DNA from: Chloroflexota bacterium | Lineage (GTDB): Bacteria > Chloroflexota > Dehalococcoidia > JACQUA01 | Assembly: GCA_016210565.1 (NCBI GenBank) | Contig: JACQUA010000334.1 | Span: forward strand, 1 to 64,000 | Direction of reading: 5' to 3' | DNA: 64,000 nucleotides | Shown: one piece after another, positions 1-64,000 of the stretch | Position numbering within the stretch: position 1 is the first letter of the stretch | How the letters are laid out: every line of letters starts with the position of its first letter | Program-made: the position numbers and the translations under genes | Notes under the pieces: model-generated | Database searches by the model: none | What the model was told of the DNA's origin: nothing | Seen by the model: only the letters and a program-made list of their open reading frames with translations

Positions 1-299
1 AAGCGCGCGCAGTCCCGATAGAATCGGGATAGTCGAAGAATCCTTCGGCTGCTCAGGACAAGTTCTTTCGGGGTGGCGCGCGATGCGAAAGACCCTTCGA
101 CTGCTCCTTCGCTTCGCTCAGGACTCCGGCTCAGGGTGACAATTTCAGAGCAAGATTCGAGATTCAAGATTCCCCACCCCACCTCCCGACCACCGACCCC
201 CGACTGCCGACTGACAGGGCACGCGGCAGCGTGCCGCTACCGACTATCGACTAACGACCGCTTGACTGCTCAGACTGCCGACTATCGACTATCGACTGG
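1..299. repeat. Intergenic stretch made of small dispersed repeats
   Basis: I see no gene here. The stretch starts with a short inverted repeat (CCCGATAGAATCGGGA, about 14-29). It continues with fragments of the repeat related to GTCATTCTGAGCGAAGCGAA in both orientations (about 30-145), then a low-complexity part built on GATTCAAGATTCCCCACCC and CCGACTGCCGACTATCGACT units (about 150-299). A close copy of the GATTCAAGATTCC part recurs at 33547-33575. The short reading frame at 73-303 translates repeat sequence and is not supported as a gene. Confidence 0.6.
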
Positions 300-770
300 T
301 TAATCGAGTGTGCCGATCTGCATCGGCGGTCTGGGCAGGATGGCCATTTCTATTCCAGCTTCCCTGAACAGGTCCTGGAACGAGATGTCATTGTATTTGC
401 CAAAACTGACGAACCGCTTGATCCTGGCGTTGACCAGCATCTTGGCGCACAGATTGCACGGCGTGTGCGTGCAGTAGATAGTGGCGCCTTCGAGATTCAC
501 CCCGTGCAGGGCGGCCTGGATGATCACGTTCTGCTCGGCATGGATGGCGCGGCAGATTTCGTGCCGGGTGCCTGAGGGTATCCCCAGCTCCTCCCGCAGG
601 CAGCCCAGCTCCAGGCAGTCCTTCAGTCCCGCCGGGGCGCCGTTGTAGCCGGTGGTCAGGATGTGCTTGTCCCGCACCGCCAGCGCCCCCACGTTGTGCC
701 GCCGGCAGGTGGACCGCTCGGCCACCACGCAGGCTATCTTCAGGAAGTACTCATCGAGTCCGGGTCTCAC
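300..770 (-). CDS. dCMP deaminase / ComEB-like cytidine-deoxycytidylate deaminase
   Basis: A 156-residue zinc-dependent deaminase of the deoxycytidylate deaminase family, predicted to convert dCMP to dUMP in the cytoplasm for dTTP synthesis. The catalytic zinc motif is complete: HAE at residues 77-79, where Glu is the proton shuttle, and PCNLC with Cys105 and Cys108. The insertion between the first strand and HAE (Cys52, Cys57, His70, Cys73) resembles the structural zinc site of phage T4 and ComEB-type enzymes. Length is normal for the family. It is transcribed away from the left edge; a P-loop kinase gene lies upstream on the same strand at 1472-906, so the two may be co-transcribed. Family assignment is strong; true dCMP specificity is inferred. 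Confidence 0.88.
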
Positions 771-806
771 GCCGCCCCCTCAGGGGGTTTGAACGTACGC
801 CCCGGT

Positions 807-832
807 ACCACAGGCCGCCGTGCCTGTGAGAG
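807..832. repeat. Copy of a palindromic dispersed repeat
   Basis: Matches the window-wide motif CACAGGCCACCGTGCCTGTG with one or two changes. The unit is itself an inverted repeat (CACAGGC / GCCTGTG) and usually follows GGTAC. It lies between the deaminase and the kinase gene. Confidence 0.65.
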
Positions 833-905
833 CCGGAATTCTGCCAGGCCCGAAAAGTGCGTACCACCGGGCGAACCGGAACCCGGAATAACCAATCCTT
901 TGTGT

Positions 906-1472
906 TCATTCGTGTTCATTCGTGGTTCCGTCTTTGAGTCGAGCTATCAACTGCCTCGTTTGGGTCTGCAGGTCACCCAGGCTCGACTCGTTGATGATAG
1001 TAAAATCGGCCATGGCAATAGGTCCGCCCTTTTTCAGATTCTCGATCTCGGTGATGTCGCGCTGCCTGGCTTCGTCTGCGGCCAGCGGCCGGACCGCCCG
1101 GGAGGCCAGTCTCCGGTACCTGGTGGCCGGCGAGGCGTATACCGCCAGCACCTTGAAGGCCGGGTAGCGTTCCCCCAGAAAACGGTACTCCTCCCATGAA
1201 TACAGACCGTCGATGATGACGCCGGCTGTTTCCAGCGCCCGGTCTATCCGGGACAGGTTCAGAACGGCATAGGCCGCCATCCCATGTTCTTTCCGCAGCA
1301 GTTCCCGGACGCGCCGTTCGTTCTCCTCGTTGAGCGCCAGCCCCCGTCTTTTGACCTCTTCATCGGTAACGTCGCCGAATCTCACCCGGTGAAAACCGGC
1401 TTCCTCGAACAGGCGGGATACCTCGCTCTTGCCTGACCCCGCCATGCCGACAATGGCAATAACCTGATGCAT
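906..1472 (-). CDS. P-loop nucleotide kinase-like protein (UPF0200 / dephospho-CoA kinase-like)
   Basis: A 188-residue cytoplasmic P-loop NTPase. The Walker A loop is GMAGSGKS at residues 9-16, followed by GDVTDEEVKRRG, which resembles the GDVVREE segment of UPF0200 kinases. A later segment, DGLYSWEEYRFL, has the position expected of a substrate/Walker B strand, and RRLASRAVRPL looks like the basic lid. The overall plan is that of adenylate, dephospho-CoA and related small-molecule kinases; the substrate is unknown. The last residues (KDGTTNEHE) are encoded by a small GTTCATTCGT-type dispersed repeat, so the original C-terminus may have been altered. It is upstream of the deaminase gene on the same strand, which fits a nucleotide-metabolism role without proving it. 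Confidence 0.7.
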   Translation of the reverse strand: MHQVIAIVGMAGSGKSEVSRLFEEAGFHRVRFGDVTDEEVKRRGLALNEENERRVRELLRKEHGMAAYAVLNLSRIDRALETAGVIIDGLYSWEEYRFLGERYPAFKVLAVYASPATRYRRLASRAVRPLAADEARQRDITEIENLKKGGPIAMADFTIINESSLGDLQTQTRQLIARLKDGTTNEHE

Positions 1473-1520
1473 AGAGGCAATTATACATGGTCAGGGGCCC
1501 GGTTTGCACACCTGCTGCCA

Positions 1521-1590
1521 GTACGACAGGCCTCCGTGCCTGTCGCGTCGCCGTGCCTGTCGCGTCGCCGTGCCCGCTGCGCGTCGCCGT
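1521..1590. repeat. Partial copies of the GCCTCCGTGCCTGTC repeat
   Basis: Several tandem, degenerate copies of the half-unit GTGCCTGTCGCGTCGCC run through this stretch, next to a CCGTAGGGGCGGACCC repeat at about 1632-1660. The rest of 1473-1742 shows no gene. Confidence 0.55.
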
Positions 1591-1742
1591 GCCTATCGCC
1601 CCGCCGTCAAATCCAACTGACCAGTTCACCACCGTAGGGGCGGACCCGCCCCCACGCATCGGGACTCTCGGAGAGCCGAGCATGTTCGCCCGCCGGCTGG
1701 CCCGCATCGACCGATCCCCCTACAACAGGCTGCCCTGGCGGC

Positions 1743-1771
1743 TTGACAAACGAGGCAGCGGTTACTAGAAT
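1743..1771 (+). promoter_or_regulatory. Sigma-70-type promoter for the solute-binding protein gene
   Basis: TTGACA at 1743-1748 is separated by 17 bases from TAGAAT at 1766-1771, a near-consensus housekeeping promoter. The start point would be near 1778. The SBP gene begins at 1821 with a strong ribosome site, AGGAGG at 1810-1815. Confidence 0.7.
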
Positions 1772-1820
1772 TGCTACGGAATTCGCCGGTTAATAGTGTC
1801 GCCGCCGACAGGAGGTCAAA

Positions 1821-2969
1821 ATGAAGAAGACTGTGTTCGCGCTGGTTTTCATTGTATCGCTGTCTCTGATAGCCTCATGTGGCGCCCCCCCGCCGCCAAC
1901 GCCGGCGGCCGCGCCGGCCCCGGTGGGCCAGACCAAATCAGTATTTGAACAAAGATGGGATAAACTTGTCGCCGAGGCGAAAAAAGAAGGAAGAGTGGTC
2001 ATCTATATGAGCCCCGCCAATGCGGAAATCAGGCCCGCCCTCGCCGACGCTTTTAAGAAGAAGTATGACATAGACCTCGAATTCGTGGTTGGCAGGGGCG
2101 CCGAGCTGGTGCAAAAGATCCAGATGGAAAGGCGGGCGGGGCTTTACATGCCGGATTTGGGCATACTCGGGTCTTCATCATTTTTTGAGGGCGTCACACC
2201 TCTGAACCTCACTATTCCCCTGGAGCCGCTGATTTTCCACCCGGAAGTGCTTAACCCGGGCGCGTGGTTTGGCGGAAAACTCCCCTACGTAGACGATGAA
2301 AGGCACGGGTTCGCCCTGGCCCTGCTGGCGATGCCGTCCTACATATATAACACCGATATAGTGAATCCCCAGGAAGTCCAGTCGACGCCCGATCTCCTCA
2401 ACCCAAAATGGAAAGGGAGGATAGTTCTGGACGACCTGAGCCAGAGCGGCAACGGCAACGAATGGTATACGTTCCAGCTAAACCACCTGATGGGCGTTGA
2501 TCGCGGCAGGGAGTTCATGAGAAATCTGGCAAACAACATAGGCATCTTCACCAGGGACCACCGCCAGCACGCGGAATGGGTGGCGCGAGGGAAATACGCT
2601 ATCGGCATTGGAGTTAGCCCTGCGGTACCGCCGGAATTCGAGAAATCCGGAGCGCCCATCAAGTTTATGGATTTGAAAGAACCGCGGCCGCTGGCTACCG
2701 GCTGGGGCCTGATCAACGGATTCAAGGATGCGCCGCATCCCAGCGCCTCGCAGTTGTTTCTTAACTGGCTGCTGACCAGGGAAGGCGCAGATGTTTTTGT
2801 AAAGGGAAGCAATTATCCATCGCCCCGGCTGGATGCTGACACTCAATCTATCATGCCGATATTGAGAGCCCGCCCCGGCGACGTATTCACCTCTACCAGG
2901 GAGTATAACGCCGTAAAGCAAGCCGCCATGAAGATAGGGGCGGAGGACTTCAAAGTTGTTTTCAAATAA
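1821..2969 (+). CDS. Lipoprotein extracellular solute-binding protein (SBP 1)
   Basis: A 382-residue periplasmic-binding-protein-like lipoprotein of the AfuA/FutA (COG1840-like) type. The signal peptide ends in the lipobox LIASC with the modified Cys at residue 20, then a Pro/Ala-rich linker. The shared block LLNPKWKGRIVLDD, the segment WVARGKYAIGIG and the C-terminal NWLLTREGA are the same landmarks seen in the nine other SBPs of this window. In this copy the usual DPTxxGSG is replaced by DDLSQSGNG, so the ligand may differ. The start is fixed by AGGAGG six bases upstream. No ABC permease or ATPase is adjacent, so the ligand and transport partner are unknown. The family name suggests iron, but that cannot be read from the sequence. 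Confidence 0.85.
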   Translation: MKKTVFALVFIVSLSLIASCGAPPPPTPAAAPAPVGQTKSVFEQRWDKLVAEAKKEGRVVIYMSPANAEIRPALADAFKKKYDIDLEFVVGRGAELVQKIQMERRAGLYMPDLGILGSSSFFEGVTPLNLTIPLEPLIFHPEVLNPGAWFGGKLPYVDDERHGFALALLAMPSYIYNTDIVNPQEVQSTPDLLNPKWKGRIVLDDLSQSGNGNEWYTFQLNHLMGVDRGREFMRNLANNIGIFTRDHRQHAEWVARGKYAIGIGVSPAVPPEFEKSGAPIKFMDLKEPRPLATGWGLINGFKDAPHPSASQLFLNWLLTREGADVFVKGSNYPSPRLDADTQSIMPILRARPGDVFTSTREYNAVKQAAMKIGAEDFKVVFK

Positions 2970-3033
2970 GACCTGAAATACAGGTGATTTCACTCAGAGT
3001 GACAAAACCGCCGCTAGAGAAGGCTACAGAAAA

Positions 3034-3363
3034 ATGGGAAGCGATACAGCGAATAACACTGGCATCACCACCACCCTCGCGCCTCTGACGGTATTCATCG
3101 TCAAGGACGATGGCAAATACATGGCCAAATGCCCGGAGCTGGACCTCGTGACCGAGATGGACACCAAAGAACAGGCTCTCGAAGCCATGGTCGAGATGAT
3201 CAGGGAATACGCCCAGGACTATGCGGCGCGTGAGGAGACTTACGCCGGAAGTCCGAACCGGGCGCACCATAAGCCCTACGTTTCCAGGATCATATCCTGC
3301 AAAGAAGACTGGGAACTCATGGAGCTCATAGGCGTCCGCTATGGCCACCTACAGCTACGATGA
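3034..3363 (+). CDS. hicB: HicB-type antitoxin
   Basis: A 109-residue protein with the HicB fold signature near residues 17-66: an N-terminal strand TVFIVKDDGKYMAKCPELDLVTEMDT followed by KEQALEAMVEMIREYAQDY, the helix typical of the partial RNase H-like domain. HicB neutralises the HicA mRNA interferase and usually represses its own operon. The gene overlaps the downstream hicA start by 23 bases, so the two are translationally coupled. An imperfect palindrome ACCTG-N5-CAGGT (2971-2985) upstream could be an operator, but it is short. The antitoxin-first order is the less usual arrangement. No separate DNA-binding domain is evident; the C-terminal 40 residues are unassigned. Confidence 0.75.
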   Translation: MGSDTANNTGITTTLAPLTVFIVKDDGKYMAKCPELDLVTEMDTKEQALEAMVEMIREYAQDYAAREETYAGSPNRAHHKPYVSRIISCKEDWELMELIGVRYGHLQLR

Positions 3364-3571
3364 CATGCGCCGTGCGCTTCGCGAACTCGGTTTTGCACTG
3401 GTCAGATCGAGTAAGCACGAGACCTGGGAAAGAATCCTGGAAGACAGCACTATCCTTCAAGTGAGGCTCAGCCACAAGGGCAAAAGAGATATCCCCAGGG
3501 GGACCTTCCACGAGATGCTCCGCCAGGCAGGTATTGATGAAGAAACCTTCAAGAGGACGCTTGGCCGGTGA
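3341..3571 (+). CDS. hicA: HicA-type toxin (mRNA interferase)
   Basis: A 76-residue double-stranded-RNA-binding-domain-like toxin of the HicA family, expected to cleave mRNA. The pattern RRALRELGFALVRSSKHETW places the catalytic His at residue 26, in SKH where most HicA proteins have GSH. The second half, IPRGTFHEMLRQAGI, matches the usual P-x-GTLxxILKQAGI end of the family. It overlaps hicB by 23 bases and forms a complete module with it. The Gly-to-Ser change before the active His is mild and probably tolerated. The family call is good; activity is inferred. Confidence 0.75.
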   Translation: MATYSYDDMRRALRELGFALVRSSKHETWERILEDSTILQVRLSHKGKRDIPRGTFHEMLRQAGIDEETFKRTLGR

Positions 3572-3629
3572 CCCGGGTCAACACGGGTTGCGATCCCTCA
3601 GAAGATAGGCCATCGTGGCCAGCCGAACC

Positions 3630-3740
3630 GTAGGGGCAGACCCAAGTATCTGCCCGCCGGCGGCCGAACACCGGTTCGCCCCCACGGTGGTCGCACAGCG
3701 CTCGTTCATTTTCACGGTCATTGTCCCGACTCGTCGGGAT
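3630..3740. repeat. Dispersed repeats between hicA and the zinc-ribbon TPR gene
   Basis: Contains a CCGTAGGGGCAGACCC unit (about 3630-3645) with a partial inverted partner (TCTGCCCGCC), and the perfect hairpin TCCCGAC-TC-GTCGGGA at 3724-3739. Related hairpins occur at 14-29, 42377-42395, 46162-46180 and 56548-56564. The hairpin ends a few bases before the next gene. Confidence 0.6.
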
Positions 3741-3751
3741 AGGTGATTGTT

Positions 3752-4819
3752 ATGAAGAAATGCCGAATTTGCAATACCCGAGTCAATGAGACAGGTAAGT
3801 TCTGTAACTCGTGCGGGGCTCGCCAAACCGTACGTAGCGAGAATTATGTGCCGCCAAAGCGCACACTCCTGACCGGCGTCGCAGATTGGGTTCGTGGTCT
3901 TATGCGAGACGATCTGGACAATCGCTTCGATGAGGCTTGTGACCGGGCCAAGTTTAGCTTCGATGCCGCAGTTGAGGAAGTCGAACGTGTCGCACGAAGC
4001 GAGCCAAATATTAGGCCAAGGTTTCGGGGTATCCTTTCAATATTCTATCTCGGAGCAGCGAATGAAAGGATTGGCCTCCACAGCTTCGGAGGACCGCTCA
4101 ATAAGCTCAGGTGCAAATCCGACTTTTACGGATTTCACGAAAATCCAAAAGCCACAGAAATACTTGCGCTTATCCCATCGGATGGGTCGGATGAATCTAC
4201 TGATATTCAGTGCAATGGGGAACTAGACGACTTGCTCGATGGTGCGTTGAAGTTGTACGTTAAGAGTATTGAGCTGACACCTGAGAACCCTGACTCACAC
4301 AAGTCCCGCGCTCGTGCGTTCCAGAGTCTGGCCGATGGCTTGTTAATGAGCTACGGCATCTTCCCCGACTACGAATCTCCACACGCAAGAGTTCGGGGAG
4401 ACGAAACCTTCAAACACGGCGGCGTAAACCTGGGCGCGAATATCTTGCCTGATGCGCCCAAACCCGACGACCTGGCAGTAAAAGTGAAGTGCCTATATGG
4501 TTACGCCGAATCTGACTACGCCACTGCTTTGAAACTGGACGGAACGGACGCCGAAACGTATCTGAACATCTCTCACGTTCAGCGACAGCAAGGCAAGGTC
4601 CGCCAAGCAAATAGCCACCGGAATAAAGCCCTCCAGCTATTGAATAAGGCACTAAGAGCAGACAACTCCGACTCGGAAAGTTATCTCAAGAGAGCCGATA
4701 TCTTCGAGGAAAGTGGTAACGTTGCGCTTGCAAAAGCAGATATTGAGAGGGTCCTCACACTGTCTATTTCAGACACCCAGATCGCGGATCTGAAAAAGAG
4801 AATTGAACGTCTGAGGTAG
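3752..4819 (+). CDS. Zinc-ribbon and tetratricopeptide-repeat protein
   Basis: A 355-residue protein with an N-terminal zinc ribbon (Cys4, Cys7, Cys18, Cys21, the last pair in FCNSCGARQ) of the double-Cys2 type common in prokaryotic regulatory and scaffold proteins. The C-terminal half carries tetratricopeptide-like helices, seen in segments such as LDGTDAETYLNISHVQRQQGKV and DNSDSESYLKRADIFEESGN. The central region (about 40-150) is unassigned. I prefer ATG 3752 with AGGTGA at 3741-3746 over the in-frame GTG at 3743, which would leave no room for a ribosome site after the hairpin. Base composition is visibly lower in GC than the neighbouring cobalamin genes. TPRs suggest protein-protein contacts; the function is unknown. 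Confidence 0.7.
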   Translation: MKKCRICNTRVNETGKFCNSCGARQTVRSENYVPPKRTLLTGVADWVRGLMRDDLDNRFDEACDRAKFSFDAAVEEVERVARSEPNIRPRFRGILSIFYLGAANERIGLHSFGGPLNKLRCKSDFYGFHENPKATEILALIPSDGSDESTDIQCNGELDDLLDGALKLYVKSIELTPENPDSHKSRARAFQSLADGLLMSYGIFPDYESPHARVRGDETFKHGGVNLGANILPDAPKPDDLAVKVKCLYGYAESDYATALKLDGTDAETYLNISHVQRQQGKVRQANSHRNKALQLLNKALRADNSDSESYLKRADIFEESGNVALAKADIERVLTLSISDTQIADLKKRIERLR

Positions 4820-4945
4820 GGCCGTGGGAGCGCCGCCGTCGATACCGCAGGTCAGCGTCATTTGGCAGGTGTGTTCCAGCACGTCGGTGCTGCTGGGCGA
4901 CGAGCAATAATCACGCCTGACGGACGAACAGGCACGAAAGTGCCA

Positions 4946-4975
4946 TTGACAAAAAGGCGGTAAATGTCTTAATAT
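4946..4975 (+). promoter_or_regulatory. Promoter of the cobalamin operon
   Basis: Perfect TTGACA at 4946-4951, an 18-base spacer and TAATAT at 4970-4975. Transcription would start near 4982, just before the riboswitch aptamer. It is the only good promoter between the TPR gene and cbiX. Confidence 0.7.
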
Positions 4976-4989
4976 AGGCTGCCCCTTGA

Positions 4990-5155
<166 letters not shown>

Positions 5156-5170
5156 AGAATACGTTTTCTA

Positions 5171-5207
5171 AGCCCCTGCCGGTTCTATGAGGCAGGGGCT
5201 TTTTGTT
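5171..5207 (+). terminator. Intrinsic terminator of the cobalamin riboswitch
   Basis: A perfect 10-base stem, AGCCCCTGCC (5171-5180) and GGCAGGGGCT (5191-5200), with a 10-base loop and the T-rich tail TTTTGTTT. Its position just after the aptamer makes it the expression platform for transcription attenuation. Confidence 0.88.
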
Positions 5208-5215
5208 TGTACAGA

Positions 5216-5310
5216 CCCGAATCACACATGCGTTATCTGAATGCTTCACTTACCCCGCCCGCGCAGGCTGAAGACCTGCGGCTACGCCCCGCCGGGCAGA
5301 TGCATAATCC
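5216..5310 (+). repeat. Dispersed repeat in the cbiX leader
   Basis: About 95 bases built from CACATGCGTTATCTGA, CGCAGGCTGAAGACCTGCGG and GATGCATAATCCGG. Copies of the same arrangement lie at 44099-44176 and 46074-46208, and a partial copy at 25511-25552. It separates the terminator from the cbiX start, so it sits in the leader of the read-through transcript. Confidence 0.65.
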
Positions 5311-5313
5311 GGA

Positions 5314-6411
5314 ATGAGAGACATCATGAGTCTACCGGGAATCATCCTTCTGGCGCACGGAAGCCGGGGCGAACAAATCGAGGGCGCCCGTTTGAAAGAG
5401 ATAACGGCCCTCCTGCAGGCCGGCCTGGGCAACAGCAGCTTCGTGCAACCGGCCTTTCTCCAGTTCAACCAGCCCGACCTGGAGGCGGCCGTCGCCTCCC
5501 TGTTCCACCGCGGAATCAAAGACGTCATCGTCCTGCCCTATTTCCTTTTTGAAGGCGCGCATTTCAACCGTCACATCCCGGACGAGCTCCGGCGACTGTC
5601 GGAGAACTACCCCGGCATAAACATCAGAATGGCCAAAAGCCTCGGCATCGATTCTCGCATTGTCGATGTTCTGCAAGACCGCCTGGAGGAAATCACCGGG
5701 GGATGCGTAGCCCATGACCCCGGTCCAGCCGGGGGCCTTGCGGGAGGGGAGGCAGACCCCCGGCAACCGGTTAGCATCGAAAAACAAAGTTTCGCCCTCA
5801 TCAGCCAACTGTATCCCGGGATCGACTCCCCAGCCGAAGGGCCGGTCAGGAAGAGGGTCCTGCACGCCACCGCCAATCCGGAGATTTCATCGGCGCTGGA
5901 ATTCCATCCGCGCGCCATGGAATCGGGTCTGGCCGCACTGAGAGCCGGTAAGCCCATCATCGCCGACGTGCGCATGGTGGCCGTGGGGATCAACCGGAAA
6001 CTGGCTTCGGACCTCGGCTGCAACATCTTCTGCGCCATAGAGCAGTCGCCCGCTGGCGGGCCCACAGAGAACGCCGGGGTTACCAGGACGGCTACCGGGA
6101 TCAGGCGGCTAGCCCCGCAACTGGCCCGGGGAGTGGCGGTCATAGGCAACGCCCCCACCGCCCTGCTGGCAGTCCTCGACCTTCTCGACCAAGGCGCGCC
6201 GCCGCCGGCCCTCATCGTTGGTGTGCCGGTGGGGTTCATCAAGGCGGCGGAATCCAAGGAACGCCTCGCCGGAACAAACGTCCCGTACATAACGCTGCCC
6301 GGTCGACTGGGCGGCAGCCCCATCGCCGTGGCCTGCATCAACGCCCTGCTCCACCTGGCTGCCGCTCCTTCGGGAGGCGTCCCGGATGCATCTGTCTGTG
6401 GGCACAAGTGA
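5314..6411 (+). CDS. cbiX-cbiC: CbiX-CbiC fusion: sirohydrochlorin cobaltochelatase and cobalt-precorrin-8 methylmutase
   Basis: A 365-residue two-domain enzyme. Residues about 8-130 are a small CbiX chelatase, which inserts Co2+ into sirohydrochlorin. The metal-binding His is in LLAHGSRGEQ (residue 15) and a second set is in EGAHFNRHIPDEL. Residues about 155-355 are CbiC, which moves the C11 methyl to C12 in cobalt-precorrin-8 to give cobyrinate; the catalytic His segment is RVLHATANPE, followed by GKPIIADVRMVAVGI. Fusion joins the first committed and a late step of the ring pathway. ATG 5326 is an alternative start. It is the first gene after the riboswitch and was cloned by nature into one frame without a stop or frameshift. 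Both domain calls are secure. Confidence 0.9.
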   Translation: MRDIMSLPGIILLAHGSRGEQIEGARLKEITALLQAGLGNSSFVQPAFLQFNQPDLEAAVASLFHRGIKDVIVLPYFLFEGAHFNRHIPDELRRLSENYPGINIRMAKSLGIDSRIVDVLQDRLEEITGGCVAHDPGPAGGLAGGEADPRQPVSIEKQSFALISQLYPGIDSPAEGPVRKRVLHATANPEISSALEFHPRAMESGLAALRAGKPIIADVRMVAVGINRKLASDLGCNIFCAIEQSPAGGPTENAGVTRTATGIRRLAPQLARGVAVIGNAPTALLAVLDLLDQGAPPPALIVGVPVGFIKAAESKERLAGTNVPYITLPGRLGGSPIAVACINALLHLAAAPSGGVPDASVCGHK

Positions 6412-6463
6412 AGCCTGCCCGCCTTTCACGCATCAAACAGGTTAATTTAAAAGGAGGAAAAAC

Positions 6464-6655
6464 ATGGAAACTATCGGTACACTGCAACGGAGAATCCTCA
6501 CCAACTGGCACTGGCTGGCCATGTCGCTGGCCATCCTCAGCGGGCTTTATGCCATGTTCTTCGCGAGCGACCTCGGGATAAGGGTCATCCAGGAAAACTG
6601 GCTGCACGAATTCTTCCACGACGCCCGTCACGCCGCCGGTTTCCCTTGCCATTGA
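6464..6655 (+). CDS. cbtB: CbtB, small subunit of the CbtAB cobalt transporter
   Basis: A 63-residue single-span membrane protein. One hydrophobic segment at residues 17-33 is followed by the C-terminal signature FFHDARHAAGFPCH, whose His and Cys residues are the predicted metal-binding tail of the CbtB family. CbtB is predicted from genome context in many bacteria as a B12-regulated cobalt uptake component. The ribosome site is excellent (AAGGAGGAAAAAC before the ATG). It is 12 bases upstream of cbtA and inside the riboswitch-controlled operon, which supports a cobalt role. Confidence 0.88.
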   Translation: METIGTLQRRILTNWHWLAMSLAILSGLYAMFFASDLGIRVIQENWLHEFFHDARHAAGFPCH

Positions 6656-6667
6656 AAGGTCTGAACG

Positions 6668-7354
6668 ATGACCATCGGCCAAAATGTTAAGGCGGCCCTT
6701 CTGGCTGGTCTGGCAGGAGGCGCCGTGCTGGCGCTTTTCTCTCTGGTGTTTACCACGCCCTTGATCGACCAGGCCATCGAACTTGAGCAGGGGCAACCAG
6801 GCACCGTGGAAGAGGGTTTTTCCCGCGGGGTGATGAAGCTGGGCATGGTGCTCGGTTTCATCATCTACGGGGTCTTCCTGGGGATACTTTTCGGCTCCGT
6901 ATACGGCCTGTTCGACACCCTCCTCCCCGGACAAAGTGATAAGTCGAGAATAGCAGTCCTGGCAGCGGCCGCATACTGGGCCGTCTCCCTGTTCCCCTTT
7001 CTGAAATACCCGGCCAACCCGCCCGGCGTCGGCGGGCTGGAAACCATCCAGTTCCGGCAAACAACCTATCTGGTCCTCCTCGGTCTTTCCCTGGCCACCA
7101 CCGTCATGAGCCTGGCGCTTATGCGCAAATTGCGAGGCATCCGGCCTGGCTCCTGGATTGTCGGAGTAGGGTTTGCGGCGCTACTCGCTGCGCCGGTCTA
7201 CTTCTTCCTGCCCCCCCACCCCGCCCCGCCTGTTACCGTGCCGGTGTCCCTGTTGTGGGGCTTTCGCGCCCTTTCCATTGCCGGGCTGACATTGTTCTGG
7301 CTGGCGCTGGCCGTGGCATTCATGTTTCTCCGGCGGCGGTCCGCCGCAACTTGA
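6668..7354 (+). CDS. cbtA: CbtA, membrane subunit of the CbtAB cobalt transporter
   Basis: A 228-residue integral membrane protein with five or six hydrophobic segments (near 13-33, 63-85, 96-114, 137-155, 168-188 and 200-222). This is the expected plan for CbtA, predicted to move Co2+ with CbtB. Acidic and Gln-rich residues after the first segment (IELEQGQPGTVEEG) and the GGLETIQFRQ loop are typical of the family. It follows cbtB by 12 bases and precedes the CbiMQO importer genes. Transport of cobalt by CbtAB is a context-based family prediction and has less biochemical support than CbiMNQO. Confidence 0.85.
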   Translation: MTIGQNVKAALLAGLAGGAVLALFSLVFTTPLIDQAIELEQGQPGTVEEGFSRGVMKLGMVLGFIIYGVFLGILFGSVYGLFDTLLPGQSDKSRIAVLAAAAYWAVSLFPFLKYPANPPGVGGLETIQFRQTTYLVLLGLSLATTVMSLALMRKLRGIRPGSWIVGVGFAALLAAPVYFFLPPHPAPPVTVPVSLLWGFRALSIAGLTLFWLALAVAFMFLRRRSAAT

Positions 7355-7447
7355 CGATGGGCACATCCCCGCGACAAACCTGCGCCACAGGCGGCTCGAT
7401 CAACTCCCTGCTCCGCCTCGCCGCCGCTACCTCGGAAGGAGACTCAG

Positions 7448-8371
7448 GTGCATCTATCTGAAGGTATCCTGCCGGCGGGCTGGGCGGCGGCGCACTATGC
7501 GGCGGCCACACCCTTCGTCCTCATGGGGGCCCACAAGATAAAGGCGTTGACGGCAAAACAACCGGCCGTCAAGCCGTTGATGGGATTGCTGGGGGCGGCC
7601 GTCTTCGTCATCTCCGCCCTGCCCATCCCGGTACCCATAAGCGGCACCTGCGCCCACCCCACCGGAGTGGGACTGGCCGCGCTCTTTCTCGGCCCTTTGC
7701 CGGCGGCCGCCATCACCCTGGTGGTGCTCCTGATCCAGTCGCTGTTCATGGCCCACGGCGGCCTGAGCACCCTGGGCGCCAACACCCTGAACATGGGAGT
7801 CATCGGGGCCGCCACGGGCTACACCGCCTTTCTGCTGTGCCGGTGGACGAAATTGCCCCTGGCGGCGGCGGCCTTTGCCGCCGGCTTTTTCGCCGACCTC
7901 AGCACCTATGCGGGCACGGCTACGTCAATGGCCCTGGCCCTTCACGGCGACAGCCCCATAGGCGCGGTGTGGGCTACCATAGCCCTGGCTTTCGCTCCCA
8001 CGCAGATACCCCTGGCCCTGCTGGAAGGCATTATCACCGCCGGCGTTTTCACTTTCATCCAGGAGCGCCGCCCGGACATCCTGGCCGCTCTCGATCTTAC
8101 CACCCGGAAATCTTTACCCGCACGCTGGTGGGCCTTCGCCGGAGCCGCGTTTCTGGCTGTCCTCGTTGCCGCGTCAGTGTTCAGGCCCGGCTCCTGGGAA
8201 GGGGTGGATGTGGCAGTGGTGGGGAAATACGCCGGAGAGCTGGGCGCCACCGTAAAACAGCCGTTTCTCAACATACAGGGGGACCTCCTGCTTTTCATTT
8301 TCACCCTGGCGGGCCTGGCCGGCGGCTTCATCATGGGATACGTCTGGCGTAGTTTTCCCAGGAAGGGCTGA
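7448..8371 (+). CDS. cbiM: CbiM with a CbiN-like C-terminal part: substrate-binding component of the cobalt ECF importer
   Basis: A 307-residue polytopic membrane protein. The N-terminus MHLSEGILP is diagnostic: in CbiM/NikM the residue-2 His and the N-terminal amine help coordinate the metal. The CbiM core runs to about residue 215, with HPTGVGLAALFLGPLPAAA and a conserved HGGLSTLGANTLNMG loop. The C-terminal 90 residues contain a membrane span, WWAFAGAAFLAVLVAA, an extracytoplasmic loop and a last span, DLLLFIFTLAGLAGG, arranged like CbiN (PDGLE-type) domains. The protein therefore looks like a CbiMN fusion, and no separate cbiN is present. The GTG start is supported by GGAAGGAG 9 bases upstream. 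Confidence 0.88.
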   Translation: MHLSEGILPAGWAAAHYAAATPFVLMGAHKIKALTAKQPAVKPLMGLLGAAVFVISALPIPVPISGTCAHPTGVGLAALFLGPLPAAAITLVVLLIQSLFMAHGGLSTLGANTLNMGVIGAATGYTAFLLCRWTKLPLAAAAFAAGFFADLSTYAGTATSMALALHGDSPIGAVWATIALAFAPTQIPLALLEGIITAGVFTFIQERRPDILAALDLTTRKSLPARWWAFAGAAFLAVLVAASVFRPGSWEGVDVAVVGKYAGELGATVKQPFLNIQGDLLLFIFTLAGLAGGFIMGYVWRSFPRKG

Positions 8372-8380
8372 TGCACACCT

Positions 8381-8590
8381 GTCATTCTGAGCGAAGCGAA
8401 GAATCTTTTCCGTCCTGTCATTCTGAGCGAAGCGAAGAATCTTTTCCGTCCTGTCATTCTGAGCGAGGCGAAGAATCTTTTCCGTCCTGTCATTCTGAGC
8501 GAAGACGAGCGTAAGCGAGTCGGAGTCGAAGAATCTCTCTCTGGAACGGGCGCGGAAAGACCCTTCGACTTCGCTCAGGGTGACAGCCTA
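8381..8590. repeat. Tandem 36-base repeats within the cobalamin operon
   Basis: Four tandem copies start at 8381, 8417, 8453 and 8489, each opening with GTCATTCTGAGCGAAG and spaced exactly 36 bases. The last is degenerate and is followed by an inverted copy, CTTCGCTCAGGGTGACAG, at 8569-8586. The copies touch directly with no spacers, so this is not a CRISPR array. The transcript of the inverted ends could fold into a hairpin between cbiM and cbiQ. The family also occurs at 30-145 and, interrupted, at 52963-53071. Confidence 0.85.
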
Positions 8591-8595
8591 TTTTC

Positions 8596-9417
8596 GTGGC
8601 AGGTTATCTGGATACATTCTCTCGAGACTGGAGCCACCCCTTGAAACACTGCGATTGCGTTGATGTCTCCGGTCTAAACACTGGTTCCAGCTTTCTCTGC
8701 CGGGTGGAAGTCAGGGCAAAGATGATAGCCGTTTTCGTAACCCTGGCCATCATTCTCACCTCGCCGTACCTCGTGACCTCGTTGCTCCTGGCCGCGGCGG
8801 CGCTGGCCATTCTGCTCAAGATCGGACTGAAAGGCCGGCAACTGTGGCAGCGCCTCCTGGTCCCCGCATATATGACCGCGCTGGTCATAGTCACGCAGAC
8901 GTTCTGGACGGGGTCCAGCATAATCTTCTCGGTGGGACCCTTTGCAGCCAGATGGGAGGGCCTCGCCCAGGGACTCCTCATCGCCAGCCGGGTCGCCGCC
9001 GGGAATCTGGTGATACTGGCGCTGGCCGCTACAACCAGCCCGATGGGGCTCCTGTCCGCCGCGCGCTGGCTGCGTTTGCCCGACGTCCTGGTAGAGCTCG
9101 CCGCCCTCATTTACCGCTACATGTTCCTCCTTCTGGAGGAGGCCCGGACACTGAGACAGGCCCAGCAACTACGCCTGGGCTATCACAACTGGAAGAAGGC
9201 TTTGAATTCCACCAGCACGCTTTTTGCCCTGGTCCTGGTCCGGACGTACGACCGGGCCAGCCGGGTCTACGAGGCTATGGCCGTGCGGGGGTATACCGGC
9301 GACATGCCCGCGCCGGAAAAAGGCCGGGGGAAGGGGTATATTTCCCAGGCTGTAGCGCTCAGTGTCCTGCCGGGACTTTGCTGGCTGGGAGGGTATTTGA
9401 GAATATGGCCCTTTTAG
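8596..9417 (+). CDS. cbiQ: CbiQ, transmembrane coupling subunit of the cobalt ECF importer
   Basis: A 273-residue membrane protein with hydrophobic segments near 44-63, 64-82, 92-115 and 133-152 and a last one at the C-terminus. The cytoplasmic coupling helices carry the ECF-T motifs: EARTLRQAQQLRLG and RASRVYEAMAVRGYTG, the Ala-x-x-x-Arg-Gly pattern that contacts the ATPase. It links CbiM to CbiO. The chosen GTG start lies just after the repeat array and has no clear ribosome site, so the first 30 residues are uncertain; the conserved part starts at RVEVRAKM. The gene overlaps the cbiO start by 13 bases. Confidence 0.86.
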   Translation: MAGYLDTFSRDWSHPLKHCDCVDVSGLNTGSSFLCRVEVRAKMIAVFVTLAIILTSPYLVTSLLLAAAALAILLKIGLKGRQLWQRLLVPAYMTALVIVTQTFWTGSSIIFSVGPFAARWEGLAQGLLIASRVAAGNLVILALAATTSPMGLLSAARWLRLPDVLVELAALIYRYMFLLLEEARTLRQAQQLRLGYHNWKKALNSTSTLFALVLVRTYDRASRVYEAMAVRGYTGDMPAPEKGRGKGYISQAVALSVLPGLCWLGGYLRIWPF

Positions 9418-10592
9418 AAGCCCGCGGTATCTCCGTTAGTTTTATCAGCGGCAGGAATGTCCTCGAGGCTATCAGCCTGACCATCGAAGCCGGGGAATTC
9501 GCCTTCCTCCTGGGACCCAACGGCTCGGGAAAGACCACACTGCTACGGACCTTCGCCGGCCTGCTCAAACCGAACCAGGGCAAAGTACTCCTGGCAGGCC
9601 GGGAAATCAGCCAGTGGAAACCAGCAGACTTATATGCGAAAATCGGCTTCGTGTTTCAGGACCCCAACGACCAGCTTTTTGCCAGCACGGTAGCCCAGGA
9701 CGTAGCCTTCGGCCCGCAAAACCTGGGCCTTCCTGCCCTGGAAATAGAAAACAGGCTGACCGCCGCCTTACGCGAAGTGGACATGTTGGATCATAAAGAC
9801 CGCGCCATTCAGACCCTGAGCTTCGGCCAGAAACGCCGGGTGGCCCTGGCCGGGGTCCTGGCGATGCAGCCTGAAATCATCTTTCTGGATGAGCCGACCT
9901 CCGGCCTGGACCCCCGCACCGCCATTAGGATTATGCATCTGTTTCTGGGGCTTGCCCGCCGCAGGGGAGTCACCCTGCTGATGGCTACCCACGACGTGGA
10001 CCTGGCCTCGCTCTACGCCACGAACATCTACGTCCTGGACAGGGGGCAAATTGTCACCTCGGGCGCCCCGCCTTCGGTTTTTTCAGAGCTGGATGTGCTA
10101 CGGGATTCAGATTTGAGACTGCCAGTGCTGGTCCACGCCTCCCGGATCGGGGCGCTTAACAGCCAGGCGATGGAGACCCCTTTGACACTGGAGGGGTTGC
10201 CTGCGGGCAGCAACGGGATCCATCTAACACGCGGAGACGGACCTTCCGATATCTTCGTTTGGGCAGCCGCCTCCAGTGCCGCCGCCTCGCTCCTTTTTCA
10301 CGACGAAAAGATAGAGAAGGTCGAGCTTCGCACGCCCGCCGGTGACATCTTCGCTATCCGGGTCGATGCTCTTGCCAGGGAAAACGGCGTCGCCCGGGCC
10401 GAGGTCGCGGGGAATGATTCGACGCCGGCTTTCAGGGTAGTAGCGTCGGCCACCAACACGGGCCGGCTGGAAATCCAGCGGGAAGGTGCCAATACCGGGG
10501 ATTCCCTCGTCCACCAGGCAATAAGCGACGCCGTGGCCGGACTGGCCCCCGAGGGCGTGGGACTGCGAATCATGCTGGGGCGGGGAAATTGA
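9405..10592 (+). CDS. cbiO: CbiO, ATPase of the cobalt ECF importer, with a CbiD-like C-terminal domain
   Basis: A 395-residue ABC ATPase. Walker A is GPNGSGKTT (about residue 36), the Q-loop region is VFQDPNDQLFASTV, the signature is LSFGQKRR in place of LSGGQ, Walker B is IIFLDEPTSGLD, and the H-loop is MATHDVD. The usual CbiO ends near residue 240-280. About 135 extra residues follow; the part WAAASSAAASLL ... KVELRTPAGDIFAIRV ... GVARAEVAGNDSTPAF parallels the N-terminal segment of CbiD (CAAAAVQAAAIAL ... VTIMLPAGFLATFKL ... ATASVIKDAGDDPDI) encoded just downstream. This looks like a degenerate CbiD N-domain fused to the ATPase. ATG 9405 overlaps cbiQ; a longer upstream reading frame is only a shadow of cbiQ. 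Confidence 0.88.
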   Translation: MALLEARGISVSFISGRNVLEAISLTIEAGEFAFLLGPNGSGKTTLLRTFAGLLKPNQGKVLLAGREISQWKPADLYAKIGFVFQDPNDQLFASTVAQDVAFGPQNLGLPALEIENRLTAALREVDMLDHKDRAIQTLSFGQKRRVALAGVLAMQPEIIFLDEPTSGLDPRTAIRIMHLFLGLARRRGVTLLMATHDVDLASLYATNIYVLDRGQIVTSGAPPSVFSELDVLRDSDLRLPVLVHASRIGALNSQAMETPLTLEGLPAGSNGIHLTRGDGPSDIFVWAAASSAAASLLFHDEKIEKVELRTPAGDIFAIRVDALARENGVARAEVAGNDSTPAFRVVASATNTGRLEIQREGANTGDSLVHQAISDAVAGLAPEGVGLRIMLGRGN

Positions 10593-10792
10593 ATCCTTCA
10601 GATAGTGCTTGCATGATTGGGGTCCATGCGAAGGCGATGACAGACCAGGGTCGCTTCATAAGCCGTGAACGGTATGTCTTCCCGCAAAGTGTCGGCGCAT
10701 CCGCTACACGAATTCCTTTGTGCCCTTCGTGCCTTTGTGTGAGACAATCCACTATCCTTTAGTGCGCGTGCGGTTAAATATGGAACTGCGGC
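10593..10792. other. Spacer between cbiO and cbiD
   Basis: No gene seen. Around 10718-10743 it contains TTTGTGCCCTTCGTGCCTTT followed by GTGTGAGAC, one arm of the CACAAAG-type repeat found as inverted pairs at 16031-16096, 43889-44002 and 53168-53269. No strong terminator or promoter is visible, so the operon may read through. Confidence 0.5.
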
Positions 10793-11887
10793 ATGGCCAT
10801 TCATAGTAAAAGAACCGGACTGAGAACCGGCTACACCACGGGCGCCTGCGCCGCGGCTGCGGTGCAGGCGGCGGCCATCGCCCTCGAAACCGGCGCTGCC
10901 CCGGACCAGGTAACCATCATGCTGCCCGCCGGTTTCCTCGCCACCTTCAAACTGGCCAGTTGCGATCTGTCTGCCGAGGCCGCCACCGCTTCGGTCATCA
11001 AAGACGCCGGAGACGACCCGGACATCACCCACGGCGCCGAGATAATCGCCCGCGTGGAAAGCTTTGCAAGGGGACCCCTTGCCAAGGTGGTGATTGAGGG
11101 AGGGGAAGGGGTGGGGCGGGTGACCCGGCCGGGCCTCGGCCTGGCCGTCGGGGGACCGGCCATCAACCCCATCCCGACACAGATGATACTGGAAGCGGCG
11201 TCCCCGACCGCTGGAAGGCTCAAGATCGGTCTGAAGGTGACTATCTCGGTCCCGAACGGGGAGAAACTGGCGCGGCGGACCCTGAACCCGCGGCTGGGCA
11301 TTGCCGGCGGCATTTCCATCCTGGGGACGACCGGCCTGGTCATTCCTTTCTCCACCGACGCCTACCAGGCCACCATCAAGCTCGCCCTGGATATCGCCGT
11401 CACCACCGGCTGCCGGGAAATCGCCCTGTGCACCGGCGCCCGTAGCGAGAAGTTCGCGCGGCGGGTCTTGGATCTGCCTATCGAAGCCTTCATCCAGATG
11501 GGCGATTTCGCCGGCTTTTCGCTCGAAGAATGCGTGCGCCATGCGATCAGCCAGGTCTATCTTTGCGGGTTTATCGGCAAGCTATCCAAAATCGCGTCCG
11601 GCAACTTTTCCACCCACGTCAGCCGGGGCCAGCTCAGCCCGGACTTTTTGCCTTCCCTGGCGCGGACGGCCGGGGTGGCCTCCCCCGGCATGGAGACCCT
11701 GCGCCAGGCCAACACCGCCCGCCATTTCCTGGAAATGGTTACCGCTAGCGACAGTGCGAACGTCGCCGGCCTTGTTTGCCGGTCGGCGCAGGAGAAATCC
11801 GAAGACCTCGTCGCAAAGAAACTCCGGGTGGACTGCCTGCTTTTCGACTTCGAAGGGCAGCTTCTGGCACGGACCGACCTTCCGTAG
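10793..11887 (+). CDS. cbiD: CbiD, cobalt-precorrin-5B C1-methyltransferase
   Basis: A 364-residue enzyme of the oxygen-independent cobalamin pathway that methylates C1 of cobalt-precorrin-5B with S-adenosylmethionine. Family landmarks are complete: LRTGYTTGACAAAA at residues 10-23, VIKDAGDDPDITHG at about 67-80, GGEGVGRVTRPGL, AINPIPTQMI, and ALCTGARSEKFARR. Length is normal. It lies 200 bases after cbiO and just before cbiET. Its stop codon lies inside the inverted repeat GTAGGGGCGGA/TCCGCCCCTAC at 11884-11913. Confidence 0.93.
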   Translation: MAIHSKRTGLRTGYTTGACAAAAVQAAAIALETGAAPDQVTIMLPAGFLATFKLASCDLSAEAATASVIKDAGDDPDITHGAEIIARVESFARGPLAKVVIEGGEGVGRVTRPGLGLAVGGPAINPIPTQMILEAASPTAGRLKIGLKVTISVPNGEKLARRTLNPRLGIAGGISILGTTGLVIPFSTDAYQATIKLALDIAVTTGCREIALCTGARSEKFARRVLDLPIEAFIQMGDFAGFSLEECVRHAISQVYLCGFIGKLSKIASGNFSTHVSRGQLSPDFLPSLARTAGVASPGMETLRQANTARHFLEMVTASDSANVAGLVCRSAQEKSEDLVAKKLRVDCLLFDFEGQLLARTDLP

Positions 11888-11913
11888 GGGCGGACCCGTG
11901 TGTCCGCCCCTAC
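11884..11913. repeat. Palindromic repeat spanning the cbiD stop codon
   Basis: GTAGGGGCGGA (11884-11894) is perfectly complementary to TCCGCCCCTAC (11903-11913) with an 8-base loop. Related GTAGGGGC units lie at about 1633, 3631 and 37777. It could protect the cbiD mRNA end or act as a weak internal hairpin. Confidence 0.75.
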
Positions 11914-11926
11914 GGCTATAGCCAAA

Positions 11927-13189
11927 ATGGACAACAACAAGCTTTACGTCATCGGAATGCTGGACAGCGGCCAGGAGAGCCTGACGCCCGGCAGCCTGGC
12001 TTTGATAAATCAGGCCGCGGTGCTGATCGGCAGCCGGCGCCTTCTCTCCTTCTTCCCTCGCACTGCCGCAAAGAAGCACGTCCTGAAAAGCAACCTGGCC
12101 GGAACCCTCGACCTGATCAAAGAACATCTCGGCAAGGAACCGGTGGTCTTACTGGCTTCCGGCGACCCCAATTTTTTCGGCATCGGCCGCTACCTGGTGG
12201 AAAAACTGGGGCCTGAGCGGCTGGAAATAATACCCAACTTGACCTCCCTCCAACTTGTCTTCGCCCGCCTCAAGCAGCCGTGGGACGACGCGGTCCTGCT
12301 GAGCGCCCACGCCCGCCCGATCGAAGCCATCCTGACGGCGGCAAGAAGGAGCCGGAAGATCGGCATCCTGACAGACGATGTCAACACCCCCGCGGCTATT
12401 GCCACAGCGCTGCTTGGAGCGGGCATCGACCATTTTGACGCTTTTGTCGCACACAACCTGGGGGGTGAAGAGGAGGACTTCTTTTCGGCAAGCCTGGAGG
12501 AACTTTCCCGCCTCGACATTCCTTCGCCCAACGTGGTGCTCCTGCTGGCCGGTGGTCCGCCGGCGCCGGACGATCCCTCCCTGCCGGTGCTGGGGCTTCC
12601 CGAAGAGGCCTTCGACCGGCGCCGCCCCGGCCTGATAACCAAGATGGAGGTCCGCGCCATCGTCCTGGCCAAAATGGCCCTGTCGCCCGCCAGCGCGGTC
12701 TGGGATATCGGCGCCGGTTCCGGTTCGGTGGCCGTCGAAGCGGCCCGGCTGTGCCCGGACGGCCGCGTCTGCGCCATCGAGAAAGAAGCAGCCACGGCCC
12801 GTCTGATAAAGCAGAACTACCGGAAGTTCGGGGTGGCCAACCTGACCGTTATCGAAGGAGAGGCTCCCGAAGTCCTGGCGACACTGGAAGAACCCGACGC
12901 TATTTTCGTCGGCGGGAGCGGGGGCAGGCTGGAGGAAATCCTCAAGACCTGCGCCGGCAAACTGAAGCCCGGCGGCCGGCTGGTTGCCAACGTGACCACG
13001 CTGGAAAACCTCCACAGCGCCCAGACCCTCTTGAAACAGGCCGGACTGGCGACCGAGGTAACGCTGGTGAGCATATTCCGCAGCCAGGACGCAGGGTCCT
13101 TGACCCGCCTGGAGCCCCTTAACCCGGTCTTCATCGTATCGGCCAGAAAACCAGTAACCACTGGCCTCCGTGCCTGTGAGAGCCAGTAA
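11927..13189 (+). CDS. cbiET: CbiE-CbiT fusion: cobalt-precorrin-7 C5-methyltransferase and cobalt-precorrin-6B C15-methyltransferase (decarboxylating)
   Basis: A 420-residue bifunctional enzyme, the equivalent of CobL. Residues about 5-200 are CbiE, a tetrapyrrole methylase fold with LASGDPNFFGIGRYLVEKLG. Residues about 230-400 are CbiT, a class I SAM methyltransferase with the binding loop WDIGAGSGSVAVEAARL and the decarboxylase-associated FVGGSGGRLEEIL. I chose ATG 11927 because an upstream GTG (11900) lies inside the palindromic repeat. The last residues (VTTGLRACESQ) are encoded by a dispersed GCCTCCGTGCCTGTGAG repeat, so the native C-terminus was changed or extended. Both activities are needed for ring modification in the same operon. 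Confidence 0.92.
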   Translation: MDNNKLYVIGMLDSGQESLTPGSLALINQAAVLIGSRRLLSFFPRTAAKKHVLKSNLAGTLDLIKEHLGKEPVVLLASGDPNFFGIGRYLVEKLGPERLEIIPNLTSLQLVFARLKQPWDDAVLLSAHARPIEAILTAARRSRKIGILTDDVNTPAAIATALLGAGIDHFDAFVAHNLGGEEEDFFSASLEELSRLDIPSPNVVLLLAGGPPAPDDPSLPVLGLPEEAFDRRRPGLITKMEVRAIVLAKMALSPASAVWDIGAGSGSVAVEAARLCPDGRVCAIEKEAATARLIKQNYRKFGVANLTVIEGEAPEVLATLEEPDAIFVGGSGGRLEEILKTCAGKLKPGGRLVANVTTLENLHSAQTLLKQAGLATEVTLVSIFRSQDAGSLTRLEPLNPVFIVSARKPVTTGLRACESQ

Positions 13190-13294
13190 CAGACCTGTGC
13201 AGGACTACGAATGACCACCCCGAATGCCGCCCGGAAAAGGAACCCGGGCCTCGGCCTTCCTCGCACGCGACAGGCACGGAGGCCTATCGTACCA
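13157..13294. repeat. Inverted pair of CCGTGCCTGTG repeats across the cbiET-cbiL junction
   Basis: One copy (13157-13180) forms the end of cbiET and the opposite copy (13268-13294, GCGACAGGCACGGAGGCC) forms codons near the start of cbiL. They point towards each other and could pair in the transcript. Confidence 0.6.
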
Positions 13295-13996
13295 GGTCGC
13301 TTCTTCGGCATCGGCCTCGGGCCCGGCGACCCCGAGCTGCTGACCATCAGGGCACAGCGCCTCTTGAGACAGTGCGACGTCGTCTGCGTCCCAAAAGGCA
13401 GTGAGAATACTGAAGGCCTGGCCCTTTCTGTGCTGAAGAAGCTCAAAACGCCGACGCCCCCGGAAGTCATCACCATGACTTTTCCGATGACCACCGACGC
13501 CGGACGCCTGGCCGCGGCCTGGGCGGAGTCGGCCGCCATCATCGTGCGGAAACTGAAAGAAGGGAAGGACGTGGCCTTTGTCACCGAGGGGGACCCCTCG
13601 CTGTACAGCACTTTCATCTATGTCTACCAATCCGTCAAGGCGCTCTATCCTGAGGCCGGCATCGAAATAGTCCCCGGCGTGTCCTCCATCACCGCGGCCG
13701 CCGCCCGGTCATTGACCCCCCTGGCTGCCGGTAACGAACGGCTGGCCATCATGCCAGCCACCGGCAACATACAACCTCTGGAAAGCGCCCTGGATAACTT
13801 CGATGCCGCGGTTTTCCTGAAGGTCAACCGCAACCTGGATAAGCTCCTCGACCTGATCGAGAAGAAGGGGCTCCTGACCAAGGCCGTCCTGGTGACCCGC
13901 TGTCATCTTCCCGGAGAGCAGGTCCACCGGGATGTCGGCAAACTCCGCGGGACAAAGATAGACTATTTCTCCCTGCTCATTGTGAGGAAGAATTGA
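13211..13996 (+). CDS. cbiL: CbiL, cobalt-factor II / precorrin-2 C20-methyltransferase
   Basis: A 261-residue tetrapyrrole methylase that adds the C20 methyl with S-adenosylmethionine. The N-terminal loop is FFGIGLGPGDPELLT (about residue 36), and later landmarks are VAFVTEGDPSLYSTF and EIVPGVSSITAAAA, the standard SAM-binding regions of this fold. The first 34 residues are unusual: the family normally begins almost at the GxGPGD strand. Here the extra part includes PRTRQARRPIV, the translation of a dispersed repeat. The true start could be a later codon lost or masked by the insertion. Its TGA overlaps the cbiF start by four bases. Confidence 0.92.
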   Translation: MTTPNAARKRNPGLGLPRTRQARRPIVPGRFFGIGLGPGDPELLTIRAQRLLRQCDVVCVPKGSENTEGLALSVLKKLKTPTPPEVITMTFPMTTDAGRLAAAWAESAAIIVRKLKEGKDVAFVTEGDPSLYSTFIYVYQSVKALYPEAGIEIVPGVSSITAAAARSLTPLAAGNERLAIMPATGNIQPLESALDNFDAAVFLKVNRNLDKLLDLIEKKGLLTKAVLVTRCHLPGEQVHRDVGKLRGTKIDYFSLLIVRKN

Positions 13997-14844
13997 AGAC
14001 ACAGGTCTATTTCATTGGCGCCGGCCCGGGCGACCGGGAACTGATCACCGTCAAAGGCAAAAGGGTCCTGGCCAGGGCCGACGTCATCATCTACGCCGAT
14101 TCTCTGGTCAATCCCGCCCTCCTCCGCTGGGCCAAAAAAGGCGCCGAGGTCCATGGCAGCGCCGGCATGACCCTGGAGGAAGTCCGGCAGTTAATCCTGC
14201 AAAGCGTAAAGGCCGGCAGAGTGGTGGCCCGCGTCCACAGCGGCGACCCATCCCTTTACGGGGCGCTGCTGGAACAGATCGTTTTCCTACGGGAGCATGG
14301 CATAGAGTATGCGGTCATCCCCGGCGTCAGCTCCGTTTTCGCCGCCGCCGCGGCTCTCAGAACGGAGTTGACCGCCCCGGGGATATCGCAGACCGTTATC
14401 ATCAGCCGGCTGGCCGGACGCACCCCGGTCCCCGAGGACCTGCGTTCCCTGGCAGCCCACCACGCCACGCTGGTGCTTTTCCTCAGCGTGGCTTCCATCG
14501 GCAAGGTTGTCGCCGAACTCCAGGCCGCCGGCTACCCGGCAGACACCCCCGTGGCCGTGGTATACCGCGTTAGCTGGAAAGACGAAAAGATGGTCCGCTC
14601 CACCCTTCAGGATGTCGCCGCAGCAGTCAACGAGTCAGGGATCAATAAGCAGGCGCTTATCATGGTGGGCAAGGTCTTTTCGCCGGACCTGAAGTCCTCC
14701 GACTTCGCTGCATCGAGATTGTATGATTCCACGTTCAGCCACGGCCACCGCCGGGCCACCGTCCAACCCGTCATGCCCGCGAGGGCCTTCATTCCCGCGA
14801 AGGCCGGAATCCACAGGAAGCGGGGGAAAAACGATGCCTGGTAA
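13993..14844 (+). CDS. cbiF: CbiF, cobalt-precorrin-4 C11-methyltransferase
   Basis: A 283-residue tetrapyrrole methylase starting at TTG, overlapping the cbiL stop in TTGA and therefore translationally coupled. Motifs are YFIGAGPGDRELIT at residues 6-19, VHSGDPSLYGALLEQ, and VIPGVSSVFAAAA, all as in CbiF/CobM. The enzyme methylates C11 of cobalt-precorrin-4. Normal CbiF proteins are about 250 residues. The last 25-30 residues here are a translated dispersed repeat of the CCCGCGAAGGCCGGAATCC kind (FIPAKAGIHRK), so the native end lies near residue 255. It overlaps cbiG by 11 bases. Confidence 0.93.
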   Translation: MKTQVYFIGAGPGDRELITVKGKRVLARADVIIYADSLVNPALLRWAKKGAEVHGSAGMTLEEVRQLILQSVKAGRVVARVHSGDPSLYGALLEQIVFLREHGIEYAVIPGVSSVFAAAAALRTELTAPGISQTVIISRLAGRTPVPEDLRSLAAHHATLVLFLSVASIGKVVAELQAAGYPADTPVAVVYRVSWKDEKMVRSTLQDVAAAVNESGINKQALIMVGKVFSPDLKSSDFAASRLYDSTFSHGHRRATVQPVMPARAFIPAKAGIHRKRGKNDAW

Positions 14845-16021
14845 ACCCGTTCCCCCTGCGCAAGGCGACGCCTCGCGCATAGCTATTGTGGCCCTGGGAA
14901 AACGGGGCGTGGAGCTCGCCAAGAAGCTGCACTGGAGCCTTGGCGATTGTGACCTCTACGTCCCGGAGCGCTTCCACTGCGAAGATTCGGGCCATTCGTA
15001 TTCATCCGTCAAAGACCTCCTGCCCGGCCTTTTCTCCCGGTACCGGGCGCTGGTGCTTTTCATGCCCGCCGGCGCGGCGGTGCGCCTCCTGGCGCCGCTC
15101 CTGACAGACAAATACCACGATCCCGCCGTGGTCGCCGTTGACGAGGCAGGCAAGTTCGCCGTTTCCCTCCTTTCGGGACATGTGGGCGGGGCCAACGAAC
15201 TGGCCGAAAGAGTAGCGTCTGCGTTAGGAGCGCAGGCGATAATCACATCGGCGGCGGAGTCTCTGGAAACACTGCCGCTCGATCTCCTGGGCAAGGAGCT
15301 CGGCTGGCAAATCGAAGACCGCACCCACATGACCAGAGTAAGCGCCGCCCTGGTCAACGGCGAAGCCGTGGCCTTGTTCCAGGAAGCCGGCCGGAAAGAC
15401 TGGTGGCCGGCCTCGAAGCCCTGGCCGGACAACATACGCCGGTCCCCGTCCCTGGCGGCACTGAGACACTCCCGGTGCCAGGGGGCCATTATCATTACCG
15501 ACAGGGTCTACAGCCAGCAGCAAATCGGGATTGAGCACAACGTCGTCTTTCGTCCCCGGAGCCTCGTCCTGGGCCTGGGGTGCCATCGCGGGCTGGCGAT
15601 GGAAACCCTCGAGGAGGCTATTGGCTCCATCTTCCAGAAGTTTGACCTGTCCCCTCTTTCAATAGCCGCCGTGGCCACTATCTCCTCAAGGACCGGCGAG
15701 CCTGGACTGACTGCCTTCGCCGATAAGCACCACTTTCCCGTCGCCTTTTTGACACCGGCACAACTAGAGCAGGTGGACCGCGTGCCCAACCCATCCGGCA
15801 CGGTCCTCCGGCACCTCGGTCTGAAAGGCGTCTGCGAACCGGCCGCCCTGCTGGCGTCCAACGGCGGCGAGCTGCTCGTGGAAAAACAGAAACTGCGCGA
15901 CCTCACCCTGGCGGTGGCCAGGTCCAACTTTGGTGATACGCCGGTACCACAGGCCACCGTGCCTGTGAGCCGTTGTTTTGATCCTTCACGGTGCTTGGCC
16001 GACCAAGCAAGGAAGGATTGA
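14834..16021 (+). CDS. cbiG: CbiG, cobalt-precorrin-5A hydrolase
   Basis: A 395-residue protein that opens the delta-lactone of cobalt-precorrin-5A and releases acetaldehyde, the ring-contraction step specific to the anaerobic pathway. Landmarks are LVLFMPAGAAVRLLAPLL, AVSLLSGHVGGANELAERVA (about residues 112-133) and the C-terminal region LVLGLGCHRGLAMETLEEAI. ATG 14834 overlaps the cbiF end by 11 bases. The segment DTPVPQATVPVSRC near the C-terminus is a translated copy of the GTACCACAGGCCACCGTGCC repeat (15943-15970), so the protein end differs from the family norm. Confidence 0.92.
   Translation: MPGKPVPPAQGDASRIAIVALGKRGVELAKKLHWSLGDCDLYVPERFHCEDSGHSYSSVKDLLPGLFSRYRALVLFMPAGAAVRLLAPLLTDKYHDPAVVAVDEAGKFAVSLLSGHVGGANELAERVASALGAQAIITSAAESLETLPLDLLGKELGWQIEDRTHMTRVSAALVNGEAVALFQEAGRKDWWPASKPWPDNIRRSPSLAALRHSRCQGAIIITDRVYSQQQIGIEHNVVFRPRSLVLGLGCHRGLAMETLEEAIGSIFQKFDLSPLSIAAVATISSRTGEPGLTAFADKHHFPVAFLTPAQLEQVDRVPNPSGTVLRHLGLKGVCEPAALLASNGGELLVEKQKLRDLTLAVARSNFGDTPVPQATVPVSRCFDPSRCLADQARKD
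15943..15970. repeat. Copy of the CACAGGCCACCGTGCCTGTG repeat inside cbiG
   Basis: A full palindromic unit lies in frame within the 3' end of cbiG and encodes VPQATVPVS. Confidence 0.7.
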
Positions 16022-16030
16022 TATGAATAA

Positions 16031-16096
16031 TCACACAAAGACACAAAGCCTCAAAGAATAGTGAATAAACTTTGTCTCCTTAGTGTCTCTGTGTGA
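16031..16096. repeat. Imperfect inverted repeat between cbiG and cbiH
   Basis: The left arm TCACACAAAGACACAAAGCC pairs with the right arm TTTGTCTCCTTAGTGTCTCT GTGTGA (split here into two parts) around a short A/T-rich loop. This is the smallest version of the CACAAAG hairpin also present in the elements at 43858-44061 and 53137-53432. Confidence 0.7.
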
Positions 16097-16131
16097 GGCC
16101 AGAGAACTCAAGCAATTACAAGTAGTCCAAT

Positions 16132-16905
16132 ATGAACGCCAAACTAGTCATTGTCGGTCTCGGTCCCGGCAGCCTGGAACACCTGACCCCGGCTGCCAGA
16201 AGAGCGATAGAAGATAGCGAAATCATCCTCGGTTACCGGAGTTATGTCAACCAGATAGCGCCCTTGCTGGGCGACAAACAGGTCATTGCCTCCGGGATGC
16301 GGCACGAGATGGAAAGGGCGGAGCAATCAGTCCGGCTGGCCATGGAGGGCAAGAAAGTGGCCGTCGTTTGCAGCGGCGACGCCGGGACGTACGGCATGGC
16401 CAGCCCGGTGCTGGAAACCATTCACAAAGGCAATCTGAACGTTGACGTGGAAATAGTCCCCGGAGTATCCTCTCCCCAGGCCGCCGCTTCCCTGCTGGGC
16501 GCGCCCCTGGCCCATGACTTCGCCGTCATCAGCCTCAGCGACTTGCTGACCCCGTGGGAAACTATAGCGCGCAGGATTTCCCTGGCGGCGGAGGCGGACT
16601 TCGTCCTGGTTCTGCTCAACCCGGCCAGCACCCGGCGGACCTGGCAACTCCAAGAGGCCCGGCGGCTCATCCTCCACCACCGCCTCCCCACCACCCCGGT
16701 GGGCATCGTCACCGACGCCTACCGCCAGGCACAGAAGGTCTCCATCACCACCCTGACCGAACTGCCCGGCCAGCCGGTCGATATGCTCACCACAGTGATC
16801 GTTGGCAACTCCCTGACCTTCACCCACGGTGACCGCATGATCACCCCCCGCGGCTACAAGGGGCGTGGTGGGTCCCAGCGCTCAAGTGAATTATTTCAAT
16901 CGTGA
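16132..16905 (+). CDS. cbiH: CbiH, cobalt-precorrin-3 C17-methyltransferase (ring contraction)
   Basis: A 257-residue tetrapyrrole methylase that methylates C17 and drives ring contraction to cobalt-precorrin-4. Motifs are LVIVGLGPGSLEHLTPAA at residues 4-21, VVCSGDAGTYGMASPVLE, and VPGVSSPQAAASLLGAPL, all typical of CbiH/CobJ. It is the last gene of the plus-strand cobalamin run; its 3' end overlaps the stop of the convergent TPR gene by 10 bases. No extra C-terminal iron-sulfur domain is present, so it is the short CbiH form. Missing from the window are cbiJ, cbiA, cbiP, cbiB and the nucleotide-loop genes. Confidence 0.93.
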   Translation: MNAKLVIVGLGPGSLEHLTPAARRAIEDSEIILGYRSYVNQIAPLLGDKQVIASGMRHEMERAEQSVRLAMEGKKVAVVCSGDAGTYGMASPVLETIHKGNLNVDVEIVPGVSSPQAAASLLGAPLAHDFAVISLSDLLTPWETIARRISLAAEADFVLVLLNPASTRRTWQLQEARRLILHHRLPTTPVGIVTDAYRQAQKVSITTLTELPGQPVDMLTTVIVGNSLTFTHGDRMITPRGYKGRGGSQRSSELFQS

Positions 16906-18467
16906 CGCCGGTGAAAAAGAGCGCTAAAAGAAGTCATCAAACCGGTTCCTTTGGCTTTCAGACGATCCTGGCATACCATGAGCCACTCGTGGGTCGCATC
17001 ATCGCCACCCAGGTCCACCGCCTTCCGAAGGTTCGGCAGTGCCTCCTTATCGCGCCCACACTGGGACAGGACTCTGCCCATCCAGTAGTAGTCAACCCAG
17101 CTATGCCGTAATTCGAGGGCCTTGCCGAGATGGGGAAGAGCCGACTCGTTCTGACCCGACAGAGACAAGGCACGTCCCAGCCAGTGATGGTCCACCGCAT
17201 CTCCCCGTAGCTCAACTGCTTTCCGCAAATATGGCGAGGCCTCTTCGTCTCGCCCTAGCACAGATAGCGTACTTCCTAATGCGTGGAGGTCCCGCGCACT
17301 GCCCCTGAGATCCGCGACGATTCTCAGGGCCGAGACCGCTTCCTCATTGTTCGCGGCTTGAGCAAGCTGCTGAGCCCTGGCGAAAATCTCGTCGCATCTC
17401 CTCCTAAGGCGTTCTTCACAATATTTTACCCACGACTCGTTGGTAGCATCGTTTTTCAGTTCGAATGCTTTCCGAAGGTGCGGAAGCGCTTCCTCGTCGC
17501 GGTCGAGCTGCAAAAGGGTGCTTCCCAGCCAGTTGTGATCCACCATCTCACCTCGCAGCGCCACCGCCTTAGTCAAGCAAGTCAGAGCCGACTCCTTCTC
17601 GCCTGCTTGGGACAGCGTACGCCCGAGCCAAAGGTAGTCAACCGCATCACCTCTTAGCTCAACCGCCTTGCGCAAATGTGGCACAGCCTCCTTACCGCGA
17701 CCCAGTGAGGAAAGTGCACTGCCTAACCAAAGGTGGTCGTCCGCATTACCGCGCAGCTCCGCCACGATTCTGAGGCTAGGCAAGGCTTCTCCGTTATTGC
17801 CTGTTTGAGAGAGTTGCCTGCCCTTAACAAAGATCTCCTCGCACCTGGTCGTCAAGCGCTCCCGACATCTCTTTAGCCACGCTTCGTTAACAGCATCGCC
17901 TTTCAACTCCGAAGCCCGCTTAAGATGCGGAAAGGCTTCTTCGTCACGGCCCAGTCGTGACAGGCTGGCGCCAAACCAATGGCAATCTGCCCAACCACCT
18001 CGCAACTCCACGGCTTTGGCCAGATAAGGTAGCGACAATTCCTCTTGGCCCGACCGAGATAATGTATATCCCAGCCAATAAAACTCTTCTGCGCCGCCTC
18101 GTAACTCAACGGCTTTCCGCAGACACGGCAAAGCCTCTTCTGCCCGGTTCAACCCAGCAAGGGCACTTCCCAGCCAAAGGTAATCTGATCCGTCGCCACG
18201 CTCATCCACCGCCTTTTTCAAGTAGCGCACGGCCTCTTCATTCCTCCCTATCCTGGAGAGCCGCCTGCCTTTATCCCGGCTACTTTCGCCGCCAAGCACG
18301 CTTTCTGCCTTGCACAGAGCTTCCCTCACGTCAGGGTGATCGCGGAACTCATAAAGTAACATCATTACCACTCTAGTGACTTCTAGTCCCCTCGTACCCC
18401 ACGCGATGTTGAGCGCCTCCTCGTACCGCTCTACACCGACCAGCTCGATTATCTTCTGTCCTTCCAA
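16896..18467 (-). CDS. Large tetratricopeptide-repeat protein of the chaperone cassette
   Basis: A 523-residue soluble protein made almost entirely of TPR-like units of about 34 residues. The recurring pattern is LxLGxxLSxLGRDEEAxPxLRKAVELRGDAVDxxWLGRxL, seen about a dozen times, with Trp-Leu-Gly in the second position of many units. No catalytic domain is visible. The start is TTG 18467 with AAGGA ten bases upstream, 14 bases after the Hsp70 stop, so it is part of the same operon. TPR proteins often act as Hsp70 co-chaperones or client adaptors, and that role is inferred here from gene order. The near-identical repeats suggest recent internal duplication. Confidence 0.8.
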   Translation of the reverse strand: MEGQKIIELVGVERYEEALNIAWGTRGLEVTRVVMMLLYEFRDHPDVREALCKAESVLGGESSRDKGRRLSRIGRNEEAVRYLKKAVDERGDGSDYLWLGSALAGLNRAEEALPCLRKAVELRGGAEEFYWLGYTLSRSGQEELSLPYLAKAVELRGGWADCHWFGASLSRLGRDEEAFPHLKRASELKGDAVNEAWLKRCRERLTTRCEEIFVKGRQLSQTGNNGEALPSLRIVAELRGNADDHLWLGSALSSLGRGKEAVPHLRKAVELRGDAVDYLWLGRTLSQAGEKESALTCLTKAVALRGEMVDHNWLGSTLLQLDRDEEALPHLRKAFELKNDATNESWVKYCEERLRRRCDEIFARAQQLAQAANNEEAVSALRIVADLRGSARDLHALGSTLSVLGRDEEASPYLRKAVELRGDAVDHHWLGRALSLSGQNESALPHLGKALELRHSWVDYYWMGRVLSQCGRDKEALPNLRKAVDLGGDDATHEWLMVCQDRLKAKGTGLMTSFSALFHRRHD

Positions 18468-18481
18468 GCCATCAATTTCCT

Positions 18482-20419
18482 TTAGCTCTGCGCTATTACT
18501 GTCAGTTGCTCAAGATAATTGAGAAAGTCCTGTTTGGTGATCTGGGCTATTTCAGGGAGACTGAGTACGTTGAGGAGTTCCTTGGCCCGGTTGGATATTG
18601 ACGGACAATCGCGGTTGGGATCTTGACAATCGCTTTCAACCGCCCTCTTGACCGACGACTCTAAGTCTTCCTTTGCTTTCCTCACCTTGGTGTTCGTTGC
18701 GTCACTTACCAGTTCCAATGCTGCCTCCGCGGCGTGCATCAGCCGTTCCAGATGGGACTTCGTCCAACCGCCCGTTTTACCCCTTACCGCTTCCTTGAGC
18801 TGACTCACCTGTTCCGGACTCCACGGCTCAGGCGGCTCATCCTCCTGGAGCACCACCTCTTTTCCCTCCGTGTGGTGAAGGCCTTCGTAGTGGACTTTTT
18901 GACCGCTTGGCCCGTGCACAAGAGTCGCCAACAAGCGCTTGTCGTCAGTCACCTGAAGTAGTACCTCAACATGAGGCAGATCCCCAGTCGGAGTGATGCT
19001 CAGCGAATACGCTCCCAGCTCGTGGTATTTGTAAACCGTTCCCGCTGCCGTAGATTTTTCCGGATCAGATCTCTTGAGGACGAAAGCAACAGGGACTTCT
19101 CGGACGTTGGGATTGCTGTGTATGAGCCCGCCCTTTCCTGAAACGGGGTAGCTGGAGTTGTCTTTGATAACGGCACTGTAGTAGCCCCCAAAACGAATTC
19201 CATAACCTTCAACGATCCTCTTTAGATAGGGCTGGATGACCCTTCCAGCCTTCAAGGCAGCTCCCTGAGCGACGCATTCCATCGGATCAACGAGACTTAG
19301 CTGCATATTTTCGATTTCAGTCACGAGCTGTTCTCTGGCGCCGAGTTTGCTCAGCTCATCTCTCACCAGCCTCCGAATGCATGGCATGTGCGACGGACCT
19401 CCTACGAAGAGCACGTGGTCAACCTCTGCCGCGGTGATTCCTGCGCGCTGTAGCGATTCCCTTATGGGGCCCCGGCACCTTACTATGACAGGTGTCAGGA
19501 CATCTTCCAGCTCGCTACGGCTCAGATTGACCCTCCGTTGGCCGGGCAGGTCAAGGAATGTTGTTTCGCTTTTCGACAGCCTTATTTTTCCTTTTTCTAC
19601 CTCTTCTCTCAGGATCTGCAGTGAGTTCCGGTCTGTCTCAATCTTTTGAAGCCCGTGCGTCTCCCTTAGATATGCGACAAGCATGTCGTCCATGTCGATA
19701 CCACCCAGCGCCGCATCACCACTAGTGCAAAGCTCTCCCGGGATCAGATCGTCTCCGTGTTGAATCAAAATCATTAGGGTCACATCAAGGGTCCCGGCCC
19801 CGATGTCAAATGTCAACACATTGGCTTGCCCGTTGACGTTAAGGCCGTACCGCAGCACCGCTGCCATCGGCTCTGAGACCGTGTCCACTTCTTGAAATCC
19901 AGCCGTCCTGGCTGCCTCCACTATGTGCCCTGTGCGTGCGGCGCTAAAATATGCTGGAACGCTAATCACGGCCCGTTCTACCGGCCCTCCTAAGCTAGGG
20001 TTGACCTTCGGGTTTTCCACGTCCTCCTTGATTTCGCGCAGGATAAAGCCCATGATATGGGAGGGAGAGTAGCATTCCCCCCCAACCCTTATTACAATGC
20101 TGTCGGACGGCCCTTTTTCGATACCGTACGAAAATCGTTTTAGCTGGCCTTTTTCTCGCGCTTCTTCGTAGGACAATCCGATGAGCCTCTTCACCCCCCA
20201 AACCACCAGTTCTGGATTATTCGTCTGCACGGCTTTCGCAGGGTGCCCCACCAGCTGCTTTAGGCCGTTACGGTCGAAGTAAACAAAGGAAGGAAAGCTC
20301 TTTACGTCCGGGGAACCTCTCCCATGCCTGCTTTCAGCCATTACCACATGGCCCCTACCCAGCGACACCGCGGCCGCGGAGTTGTAGGTGCCTAGATCAA
20401 TACCAATGGTTCTCGTCAC
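18482..20419 (-). CDS. Divergent Hsp70 (DnaK-like) chaperone
   Basis: A 645-residue Hsp70. The nucleotide-binding domain (about 1-385) has the phosphate-1 motif IGIDLGTYNSAAAV at residues 5-18, VISVPAYFSAARTGH, the phosphate-2 motif VLTFDIGAGTLDVTL, and the adenosine motif VLFVGGPSHMPCIRRLV. The interdomain linker and the beta-sandwich substrate domain are much less conserved than in DnaK, and the C-terminal 120 residues form a charged helical lid (QVSQLKEAVRGKTGG). No C-terminal acidic DnaK tail is present. It is encoded 36 bases after the GrpE-like gene and 14 bases before the TPR gene. It is not the housekeeping DnaK by sequence; the partner J-protein is not in the window. Confidence 0.88.
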   Translation of the reverse strand: MTRTIGIDLGTYNSAAAVSLGRGHVVMAESRHGRGSPDVKSFPSFVYFDRNGLKQLVGHPAKAVQTNNPELVVWGVKRLIGLSYEEAREKGQLKRFSYGIEKGPSDSIVIRVGGECYSPSHIMGFILREIKEDVENPKVNPSLGGPVERAVISVPAYFSAARTGHIVEAARTAGFQEVDTVSEPMAAVLRYGLNVNGQANVLTFDIGAGTLDVTLMILIQHGDDLIPGELCTSGDAALGGIDMDDMLVAYLRETHGLQKIETDRNSLQILREEVEKGKIRLSKSETTFLDLPGQRRVNLSRSELEDVLTPVIVRCRGPIRESLQRAGITAAEVDHVLFVGGPSHMPCIRRLVRDELSKLGAREQLVTEIENMQLSLVDPMECVAQGAALKAGRVIQPYLKRIVEGYGIRFGGYYSAVIKDNSSYPVSGKGGLIHSNPNVREVPVAFVLKRSDPEKSTAAGTVYKYHELGAYSLSITPTGDLPHVEVLLQVTDDKRLLATLVHGPSGQKVHYEGLHHTEGKEVVLQEDEPPEPWSPEQVSQLKEAVRGKTGGWTKSHLERLMHAAEAALELVSDATNTKVRKAKEDLESSVKRAVESDCQDPNRDCPSISNRAKELLNVLSLPEIAQITKQDFLNYLEQLTVIAQS

Positions 20420-20455
20420 TTCCTTATTCCTCCTGCGCTCAGTCGCCCTTGCCCA

Positions 20456-21226
20456 TTATCGTGGCACCCCGCTACTGACGACCACCTCAGCGTTTCGCAA
20501 CACGGTATCCTCTTCCCTTGAATGCCCCATTTTGTAATAGCCTTTTCTGGCGATCTCCACTATGGCACCCTTCGGGAGCTCGTCCGGCCGACTGTCCACA
20601 GCTTTGTGGTACACGCCATCGAAGCCGTCTCCTATCTTCGCCGGTATCTCATGGATATTCTCATCCTCCAGAAGCTGCTTTGTTTTCTGAAGAGTCCATT
20701 GAACTTCGGCCGATGCCTTCCCAACCCTGCCGAGTCTATCGAGGTGGTCGAGCAGCAAGAACAAGTTGGCCACCAGACGGTGATAGTTTCCCATGGACTC
20801 GCTCTTTTCCTTCCAGCTTTGCGCCTCGTGGTCCTCAAGATCGAGTTTGAACTTCTCCAGATTTGTTCCGGCCTTCCCCAGCAACAAACTTATTTCACTG
20901 ACGTTATCAGTCAACTGAAGAAGGGACGGCACGACGCTAGCCGAGCCTTTGGCCGGTGAAACGGCCTCAGGAGATCTTCCCCCGAACAGGACCCTCCCCC
21001 AGCCGGCGACAATGACTGTCCAGGTAGAGATTACCAGTACAGCCGCAACGAACATCGCGGCCATAATGAAGTCGGGTATACCCGTCAGGGATGGCTGCCC
21101 AATGGAAACGACTTGGAGGGACGGCGATTCTGCGGCAGCAACGGGTTCCCCGACCGCTTCAGACAACGCTGGGGCCAGGGTCATTATCCCCGCAGCTCCC
21201 AGCGCAAATATCCTGCCTATCCCCAT
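20456..21226 (-). CDS. Membrane-anchored GrpE-like protein
   Basis: A 256-residue protein. Residues 1-24 look like a signal peptide or first hydrophobic segment, and residues about 52-76 are a membrane span (FIMAAMFVAAVLVISTWTVIV). A helical region (about 95-170, LLQLTDNVSEISLLLGKAG) leads to a C-terminal domain resembling the GrpE head: KIGDGFDGVYHKAVDS, then GAIVEIARKGYY and VLRNAEVVVSSG, like the FDPxxHEAV and GYxLxxRVLRPAxVxV signatures. GrpE is the Hsp70 nucleotide-exchange factor. Its ATG overlaps the CDC48-like stop by 10 bases and Hsp70 follows 36 bases later. A membrane-bound exchange factor would place this Hsp70 at the membrane; that is inference. Confidence 0.7.
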   Translation of the reverse strand: MGIGRIFALGAAGIMTLAPALSEAVGEPVAAAESPSLQVVSIGQPSLTGIPDFIMAAMFVAAVLVISTWTVIVAGWGRVLFGGRSPEAVSPAKGSASVVPSLLQLTDNVSEISLLLGKAGTNLEKFKLDLEDHEAQSWKEKSESMGNYHRLVANLFLLLDHLDRLGRVGKASAEVQWTLQKTKQLLEDENIHEIPAKIGDGFDGVYHKAVDSRPDELPKGAIVEIARKGYYKMGHSREEDTVLRNAEVVVSSGVPR

Positions 21227-23343
21227 TGGGCACCACCCTCGGTGGAAGGATTTTGAGCCGTCTCCAGCTTGTCCCTTGTCTGGTGTATCTTGCCAACGGC
21301 CTTCTTGATGTGAGCCATGGTCACCGTCACTCTTTCTGCTTCAAACCCGGCATCCCGAATAGCATCCCAGGCTGCCTCCCGGCACGCCTCGCCGATTTCA
21401 GCCCCGGAAAATCCCGGGGTCAGTTTAGCCAGCTCCTCCAGATCCACGTCCGAAGCCAATGGCTTGTTTTTGAGATGAATATTTAGAATAGCTCGCCTCG
21501 CCGCCTCATCGGGTAGCGGGACCTCTATGTGGTAGTCAAATCTACCAGGGCGCAAAACGGCCGGGTCAAGCAGCTCGAGTCTGTTGGTCGCACCGATAAC
21601 GAATACCCCTTCGGTGCTTTCTATGCCATCCATCTCCGATAACAACTGATTCACTATCGTGTCAGTGACCCCGGTGGGATCCCGCCCTCTCCTAGGAGCG
21701 GCAGAATCGATTTCATCGAAGAAGACCACACAAGGCGCCACTTCGCGGGCCTTCGCGAACAGGAACCTGACCCTCTCTTCAGATTCGCCGAACCATTTCG
21801 AACGTATTTCAGGCCCTTTGACACTTATAAAATTGGCCCCGCACCCCCTGGCTACCGCCTTGGCCAAAAGCGTTTTCCCCGTCCCAGGGGGGCCGTAAAG
21901 GAGCATCCCCTTCGCTGGTTTCACGCCAACCTTTCTGAATACATCCGGTTTGGTAATCGCAAAGGCTATATTCTCTATCAAAAGCCTTTTCACTTCCTCC
22001 ATGCCACCAATATCTTCCCAGGACAATTCCGGAATCTCTATCGAGAATTCCTTCAGCGCAGAGGGAGCAGTGGTTCGCAGGGCACCATCAAAGTCAGACT
22101 GGATTATCTCCAATCCCTCATAGTTTGCGATTTGTCCCCTCTCCAGGGAATCAGCAGAGAATAGTCGTCTCAGTGCATTGTAGGCAGCTTCGCGGCACAG
22201 TGACGTAATATCCGCCCCCACATAACCCACCGTTCTCTGGGCAGTGGTCTCCAGACTGACATCTGCCCCAAGCGGCATGCGACGAGTGCGAATCCCCAAG
22301 ATCTCTTTTCTCCCTTCGGTGTCCGGTGCGCCGATGCTGACATTGAGACCAAACCGCCCTTCCCTCCTTAAGGCAGCGTCTATAGAGTTAACTCTGTTGG
22401 TGGTACCCACGACTATCACTCCCTTTAGCTGCGCCAGTCCATCCATTAAAGCCAGCAAGGTAGCAACCACTCTTCTCTCCACTTCACCGAACGTTTTATC
22501 GCGTTTGGGAGCTAATGAATCAAGTTCGTCAATAACCAGGATGGCCGGAGCATTCTTCTGAGCCTCACTGAAAATGTCACGTAGCTTCTTTTCACTTTCG
22601 CCATACCACATGCTGTAGATTTCGGGGCCGCTAACAGAATAGAACTTAGCCCCAACTTCATTGGCTAGCGCCCTAGCGATCAGCGTCTTCCCCGTACCTG
22701 GCGGCCCGTAGAGAATGACGCCCTTCGCTCGCGGTATCCCGAGGTGCTCGAACAGTTCGGGGTAGCGCAGGGGATACTCCACAACTTCCCGTATCAACCT
22801 GATTTCTCGCTTCAGTCCGCCGATGTCCTTATAGGTTATTGGCGATTCCTCACCTTCTGTGCGGGAGATAACGATCTCAGTGTTCGCCACAATGGTCACG
22901 ATGCCCCTGGGCACAACGGGGCCCACCTCGAAAACGCGGGCATCCCCGGCAAGGGTGTAAAGGGCAGTTTTCTCCCCCCTGGCAACCGGCTTTCCCACGA
23001 ACCGGGCCGTATCCCTTTGAGTTGAGAAATCGGCGGGCACCTTCAACTCCACCTTTTGGGCCTCAGCAGGCTGCATCTTTTCAACGCCAATCGGGTCTCC
23101 GTCCTTGACGCGCAAGTGGCGCTGCTTGAATTGATCAAGCCAAATCTTGTTTGCTGTGCCTTGCCTGATCTCAGCGAGTAAACAACCGCACATCCTGCCA
23201 GCATTCTCAAGTTTCAAGTAGACCGGTTTAGGGCTGGCTGGGCCCGGCACAGACAGGGATGCATCCACGTTGGTTTCAACGACGGCTTTGTGGGTGCCAT
23301 CGAGGTCCGGCCGCCCGTAGGCTTGGAGTCGAAGTTTGCTCAT
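21217..23343 (-). CDS. CDC48/VAT-type double AAA+ ATPase
   Basis: A 708-residue unfoldase of the CDC48/p97/VAT family, common in archaea and eukaryotes and patchy in bacteria. An N-terminal CDC48-N-like double-psi barrel region (about 1-175) precedes two AAA+ domains. D1 has Walker A GPPGTGKT, pore loop MWYGESEKKLRDIF and Walker B ILVIDELDSLAP. D2 has GPPGTGKT, KWFGESEERVRFLF and VVFFDEIDSAAP, with the Arg-finger region LRPGRFDYHIEVPLPDEAARR. All catalytic residues are intact. The C-terminus is short and lacks a HbYX proteasome-docking motif. It is the first gene of the four-gene chaperone cassette and overlaps the next gene, so they are co-expressed. Confidence 0.92.
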   Translation of the reverse strand: MSKLRLQAYGRPDLDGTHKAVVETNVDASLSVPGPASPKPVYLKLENAGRMCGCLLAEIRQGTANKIWLDQFKQRHLRVKDGDPIGVEKMQPAEAQKVELKVPADFSTQRDTARFVGKPVARGEKTALYTLAGDARVFEVGPVVPRGIVTIVANTEIVISRTEGEESPITYKDIGGLKREIRLIREVVEYPLRYPELFEHLGIPRAKGVILYGPPGTGKTLIARALANEVGAKFYSVSGPEIYSMWYGESEKKLRDIFSEAQKNAPAILVIDELDSLAPKRDKTFGEVERRVVATLLALMDGLAQLKGVIVVGTTNRVNSIDAALRREGRFGLNVSIGAPDTEGRKEILGIRTRRMPLGADVSLETTAQRTVGYVGADITSLCREAAYNALRRLFSADSLERGQIANYEGLEIIQSDFDGALRTTAPSALKEFSIEIPELSWEDIGGMEEVKRLLIENIAFAITKPDVFRKVGVKPAKGMLLYGPPGTGKTLLAKAVARGCGANFISVKGPEIRSKWFGESEERVRFLFAKAREVAPCVVFFDEIDSAAPRRGRDPTGVTDTIVNQLLSEMDGIESTEGVFVIGATNRLELLDPAVLRPGRFDYHIEVPLPDEAARRAILNIHLKNKPLASDVDLEELAKLTPGFSGAEIGEACREAAWDAIRDAGFEAERVTVTMAHIKKAVGKIHQTRDKLETAQNPSTEGGAQWG

Positions 23344-23809
23344 AATACCGTCCGCCCGTAGTGAAATTCGCTTAAGCTGCTAGAACCGCACCGAATGAAT
23401 TCCTAGATGGAGGTTCTACGCCGGGTTGTCCAATCTTGCCGGTTGCCGAGTAAGCAAAGTCGCGTTTCCGATGTCTCGACCGCCAGTAACAGACCAAGCT
23501 GAGGCCATAGCGGCCAGCGGTACAGAGCAGCGATAGCCTTCCTTATCCGGATTTCCTCGCCGTTCGCCGTCGGAGGTTGGGCCAACTCGGCAAACCGGGT
23601 TTCACCGCGCCAGCCAGCAGAATAGATTTTAATCCCTTACAGTGCCGGCTGCAACCGAGTACCAAGGGCACATAGGACCGTTTGGGACAGACGCCCTGCC
23701 ACGACAAATCATCGGATCGGCGGCCCGCTGGATCGCATAAGAGGGTGCGGCAGTGTGGGAGCGACCGCATTGAACTTTCCCTCAACGACGGAATTAGTCG
23801 GTCATTTCA
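23344..23809. other. Spacer upstream of the chaperone cassette
   Basis: No gene is supported here. Short frames on both strands lack family resemblance and ribosome sites. No convincing promoter for the minus-strand cassette could be picked by eye, although it must lie here if the cassette is transcribed on its own. Confidence 0.4.
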
Positions 23810-24156
23810 TGCCGAATAGTTTCCCTAGCAACCTTCATCGCCTCGATAGGCCAAGAAGAACTTCTCGTCAGTCTAGGAGGGTCCTGAAAACCCCCTTTTT
23901 GCCGAAGACTTTGTATCTGGCCACCTCAAGCCGTCAGCTTTGGGCGAGGGACTTTTTCAGTGGCCTCCTACTAGGAGTCTCTGTCACGCACCAGAGAATG
24001 GTAGGCTCCGACCCCGATGGGATATTTCCGCCGCGCTGCCCAGTCCACCACTTGCCGGACGTTCTTGGTGAACATAGCCTCAGTGGCAGCGGGTTTCTGG
24101 GACAGGTCTTTCCCCTCTTCTCCCTCTTCCCGTCCGACACCCCAAAAGGTGAACAA
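23810..24156 (-). pseudogene. Decayed solute-binding protein gene fragment
   Basis: The minus-strand translation near 24156-23975 reads FWGVGREEGEEGKDLSQKP, then RQVVDWAARRKYPIGVGA. This matches the intact SBP genes, for example SIWGMDQTREFLSQLARQD and RQMVEWVARGKYPIGLAP of the neighbours. After a stop and frameshifts, a second fragment near 23880-23810 gives TDEKFFLAYR in one frame and EAMKVARETI in another, like the C-terminal DEEFFL and AREIFAP ends. The N-terminal half and the lipobox are missing. The fragment lies just downstream of four intact SBP genes, so it is best read as a dead tandem copy. Confidence 0.6.
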
Positions 24157-24171
24157 GGGAGACCGCTAACC

Positions 24172-24240
24172 GTAGCGCGGGCGCGACGCCCGCAGGCCCC
24201 AAGGCCAACCACGGGCAAGATGCCCATGGTACAGGTGCCG
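24172..24240. repeat. Palindromic GCGGGCGCGACGCCCGC repeat
   Basis: A perfect stem, GCGGGCG/CGCCCGC (24177-24193) with a three-base loop, followed by a degenerate ATGCCCATGGTACAGGTGCC stretch. It lies just after the SBP 2 stop codon and could act as a transcript-end hairpin. Confidence 0.6.
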
Positions 24241-24259
24241 GCCTCAGTCCCTCTCCTCT

Positions 24260-25414
24260 CTACTTTATCCCCATGGCCTCTTTGGCCACCGAGAGCAGCT
24301 TGCCTTTGTTGATAATATAGTCCTCGTCCTGGAGGCTTCCCGAGTCGCCCGGCCCGGGCAACAGGGAGGGATGGACAATTCCCTCGGTGGGAATATCCAG
24401 TCTCAGGGTGGGCTGCTTGAATCCCTTCATGAACAGGGTCTGCCCTTCCTGGCTCAGCAGCCAGTTGACCAGGATGACCGCCGCGCTGGGGTGCGGGGGA
24501 TGCTTCACCATCCCCATTCCTCCCGCCCCTGGGGTGAACTGGCCCCCTTCTTTCGCCTTCACCAGCGCCAGGGGCGCCCCCACCGCCAGGAAATCGGCCA
24601 GCGTGTCCTGGCGGTAGCCCAGCGCGATGGCGTATTTCCCTTTGGCCACCCATTCCATCTGCAGCCTGTAGTCCCGGGTTATCTCAACATCCTGCCGGGC
24701 CAACTGGGACAGGAACTCCCTGGTCTGGTCCATTCCCCAAATGCTCCAGAGAAAGCCAACCCATTCGTTCCCCGAACCGTTGACGCTGGGATCATACATC
24801 GTCATCTTCCCCTTCCATTCCGGCTTCAACAAATCGCGGAAAGAGGCTATGTCGCTCTCCTTGACCAGCGAAGTGTTATAAGCAATGTACCGGGCGTAGG
24901 AGCCGATCATGGCTACAGCCTGGGTCTCCTTGTCAGTAAAGGGCAGACGCTCTTCCCGCCAGGCCTTCGGATTCACCACCTCAGGAAGGAGCAGCGCCGG
25001 CCCGACGGGTTGAAGCACCCCTTTAGGTTTCAACTCGGTGATCAGCGTGGTCATTCCCAGGACCACGGCGTCCGGACGGTAGACAGCCGCGGCGTATTCA
25101 CTGATGATCTTGGTGGCGAGCTGCGGCCCGGTCCCCACCAGGATATCCATGGTGATGCCGTATTTCTGCTCAAAGACTCTGGGCAACTCAGCCCTGGTTT
25201 CCGGGGTGACATTCCCATACACCAGCACCTCGCCTTCTTTTCTGGCGGCCTGCAATGTGCTGTCCCACTTCTCCTGCCACTCCGGTTTCGCGGGCTTCCC
25301 CACAATCCCGGCTACCGCCGGGGCGGCGGGTGGCCCGGTGGGCGTCGCCGCCTGACCGCAGGCGGCGACGACGAGCGCGCCCAATATCAAGATACCGACT
25401 AGCCTGCTGAACAT
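24260..25414 (-). CDS. Lipoprotein extracellular solute-binding protein (SBP 2)
   Basis: A 384-residue lipoprotein SBP. The signal peptide MFSRLVGILILGALVVAAC has its lipid-modified Cys at residue 19. Family blocks are FRDLLKPEWKGKMTMYDPS, then NGSGNEWVGFL, WVAKGKYAIALG and VNWLLSQEGQTLF. GGGAG seven bases upstream supports the ATG. It is the last intact gene of a four-SBP minus-strand array (SBP 5, 4, 3, 2) and lies before the decayed copy. It has no permease or ATPase neighbour. Ligand unknown; the fold is that of the COG1840-like iron/organic anion binding proteins. Confidence 0.85.
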   Translation of the reverse strand: MFSRLVGILILGALVVAACGQAATPTGPPAAPAVAGIVGKPAKPEWQEKWDSTLQAARKEGEVLVYGNVTPETRAELPRVFEQKYGITMDILVGTGPQLATKIISEYAAAVYRPDAVVLGMTTLITELKPKGVLQPVGPALLLPEVVNPKAWREERLPFTDKETQAVAMIGSYARYIAYNTSLVKESDIASFRDLLKPEWKGKMTMYDPSVNGSGNEWVGFLWSIWGMDQTREFLSQLARQDVEITRDYRLQMEWVAKGKYAIALGYRQDTLADFLAVGAPLALVKAKEGGQFTPGAGGMGMVKHPPHPSAAVILVNWLLSQEGQTLFMKGFKQPTLRLDIPTEGIVHPSLLPGPGDSGSLQDEDYIINKGKLLSVAKEAMGIK

Positions 25415-25510
25415 ACCTGACTCCCTTTGTCAATTGGTCAACGAGACCAGTGCCACCCCGATCCATCGGGGCCTGTGAGCTTTATACCATGCCAATGCTG
25501 ATCTACCAGG

Positions 25511-25552
25511 ATTCCCCACCCCAGCAGGCTGAAGACCTGCGACTACTCCCCG
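25511..25552. repeat. Partial copy of the CAGGCTGAAGACCTGCG repeat
   Basis: Shares GCAGGCTGAAGACCTGCGAC with the unit upstream of cbiX (5216-5310). It fills the gap between SBP 3 and SBP 2; the stem GCAGG/CCTGC makes a small hairpin. Confidence 0.55.
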
Positions 25553-25558
25553 GAGTTT

Positions 25559-26716
25559 TCACTTCATCAGCGCCCCGAAGATCTGGTTGGTCATGTTGAT
25601 GACATCCCGCTGGAGGATGAAAAACTCCTCGTCCGCCTGGATGAACTTGTCCCCCGGCCGGGCGATCATGTTCTTGTCGATCCCGTCCGTGGGCGCGTCC
25701 ACGCGGGCGCCGGTCAGTTTGACGCTGCTGACATAGACTCCGTGGCCTTCTTTGCTCAACATCCAGTTGATGAAGACCTGGCTGGCGTTCGGGTGCGCCG
25801 GTTTGGCCGTAATCCCTATGGCTCCGCCGACCGTGTTGACCATGCCGCCCTCCTCGATCTTGACATGGGCCAGCGGCAATTTCAGGTCAATGAACTCCGC
25901 CATCATCTCCGGGTTTGGGGCCAGGGAAATGGCGTATTTCCCCTTGGCGGTCCACTCGGCGTGGAGGCGCTTATCCCTGGTCAGACCCAGGTCCTGGTTC
26001 GCCAGCGCCATCAGGAACTCCTTCGTTCTGTCCAGTCCCCACAGCCGGGCCAGAAACGTCACCATGGAGGCGCCGGAACCGGTGGCCGTGGGGTCGAAGA
26101 GGGCCATCTTCCCTTTCCATTTGGGGTTCAGCAAGTCCTTGTAGGAGGCAATCTCGCCTTCCTTCACCAGATCGGTATTCCGGGCCACGTATTTCTCGTA
26201 GACGGCCAGCATACCGATAAACATTCTTTCCCTGTCTATGAATGGCACGCCGCCTGTTATCCAGGACTTGGGTTCGAGCACGTCCGGTAGCACCAGGAGC
26301 GGCTCCAACTGCCCCAGAAGCCCCGCCTGCTTCAGCCCCGTGAAAGTCCCCCCACCAGAATTGACGACGTCGGCGATAAAGACGCCTCCGCTGTACTCTT
26401 TCTGGAGGCGGGCGCTCAGTTCCGGGCCGCGGCCCGTGACGAACTCTACGCCGATGCCGAACTTCTTGTTCATCGCTTCGGCGATGGCGGTCCGGGTCTC
26501 CGCCGCGGCTGTTGTGTAGTAGACGACCTCGCCCTCCTTCCTGGCCAGGGCGACAGTGTTATCCCATTTTTCCTGCCAGCCCGCCCGGGCGGGTATCCCC
26601 TTTAGACCCGGCGGGACGGTCGGCTCCGGAGTGCCGACCGGCAGTGATTGGGCGCAGGCCGCAGCCAGCAGAGACCCCACGAGCACCAAAGCCACGATAG
26701 ATGCCTTCCTGTTCAA
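25559..26716 (-). CDS. Lipoprotein extracellular solute-binding protein (SBP 3)
   Basis: A 385-residue SBP lipoprotein. I place the start at TTG 26716, because GGAGGG lies six bases upstream and the protein then opens directly with a normal signal peptide (LNRKASIVALVLVGSLLAAAC, Cys at 21); a longer frame to 26746 has no ribosome site. Shared blocks are LLNPKWKGKMALFDPTATGSG, then WTAKGKYAISLAPNP and INWMLSKEGHGVYV. The linker PTVPPGLKGIPARAGW is short. It is the third gene of the tandem array. It is similar enough to SBP 4 to suggest duplication, but the ligand loops differ. Confidence 0.85.
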   Translation of the reverse strand: MNRKASIVALVLVGSLLAAACAQSLPVGTPEPTVPPGLKGIPARAGWQEKWDNTVALARKEGEVVYYTTAAAETRTAIAEAMNKKFGIGVEFVTGRGPELSARLQKEYSGGVFIADVVNSGGGTFTGLKQAGLLGQLEPLLVLPDVLEPKSWITGGVPFIDRERMFIGMLAVYEKYVARNTDLVKEGEIASYKDLLNPKWKGKMALFDPTATGSGASMVTFLARLWGLDRTKEFLMALANQDLGLTRDKRLHAEWTAKGKYAISLAPNPEMMAEFIDLKLPLAHVKIEEGGMVNTVGGAIGITAKPAHPNASQVFINWMLSKEGHGVYVSSVKLTGARVDAPTDGIDKNMIARPGDKFIQADEEFFILQRDVINMTNQIFGALMK

Positions 26717-26762
26717 GTCGATTCCCTCCGTAACCCAATAACTCAATAACTCAAGGAACCCC

Positions 26763-27911
26763 TTATGGTGCGAATATTTCCCTTATCGGCGGCAGCATCT
26801 TTCCCTGGAGCAGGAAGAACTCCTCGTCACCATAGGTGACTTTGTCATTCGGCCCGGCAAAAAACAACTCATCGATGCCCTCCCTGGTTACGTCAATGCG
26901 AGCGGCCGGCAGACGGATGCCCCTGACATAGGCCTCCTGTCCTTCTTTGCTGAGGAGCCAGTTCAGGAAGACGGTGCTGGCGTTGGGATGCGCCGGTTTG
27001 GCGGGAACGGACAGCGCACCCCCCACGGTTTGCAGCCCGCCCCCGTCAGTGAGCCTGACCGAAGCTATGGGCGCCCCGGCCGCCTTGAATTCAGCCAGCA
27101 CGTCCGGCGTCGGGGCTACTGCCAGGGCATATTTTCCGCGGGCCACCCATTCCACCTGTTGCCGCTTGTCCCGGGTGGTCACTATTTCCTGCTTCGCCAG
27201 TCCCCTCAGGAACTCCAGCGCCCGGTCAACGCCCCACACCCGGCCCAGGAAGGCCGACATGGACAGGCCGGAACCCGTCATGGTCGGATCCAGCATCGTC
27301 ATCTTCCCTTTCCATTTGGGGTTCAGCAGGTCTTCCAGGGCGTTCGTTTCCCCCTCTTTTACCAGGTCGGTATTGCGAGCCAGATATCTTTCGTAGTTGG
27401 CCAGCATCCCCAGCACCTGGCCGTCCTTGTCGATAAGGGGCAGCCGGCCTATTTGCCACGCTTTGGCATCCTTTACCTCGGGTAGGATCAACTCGGGTTC
27501 GATGGGTTTCAGCAAGCCCTGCGGCTTCACCACCGTCAGGAGCGTGCCGCCGCCCATGTTGATAGCGTCGGCCAGGTACATGCCGGCGTTGCGCTCGTTC
27601 GCCAGCTTCTGGGCCAACTCCAGGGGCGTCCCGGTGACGAATTCGACCTTTATGCCGAATTTCTTGCCGAAGGCCTGGCTCAGTTCTGTCCTGGGGTCCC
27701 CTCCCCCGATGAAATAGAAAAGCACTTCCTTTTCTGCCTTCGCAGCCGCCACCTTCCGGTCCCATTCAACCCTCCACCCTTCTTCTTTCACCGCCGGGGC
27801 CGCGGCTTTTTCCGCTGGTCCGGCGCCCGGGGCCGGGCCGCTACTGGAAGTACAGCCAGCATAGATGAAGACCAGCAGCAACGCCAGAACGGGATAAGCG
27901 TACTTTGCCAT
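26763..27911 (-). CDS. Lipoprotein extracellular solute-binding protein (SBP 4)
   Basis: A 382-residue SBP lipoprotein starting at ATG 27911, chosen for GGAGG six bases upstream; nine more in-frame codons exist before it. The lipobox is IYAGC with Cys20, followed by a Ser/Pro/Ala linker. Typical blocks are LLNPKWKGKMTMLDPTMTGSG, WVARGKYALAVAPTPDVL and LNWLLSKEGQEAYV, with the C-terminal GDEEFFLLQGKMLP. Position-for-position similarity to SBP 3 is high. Neighbours SBP 5 and SBP 3 lie on the same strand, with small gaps occupied by repeats. Confidence 0.85.
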   Translation of the reverse strand: MAKYAYPVLALLLVFIYAGCTSSSGPAPGAGPAEKAAAPAVKEEGWRVEWDRKVAAAKAEKEVLFYFIGGGDPRTELSQAFGKKFGIKVEFVTGTPLELAQKLANERNAGMYLADAINMGGGTLLTVVKPQGLLKPIEPELILPEVKDAKAWQIGRLPLIDKDGQVLGMLANYERYLARNTDLVKEGETNALEDLLNPKWKGKMTMLDPTMTGSGLSMSAFLGRVWGVDRALEFLRGLAKQEIVTTRDKRQQVEWVARGKYALAVAPTPDVLAEFKAAGAPIASVRLTDGGGLQTVGGALSVPAKPAHPNASTVFLNWLLSKEGQEAYVRGIRLPAARIDVTREGIDELFFAGPNDKVTYGDEEFFLLQGKMLPPIREIFAP

Positions 27912-27930
27912 TCGTGTCCTCCTTCTTTCC

Positions 27931-27990
27931 GGTATCACAGGCTACCGTGCCTGTGCCAAACTCCGGTACCACAGGCCACCGTGCCTGTGC
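27931..27990. repeat. Two tandem copies of the CACAGGCCACCGTGCCTGTG repeat
   Basis: Direct copies at 27931-27955 and 27965-27990, each preceded by GGTA(T/C)CACAGG. They are followed at about 28035-28085 by short TTTGATC/GATCAAA-like direct and inverted words and at 28130-28150 by a CCCGATCGGATCGGGG palindrome. No gene lies in 27991-28163. Confidence 0.7.
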
Positions 27991-28163
27991 AAACTCGCAT
28001 TAGCATAACGACGCATATTGCAACGCCGTAGCGGTTTGATCTATCAAACCCGCTCTGGTTTGTTAAACCCGCGTTGAAGTTTGATGATGATCATTCACAG
28101 GATTACTCAACATGGACAAAACAGGGCTCCCACCCCGATCGGATCGGGGTGGTATCGGAGCAA

Positions 28164-29321
28164 TTACTTCAGCAACGGCCCGAAAATCTCCCTGCTGATA
28201 GGGACCACCGCCGTCTGGAAATTGTAATGCTCTTCATCCTCGTAGATGTACTTTTCGCCCGGCTCCTGCAAGAACATCGGGTTGATGCCTGACGTGGACA
28301 CATCCGTCCGCCGGCTGGGATTGCCCAACCCTTTCGCAAAGACCTCCTGCCCTTCCTTGCTCAGCAGCCAGTTGATGAAAACGATGCTCGCATTGGGATG
28401 GGCCACCCGGGCCGGCACTCCCAGCGCTCCTGAAACCGAGCCGATCTTGGCCCCCTCGTTGACCTTAACCGTGGCGATGGGCGCCCCGGCGGCCAGGAAG
28501 CTCGCAGTCTGTTCCGGATTCGGCGCCAGTCCTATGGGATACTTCCCCCGGGCCACCCACTCCACCATCTGACGCCAGTCCCGGGTCACCACAGGTTCCT
28601 GCTTGACGACCTGTCTGAAAAACTCTTTCGCCTCGTCCATGCCGTAGACCTGGATGACGATAGCCGGGAAAGACGAACCGGCGCCGGGCACCAGGGGGTC
28701 GGCCATCACTATCTTGCCCTTCCACTGCGGCTTCAGCACGTCTTTGTAGCTGGTGATCTCACTTTCTTTGACCATTTCCGTGTTTCGCAGAATGTAGCGC
28801 ATCCTGGTACCGATCATGGCTACGGTGGTCTTATCCTTGTCAAGAAAAGGAAAACCGCCATTCCATAATTTGGGGTCAGTCACTTCAGGCAGGATGAGGA
28901 GTGGTTCGATAGGGCCGAGGAGTTTGGCCGGTTTCATCACCTGGGTAAAAGTAGTCCCGCCGGCGGTAATGGCGTCGGCATTGTATATCCCGGCGTCCCT
29001 TTCCCGGGTGAGCCTGACCGCCAGTTCCCCGCCCAGACCGGATACGAACTCCAGTGTTATCCCGAACCTGGCTTTGAAAGCCTCGGAAAGCAATTGCCGG
29101 CTATCTACCGCGAGAATGGAATAGGAGAGTACGGCGCCTTCAGCCCTGGCCGCTTCTACCGTCCGGTCCCATTTTTCCTGCCAGGCAGGCTTGGCCGGTG
29201 ACTGCGCTGCCTTCGTGGCGGCCACGGGCGTCCCCGGTGGACCAGCCGAAACACACGCGCTGGCCGCAGCCAGGAATACCAGTAACAGCAAAGCTGTAAC
29301 GTACACAGTTTTCATCTTCAT
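28164..29321 (-). CDS. Lipoprotein extracellular solute-binding protein (SBP 5)
   Basis: A 385-residue SBP lipoprotein. ATG 29321 is preferred (GGAGGAT four to ten bases upstream) over an in-frame ATG eight codons earlier. The signal peptide MKMKTVYVTALLLLVFLAAA ends in SAC with Cys23. Shared blocks are VLKPQWKGKIVMADPLVPGAG, then WVARGKYPIGLAPNP and INWLLSKEGQEVF. The ligand-region stretch VTAGGTTFTQVMK differs from the SBP 3/4 pair. It is the first gene of the array, and the gap upstream holds the start of the divergent QatC-like operon. Confidence 0.85.
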   Translation of the reverse strand: MKMKTVYVTALLLLVFLAAASACVSAGPPGTPVAATKAAQSPAKPAWQEKWDRTVEAARAEGAVLSYSILAVDSRQLLSEAFKARFGITLEFVSGLGGELAVRLTRERDAGIYNADAITAGGTTFTQVMKPAKLLGPIEPLLILPEVTDPKLWNGGFPFLDKDKTTVAMIGTRMRYILRNTEMVKESEITSYKDVLKPQWKGKIVMADPLVPGAGSSFPAIVIQVYGMDEAKEFFRQVVKQEPVVTRDWRQMVEWVARGKYPIGLAPNPEQTASFLAAGAPIATVKVNEGAKIGSVSGALGVPARVAHPNASIVFINWLLSKEGQEVFAKGLGNPSRRTDVSTSGINPMFLQEPGEKYIYEDEEHYNFQTAVVPISREIFGPLLK

Positions 29322-29596
29322 GGCTATCCTCCTGTGAGCCTTCAAGCCATCAACGACGCCGGATCAGAATCCGGTGACATTCAATCTGCGTTCTCTCTCC
29401 TCACGCCTTAGCCCTCTCCGGGACGGCAGAGACGCATAACAGCGACTTCAGTCTGAGGAAATGCTACTATACCCCCATACCCTTGTCAAGTTGGAGGAAC
29501 ACAGTGACCTAATTCCGGGACCAGAACTTTCATAACGCGGCCCTCGCCGTGACTTCCGATAGGCTAATTTAGCAAGATTCGCTGATAATGCCTCCG
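29322..29596. other. Divergent intergenic region between SBP 5 and the QueC-like operon
   Basis: No gene. A short stem CCGGAT-N4-ATCCGG lies at 29359-29374. TGTCAA at 29484-29489 is a minus-strand TTGACA, but the following A/T-rich hexamer is only 12 bases away, so a minus-strand promoter for SBP 5 is not convincing. Confidence 0.4.
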
Positions 29597-29646
29597 TTCT
29601 GACAATGAGTCTCATTAACAGGCATAATATATTGACATTGTCAGAA
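29597..29646 (+). promoter_or_regulatory. Promoter and palindromic operator of the QueC-like operon
   Basis: A perfect 11-base inverted repeat, TTCTGACAATG (29597-29607) and CATTGTCAGAA (29636-29646), brackets a promoter: CTGACA (29599-29604), 18 bases, CATAAT (29623-29628), with the start point near 29635. A second palindrome, AATGAG-T-CTCATT (29604-29616), lies within. The ATG follows at 29667. The arrangement is that expected for autoregulation by a dimeric helix-turn-helix protein, and the third gene of the operon encodes one. Confidence 0.68.
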
Positions 29647-29666
29647 TTGTATGCTAGAGTACAGGG

Positions 29667-30338
29667 ATGGCGGACGAAGATATCTTTCAAAAGGGTTTTG
29701 TCCCAGGTTGGCTAAAAGTCTACAGAATGGCCGTCGGAGGGGATGCCAGCCCAAGAGTCATCGGAGCAGCCTGTATAGGTGCTTTAGCGCGAACGCTCAG
29801 GGCGGGGGGAGGATGCCCGGGTTTCAGCAGCTTTGCACACATCGTCAATGCCGCCGAAAAAGAACGCCAATCGTTCCCTCTGCTCGCAGTGAGCGGAATG
29901 CTTGACGATCGCCGAGCCTTTGATTCCCTGAGGAAGATCGAAATAGACAATGGCGGGCACCGTATGACCAGGGTTGCCGCGCGGGCCGCACAACGACTCC
30001 TGGCCAAATCCGTCGCCTCGGGGAGCGGCACTCGCCCTGGCTCGCAACTCCACAGAGACTTGGCCGAAGCCATATGCTGGGAGGTGGTTGACCACCACTT
30101 CTTCGGGCGCGCCAGGGAACTCTTGATCCAGCACCGGTTCGGCGACGCCGCCTCAGAAAGACAGTGGGAGCAAGTTGTAAAAGGGGCTATGCAATTGCCA
30201 CTGAGCAGGCTTGCCAGTGGATTCGCCTCGGATCCGACCGCGCAGCGCTTGCGCGCCCCTCGCCGTTCGGACAAAAGGCTGTCCACTAAACAAATGCTGG
30301 ATGAGCCTTTGACGGGGACTACCGATGGCCCGCCATAA
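29667..30338 (+). CDS. Unknown protein, first gene of the QueC-like/XRE-ImmA/PIN operon
   Basis: A 223-residue protein I do not recognise. It is mostly soluble and helical, with no signal peptide or membrane span. Segments include GWLKVYRMAVGGDASPRVIG, a Gly/Ala-rich helix AACIGALARTLRAGGG, a Trp/His-containing stretch AICWEVVDHHFFGRARELLI and a basic C-terminal third (RLRAPRRSDKRLSTKQML). No metal or nucleotide motif is obvious. Its 3' end overlaps the next gene by 14 bases, so it is made together with the QatC-like protein. It holds the place QatB has in Qat systems, but I see no QatB-like glycine/serine-rich start, so homology is not claimed. Confidence 0.6.
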   Translation: MADEDIFQKGFVPGWLKVYRMAVGGDASPRVIGAACIGALARTLRAGGGCPGFSSFAHIVNAAEKERQSFPLLAVSGMLDDRRAFDSLRKIEIDNGGHRMTRVAARAAQRLLAKSVASGSGTRPGSQLHRDLAEAICWEVVDHHFFGRARELLIQHRFGDAASERQWEQVVKGAMQLPLSRLASGFASDPTAQRLRAPRRSDKRLSTKQMLDEPLTGTTDGPP

Positions 30339-31734
30339 TCACCGTGCGGAAGACACGACCGCCACCCCAATCGGCTCCGGAGGTGTCGAGACTGCCGACA
30401 AGAGCGAGAGTTACTATTGGTTGGACGGCAGGCGATTGTCAAGGGCCTTCGGCCACAATTTGCCGGCACGGCCGGCGGACCTGGTCGACATCGCTATGGC
30501 TGTCTACTACCATGACCGCAGGGTTAAACGGGTCCGCACGCCTCTTGTTCTGACTGGACAACGGAACTTCCGGATTCCAGTGTTGGTCCGAGACCTGGAT
30601 TTCTGGTCTGATCACCAAGTCACTCAGCGGCTAAGTGATGTCCTTTATTGGTTTACCGAGGACGCTTGGGAATTCGAGTTTGGTGAGATCGACCCTCGCT
30701 ACAAGCGGAAAGAGGATGCGTACCTCTTCGAGTCCCCGGTCAGGCGGCCAAATGTAACCTGCCTTTTCAGTGGCGGTCTTGATTCTTTCGCCGGGGCATG
30801 CATTCTCCTTCAGGATGACCCGAACACCTCGGTTGTTTTGGTGGGCGGAAGTACTCACCGGCGACTCGAGAGCGTCCAACGGCGGCTGATAAAGGCATTA
30901 ACGGGCACGTGGCAGTCTGAGTCCAGGGAACTGCGCAGTATTATCATACCGTTCGGGATCCGTCTGCCCAAGGATGGCCACCAGCAGGAGAGGAGCCAGA
31001 GGACCCGAGGCTTTGTATTCATGGCGCTCGGGACAGTAGCGGCCGCAATGGCGGGAAGTTCAGCGTTATACGTTAACGAGAACGGGGTTGGGTCCATCAA
31101 CCTTCGTTACAACGAAGGGCAGCTTGGCGTGGACAGTTCCAGGGGGAGTCATCCCCTTTCCATGGTCAGGATGGAAGAGTTATTTAGCCTTGTGTCACAA
31201 AAGCGTCTGCCGATAGAAGACCCGTTTCAGTTCCAAACCAAGGGCCAAATGTGTCGTAGGCTGGCGAGCGCGAACCTCGCCAGACTCGCGAAGCTTACGG
31301 TTTCTTGCGATGGATATCCTTTGAGAATTCGTGGATCGCCTTCACAATGTGGCATTTGCACTTCGTGTCTATTGCGTCGCCTTGCCCTGGACGCGTGTGG
31401 CTTGAACTATGCCGATGACGGTACTGGGTTCAGGTATGACGTGAAGAACCCTGCCACTCCCCTCAAGATGGGCCAGCTATACCCACTCCAGGCCATGCTG
31501 ACCCAGGCGAGTGTCCTTCGTCAGTGTCTTGATTCCACGACCCCGTGGGAAGCGCTGACGCAAATTTATCCGGAACTCGTCCAGATCCAGCAAGCTATGT
31601 CTGACAATCGTGACATGGACGCGCACCAAATAAGCAAACATCTCATCAATATGTACCGGACTTATGTGGGGGAATGGCAAGGCTTCGCCAGGAACATCCC
31701 CATAGCGACCCTCAGCAAGGAGCCGTCCAAATGA
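30325..31734 (+). CDS. QatC/QueC-like protein (PP-loop ATPase of the 7-cyano-7-deazaguanine synthase family)
   Basis: A 469-residue protein of the QueC-like group found in anti-phage systems such as Qat and type IV CBASS. The PP-loop is FSGGLDSFAGACIL at residues 148-161. The segment RSQRTRGFVFMALG and the long signature NENGVGSINLRYNEGQLG ... SSRGSHPLSM match the QatC-type ENGxxSLNxPL ... STRTTHP pattern. The zinc site is Cys328, Cys342, Cys345 and Cys348 (CGICTSC). True QueC proteins are about 220-240 residues; this is twice as long, with an extra N-terminal domain. No preQ0 genes are nearby, so a defence-type ligation or modification role is likelier than queuosine synthesis. ATGA overlaps join it to the next gene. 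Confidence 0.85.
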   Translation: MARHNHRAEDTTATPIGSGGVETADKSESYYWLDGRRLSRAFGHNLPARPADLVDIAMAVYYHDRRVKRVRTPLVLTGQRNFRIPVLVRDLDFWSDHQVTQRLSDVLYWFTEDAWEFEFGEIDPRYKRKEDAYLFESPVRRPNVTCLFSGGLDSFAGACILLQDDPNTSVVLVGGSTHRRLESVQRRLIKALTGTWQSESRELRSIIIPFGIRLPKDGHQQERSQRTRGFVFMALGTVAAAMAGSSALYVNENGVGSINLRYNEGQLGVDSSRGSHPLSMVRMEELFSLVSQKRLPIEDPFQFQTKGQMCRRLASANLARLAKLTVSCDGYPLRIRGSPSQCGICTSCLLRRLALDACGLNYADDGTGFRYDVKNPATPLKMGQLYPLQAMLTQASVLRQCLDSTTPWEALTQIYPELVQIQQAMSDNRDMDAHQISKHLINMYRTYVGEWQGFARNIPIATLSKEPSK

Positions 31735-32963
31735 GAGAACATGTACTTGACAATGTGGACCCGAGGGTACTGGGTGAACGCCTTCAGGAAGTCCGGAAGA
31801 CCAGAGGACTGACCCAGGAGGACGTGGCGAGGGAATTAGGTATAGCACGGACCTCCATCACGGCTGTTGAGAAAGGGGAGCGAAGGGTACAGGCCGGTGA
31901 GCTTATTAAGCTGGCCAGGCTATACGGGCGGCAGGTGAATGAATTGCTGGGCCAGCGGCGGACCTTCGGGAATTTCGCCGTTCAATTCCGCACGGCCGTC
32001 GCCAGGTCCGGGCAACCCCAGGCGCCAGCAGAGCAAGCCATTGAGGAGTTCCAAAAGCTATGCGAGGACTATCTTTACCTGGAGAAGCTGTGCGGTTCTT
32101 CCCTTCCTCACGATTACCCGCGGGAGTACGGTCTGAACGGCCTGCCCCCCGAGGATGCGGCAGAGGACATCGCTTCCGCCGAGCGAAACCGCCTGAGTTT
32201 GGGCGACGGGCCGGTTTTGAACCTTCGGGAGCTTCTAGAAAACGACGTGGGCCTGCGGATTTTTTACCCCCGATTGCCCTCCCAAATTGCCGGTATGTTT
32301 ACGTTCGGTGATGTGCTGGGAGGTTGCATTGCGGTTAACTCGGTTCATCCTGAAGAACGCCGTCGCTGGTCGCTGGCCCATGAATACGGGCACTTCCTCG
32401 CTAATAGATATCGCTCCGAGGTGTTCGTAACACTTGCTCACGAAAGAATACCGGCATCAGAGAGGTTCGGCAGCGCCTTTGCCGGAGCCTTTCTCATGCC
32501 CGGCCCGGGCCTCAAGCGTCGTTTCAACGAGCTGGCCCGGTGGCGAAAGGGCGGCGCCACCGTTGCCGACCTTTGCCGGCTGGCCCATTACTACTTCGTC
32601 TCGGTGGAGGCGCTGACCCGCCGGCTGGAGGGCTTGGGCCTGCTGCCCATCGGAAAATGGGATACGCTTTCCGAGCGTGGTTTCAAGGTCAGGGAGGCCC
32701 AGGAAATTCTGCAGTTGCCACCCCACCCGGCTGCGGACAATCTCCTGCCGACGCGTTACCAGTACCTGGCGATGGAGGCATATCAGAAAGGCAACCTCTC
32801 CGAAGGACAACTGGCCCGGTTGATGCGCACGGACCGGGTGGGAGTGCGCCGGCTTATGCAGAGCTTGTCCTGCCAACCCCATGTCTCAAGAGATGGTGAC
32901 CTTGTTAGTCTGACGCCCAACCTCAGTCAACCACTGGGGAAGTTGCCCCGCGCCAAAGGTTAG
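31731..32963 (+). CDS. XRE-family regulator fused to an ImmA/IrrE metallopeptidase
   Basis: A 410-residue two-domain protein. Residues about 14-68 are a Cro/CI-type helix-turn-helix (LTQEDVARELGIARTSITAVEKGE). Residues about 185-300 are an ImmA/IrrE (COG2856) zinc metallopeptidase with HEYGH at 217-221 and a downstream acidic stretch. Such proteins sense stress and cleave a repressor or partner; many guard toxin-antitoxin or mobile-element operons. A further C-terminal region (about 310-400, helical, MRTDRVGVRRLMQSLS) looks like a second DNA-binding element. The start ATG 31731 overlaps the preceding stop in ATGA. It is the best candidate to bind the palindromes at 29597-29646. Confidence 0.88.
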   Translation: MREHVLDNVDPRVLGERLQEVRKTRGLTQEDVARELGIARTSITAVEKGERRVQAGELIKLARLYGRQVNELLGQRRTFGNFAVQFRTAVARSGQPQAPAEQAIEEFQKLCEDYLYLEKLCGSSLPHDYPREYGLNGLPPEDAAEDIASAERNRLSLGDGPVLNLRELLENDVGLRIFYPRLPSQIAGMFTFGDVLGGCIAVNSVHPEERRRWSLAHEYGHFLANRYRSEVFVTLAHERIPASERFGSAFAGAFLMPGPGLKRRFNELARWRKGGATVADLCRLAHYYFVSVEALTRRLEGLGLLPIGKWDTLSERGFKVREAQEILQLPPHPAADNLLPTRYQYLAMEAYQKGNLSEGQLARLMRTDRVGVRRLMQSLSCQPHVSRDGDLVSLTPNLSQPLGKLPRAKG

Positions 32964-32966
32964 CCA

Positions 32967-33524
32967 ATGTTTGGTTCTTCGCGCGAATCGATCATCCTCG
33001 ATGCCAGCACCCTGCTGAATCTGTACGCCACCGCGAAACTCCCCGAAATCATATCGGCTCTTCCTGAGAAGTTCCTCGTGGCAGACTACGTATCGGAGCA
33101 CGAGGCCCTCTATACCAGACGCAAAGGCACTGACGGGACAGAAAACAGAGAAGCGGTTGATATCAAACCGCTGCTGTCCGCTGGAGTTCTCAGCGAGGTA
33201 AGACTGAACGACGAAGAAGAACAGAAAACCTTCATTGACCTGGCAGCGGAGCTGGACGACGGGGAAGCAGTCACCATCGCTCTGGCGTTTCACCGCCAAT
33301 ACACGGTAGCTACGGACGACGCCAAAGCCCGAAGAGTGGCATCGTCCGGATGGAACACTCGCACCACCTCAGCCCTCGAACTCATGAAACGGTGGTCAGA
33401 GCGTGCCCAAGCGCAAAGAGAACAGGTCAGGGCTGCGCTATTGGGAATGTGGTCCGGCGCCAGCTATCGCCCTGGGGAAAAAGACCCGCTATACGGTTGG
33501 TGGCAGGACATGGTATCAGAATGA
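32967..33524 (+). CDS. PIN-domain protein (probable toxin nuclease)
   Basis: A 185-residue protein with the PIN-like fold. Asp12 in IILDASTLLNLY, Glu in ELDDGEAVTIALA and Asp in YTVATDDAKARRVA form the usual acidic metal site, in the manner of DUF3368-type and VapC-like ribonucleases. The C-terminal 60 residues (RWSERAQAQREQVRAALLGM and GEKDPLYGWWQD) are extra. The gene starts three bases after the XRE-ImmA stop. XRE-ImmA/PIN pairs are known toxin-antitoxin-like modules; here the pair follows a QatC-like gene. RNA or DNA cleavage is inferred. Confidence 0.78.
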   Translation: MFGSSRESIILDASTLLNLYATAKLPEIISALPEKFLVADYVSEHEALYTRRKGTDGTENREAVDIKPLLSAGVLSEVRLNDEEEQKTFIDLAAELDDGEAVTIALAFHRQYTVATDDAKARRVASSGWNTRTTSALELMKRWSERAQAQREQVRAALLGMWSGASYRPGEKDPLYGWWQDMVSE

Positions 33525-33546
33525 ATCGTGGCAGAAACGAATTAGA

Positions 33547-33633
33547 AGATTCAAGATTCAAGATTCCCCACCCTGACCGCCTGCCATTCCCTACCCCCGC
33601 CCTGCTACTGGCTACTGGCTACTCACTGCTCAG
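33547..33633. repeat. Low-complexity dispersed repeat after the defence-like operon
   Basis: GATTCAAGATTCAAGATTCC and GCTACTGGCTACTGGCTACT are runs of short words shared with 150-299. No terminator stem is evident. Confidence 0.5.
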
Positions 33634-34332
33634 CTACTTCCCCCGTCGGAACAGCGCCAGGAACCTGTCTTCGTACTCGTCGAACACGCCCCACCTGTCA
33701 AGCTCGGTCTTCAGCGCCCCCGGTTCCAGACGGCCTTCCTTCACCATGGTGAACATCTCTTCGATGCGTTGCCTGGCCCCGGCCGGCAGCCCCCTGCGAT
33801 CAACGTCAAAGTATCCTCTCCGGCCCATCTCTTCCACGTGGCCGGGCACCGAACCCCTGGTCAGGCTGAAAATGAATTTCAGAATGGACACATCCCAGAG
33901 TTCATCAACACCTTTCAAAATGGCCGTCAGGGGCCTGTCTTCCTTTTCGATCATCTCTTTCAACCGCTCGCTCACCTGGAGCAGCTCCTCGGAAACGATA
34001 GTCAGGTTTTCGGGCTGATTCTTGTAGGCATAAAGGATGCCCGTCGCATGGGGGCCCACCTCCCGGCGCGCCATCTCGAAATACTGCCTGGCCTCCTTGC
34101 TGAACCCCTCCAGGTTCAAAAGATAGTCAGGGGTCACTATTTTCGGCCTTTCCGCCACCACGTTCCCCTCCCTGATGACCGTCTCCTTCTCCGGGCTCCC
34201 AGGCTCCTTGTAAACCGGCTCCGTCAGCAGGAAATAGTGAATATTCGTCGTACCGAAAGTGGAAAGCGACCGCCTGGGCTCTTTCAGCACCTCGGTATGT
34301 TCGACAGCGTATCTGATTCTTTCTTCTTCCAT
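33634..34332 (-). CDS. Conserved-looking protein of unknown function next to nicotinate phosphoribosyltransferase
   Basis: A 232-residue soluble protein that I do not recognise. It begins MEEERIRYAVEHTEVLKEP, continues with a mixed alpha/beta N-terminal half (STFGTTNIHYFLLTEPVY) and a helical C-terminal half (EELLQVSERLKEMIEKEDRP; EEMFTMVKEGRLEPGALKTE). No catalytic motif, signal peptide or membrane span is visible. It is encoded 76 bases after pncB on the same strand, so co-transcription is plausible. A role linked to NAD salvage would be a guess from position only. Confidence 0.6.
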   Translation of the reverse strand: MEEERIRYAVEHTEVLKEPRRSLSTFGTTNIHYFLLTEPVYKEPGSPEKETVIREGNVVAERPKIVTPDYLLNLEGFSKEARQYFEMARREVGPHATGILYAYKNQPENLTIVSEELLQVSERLKEMIEKEDRPLTAILKGVDELWDVSILKFIFSLTRGSVPGHVEEMGRRGYFDVDRRGLPAGARQRIEEMFTMVKEGRLEPGALKTELDRWGVFDEYEDRFLALFRRGK

Positions 34333-34408
34333 GGTAGAGTGGCTATCGGCTGTCGGCTTACAGCCTACAGCTTTCAGCAGTCAGCTTTTATCTGCTTGCT
34401 GTAAGCTA

Positions 34409-35866
34409 TTAGCTGACGCCTTTCCCTTCATTTTGGCTTTCGATTTTCTCCGTGGAATAGCTCTCCACAAGTTGTCGAGTAAGCGCCGCCAGCTTCTCGC
34501 TCAAACGCACCGGGTAGGCGGTGGCATCCCTGAGTTGCCTGTACTCTTCGGGCAAACTGGCAAGCTGCCCCAAACAATAGTCCCGGATTTCGCCGGTCTC
34601 AGGGAAATCATACACAAGCTCCCCCTCTTTTACAATCGGGACCAGCAGCGGACGGCTGTCAGGCGGGCCCGGCTCATCCCAGAGGCTGATGACATCCTCA
34701 ACATAGCGATCGTTCGCCATGACCCGGTGCACCTGCTTCTTCGAGGGGAGCAGGGTCTTTTCCGCCTCGTCGCTGATCTTGAGCTTCGGCGTCATCCTGC
34801 CGTCCGGTCCCTCGACCTCCACCAGTTTGTAAACGCCGCCGACGGCGCAAACGCCGCCTTTGCCCGTTGCGGGATCATAAACCGCTCCGGTGACCAGGCG
34901 GGTGCCGACGCCGAAGGCGTCTATGGGCGCGCCCCCGGACAGAAGCCTGTCTATCTCGAACTCGTCCAGCTCGCTGCTGACGAAGATGCGCGCCTCTTTG
35001 AAGCCGCGGCCGTCCAGTATCTCCCTGACCTGCTTGCTGAGGCTCAGCAAGTCCCCGCTGTCCAGCCGCACCCCCCGCAACGAGAACCCCTTCCGCTTCA
35101 GTTCTTCCCCGACGACGCAGGCGTTGCGGGCGCCCTCGATGGAGCCATAGGTATCAATCAGGAGAAGAGAATTCTGAGGAAATGACTCTGCGTAGGCCCT
35201 GAAAGCGTCCAGCTCCGTCGGGTAAAACTGGACGAACTTGTGGGCCATGGTCCCGTAGTAGGGTATGCCCCATTTCTTCCCTCCCACCACCAAGGAAGTG
35301 CCGTGACAACCGCCGATGAAAGCAGCTCTGGCCGCCAAGACCGCGGCGTCGCGCCCGTGGGCGCGACGCGCCCCGAAGTCTATCACCATCCTCCCCCGGG
35401 CCGCCTGCGCCACCCGCGAAGCCTTGGTAGCCACCAGGCTCTGGAAATTCACCAGGGCCAGCAAATAGGTCTCGAAGAGTTGGACTTCTATGGACGGACC
35501 GGTGACATTGATGATCGGCTCGTTCGGAAAGACCGGTGTGCCCTCGGGTACGGCATGGATGTCTCCCCGGAACTTCAGTTTCTTCAAATAGTGCAGAAAA
35601 TCGTCGCTGAGGTCGCCGCCCGAGCTCTTCTTTAGCCAGCCCAGGTCCTCATCGGTGAAACGGATGTTCAGCACATAGTGGATGAACTGTTCCAGCCCGG
35701 CGGCGACCAGATAAGCGCCCTGGGGTATCCGGCGGATGAAGTAGTTTTCGGTGATGTTATCGAAATTCCCGTGGTCGAAGTCCGCCTTCCCCATGGTGTA
35801 CTCATAGTAGTCCCCGAACAGCCCCAGCTCGCTTTCCCCCAGCAGACCGGAAACAGGTTTTCTCAA
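34409..35866 (-). CDS. pncB: Nicotinate phosphoribosyltransferase
   Basis: A 485-residue enzyme that joins nicotinate to PRPP, with ATP hydrolysis, to make nicotinate mononucleotide for NAD salvage. Landmarks are DYYEYTMGKADF near residue 20, FGARRAHGRDAA (the conserved R-R-x-H segment), FIGGCHGTSLV, DTYGSIEGARNA and GVRLDSGDLLSLSKQVREIL (the phosphate/ribose loop). Length fits the family. The C-terminal region with KKQVHRVMANDRYVEDV is normal. An unknown gene follows on the same strand. The assignment is firm. Confidence 0.93.
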   Translation of the reverse strand: MRKPVSGLLGESELGLFGDYYEYTMGKADFDHGNFDNITENYFIRRIPQGAYLVAAGLEQFIHYVLNIRFTDEDLGWLKKSSGGDLSDDFLHYLKKLKFRGDIHAVPEGTPVFPNEPIINVTGPSIEVQLFETYLLALVNFQSLVATKASRVAQAARGRMVIDFGARRAHGRDAAVLAARAAFIGGCHGTSLVVGGKKWGIPYYGTMAHKFVQFYPTELDAFRAYAESFPQNSLLLIDTYGSIEGARNACVVGEELKRKGFSLRGVRLDSGDLLSLSKQVREILDGRGFKEARIFVSSELDEFEIDRLLSGGAPIDAFGVGTRLVTGAVYDPATGKGGVCAVGGVYKLVEVEGPDGRMTPKLKISDEAEKTLLPSKKQVHRVMANDRYVEDVISLWDEPGPPDSRPLLVPIVKEGELVYDFPETGEIRDYCLGQLASLPEEYRQLRDATAYPVRLSEKLAALTRQLVESYSTEKIESQNEGKGVS

Positions 35867-36039
35867 AGAATACGTCCTCCGGATTCCAACTCTATCATGA
35901 AGCCCATTCTAACTTCGCCGGAAGCCCCTGTCAACGGACGCGCACGCCCCACCAGACAGGCCAAACCTTGTGATATAATGCCCCGTGGGCCACGAAACGC
36001 TATTGAATCAAAACCCTTGGAACGTGTAGAGAGAAGACA

Positions 36040-36739
36040 ATGAAGCTCAACAAGTTTATCGCGATCGTGACATGCTGCGAGCTGAATGCCGCTGAAGAAG
36101 GCGCATTCTGGCATGCCCGGACAAACCTCGGTGGAAACTATCTGGCGCAGCCTCTCAATTTGGCAGCCGTCGCCAGCAATGTGCATGCGTTCTTGGCCAG
36201 GTGGAGATCGTACCGTACACGCATTGACTGGCAGAAACTCGCCCACATCTGGACGCCGCGCGAGCAGAGCATCGCCGGGCAGTTGCAATGCCTGGGGCTC
36301 GAAGCAGCGAGTGGGCCCCACGCTCCAGGGTGCGGACCAATTGTATCATCACCTGTTCGCGGCTAACGTTCGCGGCCTCGGACAGACTAACATCTCGAAG
36401 ATGTTGGCTTTGTCTTTGCCGGGTTTATGCGTTATGTGGGACAGCGGAATAAGACAGGATTTTCTATCACGATCGCGGAGGCATCGAGGCATCGCACCCC
36501 AACCGCGCGCCTATCGCCGTTTTCTGGAGCAGAGGCAACGGGAGATTGTTGATCTGATTGAGCAGGCTATGGCTACGCGACGCGTGTCAAAGGCAAATGC
36601 AATAGCATGGCTGCGTGGATTACCCACACGTGTGGACGACGCCAGCCCAAACAAGCCACTGGCCAAACTTATCGACGAATACTACTACTGGAAGAAGCGC
36701 TGCTGCCAGTTCGGGGATGCGCCGCAAGTCTGTCAATGA
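36040..36739 (+). pseudogene. Unknown gene split by a frameshift
   Basis: Two consecutive frames make one plausible protein of about 230 residues. The first (from ATG 36040) gives MKLNKFIAIVTCCELNAAEE to about LQCLGLEAASGP; the second resumes near 36320 with LQGADQLYHHLFAANVRGLG and runs through KMLALSLPGLCVMWDSGIR to ENDPQVCQ-like residues at 36739 (exact end GDAPQVCQ). The switch is between about 36305 and 36345. No family is recognised. A good -10 hexamer, TATAAT (35974-35979), lies upstream. Either the gene is broken or one base is wrong in the assembly. Confidence 0.55.
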
Positions 36740-36871
36740 CAAGCCCGAACCGTGCGACTGCTGGACGTGATCCCTGAACTGTCTTTTCCTTTGTCACCCA
36801 CTCCTCGGGCAAGGCGAAGGCGCCACACCTGGTTTGCCAGCAACCACATCCCAAACAGAATCCGGATCATC

Positions 36872-37383
36872 CTACGCTCCCCCGCTCATATCCCTCAGCC
36901 TTTGTGAAGCATCATCATCTTCCGGGTTGAGTACCTCGAACCCTTCAGCACCGCCCGCGTCAGATAGTTCCCTATCACTGGTCACCAGGACCACTGGCTC
37001 CATGTTAGCAGCGGACGGTTTCAGTCTCAACGCAGATGCCAGGTGAATCGCATCCCCAGCCTTTAGAGCATGGTGGTCCAAAACGGCCGACGATTCTTCC
37101 ATGAGGCGGGTGTCCACCTCCACCACCACAGATATTGCTGCCCGGTCTCTCAAGAATTCGGAGAACAATATCCTCATCTGCGGTTCCCGAAGCACCTTCC
37201 CCTTCACAAGCCTTCTCAGGACAGCTTTCAGCTCCACTACAGCTAGCAGGGAGATGGCCAGAATACCGGCATCTTGAAGCGTATCGAAAAGCTCATCAAC
37301 AACATCACTTCCGCTTTTCCCCGATGCGGCTCCCGGACATGCCTCCTGACGAGCGCCGGTGTGTCCAGGTAAATAATGCGCAC
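36872..37383 (-). pseudogene. VapC-like PIN toxin with a frameshift
   Basis: The minus strand from GTG 37383 reads VRIIYLDTPALVRRHVREP, the N-terminal PIN strand with the first catalytic Asp. After about 37305-37345 the reading moves to another frame: SDVVDELFDTLQDAGILAIS, LLAVVELKAVLRRL, then DAIHLASALRL and VLVTSDRELSDAGG, the rest of a VapC-type PIN domain with its Asp residues. Joined, it is a full-length toxin of about 170 residues. The shorter frame alone (36872-37237) lacks the N-terminal Asp and cannot be a complete nuclease. The antitoxin-like gene ends four bases upstream. Confidence 0.72.
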
Positions 37384-37386
37384 CGG

Positions 37387-37581
37387 CTATCTAGCCTCGA
37401 TCATCATCCTGCTAACCGATATCGACCCTATCTGCTTCGCCAGTTTGCGCCTCATTTCCCGGGGATGCATCCTCGGCTCTCGATACTCGTCCAACATCCG
37501 GTCAATAACAGAGTCCATCTCTTTTCTCCTGCTCTTGTAGACATCTATCACCGTCTGGTATTCACTGCTCTTGACTGTCAT
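37387..37581 (-). CDS. VapB-like antitoxin (small charged protein)
   Basis: A 64-residue basic, helical protein: MTVKSSEYQTVIDVYKSRRK and a Met/Arg-rich C-terminal half (HPREMRRKLAKQIGSIS). No known antitoxin signature is certain, but it lies four bases upstream of the PIN toxin on the same strand, has a clear ribosome site (GAGGTGGAAA) and the usual size of the cognate antitoxin. An A/T-rich -10, TATAAT (minus strand, 37707-37702), may drive it. The assignment is mainly from context. Confidence 0.62.
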   Translation of the reverse strand: MTVKSSEYQTVIDVYKSRRKEMDSVIDRMLDEYREPRMHPREMRRKLAKQIGSISVSRMMIEAR

Positions 37582-37701
37582 TTTCCACCTCTCGCAGGAT
37601 AACTATTCGGGTGAAGGCAGATGTCGGCCTACCCGACTCTTAACGAAATCCCCGCCCGATTAACGGCGGTCCTATATTCACGTCAGAACCTCTCGAAGTG
37701 C

Positions 37702-37728
37702 ATTATATCATAGCGGCCGACGCAGCAA
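37702..37728 (-). promoter_or_regulatory. Possible promoter of the toxin-antitoxin pair
   Basis: TATAAT on the minus strand at 37707-37702. The upstream TTGCTG (37728-37723) is a weak -35 at a 15-base spacing. It would give a leader of about 115 bases before the antitoxin ATG. Confidence 0.35.
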
Positions 37729-37764
37729 TTAGAGATCGCTTCCTCTCACGACGCCGCTGGAGCG

Positions 37765-37990
37765 TTGTCTGGCCGCCGTAGGGGCGAACCCGTCCCGACG
37801 CATCGCCCCGATGCATCGGGGTCACAGAGCGCAGTGTGTTCGCCCGCCGGCGGGCAGACGCGTTGGTCTGCCCCTACTGTTGGGTCCGAGGATGGTGGAA
37901 CTTTTCGCCGCCCACCAGCGTATTAATCTATAGAAAACGCAATCATTAGAGTTAGGACCGGCTCCCGTCCCGATGCATCGGGGCAGTACC
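37765..37990. repeat. Cluster of GTAGGGGC repeats and CCCGATGCATCGGG palindromes
   Basis: CCGTAGGGGCGAACCCGTCC (about 37776) with an inverted partner GGTCTGCCCCTAC (about 37866-37878), plus two CCCCGATGCATCGGGG palindromes (37807-37822 and 37970-37985). The rest of 37582-38011 has no gene. Confidence 0.65.
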
Positions 37991-38045
37991 GGGTTCAAAC
38001 TGGAGGTCGCCATGAAAGTACAATCATTGTCAGAAAACGAGATCT

Positions 38046-38072
38046 CACAGGCACCGTGGCCTGTGGTACCAC
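38046..38072. repeat. Palindromic repeat separating two alternative starts of the macroglobulin gene
   Basis: CACAGGCACCGTGGCCTGTG followed by GTACCAC is a full unit in the opposite orientation to most copies. On either side stand similar blocks GGAGGTCGCCATGAAAGTAC (38003-38022) and GGAGATCGCCATGAAAATAG (38083-38102). Confidence 0.7.
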
Positions 38073-38092
38073 GTCTTAGTACGGAGATCGCC

Positions 38093-41000
38093 ATGAAAAT
38101 AGAAACTTTGTCAGGAAAACAGGGTGGAGTCCGGAGACAAGAGTCTGGAGTCCTGAGCCCCTTGCGCAGGCACGGAGGCCTGCGCCACCCGGGCCTGCGC
38201 CACCCGGGATGGGCCCTGGCGCTGGTCCTGGCGATGCTGTTGCCCTTCGTAACGGCCTGTCTCGAAGACGAAGGCGTGGACAGCTACGTCGCCCTGGTGC
38301 CGAAAACGCTGAACGCCGGGGAGAACACGGGCATCTCCGTGTCCCTTTTCCGCGGCGAGACCCTGGCCAACGCCAACGTAAACCTCTCTTTGCAAAAAGA
38401 CGGTGAACGCATCTTCCTGGCGCGCCAGTTCGTCCCGGGGAACCTGACGGTCGGCTTCAAAGTCCCTTCCCTGCCCGAAGGCCAATACGATCTGCTCCTC
38501 GAGGGAAACGGCTTCAATGATAAGGCGCCTGTCCAGATAGCCAACTCCCCCCTCATCTTCCTGCAGACGGACAAGCCCATCTACAAGCCCGGCCAGACCA
38601 TCCACATCAGGGCCATCAGCCTGAACTCCGAGCTCAGGCCGGTGGCCGGGAAGGTTACCGTGGAAGCCCTCGACGCCAAAGGCATCAAAGTGCTGCGCAA
38701 GGAGCTGAACACCGATGACTTTGGCATGGCCTCCCTGGACCTGCCCCTCTCTTCGGAACCAAACCTTGGGACCTGGAAACTCACCGCCAATTCCGGCAAA
38801 CAGAAGACCCAGCTCGACGTTAAGGTGGAGAAGTACATCCTGCCCAAATATGAAATCAAGCTGGACCTCGTCAAAGACTGGTACCTGGTGAACGAAATAA
38901 TCAAAGGAGATGTCTCTTCTGAATACAGCTTCGGCAAGCCCGTCGCCGGCGAGGTGGAGATCAAAGCCTCGCGCTACGTGGGCCGCTGGGAGCAGTACGC
39001 CGCCGTATCGAAGACCATTGACGGCAAGACATCCTTTGAGATCCCGGCTGCCGGCTACGTTTCCGGCGTCCCGGGGGCCCGGGGCATGGGCAACGTGCTC
39101 CTGGACGTCATCGTCAAAGAGAAGTCCACCGGCTATGAAGAAAAGACCAACAGGCTGGTGACCATCGCCTCGTCGCCGTTGACCCTGCAACTGATTCCCG
39201 AGAACTCCGTTTTCAAGCCATCCCTGCCCTTCAAGGTGCTTCTCCTTTCGGAAACGCCGGATAACCAGCCCAGAGACGCTGCCGTGAATCTGATCGTCAC
39301 CTACTTGCGGCAGAACTCCCAGCAAATCCGCGCCGACCGGTCAAACGTCGCCACCAGGAACGGCAAGGCCATGCTGGACCTTGCCCCGCCCGCCGACGCC
39401 GCCATAGTCCGGATTTCGGCATCGTCCGAGGGCGCCGGCGCCAGCATTTCTGTCGGCGCGAGTTATTCGCCTTCTGCCAATTTCATCCACCTGGAGCAGA
39501 CCAGCCCCGGCATTCCGAAGGTGGGCGAAGAAATTTCTTTCCAGGTCTACTCCACCAAAGAAGCCGCCAACTTTTACTATGAAATCGTTTCGCGCGGCCG
39601 GGTGGTCTTTTCCGATTTCACCAGAAGCAACGCCATCCGCTTCCAGACCACGCCGCTTATGGCGCCGTCCTCGCGGCTCCTGGTATACCAGATTCTCCCC
39701 AACTCAGAACTCGCGGCCGACAGCCTTCCCTTCAAGGTGACCGGGAGCTACTCCCACAACGCGCAAATCGGATTCAACAAAACGGAGGTCAGGCCGGGCC
39801 AGGAGGTCGGCATCGACATCAAGACCGAAGGCCAGTCGAAAGTGGGCCTGCAGGTGGTAGACCGGTCCGTGTTCATCCTGGCGGAGAACCGGCTCAACCT
39901 GCAGCAGGTCTTTGATGAATTGGAAAAGCTTTACATGAAACCCCAGGTGGAGCTTCATTCCGCCTCGGCCATCCCTCCCATCATCTACCGGGGAGCCATG
40001 GAGACTTTTGCCGACAGCGGCCTCACAGTCCTGACGAACAAGAACATTCCCTCCGGCGAGGAATTCAAGAAGACCCTACCCCAGCGGGGTGGAGTTGCGG
40101 GAGAGGTCGGCCCGGCAGGTCCGCCGTTCCTCATGAGAGACGGCGCGGTCCCACCACCCGTCCCCCGCCCCCTCGCTCCCGGGGCTGAAAAGCAGGCTGC
40201 CGCGGCAGCGACTCCTGCCCCCGGCCAGCTTGCCGAAGTCCAGAGGGTCCGGCAGTTCTTCCCCGAGACCTGGCTCTGGCAGGACATCACCACCGACGCC
40301 AACGGTCTGGCTTCGCTGAAAGTCAACGCTCCCGATTCCATCACCATCTGGAAGTTGTACGCCGTGGCCCTTTCCAGAGAGAAAGGCCTGGGCATCAGCG
40401 AGAGCGACCTGAAGACCTTCCAGCCGTTCTTTATCTCCATCGACCTCCCCTACAGCGCCATCCGTGGCGAGACCTTCCCGGTGAAAGTCGCCATCTACAA
40501 CTACCTCAACCAGGCGCAGGAGGTCTTCGTCGAAATCGAAAAAGCCCCGTGGCTCGACCTTCTGGACCAGGCGACCAGGACCGTCAGGATCGCCCCCAAC
40601 GACATCGGCGGCGCGGAGTTCAGAATCCGGCCCGGCAACCTGGGCGTGAACCAGGTCAAGATTACCGCCCGGAGCGCCCAGTTCGCCGACGCCGCCATCA
40701 AACCCATTATCATCGACCCCGAAGGCGTCGAAAGGGAAACGGTGGAAAACATCATTCTTGCCGGCGGCGCATCCAGGACCGTGAACACCGGGCTGCCTCC
40801 GGGCATCGTGGACGGCTCCGGCCGCGTCTACCTGGCCTTATCGGGCAGCTACCTGACCCAGAGCCTGGAAGGCCTGGAAAAGCTGCTCCAGATGCCCTTC
40901 GGCTGCGGCGAGCAGAACATGATCCTGCTGGCCCCGAACATCTACGTGACCTCCTATCTCAAGGAGACGGGCCAGCTCAAGCCGGAGGTCATGGCCAAAG

Positions 41001-42364
41001 CCGAAATGCTGATGATCACCGGCTACCAGCGCGAGCTTACCTACCGGCGGCAGGACGGCTCCTTCTCCGCCTTTGGCAACAACGACAAGGAAGGAAGCCT
41101 GTGGCTCACCGCGTTCGTGGCCAAGAGCTTCGCCCAGGCCAAAGACCTTATTTACGTGGACCCGGCGGTGATAGACGGGGCCAAACAGTGGATTCTCCGC
41201 CACCAGAAAGCGGATGGCTCCTTTGAATCGGTCGGCTTCGTAGCCCACCAGGACATGATGGGCGGGGTCACCGGCAAGGACGCCCTGACAGCTTACGTAG
41301 CCATCGCCCTGCTGGAGACCGGCGATAGGGAAGCCGCCGGCCGGGCCATCCGGTACCTGGAAGGGAAGATTGACGCCATTGATTCACCGTACACCATGGC
41401 CATCGCCGCCTACGCCCTGGAGCTGGCCAATAGCGGCCAGAAGGACCGGGCCTATCAAAAACTCATGGGCATGGCCTCGCAGGACGAAAACGGCCTCTAC
41501 TGGTCGCCGCCGATGCCCGTTCCCCTGCCAATGGGCCAGGCCCAACCCGGCATCTTCCCGCCCATCCGTCCGGTACCCTCCAAGACAACGGCCATCGAGG
41601 CCACCGCCTACGCCACGCTGGCCCTGAACAAGCACGGCGACCGCTTCAACGCCGGCCGGGCCGCCCGCTGGCTCACCTCGAAGAGGAACGCCTTCGGCGG
41701 CTTCGGCAGCACCCAGGATACGGTGGTCTCCCTCCAGGCCCTGACTGAATACGCCCGGTCGGCCCGGCTCGACGTCGACCTGAAGATCACGGTGGACATG
41801 GGAGCGGAGAAGAAAGAGCTTCGGGTCAACCAGGAGAACGCCGAAGTCCTCCAGTTGGTCAGCATCCCGGCGCGGGACCAGATATCCGTCAAGGCCGAAG
41901 GCAAGGGCGACGCAGTGCTCCAGATTGTCAAAAGGTACAACCTGCCGCAGTCGCCGAAAGAGGAGTCCAGGGACTTCCAGATCAAGGTGGACTACAACAC
42001 CAGCCAGGTGGCGGTGAACGACATCGTGAAGGTTACCTCGGAAATCCAGTTCACCCCCGCCATGCCCCTCAAGGCCGAGATGGTGGTGCTGGACATCTCC
42101 GTGCCGACCGGCTTTGCGCCGGTGACCGAGTCCATCGACCAGGCGGTCAAGGGGGCCGGCAAGATACAGCGCTATGATATCGCCGGCAGGAAGGTGATCT
42201 TCTACATCGTGGACATGGCGCCGGGGGAGAGGCTGGGCTTCACCTTCGACATCAGGGCCCTCTACCCGGTCCGGGCCGAAGGCGTTGCTTCGCAGGTCTA
42301 TTCGTATTACAAGCCCGAAAGCCGGGGCGAGACCCTGGGCCAGGGACTCGTCGCCGTTCCGTAG
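38093..42364 (+). CDS. Alpha-2-macroglobulin-family lipoprotein with an intact thioester
   Basis: A 1423-residue protease-trapping protein. A long basic N-terminus (partly encoded by repeats) leads to a lipobox, FVTAC, with Cys56, so it is probably tethered on the outside of the membrane. Macroglobulin domains follow (FLQTDKPIYKPGQTIHIRA near residue 160). A Pro/Ala/Gly-rich bait-like region lies at about 660-715, then VRQFFPETWLW and DSITIWKLYAVALSREKGLG. The thioester is GCGEQN, with Cys938 and Gln941, and the helical thioester domain includes YRRQDGSFSAFG. The receptor-binding-like C-terminus (VLDISVPTGFAPV) ends at 1423. The motifs resemble animal A2M more than the enterobacterial YfhM type. 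No PBP1c gene is adjacent. Starts at 38012 or 37973 are also in frame. Confidence 0.88.
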   Translation: MKIETLSGKQGGVRRQESGVLSPLRRHGGLRHPGLRHPGWALALVLAMLLPFVTACLEDEGVDSYVALVPKTLNAGENTGISVSLFRGETLANANVNLSLQKDGERIFLARQFVPGNLTVGFKVPSLPEGQYDLLLEGNGFNDKAPVQIANSPLIFLQTDKPIYKPGQTIHIRAISLNSELRPVAGKVTVEALDAKGIKVLRKELNTDDFGMASLDLPLSSEPNLGTWKLTANSGKQKTQLDVKVEKYILPKYEIKLDLVKDWYLVNEIIKGDVSSEYSFGKPVAGEVEIKASRYVGRWEQYAAVSKTIDGKTSFEIPAAGYVSGVPGARGMGNVLLDVIVKEKSTGYEEKTNRLVTIASSPLTLQLIPENSVFKPSLPFKVLLLSETPDNQPRDAAVNLIVTYLRQNSQQIRADRSNVATRNGKAMLDLAPPADAAIVRISASSEGAGASISVGASYSPSANFIHLEQTSPGIPKVGEEISFQVYSTKEAANFYYEIVSRGRVVFSDFTRSNAIRFQTTPLMAPSSRLLVYQILPNSELAADSLPFKVTGSYSHNAQIGFNKTEVRPGQEVGIDIKTEGQSKVGLQVVDRSVFILAENRLNLQQVFDELEKLYMKPQVELHSASAIPPIIYRGAMETFADSGLTVLTNKNIPSGEEFKKTLPQRGGVAGEVGPAGPPFLMRDGAVPPPVPRPLAPGAEKQAAAAATPAPGQLAEVQRVRQFFPETWLWQDITTDANGLASLKVNAPDSITIWKLYAVALSREKGLGISESDLKTFQPFFISIDLPYSAIRGETFPVKVAIYNYLNQAQEVFVEIEKAPWLDLLDQATRTVRIAPNDIGGAEFRIRPGNLGVNQVKITARSAQFADAAIKPIIIDPEGVERETVENIILAGGASRTVNTGLPPGIVDGSGRVYLALSGSYLTQSLEGLEKLLQMPFGCGEQNMILLAPNIYVTSYLKETGQLKPEVMAKAEMLMITGYQRELTYRRQDGSFSAFGNNDKEGSLWLTAFVAKSFAQAKDLIYVDPAVIDGAKQWILRHQKADGSFESVGFVAHQDMMGGVTGKDALTAYVAIALLETGDREAAGRAIRYLEGKIDAIDSPYTMAIAAYALELANSGQKDRAYQKLMGMASQDENGLYWSPPMPVPLPMGQAQPGIFPPIRPVPSKTTAIEATAYATLALNKHGDRFNAGRAARWLTSKRNAFGGFGSTQDTVVSLQALTEYARSARLDVDLKITVDMGAEKKELRVNQENAEVLQLVSIPARDQISVKAEGKGDAVLQIVKRYNLPQSPKEESRDFQIKVDYNTSQVAVNDIVKVTSEIQFTPAMPLKAEMVVLDISVPTGFAPVTESIDQAVKGAGKIQRYDIAGRKVIFYIVDMAPGERLGFTFDIRALYPVRAEGVASQVYSYYKPESRGETLGQGLVAVP

Positions 42365-42690
42365 CGACACCCCCTGTCCCGACAGGTCGGGACGCTCGCA
42401 CGGCGGAGCGGGCGTCGACGACGCTGGCGGTTATCCAGGCACGACGGGGGCAGGCCCTGTCGCTACGGTGGTCCTAGCAAGCCCGGGTGGTCAAACGGTG
42501 AGGGGCCCCGGCGCCGGGGCCCCTGCCACCCGGTACCGCAGGCCTCCGTGCCTGCGAGAGCAGTACCAGGCCAACGCCAATTCGGGGGCGCCAACCGTCG
42601 CCGCCAGTCCGCAACCGGTGGCAACACTCATTGCCGGTGTCGACAACCCCCGGTCGTCATCCGGGCAACCACCCCGCCAAGCCGGGATCG
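42365..42690. repeat. Repeat-filled spacer after the macroglobulin gene
   Basis: Contains the hairpin GTCCCGACAGGTCGGGAC (42377-42394), GC-rich words GGGCAGGCCCTGTCGCTACG, and a copy of the CAGGCCTCCGTGCCTGCGAG repeat (42532-42560). No gene is supported. Confidence 0.6.
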
Positions 42691-43824
42691 CTACTTCAGT
42701 ATCGGCGCAAAGATCCGGGCGGACATCTCCATGTACTCGTTGGCTTTGGCGATGGTCTCCGGGGTATCAGCCACGTAAACTTTTCCGGGCTTCGGCACCA
42801 CGTCGGCGTCCAGGTGGCCGGTGGGCACGTCAACCCTCAGGCTCGGGACCATGTTCTCCTCCGACATCAACGTTTGCCCTTCCACCGTCAGAAGCCAGTT
42901 AATGAACAGCCTGGCCGCATTGGGATGGGCCGGTCTGGGCGCCATTTGAATGATGCCGCTGCTGGGACCTATCCAGTCCCCTTCCTTCGTTTCTACGGGT
43001 TGGATGGGAGCGCCGGCCTTTCTGAAATCGAGCAGGTTGCCGGCGCTGCCGCCCAGCAGAAGGGCGTATTTCCCCCGGGCAAGCCATTCAGCCTCCAGAC
43101 GCTTGTCCCGCATCACCAGGGGCTCCTGCTGCATAAGCCGTCTCATGTAATCTTCCCCGAGCGTTGAGTGATACAGCCTGAACCATTGAGTCCCCGCCCC
43201 GCTGTTCTGGGGGTCATCGAATATTATCTTTCCCTTCCACTTCGGGTTGAGAATGTCCCTGTATTCCTTTATCTCGTTCGGCCCCACCAGTTCGGTGTTT
43301 CTCCAGATCAGGCTCCCCACCGCCCCGACGAAATCGACCTGGTAATGCTCAACCAGGGGGAACTTTCCCCCCACCCATTTGCTCGAATCCAGGACTTCGG
43401 GCAAAACCATGACTTCGTCCAGAGGAGCCAGCAACCCCAGGGGTTTGAGCAGCCTGACGCCGCCGTATCCTGTCGATATGAGATCAACGTTGTACAGGCC
43501 GGCCCGGTACTCCCTCGACATTCTCTCTGCTATTTGCCCCCCGTTCAAGACTAACTGCTCCACGGTAATCCCGTACTTCTGCCTGAATCTGGCTGCCGCC
43601 CGGTCGTAGCCGTATGATGATCTGTAGAGGGTCAGGTAGCCCTCTTTCCTGGCCTCGGCAACGGTCTTGTCCCAATCAGGCATCCCGGTTTTCCCTTTGT
43701 CGGCCACAACTCCTGCCGGCTGCACCTGACCGGCTGCCGGGGTAGCCGGCCCTGTTGAGACACAGCCAATCAAGGCCGCCAGCGCCACGGTCACGATGAC
43801 CAGGCAATAAATTCGGCTGTTCAT
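42691..43824 (-). CDS. Lipoprotein extracellular solute-binding protein (SBP 6)
   Basis: A 377-residue SBP lipoprotein. The signal peptide ends at LIGC (Cys21) and the ATG follows GGAGGAAAA. Family blocks are ILNPKWKGKIIFDDPQNSGAG, WLARGKYALLLGGSAG and INWLLTVEGQTL. It lacks the PTVP-type linker and has a longer GIITKxRP-free C-terminal segment ending in KANEYMEMSARIFAPILK. It is the most downstream gene of the right-hand minus-strand region and follows the aldehyde ferredoxin oxidoreductase gene, with a repeat element between. Ligand unknown. Confidence 0.85.
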   Translation of the reverse strand: MNSRIYCLVIVTVALAALIGCVSTGPATPAAGQVQPAGVVADKGKTGMPDWDKTVAEARKEGYLTLYRSSYGYDRAAARFRQKYGITVEQLVLNGGQIAERMSREYRAGLYNVDLISTGYGGVRLLKPLGLLAPLDEVMVLPEVLDSSKWVGGKFPLVEHYQVDFVGAVGSLIWRNTELVGPNEIKEYRDILNPKWKGKIIFDDPQNSGAGTQWFRLYHSTLGEDYMRRLMQQEPLVMRDKRLEAEWLARGKYALLLGGSAGNLLDFRKAGAPIQPVETKEGDWIGPSSGIIQMAPRPAHPNAARLFINWLLTVEGQTLMSEENMVPSLRVDVPTGHLDADVVPKPGKVYVADTPETIAKANEYMEMSARIFAPILK

Positions 43825-43857
43825 TTTTCCTCCTTCAACCGACTTCCGTCGGTTCTA

Positions 43858-44061
43858 ATACAAAGGCACCAAACAATGACGAATAGTCTCACACGAAGAC
43901 ACAAAGCGCACGAAGGGATCTTTCGGCGGAGGGAAGCAGCAAGATAACACGATACTTATCCTGCTGTCTCCCTATTCTTTGCGTCTCCGTGCCTTGGTGT
44001 GAAAACGCGTCCCTTTCTTAATTAATTGCGCGACTCCGTGTCTATTATTGCGTTGGCATTA
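43858..44061. mobile_element. MITE-like repeat element, copy 1
   Basis: About 204 bases between ATACAAAGGC and a terminal CGTTGGCATT. The ends are imperfect inverted repeats of the form ATACAAACGCAATAA. It contains the internal hairpin TCACACGAAGACACAAAG ... CTTTGCGTCTCC ... GGTGTGA (43889-44002). The whole arrangement is repeated, with the same flanking AATGACGAATAGTCTCACAC, at 53137-53432. It encodes nothing. Confidence 0.6.
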
Positions 44062-44098
44062 GCGGTTCCGTTGGTCTCATGGAATGAGGCTCTTGACC

Positions 44099-44176
44099 CG
44101 AATCATGCATGCATTATCTGAAGGATTCCCTGTCTCCACCCCCGCAGGCTGAAGCCGTGCGCCTACGCCCCGCCCA
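44099..44176. repeat. Copy of the CAGGCTGAAGACCTGCG repeat
   Basis: CATGCATTATCTGAAGG followed by CCCGCAGGCTGAAGCCGTGC and GCCTACGCCCCGCC; related to 5216-5310 and 46074-46208. It stands just after the oxidoreductase stop codon. Confidence 0.65.
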
Positions 44177-44179
44177 GGT

Positions 44180-46021
44180 CTAACTCCACAGGTCCGGTAT
44201 GACCTCCGCGAGCCTCAGATTTCGTAGCGTACCGGGCAAGGGCTTCCCCGATTTGCGGTCCCACCCCATTTCCCGATAGTGGATGTCCAGCATGCTTTCC
44301 CAATGCGGCGCTATCCCCTTCCCTTTCTTCGGTCCCTCGATGGGTGAAGAAAGATACCTCGGCGACAGGCTCTCCGCTTCAGGAGTGATGCCGTGCCTCA
44401 CGTTGAAGGCGCGATAAAGGTTAGCGGTCCGAAGTCCCACTTTTTTGGCTTCCTCGGGAGAAAGGTTCCCTCCGGTCGTGGCATTGAACATATCCACCAG
44501 ATGCCCAACGAAGGTGCTGTGTTTAGTCAAGGTAGGAAACTGGCAGGTAACCAGGCAGTCCACGAAGAAGCGCGGCCCTTTCTCCCGGGCCAGTATTGCG
44601 GGGACATCTTCAGGGGAGAAGGGATTGGGGACGGGAATTGTCCCCGTCTCGAAAGTCCCTGTGCTGGAAGTTGCCTGGTCCAGCGTGGACGCCCACTTGA
44701 CGCGGCCGTCATGCGGCTTGGGCGCGCTCCCTTTGTTGATGAATACGGCGCTTTCCGTGGCTTCGCGCCCGATCGACCGGGCGGCCCGCATAACGCCTTC
44801 AGCCAAGACGTTTCCCAGCCCACGCCGGTAGGCGATGTTCGAGAGCATTTTCCTCACCGCTTCGACATTGCCCCAGTTCATGGGCAACCCACCGGTATCT
44901 TTTTCCCCGAGGACCCCTTTTTCGTAGAGTTCCATTACCATGCCGATCGTCCAGCCGGCCTCGTTCAGTTCCAGGCCCAGCCGGTCGGTTACATCGTTGA
45001 GCATCACCGCGGCGCCCAGGTCGGTCTGCCCTATGAGAGAGCCCCAGGTCTCCCAGCCCTCGAATTCCGGCTCCTCGGCCACATAGCCGGCGTAAGGACC
45101 CTGCTTGACCGTAACAATATGGCAGTGGGCCGCCGGGCACGCCCAGCATGAAGACCTCTTTAGCTCCATTTCCTCCCTGTAGCTGTCCCCCATGAATCTG
45201 GCGTGCTCCGGGAAGGTGTTAGAAGTCAGGTTCCTGACTCCAAGATCCCCCTCGACGGCAAATCTGCTGAAGACCATAGAGGTGCCCCAGTAGTAGTCGC
45301 TGAACGGGTCCTCCTTCCACTTGCTCAGGGTCTGCCGGTACACCGCGGACACCCTGTCTTTGTCCACCACGACAATGTCACCCTTACCCCGCGCCGCCGC
45401 CACCGCCTTCAATTTCTTGGAACCCATCACCGCCCCGGTCCCGTTATGCCCGGCCACGTGTCCTCTATCCCCCACGATGGCAGCGAATTTGACCAGGTTT
45501 TCCCCTGCCGGACCAATGCCGAACACGCTCAGATGGCGCTCCCCCTTGCCCAGTTCCTTCTTGATGAGCTGCTCATTCTCAACGGTGTCCCTGCCCACCA
45601 GAAAGCCGGCGTCCCTGAGCTCGGCAATGCCGTCATGGACATAAAGGTAAAGCCATCTCCTGGCGCTGCCCTGGATAATGACGGCATCGTAGCCGGAAAA
45701 CTTCAAATAGGCCCCAAAGTAGCCGTTAGCCTGCGAAGAAGCCCCACCGTTGGTCAGAGGGCCCTTGGTAACCACGCAAAAGCTGCCCGCGCCCGCTACC
45801 TTGAGTCCGTTCAAAGGACCGGTAGCCAGAATCAAGCGGTTGCGCGGATCGTTCCATTCCACCCCCGGGGGCACTTCATCGTAAAGCACCTTCGCCCCCA
45901 GCCCGGCCCCCCCCACGAAATCGTTAAGGATTTCCTGGCTGAGGTGTTCCTCGGTTATCTGTTCGTTTGTCAGGTCTACCCTGAGTATGCGGCCGGTGTA
46001 GCCGCCGCGGTACATGGCCAT
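44180..46021 (-). CDS. Aldehyde ferredoxin oxidoreductase (tungsten/molybdenum-pterin)
   Basis: A 613-residue enzyme of the AOR family, oxidising an aldehyde to the carboxylic acid (or the reverse) with ferredoxin, using a bis-pterin W or Mo centre and one [4Fe-4S] cluster. Landmarks are TGRILRVDLT near residue 8, VTKGPLTNGGASSQANGYFG, GPAGENLVKFAAIVGDRGHVAGHNG and FFVDCLVTCQFP. The cluster ligands are in SSCWACPAAHCHIV, where the spacing is C-x2-C-x4-C instead of the more usual C-x2-C-x3-C. I prefer ATG 46021; a TTG nine codons earlier is possible. It stands between two SBP genes. No pterin-synthesis genes are nearby. Confidence 0.88.
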   Translation of the reverse strand: MAMYRGGYTGRILRVDLTNEQITEEHLSQEILNDFVGGAGLGAKVLYDEVPPGVEWNDPRNRLILATGPLNGLKVAGAGSFCVVTKGPLTNGGASSQANGYFGAYLKFSGYDAVIIQGSARRWLYLYVHDGIAELRDAGFLVGRDTVENEQLIKKELGKGERHLSVFGIGPAGENLVKFAAIVGDRGHVAGHNGTGAVMGSKKLKAVAAARGKGDIVVVDKDRVSAVYRQTLSKWKEDPFSDYYWGTSMVFSRFAVEGDLGVRNLTSNTFPEHARFMGDSYREEMELKRSSCWACPAAHCHIVTVKQGPYAGYVAEEPEFEGWETWGSLIGQTDLGAAVMLNDVTDRLGLELNEAGWTIGMVMELYEKGVLGEKDTGGLPMNWGNVEAVRKMLSNIAYRRGLGNVLAEGVMRAARSIGREATESAVFINKGSAPKPHDGRVKWASTLDQATSSTGTFETGTIPVPNPFSPEDVPAILAREKGPRFFVDCLVTCQFPTLTKHSTFVGHLVDMFNATTGGNLSPEEAKKVGLRTANLYRAFNVRHGITPEAESLSPRYLSSPIEGPKKGKGIAPHWESMLDIHYREMGWDRKSGKPLPGTLRNLRLAEVIPDLWS

Positions 46022-46073
46022 AGCTGTTTCGTGCTCTCTATTCCACAAGGCACAAGGTCGGATTAACGCATTT

Positions 46074-46208
46074 TATGCATGAGCTATCTGGGTGCTTCAC
46101 TTTTCCCCGCCCCCGCAAGCTAAAGACCTGCGGCTACGCATCGCCCACCAAGGCTGAAGCCATCCCGATTCTATCGGGACGCCCCGTCGGCTGCGTGCAT
46201 AATCTGGG
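46074..46208. repeat. Copy of the CAGGCTGAAGACCTGCG repeat with a CCCGATTCTATCGGGA hairpin
   Basis: CATGAGCTATCTGGG, GCAAGCTAAAGACCTGCGG, ATCCCGATTCTATCGGGAC (46162-46180) and TGCGTGCATAATCTGG. It fills the gap between SBP 7 and the oxidoreductase. Confidence 0.65.
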
Positions 46209-46214
46209 GTTGAC

Positions 46215-47369
46215 CTATTTCAGAAGGGGCGCGAAGATTTCTTTGGCAATCTCCATCAGCTCTCCCTGCCGCAGGATCTCGGCCTCGTTCTGGACTACGA
46301 TTGGCTCGCCCGGCAGGGGAGTAAGACCTTGATATCCATCGGGAAGAGGGACATCCACCCTCGCGCTGGGCCGGAAGACCCCTCTGGCGAACACGGTCTG
46401 TCCTTCTTTGGTCAGAAGCCAGTTTACGAATACTTTGGCGGCATTGGGGTGAGGCAATTGCCCGCTGGGCACCCCGACGCAGCTACCGCTGGCTGTGATT
46501 CTCCCTCCTTCTTTTATGCGCACAAATGCCACCGGAGCGCCCGCGTTCTTGAATTCCAGCAGGGCCGACTGATTAGGAGCCACGCTTACTGGATACTTGC
46601 CCCGTGCCAGCCACTCCGCCTGCAGGCGCAGGTCTCTGCTCAGTACCGGTTCCTGCCTTACGAACTGGCGCAGGTAATCTTTGGTCTTGTCCAGGCCCCA
46701 GAGCGTGGTCATGAACGAGACCCACGCGTTCCCCGAGCCAGCCAGGGTTGGGTCACTCATGACGATCTTCCCCTTCCATTTCGGGTCTAACAGGTCAGAG
46801 TAAGACTGTATTTCTCCCTCCTTAACAAGCTCGGTATGGCGACCCACGTAGGTGCTAAACTCAGCGCTGAAGGGGATAACCAGCTTTCCCTGGTCCATAA
46901 ATAGGACGCCACCCATCCAATTCTTGGGGTCCTTTACCTCTGGCAGCATGAGCATGGGTTCGATGGGCGCTGGTATCCCCGTGCCTTTCATGTCCACAAG
47001 TTCGGCGATGGCGCCGAGCCCGATAACATCCGTCAGGTACAAGCCCGCCCGGCGCTCCGTTACCAGTTTTGTGGTGGCCTCAGGAGTTTTGGCGACCACG
47101 GTGAACTCTACGTCTATGCCAAACTTTTCCTTGAGAGCTCCTATGACCGCCGCCCGCGCGTCAGGCGCCCACTGGGTGATGATGCTGACTTTTCCTTCCT
47201 TTCTGGCTTCCGCCACCGTTTTGTCCCATTCGACCTCCCAACCCTGTTTGGGGGCATTGACCTCCGTAGCAGCCGCTTCCGGCGCTTTGGGAGGGACCCC
47301 GCCTGGTTGGGGGCCGCAGGCGGCCAGAATAGACGCCAGCAATACGATGGTGAGGTATGACCTTCTCAT
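46215..47369 (-). CDS. Lipoprotein extracellular solute-binding protein (SBP 7)
   Basis: A 384-residue SBP lipoprotein of the same subfamily as SBP 9 and SBP 10 (shared ends SARVDVPLPDGYQGLTPLPG). ATG 47369 has AGGAG upstream and starts one base after the PrpD 1 stop, so it is translationally tied to that enzyme. The lipobox is ILAAC, Cys18. Blocks: LLDPKWKGKIVMSDPTLAGSG, WLARGKYPVSVAPNQ, VNWLLTKEGQTVF. A longer frame to 47450 only overlaps the PrpD gene. The tight link suggests that the ligand is the PrpD substrate or a precursor; this is inference. Confidence 0.86.
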   Translation of the reverse strand: MRRSYLTIVLLASILAACGPQPGGVPPKAPEAAATEVNAPKQGWEVEWDKTVAEARKEGKVSIITQWAPDARAAVIGALKEKFGIDVEFTVVAKTPEATTKLVTERRAGLYLTDVIGLGAIAELVDMKGTGIPAPIEPMLMLPEVKDPKNWMGGVLFMDQGKLVIPFSAEFSTYVGRHTELVKEGEIQSYSDLLDPKWKGKIVMSDPTLAGSGNAWVSFMTTLWGLDKTKDYLRQFVRQEPVLSRDLRLQAEWLARGKYPVSVAPNQSALLEFKNAGAPVAFVRIKEGGRITASGSCVGVPSGQLPHPNAAKVFVNWLLTKEGQTVFARGVFRPSARVDVPLPDGYQGLTPLPGEPIVVQNEAEILRQGELMEIAKEIFAPLLK

Positions 47370-47370
47370 T

Positions 47371-48804
47371 TTATCGCTCCTGATACTTCTCTTGCCCCTT
47401 CGAAAGGCCGTCTGTGGCGGCCATGAGGGCTGCCAAACATGAGACGTCATTCGTCTCTTCCAGCCGCCGCAAGATGTCCAGCATCTGGTCGCACCTCTGC
47501 TTGGGCAGCCGGGGCGCGACCACCTTCGTGAACTTCATTTCTATCTCCTGCGCGGTGAAGGGATTCTCCGGTGACCCCTTCACCGCGCCATTATGGGTCC
47601 GGCTGAACTCCCTGCCGTCCCTGGTCCTCACCGTAAGTATCGCGGGCCACGTTCCCGGGAAGAACTTGTCCAGCTCCGGTTCGGCCACCACATCGATACG
47701 CTTGAACAGGTCGATGTGCCGGGGGTCTTTCAAATTAGCCTCCGTCTTGTAGGCTCGTGTGAAGGAAATTCCCTCCTCACCGTGATACGCGGTGAAAGCC
47801 AGCACGTAGCGTGAGCTCTTGCTGGCGGCGCCCGTGGCATCGCCCGAGGGGTAACCTGGCGAACCAACCAGAGATACCACCGCACTGGGCAGCCGGAACG
47901 TCATGCGCTCTATGTCCTCACCACGCACCTGGTGTCTGTGAAGTATGTCCAGCAGCACTTCGATGCCCGGGATAGAATACATTCCGACGCCAAACCGCCT
48001 CAACGTGGTCTGCGTCACCTCATAGGCCTCTCCCAGGCCTTTCGTCAGCTTTTCCGGTTCCGGTTTTTCCGAATGAGCCCTCAAAAAACCCCGGGGGTCT
48101 TCGAATATCGCGCTGATGCCGATGACCCCGATCTGCGCCAGCAAGGCTGCGAGCACCCCGCTCTGCGCCGCTCTGCCAAGCTGGGCCCGATCACTATGGG
48201 GACTTTTCGGAAATTGTGGCCAGGGGGGAGCGCCGGCCCCCTGCACCGCAGCAATGCTTATGGCCTGGGCCAACTCGTCCCGCCCCAGTCCGAGAAGCTT
48301 GCCGGCAGCCACGGCGCAGCCGATGGGAGCGCAAAGAGAGGTAGGATGAAAGCCCCGGTTGTAGACCTGGCTCGCGCCCAGCGCCAGCCCGACCCGGGCC
48401 ATGATTTCAGCGCCGGCGACCGTTGCCAGAATGAGCTCTTTGCCGCTGGCATGCTCCCGATCAGCTACGGCCACGGTGGCTGGAACCAAACTGCAGGGTA
48501 GGTGAAGAGCGGCGCGGTGAAAGCCGTCAAACCCGCCAAAGCTGATGGCGGTGTTGGAGAAGGCAGCGTTAAGGCAGGGCACTTTGCAGCCCTCGGTCAC
48601 CAGGCTGGACTCTTCCACCCCTCCCATTTCCCTGAACAACTCGGGAATCTTGAGATGTTCCACCTCCGGATTCATAGTGCCAGCGACAGCCGTCAGACCG
48701 ATCTGGTCCATGAGGAGAAGCCTGGTGAACTCCACGACATCACGCGGCAGATCCTCATATCTGAGAGCGAAACAGAACTCAGCCAGTTCGTCACGGATCG
48801 TCAT
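47371..48804 (-). CDS. MmgE/PrpD-family protein (PrpD 1)
   Basis: A 477-residue member of the MmgE/PrpD family, which includes 2-methylcitrate dehydratase and cis-aconitate decarboxylase. It starts MTIRDELAEFCFALRYEDLP, shares EGCKVPCLNAAFSNTAISFG and the block GFHPTSLCAPIGCAVAAGKLLGLG, and ends in a PrpD-type C-domain (GTWPAILTVRTRDGREFS). Which dehydration or decarboxylation it performs is not clear. It is the third of three tandem paralogues and is followed one base later by SBP 7. It has about ten more C-terminal residues than the other copies (GLSKGQEKYQER). Confidence 0.85.
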   Translation of the reverse strand: MTIRDELAEFCFALRYEDLPRDVVEFTRLLLMDQIGLTAVAGTMNPEVEHLKIPELFREMGGVEESSLVTEGCKVPCLNAAFSNTAISFGGFDGFHRAALHLPCSLVPATVAVADREHASGKELILATVAGAEIMARVGLALGASQVYNRGFHPTSLCAPIGCAVAAGKLLGLGRDELAQAISIAAVQGAGAPPWPQFPKSPHSDRAQLGRAAQSGVLAALLAQIGVIGISAIFEDPRGFLRAHSEKPEPEKLTKGLGEAYEVTQTTLRRFGVGMYSIPGIEVLLDILHRHQVRGEDIERMTFRLPSAVVSLVGSPGYPSGDATGAASKSSRYVLAFTAYHGEEGISFTRAYKTEANLKDPRHIDLFKRIDVVAEPELDKFFPGTWPAILTVRTRDGREFSRTHNGAVKGSPENPFTAQEIEMKFTKVVAPRLPKQRCDQMLDILRRLEETNDVSCLAALMAATDGLSKGQEKYQER

Positions 48805-48869
48805 TCTTTGCCTTCCGTTACCTGCGCCTAACGCGCTAACTGTCTATACATGGTCCGTCATTCGTCGTT

Positions 48870-50279
48870 TCAATATCTGGCGGCCATAAGCACCGCCAGC
48901 TCGGAGACATCGTCCACCTCTTCCAAGCGCCGCTGCATATTCAACATCCTTTTCCAGCTCTCCTCCGGCAACACCCTCGCCACCACCCTGTTAAACTTGG
49001 TTTCCATCTCCTCTTGGGTGAAAGGATTCTCAGGGGACCCTTTTACCGCGCCATTGTGAAACTGCACAAACTCCCTGCCATCCCTGGTCCTCACCGTGAG
49101 AATGCAGGGCCAGGTCCCCGGGAAAAATCTGTCCAGCTCCGGCCCCGGTACCACGTCAATCCGCTTGAATAGCTCCATGTGCCGCGGGTCTTTAAGGTTC
49201 GCCTCGGTCTTATATTCGAGGCTCAGGGAAATCCCTTCTTCACCTTTGTAGGCAGTGAAGGCCAGGACATACCGCGTGCTCCGGCTGGCCGCCCCGGAGG
49301 CGTCACCGGAGGGATAACCGGGGGAACCGACCAGGGGCACCACCGCCGTGGGGAGTTTGCACGTCATTCCCTGGATGTCCCCGGCGCTGATTTGGTGCTT
49401 CTGGAGTATGCCCAGAAGCGCCTCCACGGCGGGAATGATGTAGATTCCCACACCAAACCTCCTCACTGTGGTCTGCTTAACTTCATACTCTTCCCCCAGC
49501 CCCCGGGTCAGTTTTGCCGGGTCAGGATTCGCCGAGTGCGCTCTCAAGAATCCCCGCGGGTCTTCGAAGATGGCGCTAATGCCGACCACTCCCCTCTGCG
49601 CCAGCAAGGCCGCCAGCACCCCGCTCTGCGCCCCTCTCCCAACCTGGATACTGTGCGTGTGCGGGTTCCTCGGAAACTCTACCCAGGGAGGCGCGCCCGC
49701 CCCTTGCACCGCAGCAATGCTTATGGCCTCACCCAGCGCCACCCGTCCCAGCCCTAGAAGCTTGCCGGCGGCCACGGCGCATCCAATAGGGGCGCACAGG
49801 GCGGTGGGATGAAAACCCCTGTTGTACACATCGCTTGCCCCCAGCGCCGCCCCCACCCTGGTCATAACCTCAGCACCGGCCACCGTCGCCAGAATGAGAT
49901 CTTTACCGCTGGCACACTCCCGCTCAGCCATGGCGATGGTGGCAGGAATAAGACTGCAGGGCAGATGTATGGCGGCCCGGTGCAGCCCCTCGAACCCGCC
50001 CCAGCTAATCACGGTGTTGGAAAAAGCGGCGTTTACACAGGGCACTTTGCAGCCCTCGGTCGCCAGGCTCGACTCTTCCCTCCCGCCAATTCGCCTGATG
50101 AACCCGGGGATACCGATGCCAGCGACCAGTTCCTCAACATCGGGGTTGATCCTGCTGCCGACGGCGGTTAGCCCGATTTGATCGGAAATGAGAAGCCTGG
50201 TGAATTCGACCACGTCGCGCGGCAAGTCGTCAAATGTCAGAGCAGCGCCGAAATCGGCCAATTGGTCACGGATTGCCAT
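48870..50279 (-). CDS. MmgE/PrpD-family protein (PrpD 2)
   Basis: A 469-residue MmgE/PrpD protein, start MAIRDQLADFGAALTFDDLP after GGGG-rich ribosome site AAAGGGGCCAGC. Landmarks as in the other copies: EGCKVPCVNAAFSNTVISWG, GFHPTALCAPIGCAVAAGKLLGLG, FEDPRGFLRAHSAN, GTWPCILTVRTRDGREFV. A two-residue insertion (EELVAGIGIP) near residue 48 groups it with PrpD 3 and the later copies and separates it from PrpD 1. It lies 65 bases upstream of PrpD 1 and 32 bases downstream of PrpD 3, as one transcript. Confidence 0.86.
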   Translation of the reverse strand: MAIRDQLADFGAALTFDDLPRDVVEFTRLLISDQIGLTAVGSRINPDVEELVAGIGIPGFIRRIGGREESSLATEGCKVPCVNAAFSNTVISWGGFEGLHRAAIHLPCSLIPATIAMAERECASGKDLILATVAGAEVMTRVGAALGASDVYNRGFHPTALCAPIGCAVAAGKLLGLGRVALGEAISIAAVQGAGAPPWVEFPRNPHTHSIQVGRGAQSGVLAALLAQRGVVGISAIFEDPRGFLRAHSANPDPAKLTRGLGEEYEVKQTTVRRFGVGIYIIPAVEALLGILQKHQISAGDIQGMTCKLPTAVVPLVGSPGYPSGDASGAASRSTRYVLAFTAYKGEEGISLSLEYKTEANLKDPRHMELFKRIDVVPGPELDRFFPGTWPCILTVRTRDGREFVQFHNGAVKGSPENPFTQEEMETKFNRVVARVLPEESWKRMLNMQRRLEEVDDVSELAVLMAARY

Positions 50280-50311
50280 GCTGGCCCCTTTCTACCTTCC
50301 ACCGTCTCGTT

Positions 50312-51718
50312 TCACAATTTGGCCGCCATGAGAGCCGCCAGTTCTGACACGTCATCAACCTGTTCCAGGCGGCGCATAATTCCGAGCATCTGATCGCGCC
50401 TCTGCGGTGACAGGCGGGGAGCTATCAGCTTGTTGAACTTGGTTTCCATCTCCGGTTCGGTCAAAGGGTTCTCGGGGGACCCTTTGGTCGCACCGTTGTG
50501 AAACTGGGTCATTTCCCTGCCGTCTTTGGTCCTCACCGTGAGTATGCCGGGCCAGCTTCCGGGAAAGAACCTGTCCAGCTCAGGCGCTGCTACGACCTCA
50601 ACGCGTTTGAACAGCTCCATGTATCGAGGGTCTTTCAAATTGGCCTCCGACTTATACTCCAGGCTGTAGGAGATCCCCTCCTCACCATTATAGGCGGTGA
50701 ACGCCAGGACGTAGCGTGAGCTTTTACTGGCGGCGCCGACCGAATGGCCGGAGGGGTAGACCAGCGAACCAACCAGGGGCGCCACTGCCGTGGGGAGTTG
50801 CAATGTCATGGCGTCTATGTCCGCAGCCCCGATCAGGTGCTTCTGGAGTATTTCCAAAAGCGCTTCTATGCCCGGGACCATGTATATTCCCACACCAAAC
50901 CTGGCGCAAGTGGTCTGCTTGATTTCGTATGCTTTTCCCAGGCCCTCGGTCAACTTGGCCGGGTCGGGATCCGCCGAGTGGGCCCTCAAGAATCCCCGGG
51001 GGTCTTCGAATATGGCGCTGATGCCGATCACGCCCATCTGCGCCAGCAAGGCGGACAGCACCCCGCTCTGAGCCGCCCTGCCGGACTGGATTCGATGGGT
51101 TGGAGGGCTCTTGGGGAACTGGACCCAGGGGGGAGCCCCCGCCCCCTGAACAGCGGCAATACTTATCGCTTCGGCCAGTTCGTCACGTCCCAGACCGAGA
51201 AGCTTGCCCGCGGCCACGGCGCAGCCGATGGGAACACAGAGCGACGTGGGATGAAAACCGCGGTTGTAGACATTGTTGGCGCCCAGCGCCAGCCCTACCC
51301 TGGTCATGACCTCGGCGCCGGCCACCGTTGCCAGAATGAGGTCTTTGCCGCTGGCACGCTGTCGCTCGGCCACAGCGATGGCGGCTGGAATGAAGCAGGA
51401 AAAATGTATGGCGGCGCGGTGAAACCCGTCAAACATTCCAAAGCTGATCACCGTGTTGGAAAAAGCGGCGTTTATGCAGGGGACCTTGCAGCCCTCCGTC
51501 ACCAGGCTCGATTCCTCCTTGCCGCCCATTTCCCTGATGAATCTGGGTATGCCAATGACATCCACCAGCTCGGCTACGTCGGGGTTGAGCCTGACACCGA
51601 CCGAGGTCAGGCCGATCTGGTCCCTGAGGAGAAGTGTGGTGAACTTCACCACATCAGGGGGTAAATCCTCGAACTTGAGATCGGAACTGAAGTCAGCCAA
51701 CCGGTCACGAATGGCCAT
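50312..51718 (-). CDS. MmgE/PrpD-family protein (PrpD 3)
   Basis: A 468-residue MmgE/PrpD protein starting MAIRDRLADFSSDLKFEDLP after GGAGAGCAAATAG. Landmarks: EGCKVPCINAAFSNTVISFG, GFHPTSLCVPIGCAVAAGKL, FEDPRGFLRAHSADPDPAK, GSWPGILTVRTKDGREMT. It is the first of the three tandem copies and follows SBP 8 by 27 bases. Divergence among the copies is spread over the sequence, and the core helical segments are almost the same; older duplication with retained function is the likely history. Confidence 0.86.
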   Translation of the reverse strand: MAIRDRLADFSSDLKFEDLPPDVVKFTTLLLRDQIGLTSVGVRLNPDVAELVDVIGIPRFIREMGGKEESSLVTEGCKVPCINAAFSNTVISFGMFDGFHRAAIHFSCFIPAAIAVAERQRASGKDLILATVAGAEVMTRVGLALGANNVYNRGFHPTSLCVPIGCAVAAGKLLGLGRDELAEAISIAAVQGAGAPPWVQFPKSPPTHRIQSGRAAQSGVLSALLAQMGVIGISAIFEDPRGFLRAHSADPDPAKLTEGLGKAYEIKQTTCARFGVGIYMVPGIEALLEILQKHLIGAADIDAMTLQLPTAVAPLVGSLVYPSGHSVGAASKSSRYVLAFTAYNGEEGISYSLEYKSEANLKDPRYMELFKRVEVVAAPELDRFFPGSWPGILTVRTKDGREMTQFHNGATKGSPENPLTEPEMETKFNKLIAPRLSPQRRDQMLGIMRRLEQVDDVSELAALMAAKL

Positions 51719-51745
51719 CTATTTGCTCTCCGTTCTCGGATTTCT

Positions 51746-52924
51746 TCACCTTATATTGAAGATCTCTCTGGCAGTAGGCGCCGTTTTGGCCTTCGTCATA
51801 ATTCCCTCTTCATCCTCCTGCAAATAGCGTTTTGAAGGATCCGGCACCATGAAGGGTTCGAACCCTTCGGTAGGTACATCGATTCTGGTGCTTGGGGCCA
51901 TTTGGTTCTTGCTCCAGTGAGTCTGGCCCTCTCTCGAAAGGATCCAGTTGACGAACGTGGCCGCCGCTTTTGGATGGGGGGCGTTGCGCATCAGTTGTAT
52001 GTGACCCGAACCTCCCGACAACCATCCTCCCTCCTTCATGTAAGGCAACAATGTGACAGGCGCTCCCGCTTTTCTAAACTCTGTTACCGGGTCGGCGTTG
52101 GGGCCCACAAGGACAGCGTATTTCCCACGGGCCAGCCATTCGGCCTGAAGGCGCGAATCCCTCTGAATGGCAGGCTCCTGTTTGGCCAGTCCCCGCATAA
52201 AGTCCAGTCCCATCATTTTCATGCCGACATTGTAAAAGAAGTCCTGACCATTGCCGCTAACGGTCGGGTCGCTCATGATTATCTTGCCTTTCAACTCGGG
52301 ACTAAGGAGGTCGGCAAAACTGCCCATCTTCTCGGCGGTTATGAGGCTGGTGTTTATTGCGAGCGGAGGCATCACCTGGACCATTACTCTGATGCCGTAT
52401 TTGCCCGATTCGAAATAGGGAAGCTTCCCGCCCAGCCAGAATTTGGGTTCCTTTACTTCAGGCAGTATCAAGGCGTTTTCAATGGGGTCAAAGACGCCTG
52501 CCGGTATCAGGACGCTGACTACGCTTGTCGCGCCACCAACGTAGATGTCAGGTATGTAGATGCCTGCCCGCCTTTCGGAGAATATCTTCTCGGACAGCTC
52601 ATTACCTTTCGCAACTACTATATCGACATCGATCCCATACTTCTCTTTCATATTCTTGACCACGAAATCTCTTATGTTCGCCGCGCCGACGCTGACATAC
52701 ATGACCACCTGACCTTCCCTCTTTGCCTCCTGGACAACTTTATCCCATTTTTCTTCCCAGCCTTCCCTGAGAGGCTTCGCCGCTACGGGCGCGACCGGTT
52801 CCTGTGCAACGGGAGAGTAAAGTGGTTCCTGCGGTCTGGCGCACGAGATCAGCGTTAGAACAAGAACAAATTGAAGAATTAACAGAGCCCGCAAACCATG
52901 ACCAATCGAGAGATTTCTCACCAT
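51746..52924 (-). CDS. Lipoprotein extracellular solute-binding protein (SBP 8)
   Basis: A 392-residue SBP lipoprotein, the most divergent in the right-hand group. The longer signal peptide reaches the lipobox LTLISC with Cys28. Blocks: LLSPELKGKIIMSDPTVSGNG, WLARGKYAVLVGPNADPV, VNWILSREGQTHW; the C-terminus is KTAPTAREIFNIR. AGGAGG ten bases upstream supports the ATG. It heads the SBP 8, PrpD 3, PrpD 2, PrpD 1, SBP 7 group, so the array is bracketed by two binding proteins. Confidence 0.86.
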   Translation of the reverse strand: MVRNLSIGHGLRALLILQFVLVLTLISCARPQEPLYSPVAQEPVAPVAAKPLREGWEEKWDKVVQEAKREGQVVMYVSVGAANIRDFVVKNMKEKYGIDVDIVVAKGNELSEKIFSERRAGIYIPDIYVGGATSVVSVLIPAGVFDPIENALILPEVKEPKFWLGGKLPYFESGKYGIRVMVQVMPPLAINTSLITAEKMGSFADLLSPELKGKIIMSDPTVSGNGQDFFYNVGMKMMGLDFMRGLAKQEPAIQRDSRLQAEWLARGKYAVLVGPNADPVTEFRKAGAPVTLLPYMKEGGWLSGGSGHIQLMRNAPHPKAAATFVNWILSREGQTHWSKNQMAPSTRIDVPTEGFEPFMVPDPSKRYLQEDEEGIMTKAKTAPTAREIFNIR

Positions 52925-52974
52925 TCTTGTTGTCCTCCTGCTTTCTTGCTCTAAACTTTCCTTGTCATTCTGAG

Positions 52975-53051
52975 AGCTTGTGAAGAAATTGGTTAGTCCC
53001 TATCTAGCGACTTGTCTCGCTCATATCTGGGTTTTCAACTAATTCACAAAC
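52975..53051. mobile_element. 77-base MITE-like insertion with target-site duplication
   Basis: The insert is flanked by TCTGAG on both sides (52969-52974 and 53052-53057). Removing it with one duplicate restores the known dispersed repeat GTCATTCTGAGCG. Its ends are imperfect inverted repeats: AGCTTGTGAAGAAATTGGTT on the left and, read backwards, GTTTGTGAATTAGTT on the right. It has no coding capacity, so it is a non-autonomous insertion. Confidence 0.55.
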
Positions 53052-53136
53052 TCTGAGCGTAGTCGAAGAATCCTTGGCCTGGTTCTGCGACTAAGGGGTG
53101 GGTTACTCCAGCCAACTCAGTGTTCACCCCGCACTG

Positions 53137-53432
53137 ATACAAACGCAATAAATAATGACGAATAGTCTCACACAAAGGCACAAAGGGCACAAAGGGATCC
53201 TTGGGAGGGGATGTGGCGAGACAACACCATACTTGTTTCAGCGTCTCCGTATTCTTTGTGTCTCTGTGATACTACCTGTCAAGATTTGCGTGTTTCGCGA
53301 GAATTATTGAGCTTTGACCGCCTGAGGAACATCTCATTTTTGGTTGCGGCCATCAGGCTGCGCTATGTCTTTGTGTGAAACCGTATCCCCCGTAATATTA
53401 CCTCGATGCGACATTTATTACTGCGTTTGTAT
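53137..53432. mobile_element. MITE-like repeat element, copy 2 (interrupted)
   Basis: About 296 bases with terminal inverted repeats ATACAAACGCAATAAATAAT (from 53137) and, on the other strand from 53432, ATACAAACGCAGTAATAAAT. It shares AATGACGAATAGTCTCACAC and the CACAAAG hairpin arms (53168-53269) with copy 1 at 43858-44061. A stretch of about 95 bases (53271-53366) absent from copy 1 separates the hairpin from a second TTTGTGTGAAACC word, which looks like a later insertion. Confidence 0.6.
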
Positions 53433-53445
53433 TAATTGCAATGTT

Positions 53446-54462
53446 TTATGCCGGCTTCAACCCTTTCCTAGCCAGTTCCTCCTCAAAAAGTCTCCTGACG
53501 GCAGGGTCCTCCTCGTCGCGGTCCAGCATATCGCCTCCTTTCGTCACGCCCAGCGTCGATCGATAGATCTTTCCCGTGCCCCGGATGGCTGACTTCAAAG
53601 CTACCTGTTTGACCACCTGCGTTCCTGTATTGCAATGAGTATGCCACCAGCCTTCGGGAGGACAATATATTGTCCCCTTTTGAAAGTCCGCTTTGATTCT
53701 CTTGTCCCAGTCCTGCCACATGAGGGCGTAGCCCGTGCCCTCGACGATAATGAGATGAGCGCCGGCGTGATGCCGGTGCGGCTTTTTGTAAGTGCCCACT
53801 TCAACCTGCGCCAGGTGGGCGCGGGTGGTGTTGCCTGAAAGCGCCAACTGCAGGACCTCATAGCCACTCCCATATTCCGCCGTTGAAAGCAGGAATGGCT
53901 TGCGAACGTCGGGCACAAAACCGCCTGCCCAGGTAAGGCTGTCGACCATCTTGCCGGCGCCGCCGAAGTAGTCCGGCCCGCCCCGATAACGGTCTTCAAA
54001 ATCAAAATCGGTGCTGAAGATAAAGTCAGGGTTCCGGTATATGTTGAAGATCAGGGGGGCGTTGGTGACCGCCAGGTACTTTGCCGGCTGATCGCCGGTG
54101 TTGGTGTGCTGGTGCCAGATATTGAGGGGAGGAGAAAACAGGGCATGCTCCTGCCAGGCAACTGTCTGCGGCGCTCCGACCCGGCTCCAGAATCTCGTCT
54201 CGCCTTGACCCTGGAGGATATATATCCTTTCCTCGAAGAGATGCTTCTCCGGGTTGAGAGAGCGGCCCGGCGGTATCTCGCAGATACAGGCGCTGCCAAA
54301 CCCCTCACCGCCTTCCAGAATCACGAAGGCAGCCAGGCCCCCGTTCCGCATCCAGGGCTTCAACGGTACCTCATAGGCATTTGTCACAAAGTGGCCGCGG
54401 ATTATCGGTACGCCTTCTGCCTGCGCCCACAGCTCGAAAGGAGAGTCGAGTCTATCTGCCAT
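53446..54462 (-). CDS. Bicupin protein, gentisate-dioxygenase-like
   Basis: A 338-residue protein with two cupin barrels. The first (about 50-130) has HLFEERIYILQGQG and NIWHQHTNTGDQPAKYL; the second (about 205-290) has KPHRHHAGAHLIIVEGTGYA and EGWWHTHCNTG. Both contain the His-rich metal motifs of cupins, and the overall plan resembles gentisate 1,2-dioxygenase and related bicupin dioxygenases, but the protein could be an isomerase or an oxygen-independent enzyme in this anaerobic context. ATG 54462 is preferred; an upstream TTG would add ten residues. It lies between SBP 9 (upstream) and the MITE-rich gap. Confidence 0.75.
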   Translation of the reverse strand: MADRLDSPFELWAQAEGVPIIRGHFVTNAYEVPLKPWMRNGGLAAFVILEGGEGFGSACICEIPPGRSLNPEKHLFEERIYILQGQGETRFWSRVGAPQTVAWQEHALFSPPLNIWHQHTNTGDQPAKYLAVTNAPLIFNIYRNPDFIFSTDFDFEDRYRGGPDYFGGAGKMVDSLTWAGGFVPDVRKPFLLSTAEYGSGYEVLQLALSGNTTRAHLAQVEVGTYKKPHRHHAGAHLIIVEGTGYALMWQDWDKRIKADFQKGTIYCPPEGWWHTHCNTGTQVVKQVALKSAIRGTGKIYRSTLGVTKGGDMLDRDEEDPAVRRLFEEELARKGLKPA

Positions 54463-54556
54463 GTTTGCTGCCTGCTTCCTCTCTAATGGCATAGCGGTTC
54501 AGGCCGGATTGAACTTGCGTCCCGGGAGGCAGGTTCAAGATCAAGAGTGGCCTATT

Positions 54557-55711
54557 TCAGCGGGGCGTGAATATTTCCCTGGCAACACCCAGCAGTTGAG
54601 ACTTCAACATGACCGATTCTTCGTCCTCGCTTACGACCGTCTCCCCTGGCAGGGGAAGAAGGCCTTGATAACCCTTTGGAGGAGGGACATCTAACCTCGC
54701 GCTGGGTCGCAGGAACGTCTCGCTGAACAGGGCCTGCCCTTCCCTGGTTAGAAGCCAGTTAATGAACACTCTTGCAGCGTTGGGGTGGGGCAGTTGCCCA
54801 CTGGGCAAAGCGAGACAGCCACCACCGGCAGTGAGGTTACCTCCCTCTTTTACCCGCGCCAGGGTTACGGGTGCACCGAGGCTCTGCAGCTCAAGCCAAC
54901 CTGACGGGTAAGGTCCCACCGCTACGGAGTACTTTCCCTTCGCCACGGATTCCGCAATGAGGCGTAAGTCCCTGCTCAGTACCGGGTCCTGCTTTGCAAA
55001 CTGGCGCAGGTAGTCCTTCGTCTTGTCCAGCCCCCAGATGCTTGTCATGAACGAGATCCAGGAGTTGCCTGAGCCCGGACTGGTGGGATCGCGCATGATG
55101 ATCTTACCCTTCCATTTTGGATTCAAGAGGTCATGGTAGGATTCTATCTCCCCTTGCTTAACGAGCTCCGTATTGTGACCCAGGTAGGAGTTAAAACTGG
55201 CGCTGAAGGCTATCAATAGCTTTTGCCGATCCAGGAAGGGAGTGCCCCCCGACCAGACCCTGGGGTCCTTTACCTCAGGCAAGATGAGCATGGGTTCAAT
55301 GGGGGCTAACAGACCTGCCGGTTTCATGTCGATAAGAACACTGGAAGCACCTTGAGAGATAACATCTACCAGGTGTAGACCAGCCCGGCGTTGGTTTACC
55401 ATTTTCACCGTCATCTGGCCTCCAGGCTCTGAAGTCAACTCCAGGTCTATGCCGAACTTTTCCCTGAACAGCTTTACCATTGCCGCCTGCGTTTCAGGTG
55501 GCCATTCGGCATAGGCGCTGACTTTGCCTTCCTTTCTGGCCTCCTGTACCAAATTATCCCATTCTGCCTCCCAGCCTTCCTTGGTCGCTTTCACCGCCGG
55601 AGCAGCTCCTTCCGGGGCTTTGGCCGGCGTCTCCGTTTGTGGGGCGCAAGCGGCCAGAACAGAAGCCAGCAAGACGACGGTCACGCTCAATATCGGACGT
55701 AGAGTTCTCAT
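54557..55711 (-). CDS. Lipoprotein extracellular solute-binding protein (SBP 9)
   Basis: A 384-residue SBP lipoprotein, ATG 55711 with AGGAGG upstream; a longer frame to 55738 lacks a site. The lipobox is VLAAC with Cys22. Blocks: LLNPKWKGKIIMRDPTSPGSG, SVAKGKYSVAVGPYPSG, INWLLTREGQALF, and the subfamily end SARLDVPPPKGYQGLLPLPG. It is closest to SBP 10, with which it shares GGGCLALPSGQLPHPNAA and the same bait of ligand-loop residues, so the two are recent duplicates around the isochorismatase gene. Confidence 0.86.
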   Translation of the reverse strand: MRTLRPILSVTVVLLASVLAACAPQTETPAKAPEGAAPAVKATKEGWEAEWDNLVQEARKEGKVSAYAEWPPETQAAMVKLFREKFGIDLELTSEPGGQMTVKMVNQRRAGLHLVDVISQGASSVLIDMKPAGLLAPIEPMLILPEVKDPRVWSGGTPFLDRQKLLIAFSASFNSYLGHNTELVKQGEIESYHDLLNPKWKGKIIMRDPTSPGSGNSWISFMTSIWGLDKTKDYLRQFAKQDPVLSRDLRLIAESVAKGKYSVAVGPYPSGWLELQSLGAPVTLARVKEGGNLTAGGGCLALPSGQLPHPNAARVFINWLLTREGQALFSETFLRPSARLDVPPPKGYQGLLPLPGETVVSEDEESVMLKSQLLGVAREIFTPR

Positions 55712-55765
55712 TCTGCTTAGACCTCCTGGTACGAACATCCCGGTTGCCTCACCTTGCCGGACTGT

Positions 55766-56458
55766 TCATCGCTCAGCGGAGCGGTTCGACCGCCATATAT
55801 CGAGCACTTCCCTGGAATCCGCGATGTCCATAGAAGATGACATGATAAGCAAAGCCGCGTCGTGGCACGTCGCCTTATGGCTGGCAATACAATCTCGCAG
55901 GAGGACCGGATAGTAGTCAAGAAGCTGGGCATGCTTGGCTGTGGCCATCACGCACCCCTGGGTCACCACGCCAGCAATCGTGACAGTTTGTATGCCGTTG
56001 CTGCGCAACATCATGTCAAGATCGGTCCCCATAAAGGCGCTGGACCGGTGTTTGCGGATAACAATCTCATCCGGCAATGGGGTTAGTTCTTCCACTATCT
56101 GCCAGCCCCAGCTATTTTCAATACAACGCCTGGTCAATCCCTTGAAGGGCTTGTTGCTTTCATAACTCATGTGCAACAACTGCATTCGCAATGAGGCAGG
56201 CGAGTCAGACAAGGAATTGGCATACGAAGTCATTTGTACATGAATCCGAAGAACGCCGTGGCGCCGGGCCGCTTCAAGAACCTGTTTGACCTGCGGTACC
56301 ATTTGGCGAGCGGCGGATGTTTCGCTTCCCTGCTTATCAGAGAAGCCCCCGGGCATGACGTAGTCATTTTGGAGGTCGATGAGCAAGAGGGCATTGTGCT
56401 CTGGGTCCACCAATTCCTGGAGGGTGGTCAGAACCTCCTTGCCATCAATAATCAGCAT
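55766..56458 (-). CDS. Isochorismatase-family cysteine hydrolase
   Basis: A 230-residue hydrolase of the isochorismatase/nicotinamidase fold. The catalytic triad is visible: Asp28 in ALLLIDLQNDY, Lys136 in VIRKHRSSAF and Cys169 in VVTQGCVMAT with its cis-peptide-like preceding residues. Members hydrolyse amides, carbamates or vinyl ethers (N-carbamoylsarcosine, biuret, nicotinamide, isochorismate). The substrate is not determined by sequence. It is placed between two near-identical SBPs, 54 bases before SBP 9 and 188 after SBP 10, which suggests action on an imported nitrogenous compound. Confidence 0.86.
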   Translation of the reverse strand: MLIIDGKEVLTTLQELVDPEHNALLLIDLQNDYVMPGGFSDKQGSETSAARQMVPQVKQVLEAARRHGVLRIHVQMTSYANSLSDSPASLRMQLLHMSYESNKPFKGLTRRCIENSWGWQIVEELTPLPDEIVIRKHRSSAFMGTDLDMMLRSNGIQTVTIAGVVTQGCVMATAKHAQLLDYYPVLLRDCIASHKATCHDAALLIMSSSMDIADSREVLDIWRSNRSAER

Positions 56459-56547
56459 TAGCTACCTCCCTCGATAAGCTATTTGTTAAACACGACGTTG
56501 AACTGACTGCGCCTCAGACGCCGGGAAATTCCGCAGCGACACGCCTT

Positions 56548-56575
56548 GTCCCGACATGTCGGGATCGAACCCCTG
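56548..56575. repeat. GTCCCGACATGTCGGGA hairpin
   Basis: Perfect palindrome GTCCCGACATGTCGGGAT in the gap between SBP 10 and the isochorismatase gene; same family as 42377-42394. Confidence 0.6.
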
Positions 56576-56646
56576 GAGTCAGCGCGCCACGACAGGGTTT
56601 CGACACCCGCAAGGGCGTCGCTACAGGGCTTCCCAGCAGCGGCGGC

Positions 56647-57804
56647 CTATTTCATCAGCGGAGCGAATATTTCCTTGGCGACCTGGAACAATTGAGTGTC
56701 CAAGAGGACTCCTTCCTCGGTCGAGGGTACTACTTTCTCGCCTGGGAGGGGAAGCAGGCCGGGATAGTCTTTGGGAGGAGGGACATCCAGTCTGGCGCTG
56801 GGTCGCAAGTACACCTCGCTAAACAGGGCCTGCCCTTCTTTGGTTAGAAGCCAGTTAATGAACACTTTGGCTGCGTTGGGGTGTGGCAGTTGTCCACTGG
56901 GCAAAGAAAGGCAGCCTCCACCCGCGGTGACGCTAAGGCCATCTTTTACCCGCCCCAGGGTTACGGGTGCACCAAGCTGCTCCAACTCAAGCCAACCTGG
57001 CGGGTAAGGTCCCACCGCTAAGGAGTACTTTCCCTTGGCCACCGACTCCGCGATGAGACGCAAGTCCCGGCTCAGTACCGGTTCCTGTTTGACGAACTGG
57101 CGCAGGTAATCCTTGGTCTTATCCAATCCCCAGAGAGTTGTCAGGAATCCGACCCAGGCGTTGCCCGAGCCGGGACCGGTGGGGTCCCGCATCACGATCT
57201 TACCCTTCCATTTTGGGTCCAGGAGGTCCTGGTACGAACCTATTTCCCCTTTCTTAACAAGCTCGGTATTATAACCCAGGTACGAGTTAAAACTGGCGCT
57301 GAAGGGTATCACCAGCTTATCCCGGTCCAGAAAGGGATTGCCACCGGTCCAGGCTTTGGCGTCCGTAACCTCGGGTAGAATGAGCATTGGTTCCACGGAG
57401 GCCACTATGCCGGCGGGTTTCATGTCGCTGAGAATATAGGAAGCGCCCTGGGAAATGACATCTACCAGGTACAGACCGGCCCGGCGTTCACTCACAATTT
57501 TCACAGTGTGTTCGCTTCCTCCCCCTGGAGTGAACTCTATCTCCAGGCCGAACTTCTCTTTGACCGCCTTTCGGATGGCCGTCTGCGTTTCAGGCGGCCA
57601 GTTGGCATAGGCGCTGATCTTGCCCTCTTTTTTTGCTTCCTGTACCGCTTTGTCCCATTCCGCTTCCCACCCCTGTTTGGTCGCCTTCACCGGAGTGGTG
57701 ATTCCTTCCGGCGCTCTGGCCGGCGTCCCCGTTTGTGGCGGGGTGCAAGCGGCCAGCATAGCAGCCAGCAAGACGATTGCGATTAACACTTGTGAACGTC
57801 TCAT
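56647..57804 (-). CDS. Lipoprotein extracellular solute-binding protein (SBP 10)
   Basis: A 385-residue SBP lipoprotein. Lipobox MLAAC, Cys20; ATG 57804 follows GGAGG. Blocks: LLDPKWKGKIVMRDPTGPGSG, SVAKGKYSLAVGPYPPG, INWLLTKEGQALF, and the end SARLDVPPPKDYPGLLPLPG. Nearly parallel to SBP 9 throughout. It lies 67 bases after PrpD 4 on the same strand, repeating the PrpD-to-SBP order seen at PrpD 1/SBP 7. Ligand unknown; an organic anion is plausible from context. Confidence 0.86.
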   Translation of the reverse strand: MRRSQVLIAIVLLAAMLAACTPPQTGTPARAPEGITTPVKATKQGWEAEWDKAVQEAKKEGKISAYANWPPETQTAIRKAVKEKFGLEIEFTPGGGSEHTVKIVSERRAGLYLVDVISQGASYILSDMKPAGIVASVEPMLILPEVTDAKAWTGGNPFLDRDKLVIPFSASFNSYLGYNTELVKKGEIGSYQDLLDPKWKGKIVMRDPTGPGSGNAWVGFLTTLWGLDKTKDYLRQFVKQEPVLSRDLRLIAESVAKGKYSLAVGPYPPGWLELEQLGAPVTLGRVKDGLSVTAGGGCLSLPSGQLPHPNAAKVFINWLLTKEGQALFSEVYLRPSARLDVPPPKDYPGLLPLPGEKVVPSTEEGVLLDTQLFQVAKEIFAPLMK

Positions 57805-57871
57805 TCTATGTTATGCCTCCTGGTCCGGCATAGCCGGAAATTGATTAACCCATTATCCAGTACTGAGGAGC

Positions 57872-59275
57872 TCACCTGGCAGCCATGAGCACGGCCAGGT
57901 CTGAAACATCATCCAGCTCTTCCAGCCTGTGCAGCATTTCGAGCATCCGGTCAGCCCTATGTTTCGGCAGCACGGGTGCTATCACCTTACTGAACTTGTC
58001 TTCCATATCCTGCGCAGTGAGGGGGTTCTCAGGGGATCCCTTTAACGCCCCATTGTGGAAGTGGGTGAACTCCCTACCGTCTTTTGTCGTCAAAACGACT
58101 ATGCCCGGCCATGTCCCCGGGAACAACTTGTCCAGTTCCGGTTCCGGCACCACATCGGTGCGATTGAACAGGTCCACGTGTCGCGGGTCTGTCAGGTTAG
58201 CCTCGCTTTTGTAGTCCAGGCTGAATGCAATCCCGCTTTCTCCTTTGTAAGCGGTAAACGCCATTATGTAGCGTGCGCTTCTATTGGTAGAGCCGGAGGC
58301 ATCCACGGACGGATAGACGGATGAACCAACCACAGGCGCCACCGAAGTCGGGAGTTTCAGCGTCATCCGGTCGATGTCGTCACCCTGAATGTGGTGCTTC
58401 TGAAGTATTTCCGCGAGCGCCTCTATGCCGGGCCGAATATATATTCCCACGTTGAACCTGCCGCAGGTGGTCTGTTTCACTTCCCACACCGTTCCCAGGC
58501 CTCCGGTTGCCTTTGCCGGGTCAGGATTGGCCGAATGGGCTCGCAGGAACCCCCGCGGGTCTTCGAATATGGCGCTGATGCCTATGACGCCCATCTGCGC
58601 CAGCAGCGCCGCCAGGACCCCGCTTTGCGATGCCCTGCCGGACTGGATCCGGTGGGTGAAGGGGCTTTTGGGGAACTGTACCCAGGGAGGAGCCCCTGAG
58701 CCTTGAACGGCGGCAATGCTTATGGCCTGGGCCAGCGCGTCCTGACCCAGTCCGAGAAGCTTCCCGGCTGCTACGGCGCAGCCGATGGGAGCGCAGAGCG
58801 CAGTGGGATGAAAGCCCCGGCTGTAAACATTGTCGGCTCCCAGGGCGTATCCTACCCTGGCCATGACCTCACAACCCGCGACGGTAGCTAAGATCAGGTC
58901 CTTTCCGCCGGCGTGCTGTCGCTCGGCAACAGCGAGGGTGGCCGGGATCAGGCAGGAAAGATGTATCGCGGCGCGGTGGAAACTGTCAAACGAGCCGAAG
59001 CTAAGCACCGTGTTGGAGAAAGCGGCATTGATGCAGGGTACCCGGCAGCCCTGGGTCACCAGGCTGGACTCCTCCTTGCCGCCCATTTCCTTGAAGAATC
59101 CGGGTATCCCGATGGCGTCTACCTGCAACTTGCGGTCGGGATCGATCTTGGCGGCGATAGCGGTCATGCCAATCTGGTCTCGCACGAGCATAGAAGTGAA
59201 TTCGACCACATCTCGTGGCAAATCGTCGAATTTCAGACCGGCTGCGAACTCAGCCAGTTGGTCCCGTACCGTCAT
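57872..59275 (-). CDS. MmgE/PrpD-family protein (PrpD 4)
   Basis: A 467-residue MmgE/PrpD protein starting MTVRDQLAEFAAGLKFDDLP after AAGGAGACAAAG. Landmarks: QGCRVPCINAAFSNTVLSFG, GFHPTALCAPIGCAVAAGKLLGLG, FEDPRGFLRAHSANPDPAK, GTWPGIVVLTTKDGREFT. The replacement of TVRTRDGRE by VLTTKDGRE and of EGCKVPC by QGCRVPC makes it the most divergent copy in these blocks. It follows PrpD 5 by 109 bases and precedes SBP 10. Confidence 0.86.
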   Translation of the reverse strand: MTVRDQLAEFAAGLKFDDLPRDVVEFTSMLVRDQIGMTAIAAKIDPDRKLQVDAIGIPGFFKEMGGKEESSLVTQGCRVPCINAAFSNTVLSFGSFDSFHRAAIHLSCLIPATLAVAERQHAGGKDLILATVAGCEVMARVGYALGADNVYSRGFHPTALCAPIGCAVAAGKLLGLGQDALAQAISIAAVQGSGAPPWVQFPKSPFTHRIQSGRASQSGVLAALLAQMGVIGISAIFEDPRGFLRAHSANPDPAKATGGLGTVWEVKQTTCGRFNVGIYIRPGIEALAEILQKHHIQGDDIDRMTLKLPTSVAPVVGSSVYPSVDASGSTNRSARYIMAFTAYKGESGIAFSLDYKSEANLTDPRHVDLFNRTDVVPEPELDKLFPGTWPGIVVLTTKDGREFTHFHNGALKGSPENPLTAQDMEDKFSKVIAPVLPKHRADRMLEMLHRLEELDDVSDLAVLMAAR

Positions 59276-59384
59276 TTCTTTGTCTCCTTGAACTCAGTGT
59301 CAGAAAATCCTCAAGAATTGGAATCCCAAACGGGTGCGATGGCCTCTAACACGAACACAATAGTAAACCCCGCGTGTATCATCG

Positions 59385-60788
59385 TCATCCGGCAGCCATC
59401 AGCGCCGCTAAATCTGAGACGTCGTTCAACTCTTCCAACCGGCGCATGGTTTTCAACATCTGATCACTCCTCTGTTCGGGCAGGTGGGGCGCCAGGATCT
59501 TGCTCAACCTGGCTTCCATCTCGTGTTCAGTGAACGGATGTTCAGGAGATCCCTTTACCGAGCCGTGGTGGAACTCGCGGAACTCCCTACCATCTCTGGT
59601 CCTCACGGTAAGTATACATGGCCAGGTTCCCGGAAACAACTTATCCAGGTCGGGTTCGGCCACCACGTCGATCAACTTGAAAAGTTCGACGTGACGCGGG
59701 TCTTTCAAATTGGCCTCTGATTTGTACTCCAGGCTGAATGATATTCCGTGCTCTCCCTTGTGGGCGGTGAATGCCAGCACGTACCGTGAGCTTCTATTCG
59801 TGGACCCCGTGGCATCCGCTGCGGGATAGTCCGGTGAACCAACCAGCGGCGCCACCGCCGTTGGCAGTTTGAATGTCATCCCAGCTATGTCTTCAGCGCG
59901 TATCCCGCTGTTCTGAAGTATGCCGAGAAGCGCTTCGATGCCCGGGATGACATACGTCCCCACACTGAACCTCTTCATAGTGGTCTGCTTCACTTCGAAC
60001 ACCTTTCCCAGGCCTTCCGTCAGCTCAGCCGGGTCAGGGTTTGCCGAGTGGGCTTTCAAGAATCCCCGGGGGTCTTCGAATATGGCGCTGATGCCCACCA
60101 CACCCATTTGCGCCAGCAGGGCCGCCAGCACGCCGCTCTGGGACGATCTGCCAACCTGGATACTATGGCTATGGGGATTCCTGGGGAATTCTACCCACGG
60201 AGGGGCGCCCGCCCCTTGAACTGCGGCAATGCTTATCGCTTCGGCCAGTTCGTCCCGTCCCAGTCCCAGAAGCTTGCCTGCGGCCACGGCGCAGCCAATG
60301 GGGGCGCAAATAGCGGTCGGATGAAAGCCTGCGTTGTAGACATTGCTGGCGCCCAGCGCCAACCCTACCCTCGCCATGACCTCAGCCCCTGCAACCGTCG
60401 CCAGAATCAGGTCCTTGCCGCTGGCTCGCTGTCTCTCGGCGACGGCGATGGTAGCCGGGATCAAGGATGACATATGTATCGTGGTACGGTGCATGCTATC
60501 GAACACGCCCCAGCTAATCACCGTGTTGGAGAAAGCGGCGTTTATGCAAGGTACTCTGCTGCCCTCTGATACCAGACTCGATTCTTCCTTCCCGCCCAGC
60601 TCTCTGAAATACCTTGGTACGCCGATGTTGTCCACCAGAAACCTGGGGTCCGGATCGATCCGGGTAGCAGCGGCGGTCACGCCGATTTGATTCTTGATGA
60701 GAGCCGAGGTGAACTCGACGACGTCACGGGGTAAATCTTCAAATTCGAGAGTTGCACCGAACTCTGCCAATTGATCACGGATCGCCAT
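59385..60788 (-). CDS. MmgE/PrpD-family protein (PrpD 5)
   Basis: A 467-residue MmgE/PrpD protein starting MAIRDQLAEFGATLEFEDLP, with GGAGACTGAAGA upstream. Landmarks: EGSRVPCINAAFSNTVISWG (Ser instead of Cys in the EGCK position), GFHPTAICAPIGCAVAAGKLLGLG, FEDPRGFLKAHSANPDPAE, GTWPCILTVRTRDGREFR. It is 31 bases downstream of a family III CoA-transferase gene, which ties the PrpD group to acyl-CoA chemistry. Confidence 0.86.
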   Translation of the reverse strand: MAIRDQLAEFGATLEFEDLPRDVVEFTSALIKNQIGVTAAATRIDPDPRFLVDNIGVPRYFRELGGKEESSLVSEGSRVPCINAAFSNTVISWGVFDSMHRTTIHMSSLIPATIAVAERQRASGKDLILATVAGAEVMARVGLALGASNVYNAGFHPTAICAPIGCAVAAGKLLGLGRDELAEAISIAAVQGAGAPPWVEFPRNPHSHSIQVGRSSQSGVLAALLAQMGVVGISAIFEDPRGFLKAHSANPDPAELTEGLGKVFEVKQTTMKRFSVGTYVIPGIEALLGILQNSGIRAEDIAGMTFKLPTAVAPLVGSPDYPAADATGSTNRSSRYVLAFTAHKGEHGISFSLEYKSEANLKDPRHVELFKLIDVVAEPDLDKLFPGTWPCILTVRTRDGREFREFHHGSVKGSPEHPFTEHEMEARLSKILAPHLPEQRSDQMLKTMRRLEELNDVSDLAALMAAG

Positions 60789-60819
60789 TCTTCAGTCTCC
60801 CGGGTCCTTCCTCGAGATC

Positions 60820-62058
60820 TCAGCCGATTACGCCATCGACGATCAACCTATCAATCTCTTCTTCCGGCATGTGCAATATCTCTTTGAAGACATAATCGTT
60901 GTGTTCCCCGAGGAGCGGGGCGTGCCTCCACTGAAGGGCCGGTACATTCGACATCTTGAAGGCCCAGTCCTCAAGGGTCATTTCGCCCGCCTCGGGATGG
61001 ACCACCTTGACCCAGTGACCCCGCTCCCTTAACTGGGGATCTCGCCTTAGCAGGTCCTCCACGCTTTCCACAACCCCCGCGGCCACTCCCGCCCCCTGCA
61101 GCAATTCCATCACCTCCCAGGGGCTTCTCTGCACGGTCCATTCACTGATGATTTGGTCCAGGGCTTCAGCATTGGTTTTCCTATCCGCGAGCGTGGCAAA
61201 CCGGCGGTCGCCGGCCAGGTCAGCCCGGCCGATAACCCGGCAAAACGCCCTCCACTCCTCCGGAGTGAAAACCGCTATGGCGCACCATTGGTCCTGTCCC
61301 TGGCAGCGGTAGACTCCGTGCGGAGCGGCGTCATCCGACCGGTTGCCCTGGGGCTGGCGCCGCCTTTTGTTGACAAGGTAATCGAAAATGAACGTGCCGG
61401 TGAAATTGAGGGTGGACTCATATTGAGAAAGCTCGATGAACTGTCCCCTCCCCGTCCTCGCCCGCCAGTAGAGCGCCGACAGGAGGGCCACCATACCGTG
61501 AAAGGGCTGGCTACTGCTGTCGGGATGGGAGTACGGACTGGCCCGTATGGGTGACCTCCCTGTGGAGGTGGTCATATGGTCAAAACCGCACATCGCCAGC
61601 ATATTCCAGCTCAAAGTCCTGAAATCCCTGTACGGCCCATCCATGCCGAAAGCGGGCATGGCAAGCATGATGATGTCGGGCTTGACCTTCACGAGTTCCT
61701 CATAGGTTAGCCCGAATCGCTTCAGGGCCGTCGGGACCAGATTGGTTATGACTACCTGGCTCAGACTCACCAACCGCCTGGCAAGCTCCCGCCCCTCCCG
61801 ATGATTGAGATTGAGCGTGACGGAAAGCTTGTTGGTATTGAACTTGTTGAAGGTATGTCCCAGGTTCAGGCTGGTTAGACTCGACGCTCCCGGCCCTGGG
61901 TGCCGGCCGGCCACGCCCTTCCGGATGGATTCTTCGTTTTCGACGCAGACCACCTGGGCGCCATAGTCGGCCAGAATCTTGCCCACCATGGGTCCGGCCA
62001 CGGCGGTAGCGAATTCGATTACTCTAATCCCCGTCAGGGGAAGCTGATTATTGGGCAT
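60820..62058 (-). CDS. Family III CoA-transferase (CaiB/BaiF type), first copy
   Basis: A 412-residue CoA-transferase of the CaiB/BaiF/formyl-CoA transferase family, which moves CoA between acyl groups through an aspartyl-CoA anhydride. Landmarks: LPLTGIRVIEFATAVAGPMVGKILADYGAQVVCVE at the N-terminus (two adjacent blocks), LNHREGRELARRLV, MLAMPAFGMDGPYRD, and PLLGEHNDYVFKEIL at the end. I start it at ATG 62058, since the upstream extension to 62133 has no family resemblance. The acyl substrate is unknown. It is followed 31 bases later by PrpD 5. Confidence 0.87.
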   Translation of the reverse strand: MPNNQLPLTGIRVIEFATAVAGPMVGKILADYGAQVVCVENEESIRKGVAGRHPGPGASSLTSLNLGHTFNKFNTNKLSVTLNLNHREGRELARRLVSLSQVVITNLVPTALKRFGLTYEELVKVKPDIIMLAMPAFGMDGPYRDFRTLSWNMLAMCGFDHMTTSTGRSPIRASPYSHPDSSSQPFHGMVALLSALYWRARTGRGQFIELSQYESTLNFTGTFIFDYLVNKRRRQPQGNRSDDAAPHGVYRCQGQDQWCAIAVFTPEEWRAFCRVIGRADLAGDRRFATLADRKTNAEALDQIISEWTVQRSPWEVMELLQGAGVAAGVVESVEDLLRRDPQLRERGHWVKVVHPEAGEMTLEDWAFKMSNVPALQWRHAPLLGEHNDYVFKEILHMPEEEIDRLIVDGVIG

Positions 62059-62169
62059 TGTATTGTCTTTGCAGCTTTGTTCTCTGTCTGTCAGCGCGGT
62101 GGGTCGGCACAGCCACCCCCCTTTCCACCCCACCCCTCTGTGCTTGACCCACCCTGCGTGGCTCCAGCT

Positions 62170-63423
62170 TCAGATAACTCCCTTGCCTTTCAACTCCATG
62201 AGCTGTTCCTTTGCCATGCCGAGTTCTTTCTCATACACCTCGGAGTTGTGCTCCCCGACAAGAGGGGGCCTCCTGGCAATCCGCCACGGCGTTTCGGAAA
62301 GCCTGTACGGCGCGCCAACGTATTGCAAGGTGGCGCCCAGCTCCGCGTGCTCCACCGGCGTGAAGAAAGAGCGCGTCGTGAGATGGGGGTCCTTCGCAAC
62401 GTCTTCGGGCGTGTTGACGGCGCCGATGACCACTCCTTTTTTTTGCCCGCTGACGAAGATGTCCTCCTTGGTGCGCGTCTTTAAAAAGGCGGCAAGCACC
62501 CCATTTATGTGCCTTACGGCTTCGGGAGTGTTCCGGTAGAAGGGGTCCTGCCATCGTTCTTCTTTCAGGTCGGCGGCTGACCCCTCGGCGTCTAACCAAT
62601 CGACCAGCCGTTCCCACCAGGCCACCCCCGAAAGATGGGCTATGTCAATGAATCCGTCCTGGCACGGAAAAATGCCCTGGGCCGCCGGGGTAAGGGCCTG
62701 GCTATGCTGGAGCATTTCGTTGCCGATCCTCTTCCGGATGGCCCCGGTAGACTCATAGACCAGGGTGGAAGCCTGCAAGCAGACCGGCACCGATTGCTGC
62801 ATCGACACGTCAACGTGCTGCCCCTGACCGGTGGCCAGCCGGTGGTAAAGGGCAATCAGGGTAGCGGCGGCAGCCTCGGTAGAAACCTGATGATATGCCT
62901 GTAACCCGGCCATGTACTGGGGGGGAAGGTCCGGCCATCCGCAGGGATACAGGTCACCCCCCAGGGCCAGGGCTACAATGTCAGAGGCTTTGTAGTCTTT
63001 CCAGGGGCCGGTTTGACCGAAGGCGGTAATCGAAGTGAGAATCAGCCCCGGGTTGATTTCCTTCAGGGCTGAATACTCAATTCCCCTTTCCCCCAAATGC
63101 CCCGGAGGGTAGGTCTCGATCACGACGTCGGCATGGGAAAGGAGCCTCTTCAGCAGCGCTTTCCCCGCCGGATAGTCCAGGTCCAGGGTGACGCTGCGTT
63201 TGTTGGCGTTGAAACGGAACCAGAACAGGCTCTTCTCAACGTGCGCCTCGTCCCGGAAGAACGGCCCGATTGTCCGGGCGGCGTCGCCTCCCGGCGGTTC
63301 CACTTTTATCACATCCGCCCCCAGGTCAGCCAGGAGCTTGCCGCAGTACTGTCCTCTGGCATCCGCCAGGTCAAGAACGCGGATGTCACCAAGGGCTTGT
63401 TTGTTCCTTTCGGACTTGCTCAT
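62170..63423 (-). CDS. Family III CoA-transferase (CaiB/BaiF type), second copy
   Basis: A 417-residue paralogue of the preceding enzyme. Landmarks: DIRVLDLADARGQYCGKLLA, LGADVIKVEPPGGDAAR, LDLDYPAGKALLKRLL, TSITAFGQTGPWKDYKASD and PPLVGEHNSEVYEKELG. ATG 63423 begins MSKSERNKQALGD; an in-frame extension to 63534 is Lys/Arg- and repeat-like and is rejected. The region between the two copies (62059-62169) has no gene. Two adjacent copies may form a heteromeric enzyme, as in some succinyl-CoA:aromatic acid transferases. Confidence 0.87.
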   Translation of the reverse strand: MSKSERNKQALGDIRVLDLADARGQYCGKLLADLGADVIKVEPPGGDAARTIGPFFRDEAHVEKSLFWFRFNANKRSVTLDLDYPAGKALLKRLLSHADVVIETYPPGHLGERGIEYSALKEINPGLILTSITAFGQTGPWKDYKASDIVALALGGDLYPCGWPDLPPQYMAGLQAYHQVSTEAAAATLIALYHRLATGQGQHVDVSMQQSVPVCLQASTLVYESTGAIRKRIGNEMLQHSQALTPAAQGIFPCQDGFIDIAHLSGVAWWERLVDWLDAEGSAADLKEERWQDPFYRNTPEAVRHINGVLAAFLKTRTKEDIFVSGQKKGVVIGAVNTPEDVAKDPHLTTRSFFTPVEHAELGATLQYVGAPYRLSETPWRIARRPPLVGEHNSEVYEKELGMAKEQLMELKGKGVI

Positions 63424-63568
63424 GATGGTCCGTTTCCGCTTCGTTTTCGGTGCATGTTGTTTCTCTGATTGCCTGGCGCCTGTGGACGGTCGCCCCCCCC
63501 CCCGCAAGGCCAAAGCCATGGGCTGCGCCTGCAATGGGCTACCCCCGGCAGGCTATTCACACATGCAG

Positions 63569-64000
63569 TTACTGATTAGCCTTTATACCTTTGCCGCCCA
63601 GGAAATCCCGCAGGCCCCCCCATCCGGGGTTATCCCTGTTGTCTTCCTCGTGCAAACGCTCGCCCGCTTCCATCTGCGCCCGGTAGGTGGGCGCCTCGTA
63701 GATAGCGTGGACAGCCTTCTTAATATTCATCAACGTCCTGGCGTTCCATTGGGCTATTTCTTTGGCCCACTGGAACGCCGCCGCCTGCAGTTCGGCATGG
63801 GGGACGATTCTATTTACCAGCCCTCCCTTGTATGCCCGTTTGGCGTCCCAGTTCTTGCCGGTCACCAGCATCTCCATGGCCCATTTCCTGTTGGTGCCCT
63901 GGCATATCCGCGCTGCCGCCCCGCGGGGGATGAAGTCCCGCATAATCTCAGGGAGACCAAACTGGGCTTTCTCCTTTGAGGCAATCGCAAGGTCGTGGCA
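63569..64000 (-). CDS. Enoyl-CoA hydratase/isomerase family, C-terminal part, cut by the window edge
   Basis: The open frame runs off the right end; 143 codons are visible. It begins inside the fold with CHDLAIASKEKAQFGLPEIM, the crotonase core around the second catalytic Glu region (FGLPE), then MRDFIPRGAAARI, LVTGKNWDAKRAYKGGLVNR and the helical end. The crotonase superfamily hydrates, isomerises or cleaves acyl-CoAs. It is upstream of the two CoA-transferase genes on the same strand, so a CoA-ester pathway is likely. The first ATG inside (63943) is not the true start. Confidence 0.85.
   Translation of the reverse strand, partial: CHDLAIASKEKAQFGLPEIMRDFIPRGAAARICQGTNRKWAMEMLVTGKNWDAKRAYKGGLVNRIVPHAELQAAAFQWAKEIAQWNARTLMNIKKAVHAIYEAPTYRAQMEAGERLHEEDNRDNPGWGGLRDFLGGKGIKANQ

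Follow-up and report, generated by a model that had tools for sequence, protein, structure and literature searches.

Four tightly spaced plus-strand genes in a 64,000-nucleotide stretch of Chloroflexota DNA (the window) raise the question of what a QatC-type enzyme does in one operon with a helical protein of no recognised family, an XRE-ImmA regulator and a PIN-domain nuclease, and whether the set is an undescribed defence system. When the open reading frames were read again, their strand, sizes and overlaps were the same as those given in an earlier sequence-only reading: genes 1 and 2 overlap by 14 bases, genes 2 and 3 by an ATGA, and genes 3 and 4 are separated by a 3-base gap. The window annotation shows no QatA, QatB or QatD in the immediate neighbourhood of the operon. 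Its features are as follows.

29598..29607, plus strand: upstream operator half-site TCTGACAATG, its TGACA 33 bp upstream of the operator TGACA
29632..29644, plus strand: operator palindrome TTGACATTGTCAG / TTGACAWTGTCAG upstream of gene 1, holding a -35-like hexamer (29632-29637)
29655..29660, plus strand: candidate -10 box TAGAGT, 17 bp past the -35-like hexamer, as read from the sequence
29667..30338, plus strand: gene 1, 223 aa, all-alpha protein of unknown family with a MADED N-terminus, in the position of QatB
30325..31734, plus strand: gene 2, 469 aa, QatC-type enzyme of the QueC family with SGGLDS, TK and CGxCxxCLLRR motifs
31731..32963, plus strand: gene 3, 410 aa from the ATGA start, XRE HTH fused to an ImmA/M78 domain (HEYGH)
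32967..33524, plus strand: gene 4, 185 aa, divergent PIN-domain nuclease with conserved acidic residues

To find related loci, the QatC protein was used as query, followed by alignments of QatC. The order gene 1, QatC, XRE-ImmA, PIN was found at 23 loci, window included, in Chloroflexota (Dehalococcoidia, Caldilineaceae, Anaerolineae, Chloroploca and Tengunoibacter), Cyanobacteria (Scytonema, Acaryochloris, a Thermosynechococcus MAG and others) and Acidobacteria (two genomes). All four genes are recognisable at 21 of the 23 loci. One locus is cut by the contig end (L034, which stops inside XRE-ImmA with PIN beyond view), and one has genes 1 and 2 fused by a natural deletion that joins the 5' part of gene 1 to the 3' part of QatC (L085:7985-8722). 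Recurrence in unrelated genomes had been proposed as a check by the sequence-only reading, and the set was recovered from three phyla. Pairwise protein distances of the four genes across 17 loci were correlated at r = 0.91-0.97, a level never reached in 999 permutations; therefore, the four genes travelled together. The earlier proposal of a single system is borne out by these correlated distances and by the same order at 22 further loci in the three phyla. No copy of the four-gene QatC clade was found in IMG/VR viral contigs, and PLSDB plasmids gave partial QatC-type matches only, with no record at 80% coverage.

Comparison of the loci supports one unit made of two separable modules. The gene 1-QatC pair occurs without XRE-ImmA and PIN at L021, XRE-ImmA and PIN occur without QatC at L057 and L058, and XRE-ImmA occurs without QatC or PIN at L056. 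A tree with several weakly supported forks places the stand-alone XRE-ImmA/PIN proteins within the XRE proteins of the four-gene loci, which makes repeated gain or loss of genes 1 and 2 probable. Such separate occurrence is also what would be seen if genes 1 and 2 were the whole defence, and an independent XRE-ImmA/PIN addiction module had captured them, supplied their promoter and retained the cassette in the genome. QatB-QatC alone defends P. aeruginosa against some phages, with an N-terminal modification proposed (PMC13279940), and the L021 pair lies beside other defence genes. Furthermore, an interruption is found in gene 1 of L019 and L080 and in QatC of L037, and the deletion in L085 affects both genes, with XRE-ImmA and PIN open in all four; XRE-ImmA is open at every locus having its complete gene. 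However, the four genes have been strongly co-inherited across deep divergences and have a single operator before gene 1, both of which suggest that more than a chance capture is involved, and we consider this reading fairly unlikely.

In the sequence, the modules are linked by a shared operator; since each module also occurs without the other, a functional coupling beyond shared transcription is conjectural. A TGACAWTGTCA palindrome lies upstream of gene 1 at 22 of the 23 loci, and the window contains a single exact match, at 29632..29644. When at most one mismatch was allowed within 150 bp of gene 1, the palindrome was present at 21 of the 22 loci counted, and at L080 as well if the distance is measured from its true gene 1 start; the L020 operator is a variant one base shorter. 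A second TGACA stands 32-33 bp further upstream at 17 of the 22 loci. The operator is about 150 times denser upstream of gene 1 than elsewhere in the same loci. TGACAWTGTCA-like matches inside some qatC genes, which apparently fall on a conserved LTMSCD coding stretch, were not accepted or counted as operators.

The same operator precedes the stand-alone relatives L057 and L058 (XRE-ImmA and PIN) and L056 (XRE-ImmA), whereas L021 (gene 1-QatC without XRE-ImmA) has none, and none is seen where other Qat-type loci begin. Because the operator tracks XRE-ImmA and is missing from Qat-type loci without it, XRE-ImmA very probably controls all four genes, presumably by binding this palindrome. In the window, only 6 nt separate the end of the candidate -10 box from the gene 1 ATG (29655-29667), and no clear Shine-Dalgarno sequence is seen, which suggests that the gene 1 mRNA is leaderless here, unlike that of several relatives with GGAGG.

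Gene 2 was assigned to the QatC type by PADLOC (E 9.5e-50), with a Pfam QueC match and a phmmer match to the solved QatC 9zee (E 2e-23). The NCBIfam QatC model gave E 7.4e-55 with 186 bits, below its curated cut-off of 280. A housekeeping QueC of preQ0 synthesis, about 220 aa in length, was rejected: gene 2 encodes 469 aa, scores 14.7 bits with the NCBIfam QueC model (cut-off 150) and has no QueD or QueE neighbours in the window annotation. Length, family scores and neighbourhood therefore all agree with the QatC-like assignment made in the sequence-only reading. In a maximum-likelihood tree, QatC proteins of the four-gene loci and of L021 formed one clade (100/100), separate from canonical qatABCD QatC (100/98) and from a second separate group (99/96), in which most proteins carry a fused DpnII/MboI-type nuclease domain.

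Other QatC variants were encountered in the search. L022-L025, L102 and a Leptospira noguchii plasmid (NZ_CP091938.1:62720-63499) carry two-gene Qat-like loci with an MGHxRxG partner and a QatC of about 600 aa, fused to a DpnII/MboI-type nuclease domain in three of the four tested. At L101:5872-8132, the upstream partner of another QatC variant begins MGSQS. L028:7785-10619 encodes, in a row, a protein with a weak FokI cleavage-domain match, a short MGTSTNQ protein and one that is QatC-like.

The window gene 2 retains the ATP-loop, zinc and TK motifs, and its loop equivalent to the QatB-contacting loop of the P. aeruginosa structure is of matching length. The substrate site is different. Threonines T278 and T280 of QatC are invariant and essential (PMC13279940), and both stand in an STRTTHP-type motif in all nine canonical copies examined. 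Their equivalents are Ser/Gly in the window, and Tyr, Ser or Thr plus Gly, Ser or Ala across the four-gene clade. Since the QatC threonines are lost in this clade, the substrate of gene 2 probably differs from that of canonical QatC. In addition, the last Ser of SGGxDS is replaced by Ala in the cyanobacterial copies and in Tengunoibacter. This replacement, together with the lost threonines, makes a QatC-type activity uncertain, and enzyme activity may differ between branches of the clade. The earlier suggestion that the QueC-like enzyme modifies something is plausible by homology (PMC13279940), although pocket and target N-terminus differ from those of Qat and Cap9.

The presumed target is gene 1. 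It has no family match in Pfam, NCBIfam, PADLOC or PDB sequences. Its AlphaFold model is all-alpha (pLDDT 87) and has no match in PDB or viral fold libraries; the fold search gave no QatB match, and a QatB control model, itself poor, likewise missed the solved QatB. A profile comparison of gene 1 with QatB by hhalign returned a probability of 0.4%. On sequence, a true qatABCD system with a diverged QatB was rejected, gene 1 having no sequence relation to QatB, although the two proteins may or may not share a fold. Intact four-gene copies begin Met-(Pro/Ala/Thr)-x-x-Asp, except L079 (Met-Asp-Gly-Asp), and several of these starts are backed by Shine-Dalgarno-like sequences. Methionine aminopeptidase would remove the Met and expose Pro, Ala or Thr. 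No member of the gene 1 family has Gly2; QatB begins MGTS, and partners of the other QatC branches begin MGHxRxG or MGSQS.

Gene 3 combines HTH_3 and Peptidase_M78 domains and matches RmrA of RosmerTA (PADLOC E 9.1e-23). Gene 4 has a weak Pfam PIN match (E 0.23) and no match to any PADLOC RmrT model; D12, E46, D97-E100 and D117 are conserved in the family, with the first aspartate lost in L020. ImmA-type antitoxins are established in RosmerTA, and PIN-like partners have been reported (PMC10440598). XRE-COG2856/PIN pairs were predicted and classed as toxin-antitoxin or stress modules (PMC2701414). The stand-alone pairs at L057 and L058 carry the same putative autoregulatory operator.

The sequence-only reading had proposed that ImmA-mediated cleavage releases the PIN nuclease. 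In the fuller form considered here, infection would activate the peptidase, which would cut its own XRE domain or another antitoxin. The window copy has HEYGH, and the ssDNA-activated ImmA-type peptidases PprI and CapP cleave repressors (PMC10904395). Against this, the catalytic Glu of HEXXH is kept at 12 of the 23 loci, window among them, and replaced by Asp or Gly at the other 11, as well as in the stand-alone L058; both His residues are invariant in the family alignment. Because of these replacements, canonical metalloprotease activity is not required by the family, and proteolysis was rejected as a family-wide mechanism. Some members may still cleave. The proposal is therefore weakened, and release by cleavage appears very improbable.

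The surroundings of the loci bear on function. The L100 cassette has an integrase and a full-length Avs4 gene as neighbours. About 1 kb upstream of the L020 copy is a gene for a CARF-PDDEXK nuclease, and L019 has a QatA-like KAP NTPase gene nearby on the other strand. The two-gene relative L021 has pPIWI_RE on one side and a type IIG restriction enzyme on the other, and a NACHT-like gene lies in the same interval. Adjacency to known defence genes, another feature raised earlier, holds for these four relatives and fails for most copies, window included, which lie among ordinary genes. A PADLOC scan of 96 flanking proteins gave mostly generic kinase-type models and was uninformative on defence islands. 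In the window, the minus strand at 24260-29345 carries four tandem paralogous extracellular solute-binding proteins, and a bacterial alpha-2-macroglobulin of 1463 aa lies at 37973-42364.

The ordinary flanks of most copies, and the stress-module classification of XRE-COG2856/PIN pairs, would also fit an operon for stress response, or an ordinary toxin-antitoxin operon, in which the QatC-like enzyme serves regulation by modifying a protein of the host or of the operon itself. However, QatC, RmrA-type XRE-ImmA and PIN are each characteristic of defence or toxin-antitoxin systems, and the defence genes beside some copies and beside L021 likewise weigh against a role outside defence. The distribution is also patchy, with eight full-length matches in 292 cyanobacterial genomes. 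We regard a non-defence operon as improbable. Because defence genes lie near some copies and QatC belongs to a tested defence system, the evidence favours, rather than proves, a defence role, and the anti-phage function is putative.

Taken together, the locus may equally well be or not be what we propose as its best explanation: a mobile, presumably anti-phage operon that joins a QatB/QatC-like pair to a RosmerTA-like XRE-ImmA/PIN module. It probably works like Qat, by analogy, with the QatC-type enzyme acting on its partner protein. The scheme that we infer gives XRE-ImmA a double part as repressor and antitoxin and adds a protein modification, a coupling of the modules, an infection trigger and an anti-phage outcome. 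At rest, XRE-ImmA on TGACAWTGTCA over the -35 box would keep the operon low and, as antitoxin, would neutralise the PIN ribonuclease. The QatC-type enzyme would consume ATP in modifying protein 1 at its N-terminal residue, which after loss of the Met is Ala here and mostly Pro in relatives, and the modified protein would form a QatBC-like surveillance complex with the enzyme. Upon infection, a change in this complex or in XRE-ImmA would derepress the operon and free PIN, which would cut RNA and stop phage growth or the cell. ImmA proteolysis would be optional, since the catalytic Glu is missing from about half of the family. A more specific version is rather unlikely. In it, a QatC-type ligase whose substrate site resembles neither QatC nor Cap9/QueC would modify N-terminal Pro, Ala or Thr, instead of Gly, on a helical protein unrelated to the known partners, and the state of the complex would gate PIN through a non-proteolytic XRE-ImmA antitoxin.

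A 2026 structural paper (PMC13279940) leaves open by what route the chemistry of QatC restricts phages. The four-gene loci form a natural clade in which the enzyme core is kept, the presumed target N-terminus and the substrate pocket are changed, and a nuclease toxin lies in the same operon. With this clade, it can be tested directly what is attached by QatC and what the modification governs. The loci further show QatC-type genes paired with different nucleases (TatD, a DpnII/MboI-type domain and PIN), and XRE-ImmA proteins that are retained although the catalytic glutamate has gone.

Several known systems share parts of this operon. In type IV CBASS, the QueC-family enzyme Cap9 is presumed to target a partner protein at its N-terminus, as proposed here; however, the partner here lacks Gly2 and the enzyme is of the QatC rather than the Cap9 type. 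The operon contains no CD-NTase or Cap10, and no CD-NTase was seen among the annotated flanking genes. In CapH/CapP and PprI/DdrO, an XRE-type HTH and an M78 metallopeptidase control a linked operon, as may be the case here, whereas here both domains are in one protein, a toxin gene follows and half of the family has lost the catalytic Glu. RosmerTA (RmrT-RmrA) and the XRE-COG2856/PIN pairs likewise place an HTH-ImmA antitoxin or regulator beside a toxin. They differ in that the present loci have two further genes, for a QatC-type enzyme and its partner, between the operator and the module, and in that the catalytic Glu has gone from about half of the family.

The closest likeness in the upstream half is to Qat. 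Both have a QatC-type enzyme (QueC core, ATP loop, zinc motif and length of the QatB-contact loop) with a helical partner gene directly upstream. Qat has the QatA KAP NTPase and the QatD TatD nuclease, both missing from the window operon, and only the window operon has XRE-ImmA and PIN downstream. QatB begins MGTS, whereas the partner here begins MP, MA or MT-x-x-D and has no detectable QatB homology. Qat keeps two invariant QatC threonines and the four-gene clade has lost both. The operon is not called Qat because several tests of qatABCD membership gave negative results. The earlier statement that no described system has this four-gene set agrees with the open-access literature, where none was found, most subscription papers and bioRxiv preprints lying outside that search. 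QatBC is the minimal unit of Qat, and qatA or qatD stands beside only about one third of QatC-cluster genes (PMC13279940, PMC13329287). The four-gene operon is real and widespread and, within the literature covered, an undescribed composite; it is probably a variant of this anti-phage system.

Follow-up and report, generated by a model that had tools for sequence, protein, structure and literature searches.

The question raised by this locus is why genes for MmgE/PrpD-family enzymes and genes for solute-binding proteins (SBPs) stand together repeatedly, and whether their products handle the same compounds. The window, meaning the whole stretch of 64,000 nucleotides that was analysed, belongs to a single MAG of the Dehalococcoidia on which the whole analysis rests (6.53 Mb, 419 contigs, completeness 94%, contamination 6.4%), and carries, between positions 46215 and 60788 and all on one strand, five MmgE/PrpD genes of full length with four SBP genes flanking them (Table 1). 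Our preferred reading, to which we assign a probability of roughly 0.6, is that these genes make up two catabolic cassettes out of a set that is specific to the lineage and arose by duplication; each combines receptor and enzyme, and the SBPs either draw on a common permease or serve as sensors. That the cassettes exist and recur on several contigs is shown, as are purifying selection on them and an evolutionary link between their PrpD and SBP genes.

Table 1. Genes and intergenic features of the two modules and their flanks (positions in the window).
Feature	Position	Strand	Evidence
SBP, distant clade, downstream of AFOR	42691..43824	-	Pfam; tree
Aldehyde:ferredoxin oxidoreductase (AFOR) family gene, downstream of SBP 46215	44180..46048	-	AFOR_N E 1e-66, AFOR_C E 4e-82
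Lipoprotein SBP (ABC type, FbpA/AfuA/MctA superfamily), downstream of PrpD1	46215..47369	-	SBP_bac_8 E 2e-16; lipobox
PrpD1, MmgE/PrpD family, divergent clade A	47371..48804	-	PF03972 E 1e-51, PF19305 E 8e-22
PrpD2, clade A	48870..50279	-	Pfam, identity, tree, residue alignment
PrpD3, clade A	50312..51718	-	Pfam, identity, tree, residue alignment
SBP, second of module 1, other SBP clade, 27 bp upstream of PrpD3	51746..52924	-	Pfam; tree; lipobox LISC
Intergenic gap between modules, 521 bp, interspersed repeats	52925..53445	.	blastn vs fetched loci of the genome
Cupin-domain protein, last gene of module 2	53446..54492	-	Cupin_2 E 1e-12, Cupin_1
SBP, 74% identical to SBP 56647	54557..55738	-	Pfam; identity
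Isochorismatase-fold hydrolase	55766..56458	-	PF00857 E 1e-40
SBP downstream of PrpD4	56647..57804	-	SBP_bac_8 E 1e-17; lipobox MLAAC
PrpD4, clade A	57872..59275	-	Pfam, identity, tree, residue alignment
PrpD5, clade A	59385..60788	-	Pfam, identity, tree, residue alignment
CoA-transferase family III, 31 bp upstream of PrpD5	60820..62133	-	PF02515 E 4e-96
CoA-transferase family III, second	62170..63534	-	PF02515 E 2e-90

Along the minus strand two family III CoA-transferase genes are followed by PrpD5, PrpD4, SBP 56647 (SBPs being named by their first position), the isochorismatase-fold hydrolase, SBP 54557 and the cupin gene, and beyond the intergenic gap by SBP 51746, PrpD3, PrpD2, PrpD1, SBP 46215, AFOR and SBP 42691. 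Gene calls were made with a simple codon-usage caller, and both PrpD domains were matched in all five window PrpDs, which are 467-477 aa long (PF03972, E 4e-46 to 1e-51; PF19305, E 1e-16 to 2e-23), with scores exceeding the curated cut-off for both domains in each. An earlier note on this DNA had PrpD3-2-1 lead into an SBP across a gap of one base, and this was upheld, as a signal peptide and the lipobox MRRSYLTIVLLASILAAC fix the start of SBP 46215 at 47369; PrpD5-4 likewise run into SBP 56647 as described there, with a gap of 67 bp from an ATG at 57804. Overlooked at the time were SBP 54557, within module 2, and SBP 51746, whose position upstream of PrpD3 gives module 1 an SBP at both ends. 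Lipoboxes were recognised in SBPs 46215, 51746 and 56647. No permease or ATPase gene is encoded with the window SBPs in the 42-64 kb region, and Rfam gave no RNA family over the same region. A gene for an alpha-2-macroglobulin-like protein of 1463 aa adjoins the SBP region (37973-42364), and the same contig bears a cobalamin biosynthesis cluster at 5314-16905 with cbiC/X, cbiM, cbiD, several TP_methylases and cbiG.

The adjacency of PrpD and SBP genes is more than chance. An immediate same-strand SBP neighbour was found for 36 of 79 PrpDs, as compared to 19 +/- 3 when gene labels were permuted inside each locus with gene content kept, and none of 1000 such shuffles reached 36; the shuffling was done within loci because most of the fetched regions had been chosen for PrpD or SBP, which biases the background of SBP density. 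The SBP lies downstream of the PrpD in 23 cases and upstream in 18, 43 of the 79 PrpDs are without an adjacent SBP, and 13 of the 14 PrpDs of the clade to which the window copies belong (clade A, see below) adjoin an SBP or lie in a run that includes one. Adjacency of PrpD to CapA was also raised (15 against 7.8), CapA being the top neighbour other than SBP and PrpD (21 of 112 neighbours for SBPs and 15 of 50 for PrpDs), followed among SBP neighbours by the UbiD, cupin, MtmB, AFOR and isochorismatase families. As the same SBP superfamily adjoins many unrelated enzymes, the SBP is not specific to PrpD. Elsewhere the pairing, for which the earlier note had proposed a survey, turned out to be almost absent: in a sample of PrpD neighbourhoods from other genomes an SBP adjoined none of 27 PrpDs in class relative G027 and one of four in G009, a frequency not above chance, and none in G037, G024, G004, G005, G008 and others among the class members sampled. 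Outside this genome the sample thus goes largely against the earlier note, which had named a lack of adjacency elsewhere as evidence against its reading. The SBP regions of G001, G023 and G058 with their 1.5-kb flanks showed other neighbours and neither PrpD nor CapA, no SBP adjacency was seen in six annotated plasmid contexts of PrpD relatives (from an incomplete gene table), and no literature pairing PrpD with SBPs or with SAR202 was found.

Independent PrpD and SBP histories, which would have spoken against the earlier note, were not found; the two histories are linked, at least among recent paralogues. The window PrpDs, 69-75% identical among themselves, all fall within the 14-member clade A, which is confined to this lineage and sits on a long branch with a support of 100, and they are not exclusive mutual relatives, PrpD4 grouping with PrpDs of loci L070 and L076. 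SBPs 46215, 54557 and 56647 fall into one supported clade together with SBPs adjoining clade-A PrpDs in L076 and L078, and the SBP of L074 is close to it; duplication of modules, as the earlier note suspected, is thus borne out by a single PrpD clade and a shared SBP clade that recur on other contigs. SBP 51746 falls in a different clade, and four clade-A PrpDs of L070 and L075 also have SBPs from other clades, so that exchange of partners is possible. In a set of 40 distinct PrpD-SBP pairs, 76 cross-contig comparisons joined close PrpDs, and in 30 of these the SBPs were close too, as compared to 3.4 expected from permutation (p = 2e-4, the lowest value that 5000 permutations allow), and this result was stable at nine of nine threshold settings. 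The recent-paralogue test was adopted after an all-pairs rank correlation of PrpD and SBP distances had proved weak (rho 0.08, reached by 49 of 500 shuffles), and as the signal is strong only in the former, the claim of linkage is limited to recent duplications. Among the window PrpDs dN/dS (NG86) lies at about 0.13-0.19 and among the window SBPs at about 0.24-0.28, and such low ratios at a dS of about 0.7-1.4 mark the pairs as old and constrained. A contig scan of genomes for close relatives of the window PrpDs returned only four loci, at 29-39% identity; among 400 Chloroflexota genomes sampled no relative of clade A exceeded 34%, the best match of PrpD3 outside its own genome being at 33-34%.

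The two modules belong to a much larger expansion. The presence of five paralogues in 14 kb, described in the earlier note as unusual, would be so for most genomes, but not for this one, which holds 78 PrpD genes. With our own SBP profile at least 173 related lipoprotein SBPs were found in the 1.55 Mb fetched, and a first look had given 320 SBP_bac_8 candidates, of which 150 were scored and all 150 matched. Permeases are scarce, with 14 BPD_transp_1 stretches in the whole genome, and SBPs therefore outnumber membrane components many-fold, almost all of them being orphans without a permease of their own. The sole complete FbpABC-like set seen, at G000:C65 (G000 being this genome), has the one permease pair seen beside an SBP of this class, and that SBP is very distant from the other SBPs in the tree. 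The window SBPs match SBP_bac_8/11/6/1 and not TctC (PF03401), for which the genome has 15 stretches, with four for TctA; genes for TctC-type (TTT) SBPs occur near clade-A PrpDs at L074 4638-5822 and L075 7929-9062. CapA/PGA_cap (PF09587) is represented by 101 stretches, frequently in tandem (e.g. C38, C196, C113, C36; L046 9532-15599, L061), the next highest number among 60 class relatives being 8, and the CapA genes inspected lack a signal peptide and therefore resemble cytosolic enzymes and not capsule proteins. Other class members have at least 39 PrpDs (G027) or abundant SBPs of the same kind (61 in G058, 53 in G023, 23 in G010 and 16 in G001, the last without any PrpD).

Elsewhere in the same genome, MtmB-like genes (monomethylamine methyltransferase) that are full-length at about 465 aa and have no in-frame stop, possibly non-pyrrolysine MtmB homologues, are flanked by a corrinoid-protein gene and SBPs (L112 1631-3715 and 5131-14198; L099 15938-17335). 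Reductive dehalogenase-like genes over the family cut-off were found at C393:4506-5375, which is 4-8 kb from two PrpDs, at C147:10231-10740, and at C179:19471-20043, where the gene adjoins an SBP.

The AlphaFold model of SBP 46215 (pLDDT 93.3) has a bilobal fold for which Foldseek returned FutA, IbpS, the citrate-binding MctA and AfuA as nearest, a fold class whose ligands range from Fe3+ and metal-citrate to sugar phosphates; identity to solved SBPs is about 14-21%, and no ligand can thus be transferred from them. Entry 6lkg is among the nearest solved sequences, and we take it to be HptA of S. aureus, a glucose-6-phosphate-sensing orphan SBP. It is plausible that SBP and PrpD enzyme share a ligand, as the earlier note suggested.

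Linked divergence that is visible only among recent paralogues could also be produced by block duplication without functional coupling, whereby PrpD and SBP were copied together as DNA segments, perhaps via repeat recombination, with adjacency a matter of hitchhiking and the SBP serving other substrates. Possible agents of such duplication are at hand, as the gap between the modules is filled with interspersed repeats whose copies of about 115, 137 and 75 bp lie elsewhere in the genome (by blastn they match 25 of the fetched loci including the window, the 115-bp element mostly at 94-96% identity), and this account is further favoured by the two modules lying side by side, by the restriction of linkage to recent paralogues and by the many other enzymes that SBPs adjoin. 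Adjacency has, however, survived the considerable sequence change reflected in the dS of the window paralogues, and linkage extends across different contigs and, judging by the tree, more than one PrpD clade; we consider this explanation unlikely. Far more doubtful is an assembly artefact, in which the paralogue count of a chimeric 6.5-Mb MAG would reflect mixed strains or organisms. The number of contigs, the level of contamination and a same-family relative of just 2.2 Mb would be in keeping with a chimera, but a composition test gave it no support, the fetched contigs with and without PrpD/SBP overlapping in GC, GC3 and tetranucleotide composition; moreover, the modules share the window contig with cobalamin genes, hsp70 and NAPRT, the paralogues differ by 25-30%, well past strain variation, and the same SBP family is present in the same-family genome G001 (480 bits).

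The SBPs might instead be sensors or substrate-concentrating lipoproteins, the ligand-bound SBP signalling to a partner in the membrane by which the enzymes encoded nearby are regulated. The imbalance between SBPs and permease stretches and the occurrence of HptA among the nearest solved sequences agree with such a role. The operons, on the other hand, hold catabolic enzymes, as expected for uptake, and no histidine kinase or receptor family is found among the top 25 neighbour families. A sensing role has already been proposed for orphan TTT SBPs (PMC5994714), and for the SBPs of this genome we judge it to be rather improbable as the general explanation.

With respect to the enzymes, the AlphaFold model of PrpD1 (pLDDT 92.8) displays a confident MmgE/PrpD fold, the closest solved folds being cis-aconitate decarboxylase (CAD) and iminodisuccinate (IDS) epimerase (TM 0.81-0.85), with TM values of 0.71-0.85 to complete solved family members. 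A profile of the genome's PrpDs scored 322 bits against IDS epimerase, 301 against CAD and 118-145 against 2-methylcitrate dehydratases, and PrpD sensu stricto was accordingly rejected as the closest characterised relative. Known MmgE/PrpD substrates have a common 1,4-dicarboxylate core, and the residues that coordinate it are conserved family-wide (PMC12290011); by CAD numbering, H159, K207 and K272 are located at the carboxylates, and the H159Q and K272Q variants are inactive (PMC9170585). In an alignment to human CAD covering H90, D/E93, H103, H159, K207 and K272, none of the 14 clade-A PrpDs retains H90, D/E93 or K207 and six retain K272, whereas the two active-site histidines, H103 and H159, are present in every one; for 124 control PrpDs the numbers are 121 for D/E93, 123 for K272, 85 for K207, 83 for H90 and 70 for H159. 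Phenylalanine or tryptophan replaces H90, G/S/V/A and others occupy D93, and H/T/N/D/Q occupy K207, PrpD1 being without the equivalents of H90, D93, K207 and K272 altogether; at positions 208 and 273 many clade-A members have an arginine, which might compensate for the lost residues. By this sequence alignment acid-base chemistry is probable for the clade-A PrpDs and a canonical dicarboxylate substrate improbable. As the window PrpDs keep H103 and H159 but lack H90, D93, K207 and mostly K272, their substrate would not be a simple 1,4-dicarboxylate of the kind of methylcitrate, cis-aconitate or methylsuccinate, and the methylcitrate, aconitate and itaconate put forward in the earlier note look unlikely on the same residue comparison. 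With the dicarboxylate site mostly lost under continued purifying selection, the label PrpD predicts fold, not substrate. Plasmid-encoded PrpD relatives of Proteobacteria and Rubrobacter adjoin genes for CoA-transferase, MaoC, CoA-ester lyase and acyl-CoA dehydrogenase, a gene context which the CoA-transferases upstream of PrpD5 fit, and one of these relatives has TctAB genes nearby.

The cassette as we would reconstruct it joins a lipoprotein SBP (FbpA/AfuA/MctA superfamily), anchored on the outside, to cytosolic enzymes of MmgE/PrpD fold, with accessory genes for CoA-transferase III, AFOR, an isochorismatase-fold hydrolase and a cupin. The SBP would catch an anionic organic compound, which may be taken in by an FbpB-type permease that several SBPs share, such permeases being very few and the complete set at C65 the candidate; a PrpD-fold enzyme would then carry out histidine acid-base chemistry of the epimerisation, dehydration or decarboxylation type, and the product could be taken further by the CoA-transferases and AFOR. 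The organisation suggests a multiplied system to catch and convert organic acids or similar compounds. Counting against the cassette reading are the TctC-type SBPs near some clade-A PrpDs, the SBPs of other clades paired with the PrpDs of L070 and L075, the 43 PrpDs that no SBP adjoins, the many unrelated enzymes beside SBPs and the weak rank correlation over all pairs. A bolder proposal, which we advance only tentatively, is that clade A constitutes an undescribed enzyme subfamily in which the 1,4-dicarboxylate site was lost and a new reaction is catalysed. Each enzyme would have its own co-evolved orphan SBP, and one or two shared permeases would serve them all; if true, this would amount to many receptors and many enzymes behind one gate, scavenging chemically varied organic matter.

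The nearest precedents are the expansions of orphan TTT/Bug SBPs and the paralogue expansions of SAR202. Among solved SBPs, MctA (metal-citrate), AfuA (sugar-phosphate) and FutA/FbpA (Fe3+) share the fold class and are among the nearest; they are normally part of complete transporters. Among solved enzymes, CAD (6R6U, 6R6T) and IDS epimerase (2HP0) are nearest by fold (TM 0.81-0.89) and profile (301-322 bits), whereas clade A is just 21-28% identical to them and has suffered the residue losses described above. The methylsuccinate isomerase of itaconate/methylsuccinate clusters (PMC12290011) likewise places MmgE/PrpD beside CoA-transferase genes and keeps the catalytic histidine, but the window PrpDs are without the carboxylate-coordinating residues and are flanked by SBPs; as they break the published rule of family-wide dicarboxylate coordination, an annotation as 2-methylcitrate dehydratase would mislead. 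In SAR202 Chloroflexota, paralogues have expanded in the FMNO, enolase superfamily and RHD families (PMC6946804, PMC5395668), which resembles the present case in phylum, in the tens to more than 100 catabolic paralogues and in being read as a wider substrate range for resistant organic matter, and differs in the enzyme families involved; the main text of PMC6946804, searched by term, contains no mention of PrpD, MmgE or solute-binding. Rhodoplanes sp. Z2-YC6860 has 434 TctC homologues, and orphan TTT/Bug SBPs have expanded in Bordetella as well, according to the sections of PMC5994714 drawn on here, which describe, as in the present genome, massive lineage-specific growth of a single SBP family, far fewer membrane components, tandem arrays and mostly unassigned ligands, and which report no pairing of SBPs with an enzyme family. 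The SBPs of this Dehalococcoidia bacterium differ in being ABC-type lipoproteins (SBP_bac_8/FbpA superfamily) and in having as partner an expanded enzyme family, to which they are coupled and with which they diverge. New here are the ABC-type family of SBPs, the fact that it is paired with one family of enzymes, and the changes in the active site of those enzymes. With SBPs tied physically and evolutionarily to one enzyme family, the enzyme gives a handle on the ligand of the SBP and vice versa, and if transport is shared, the system would allow the idea of many receptors behind a single gate to be put to the test.
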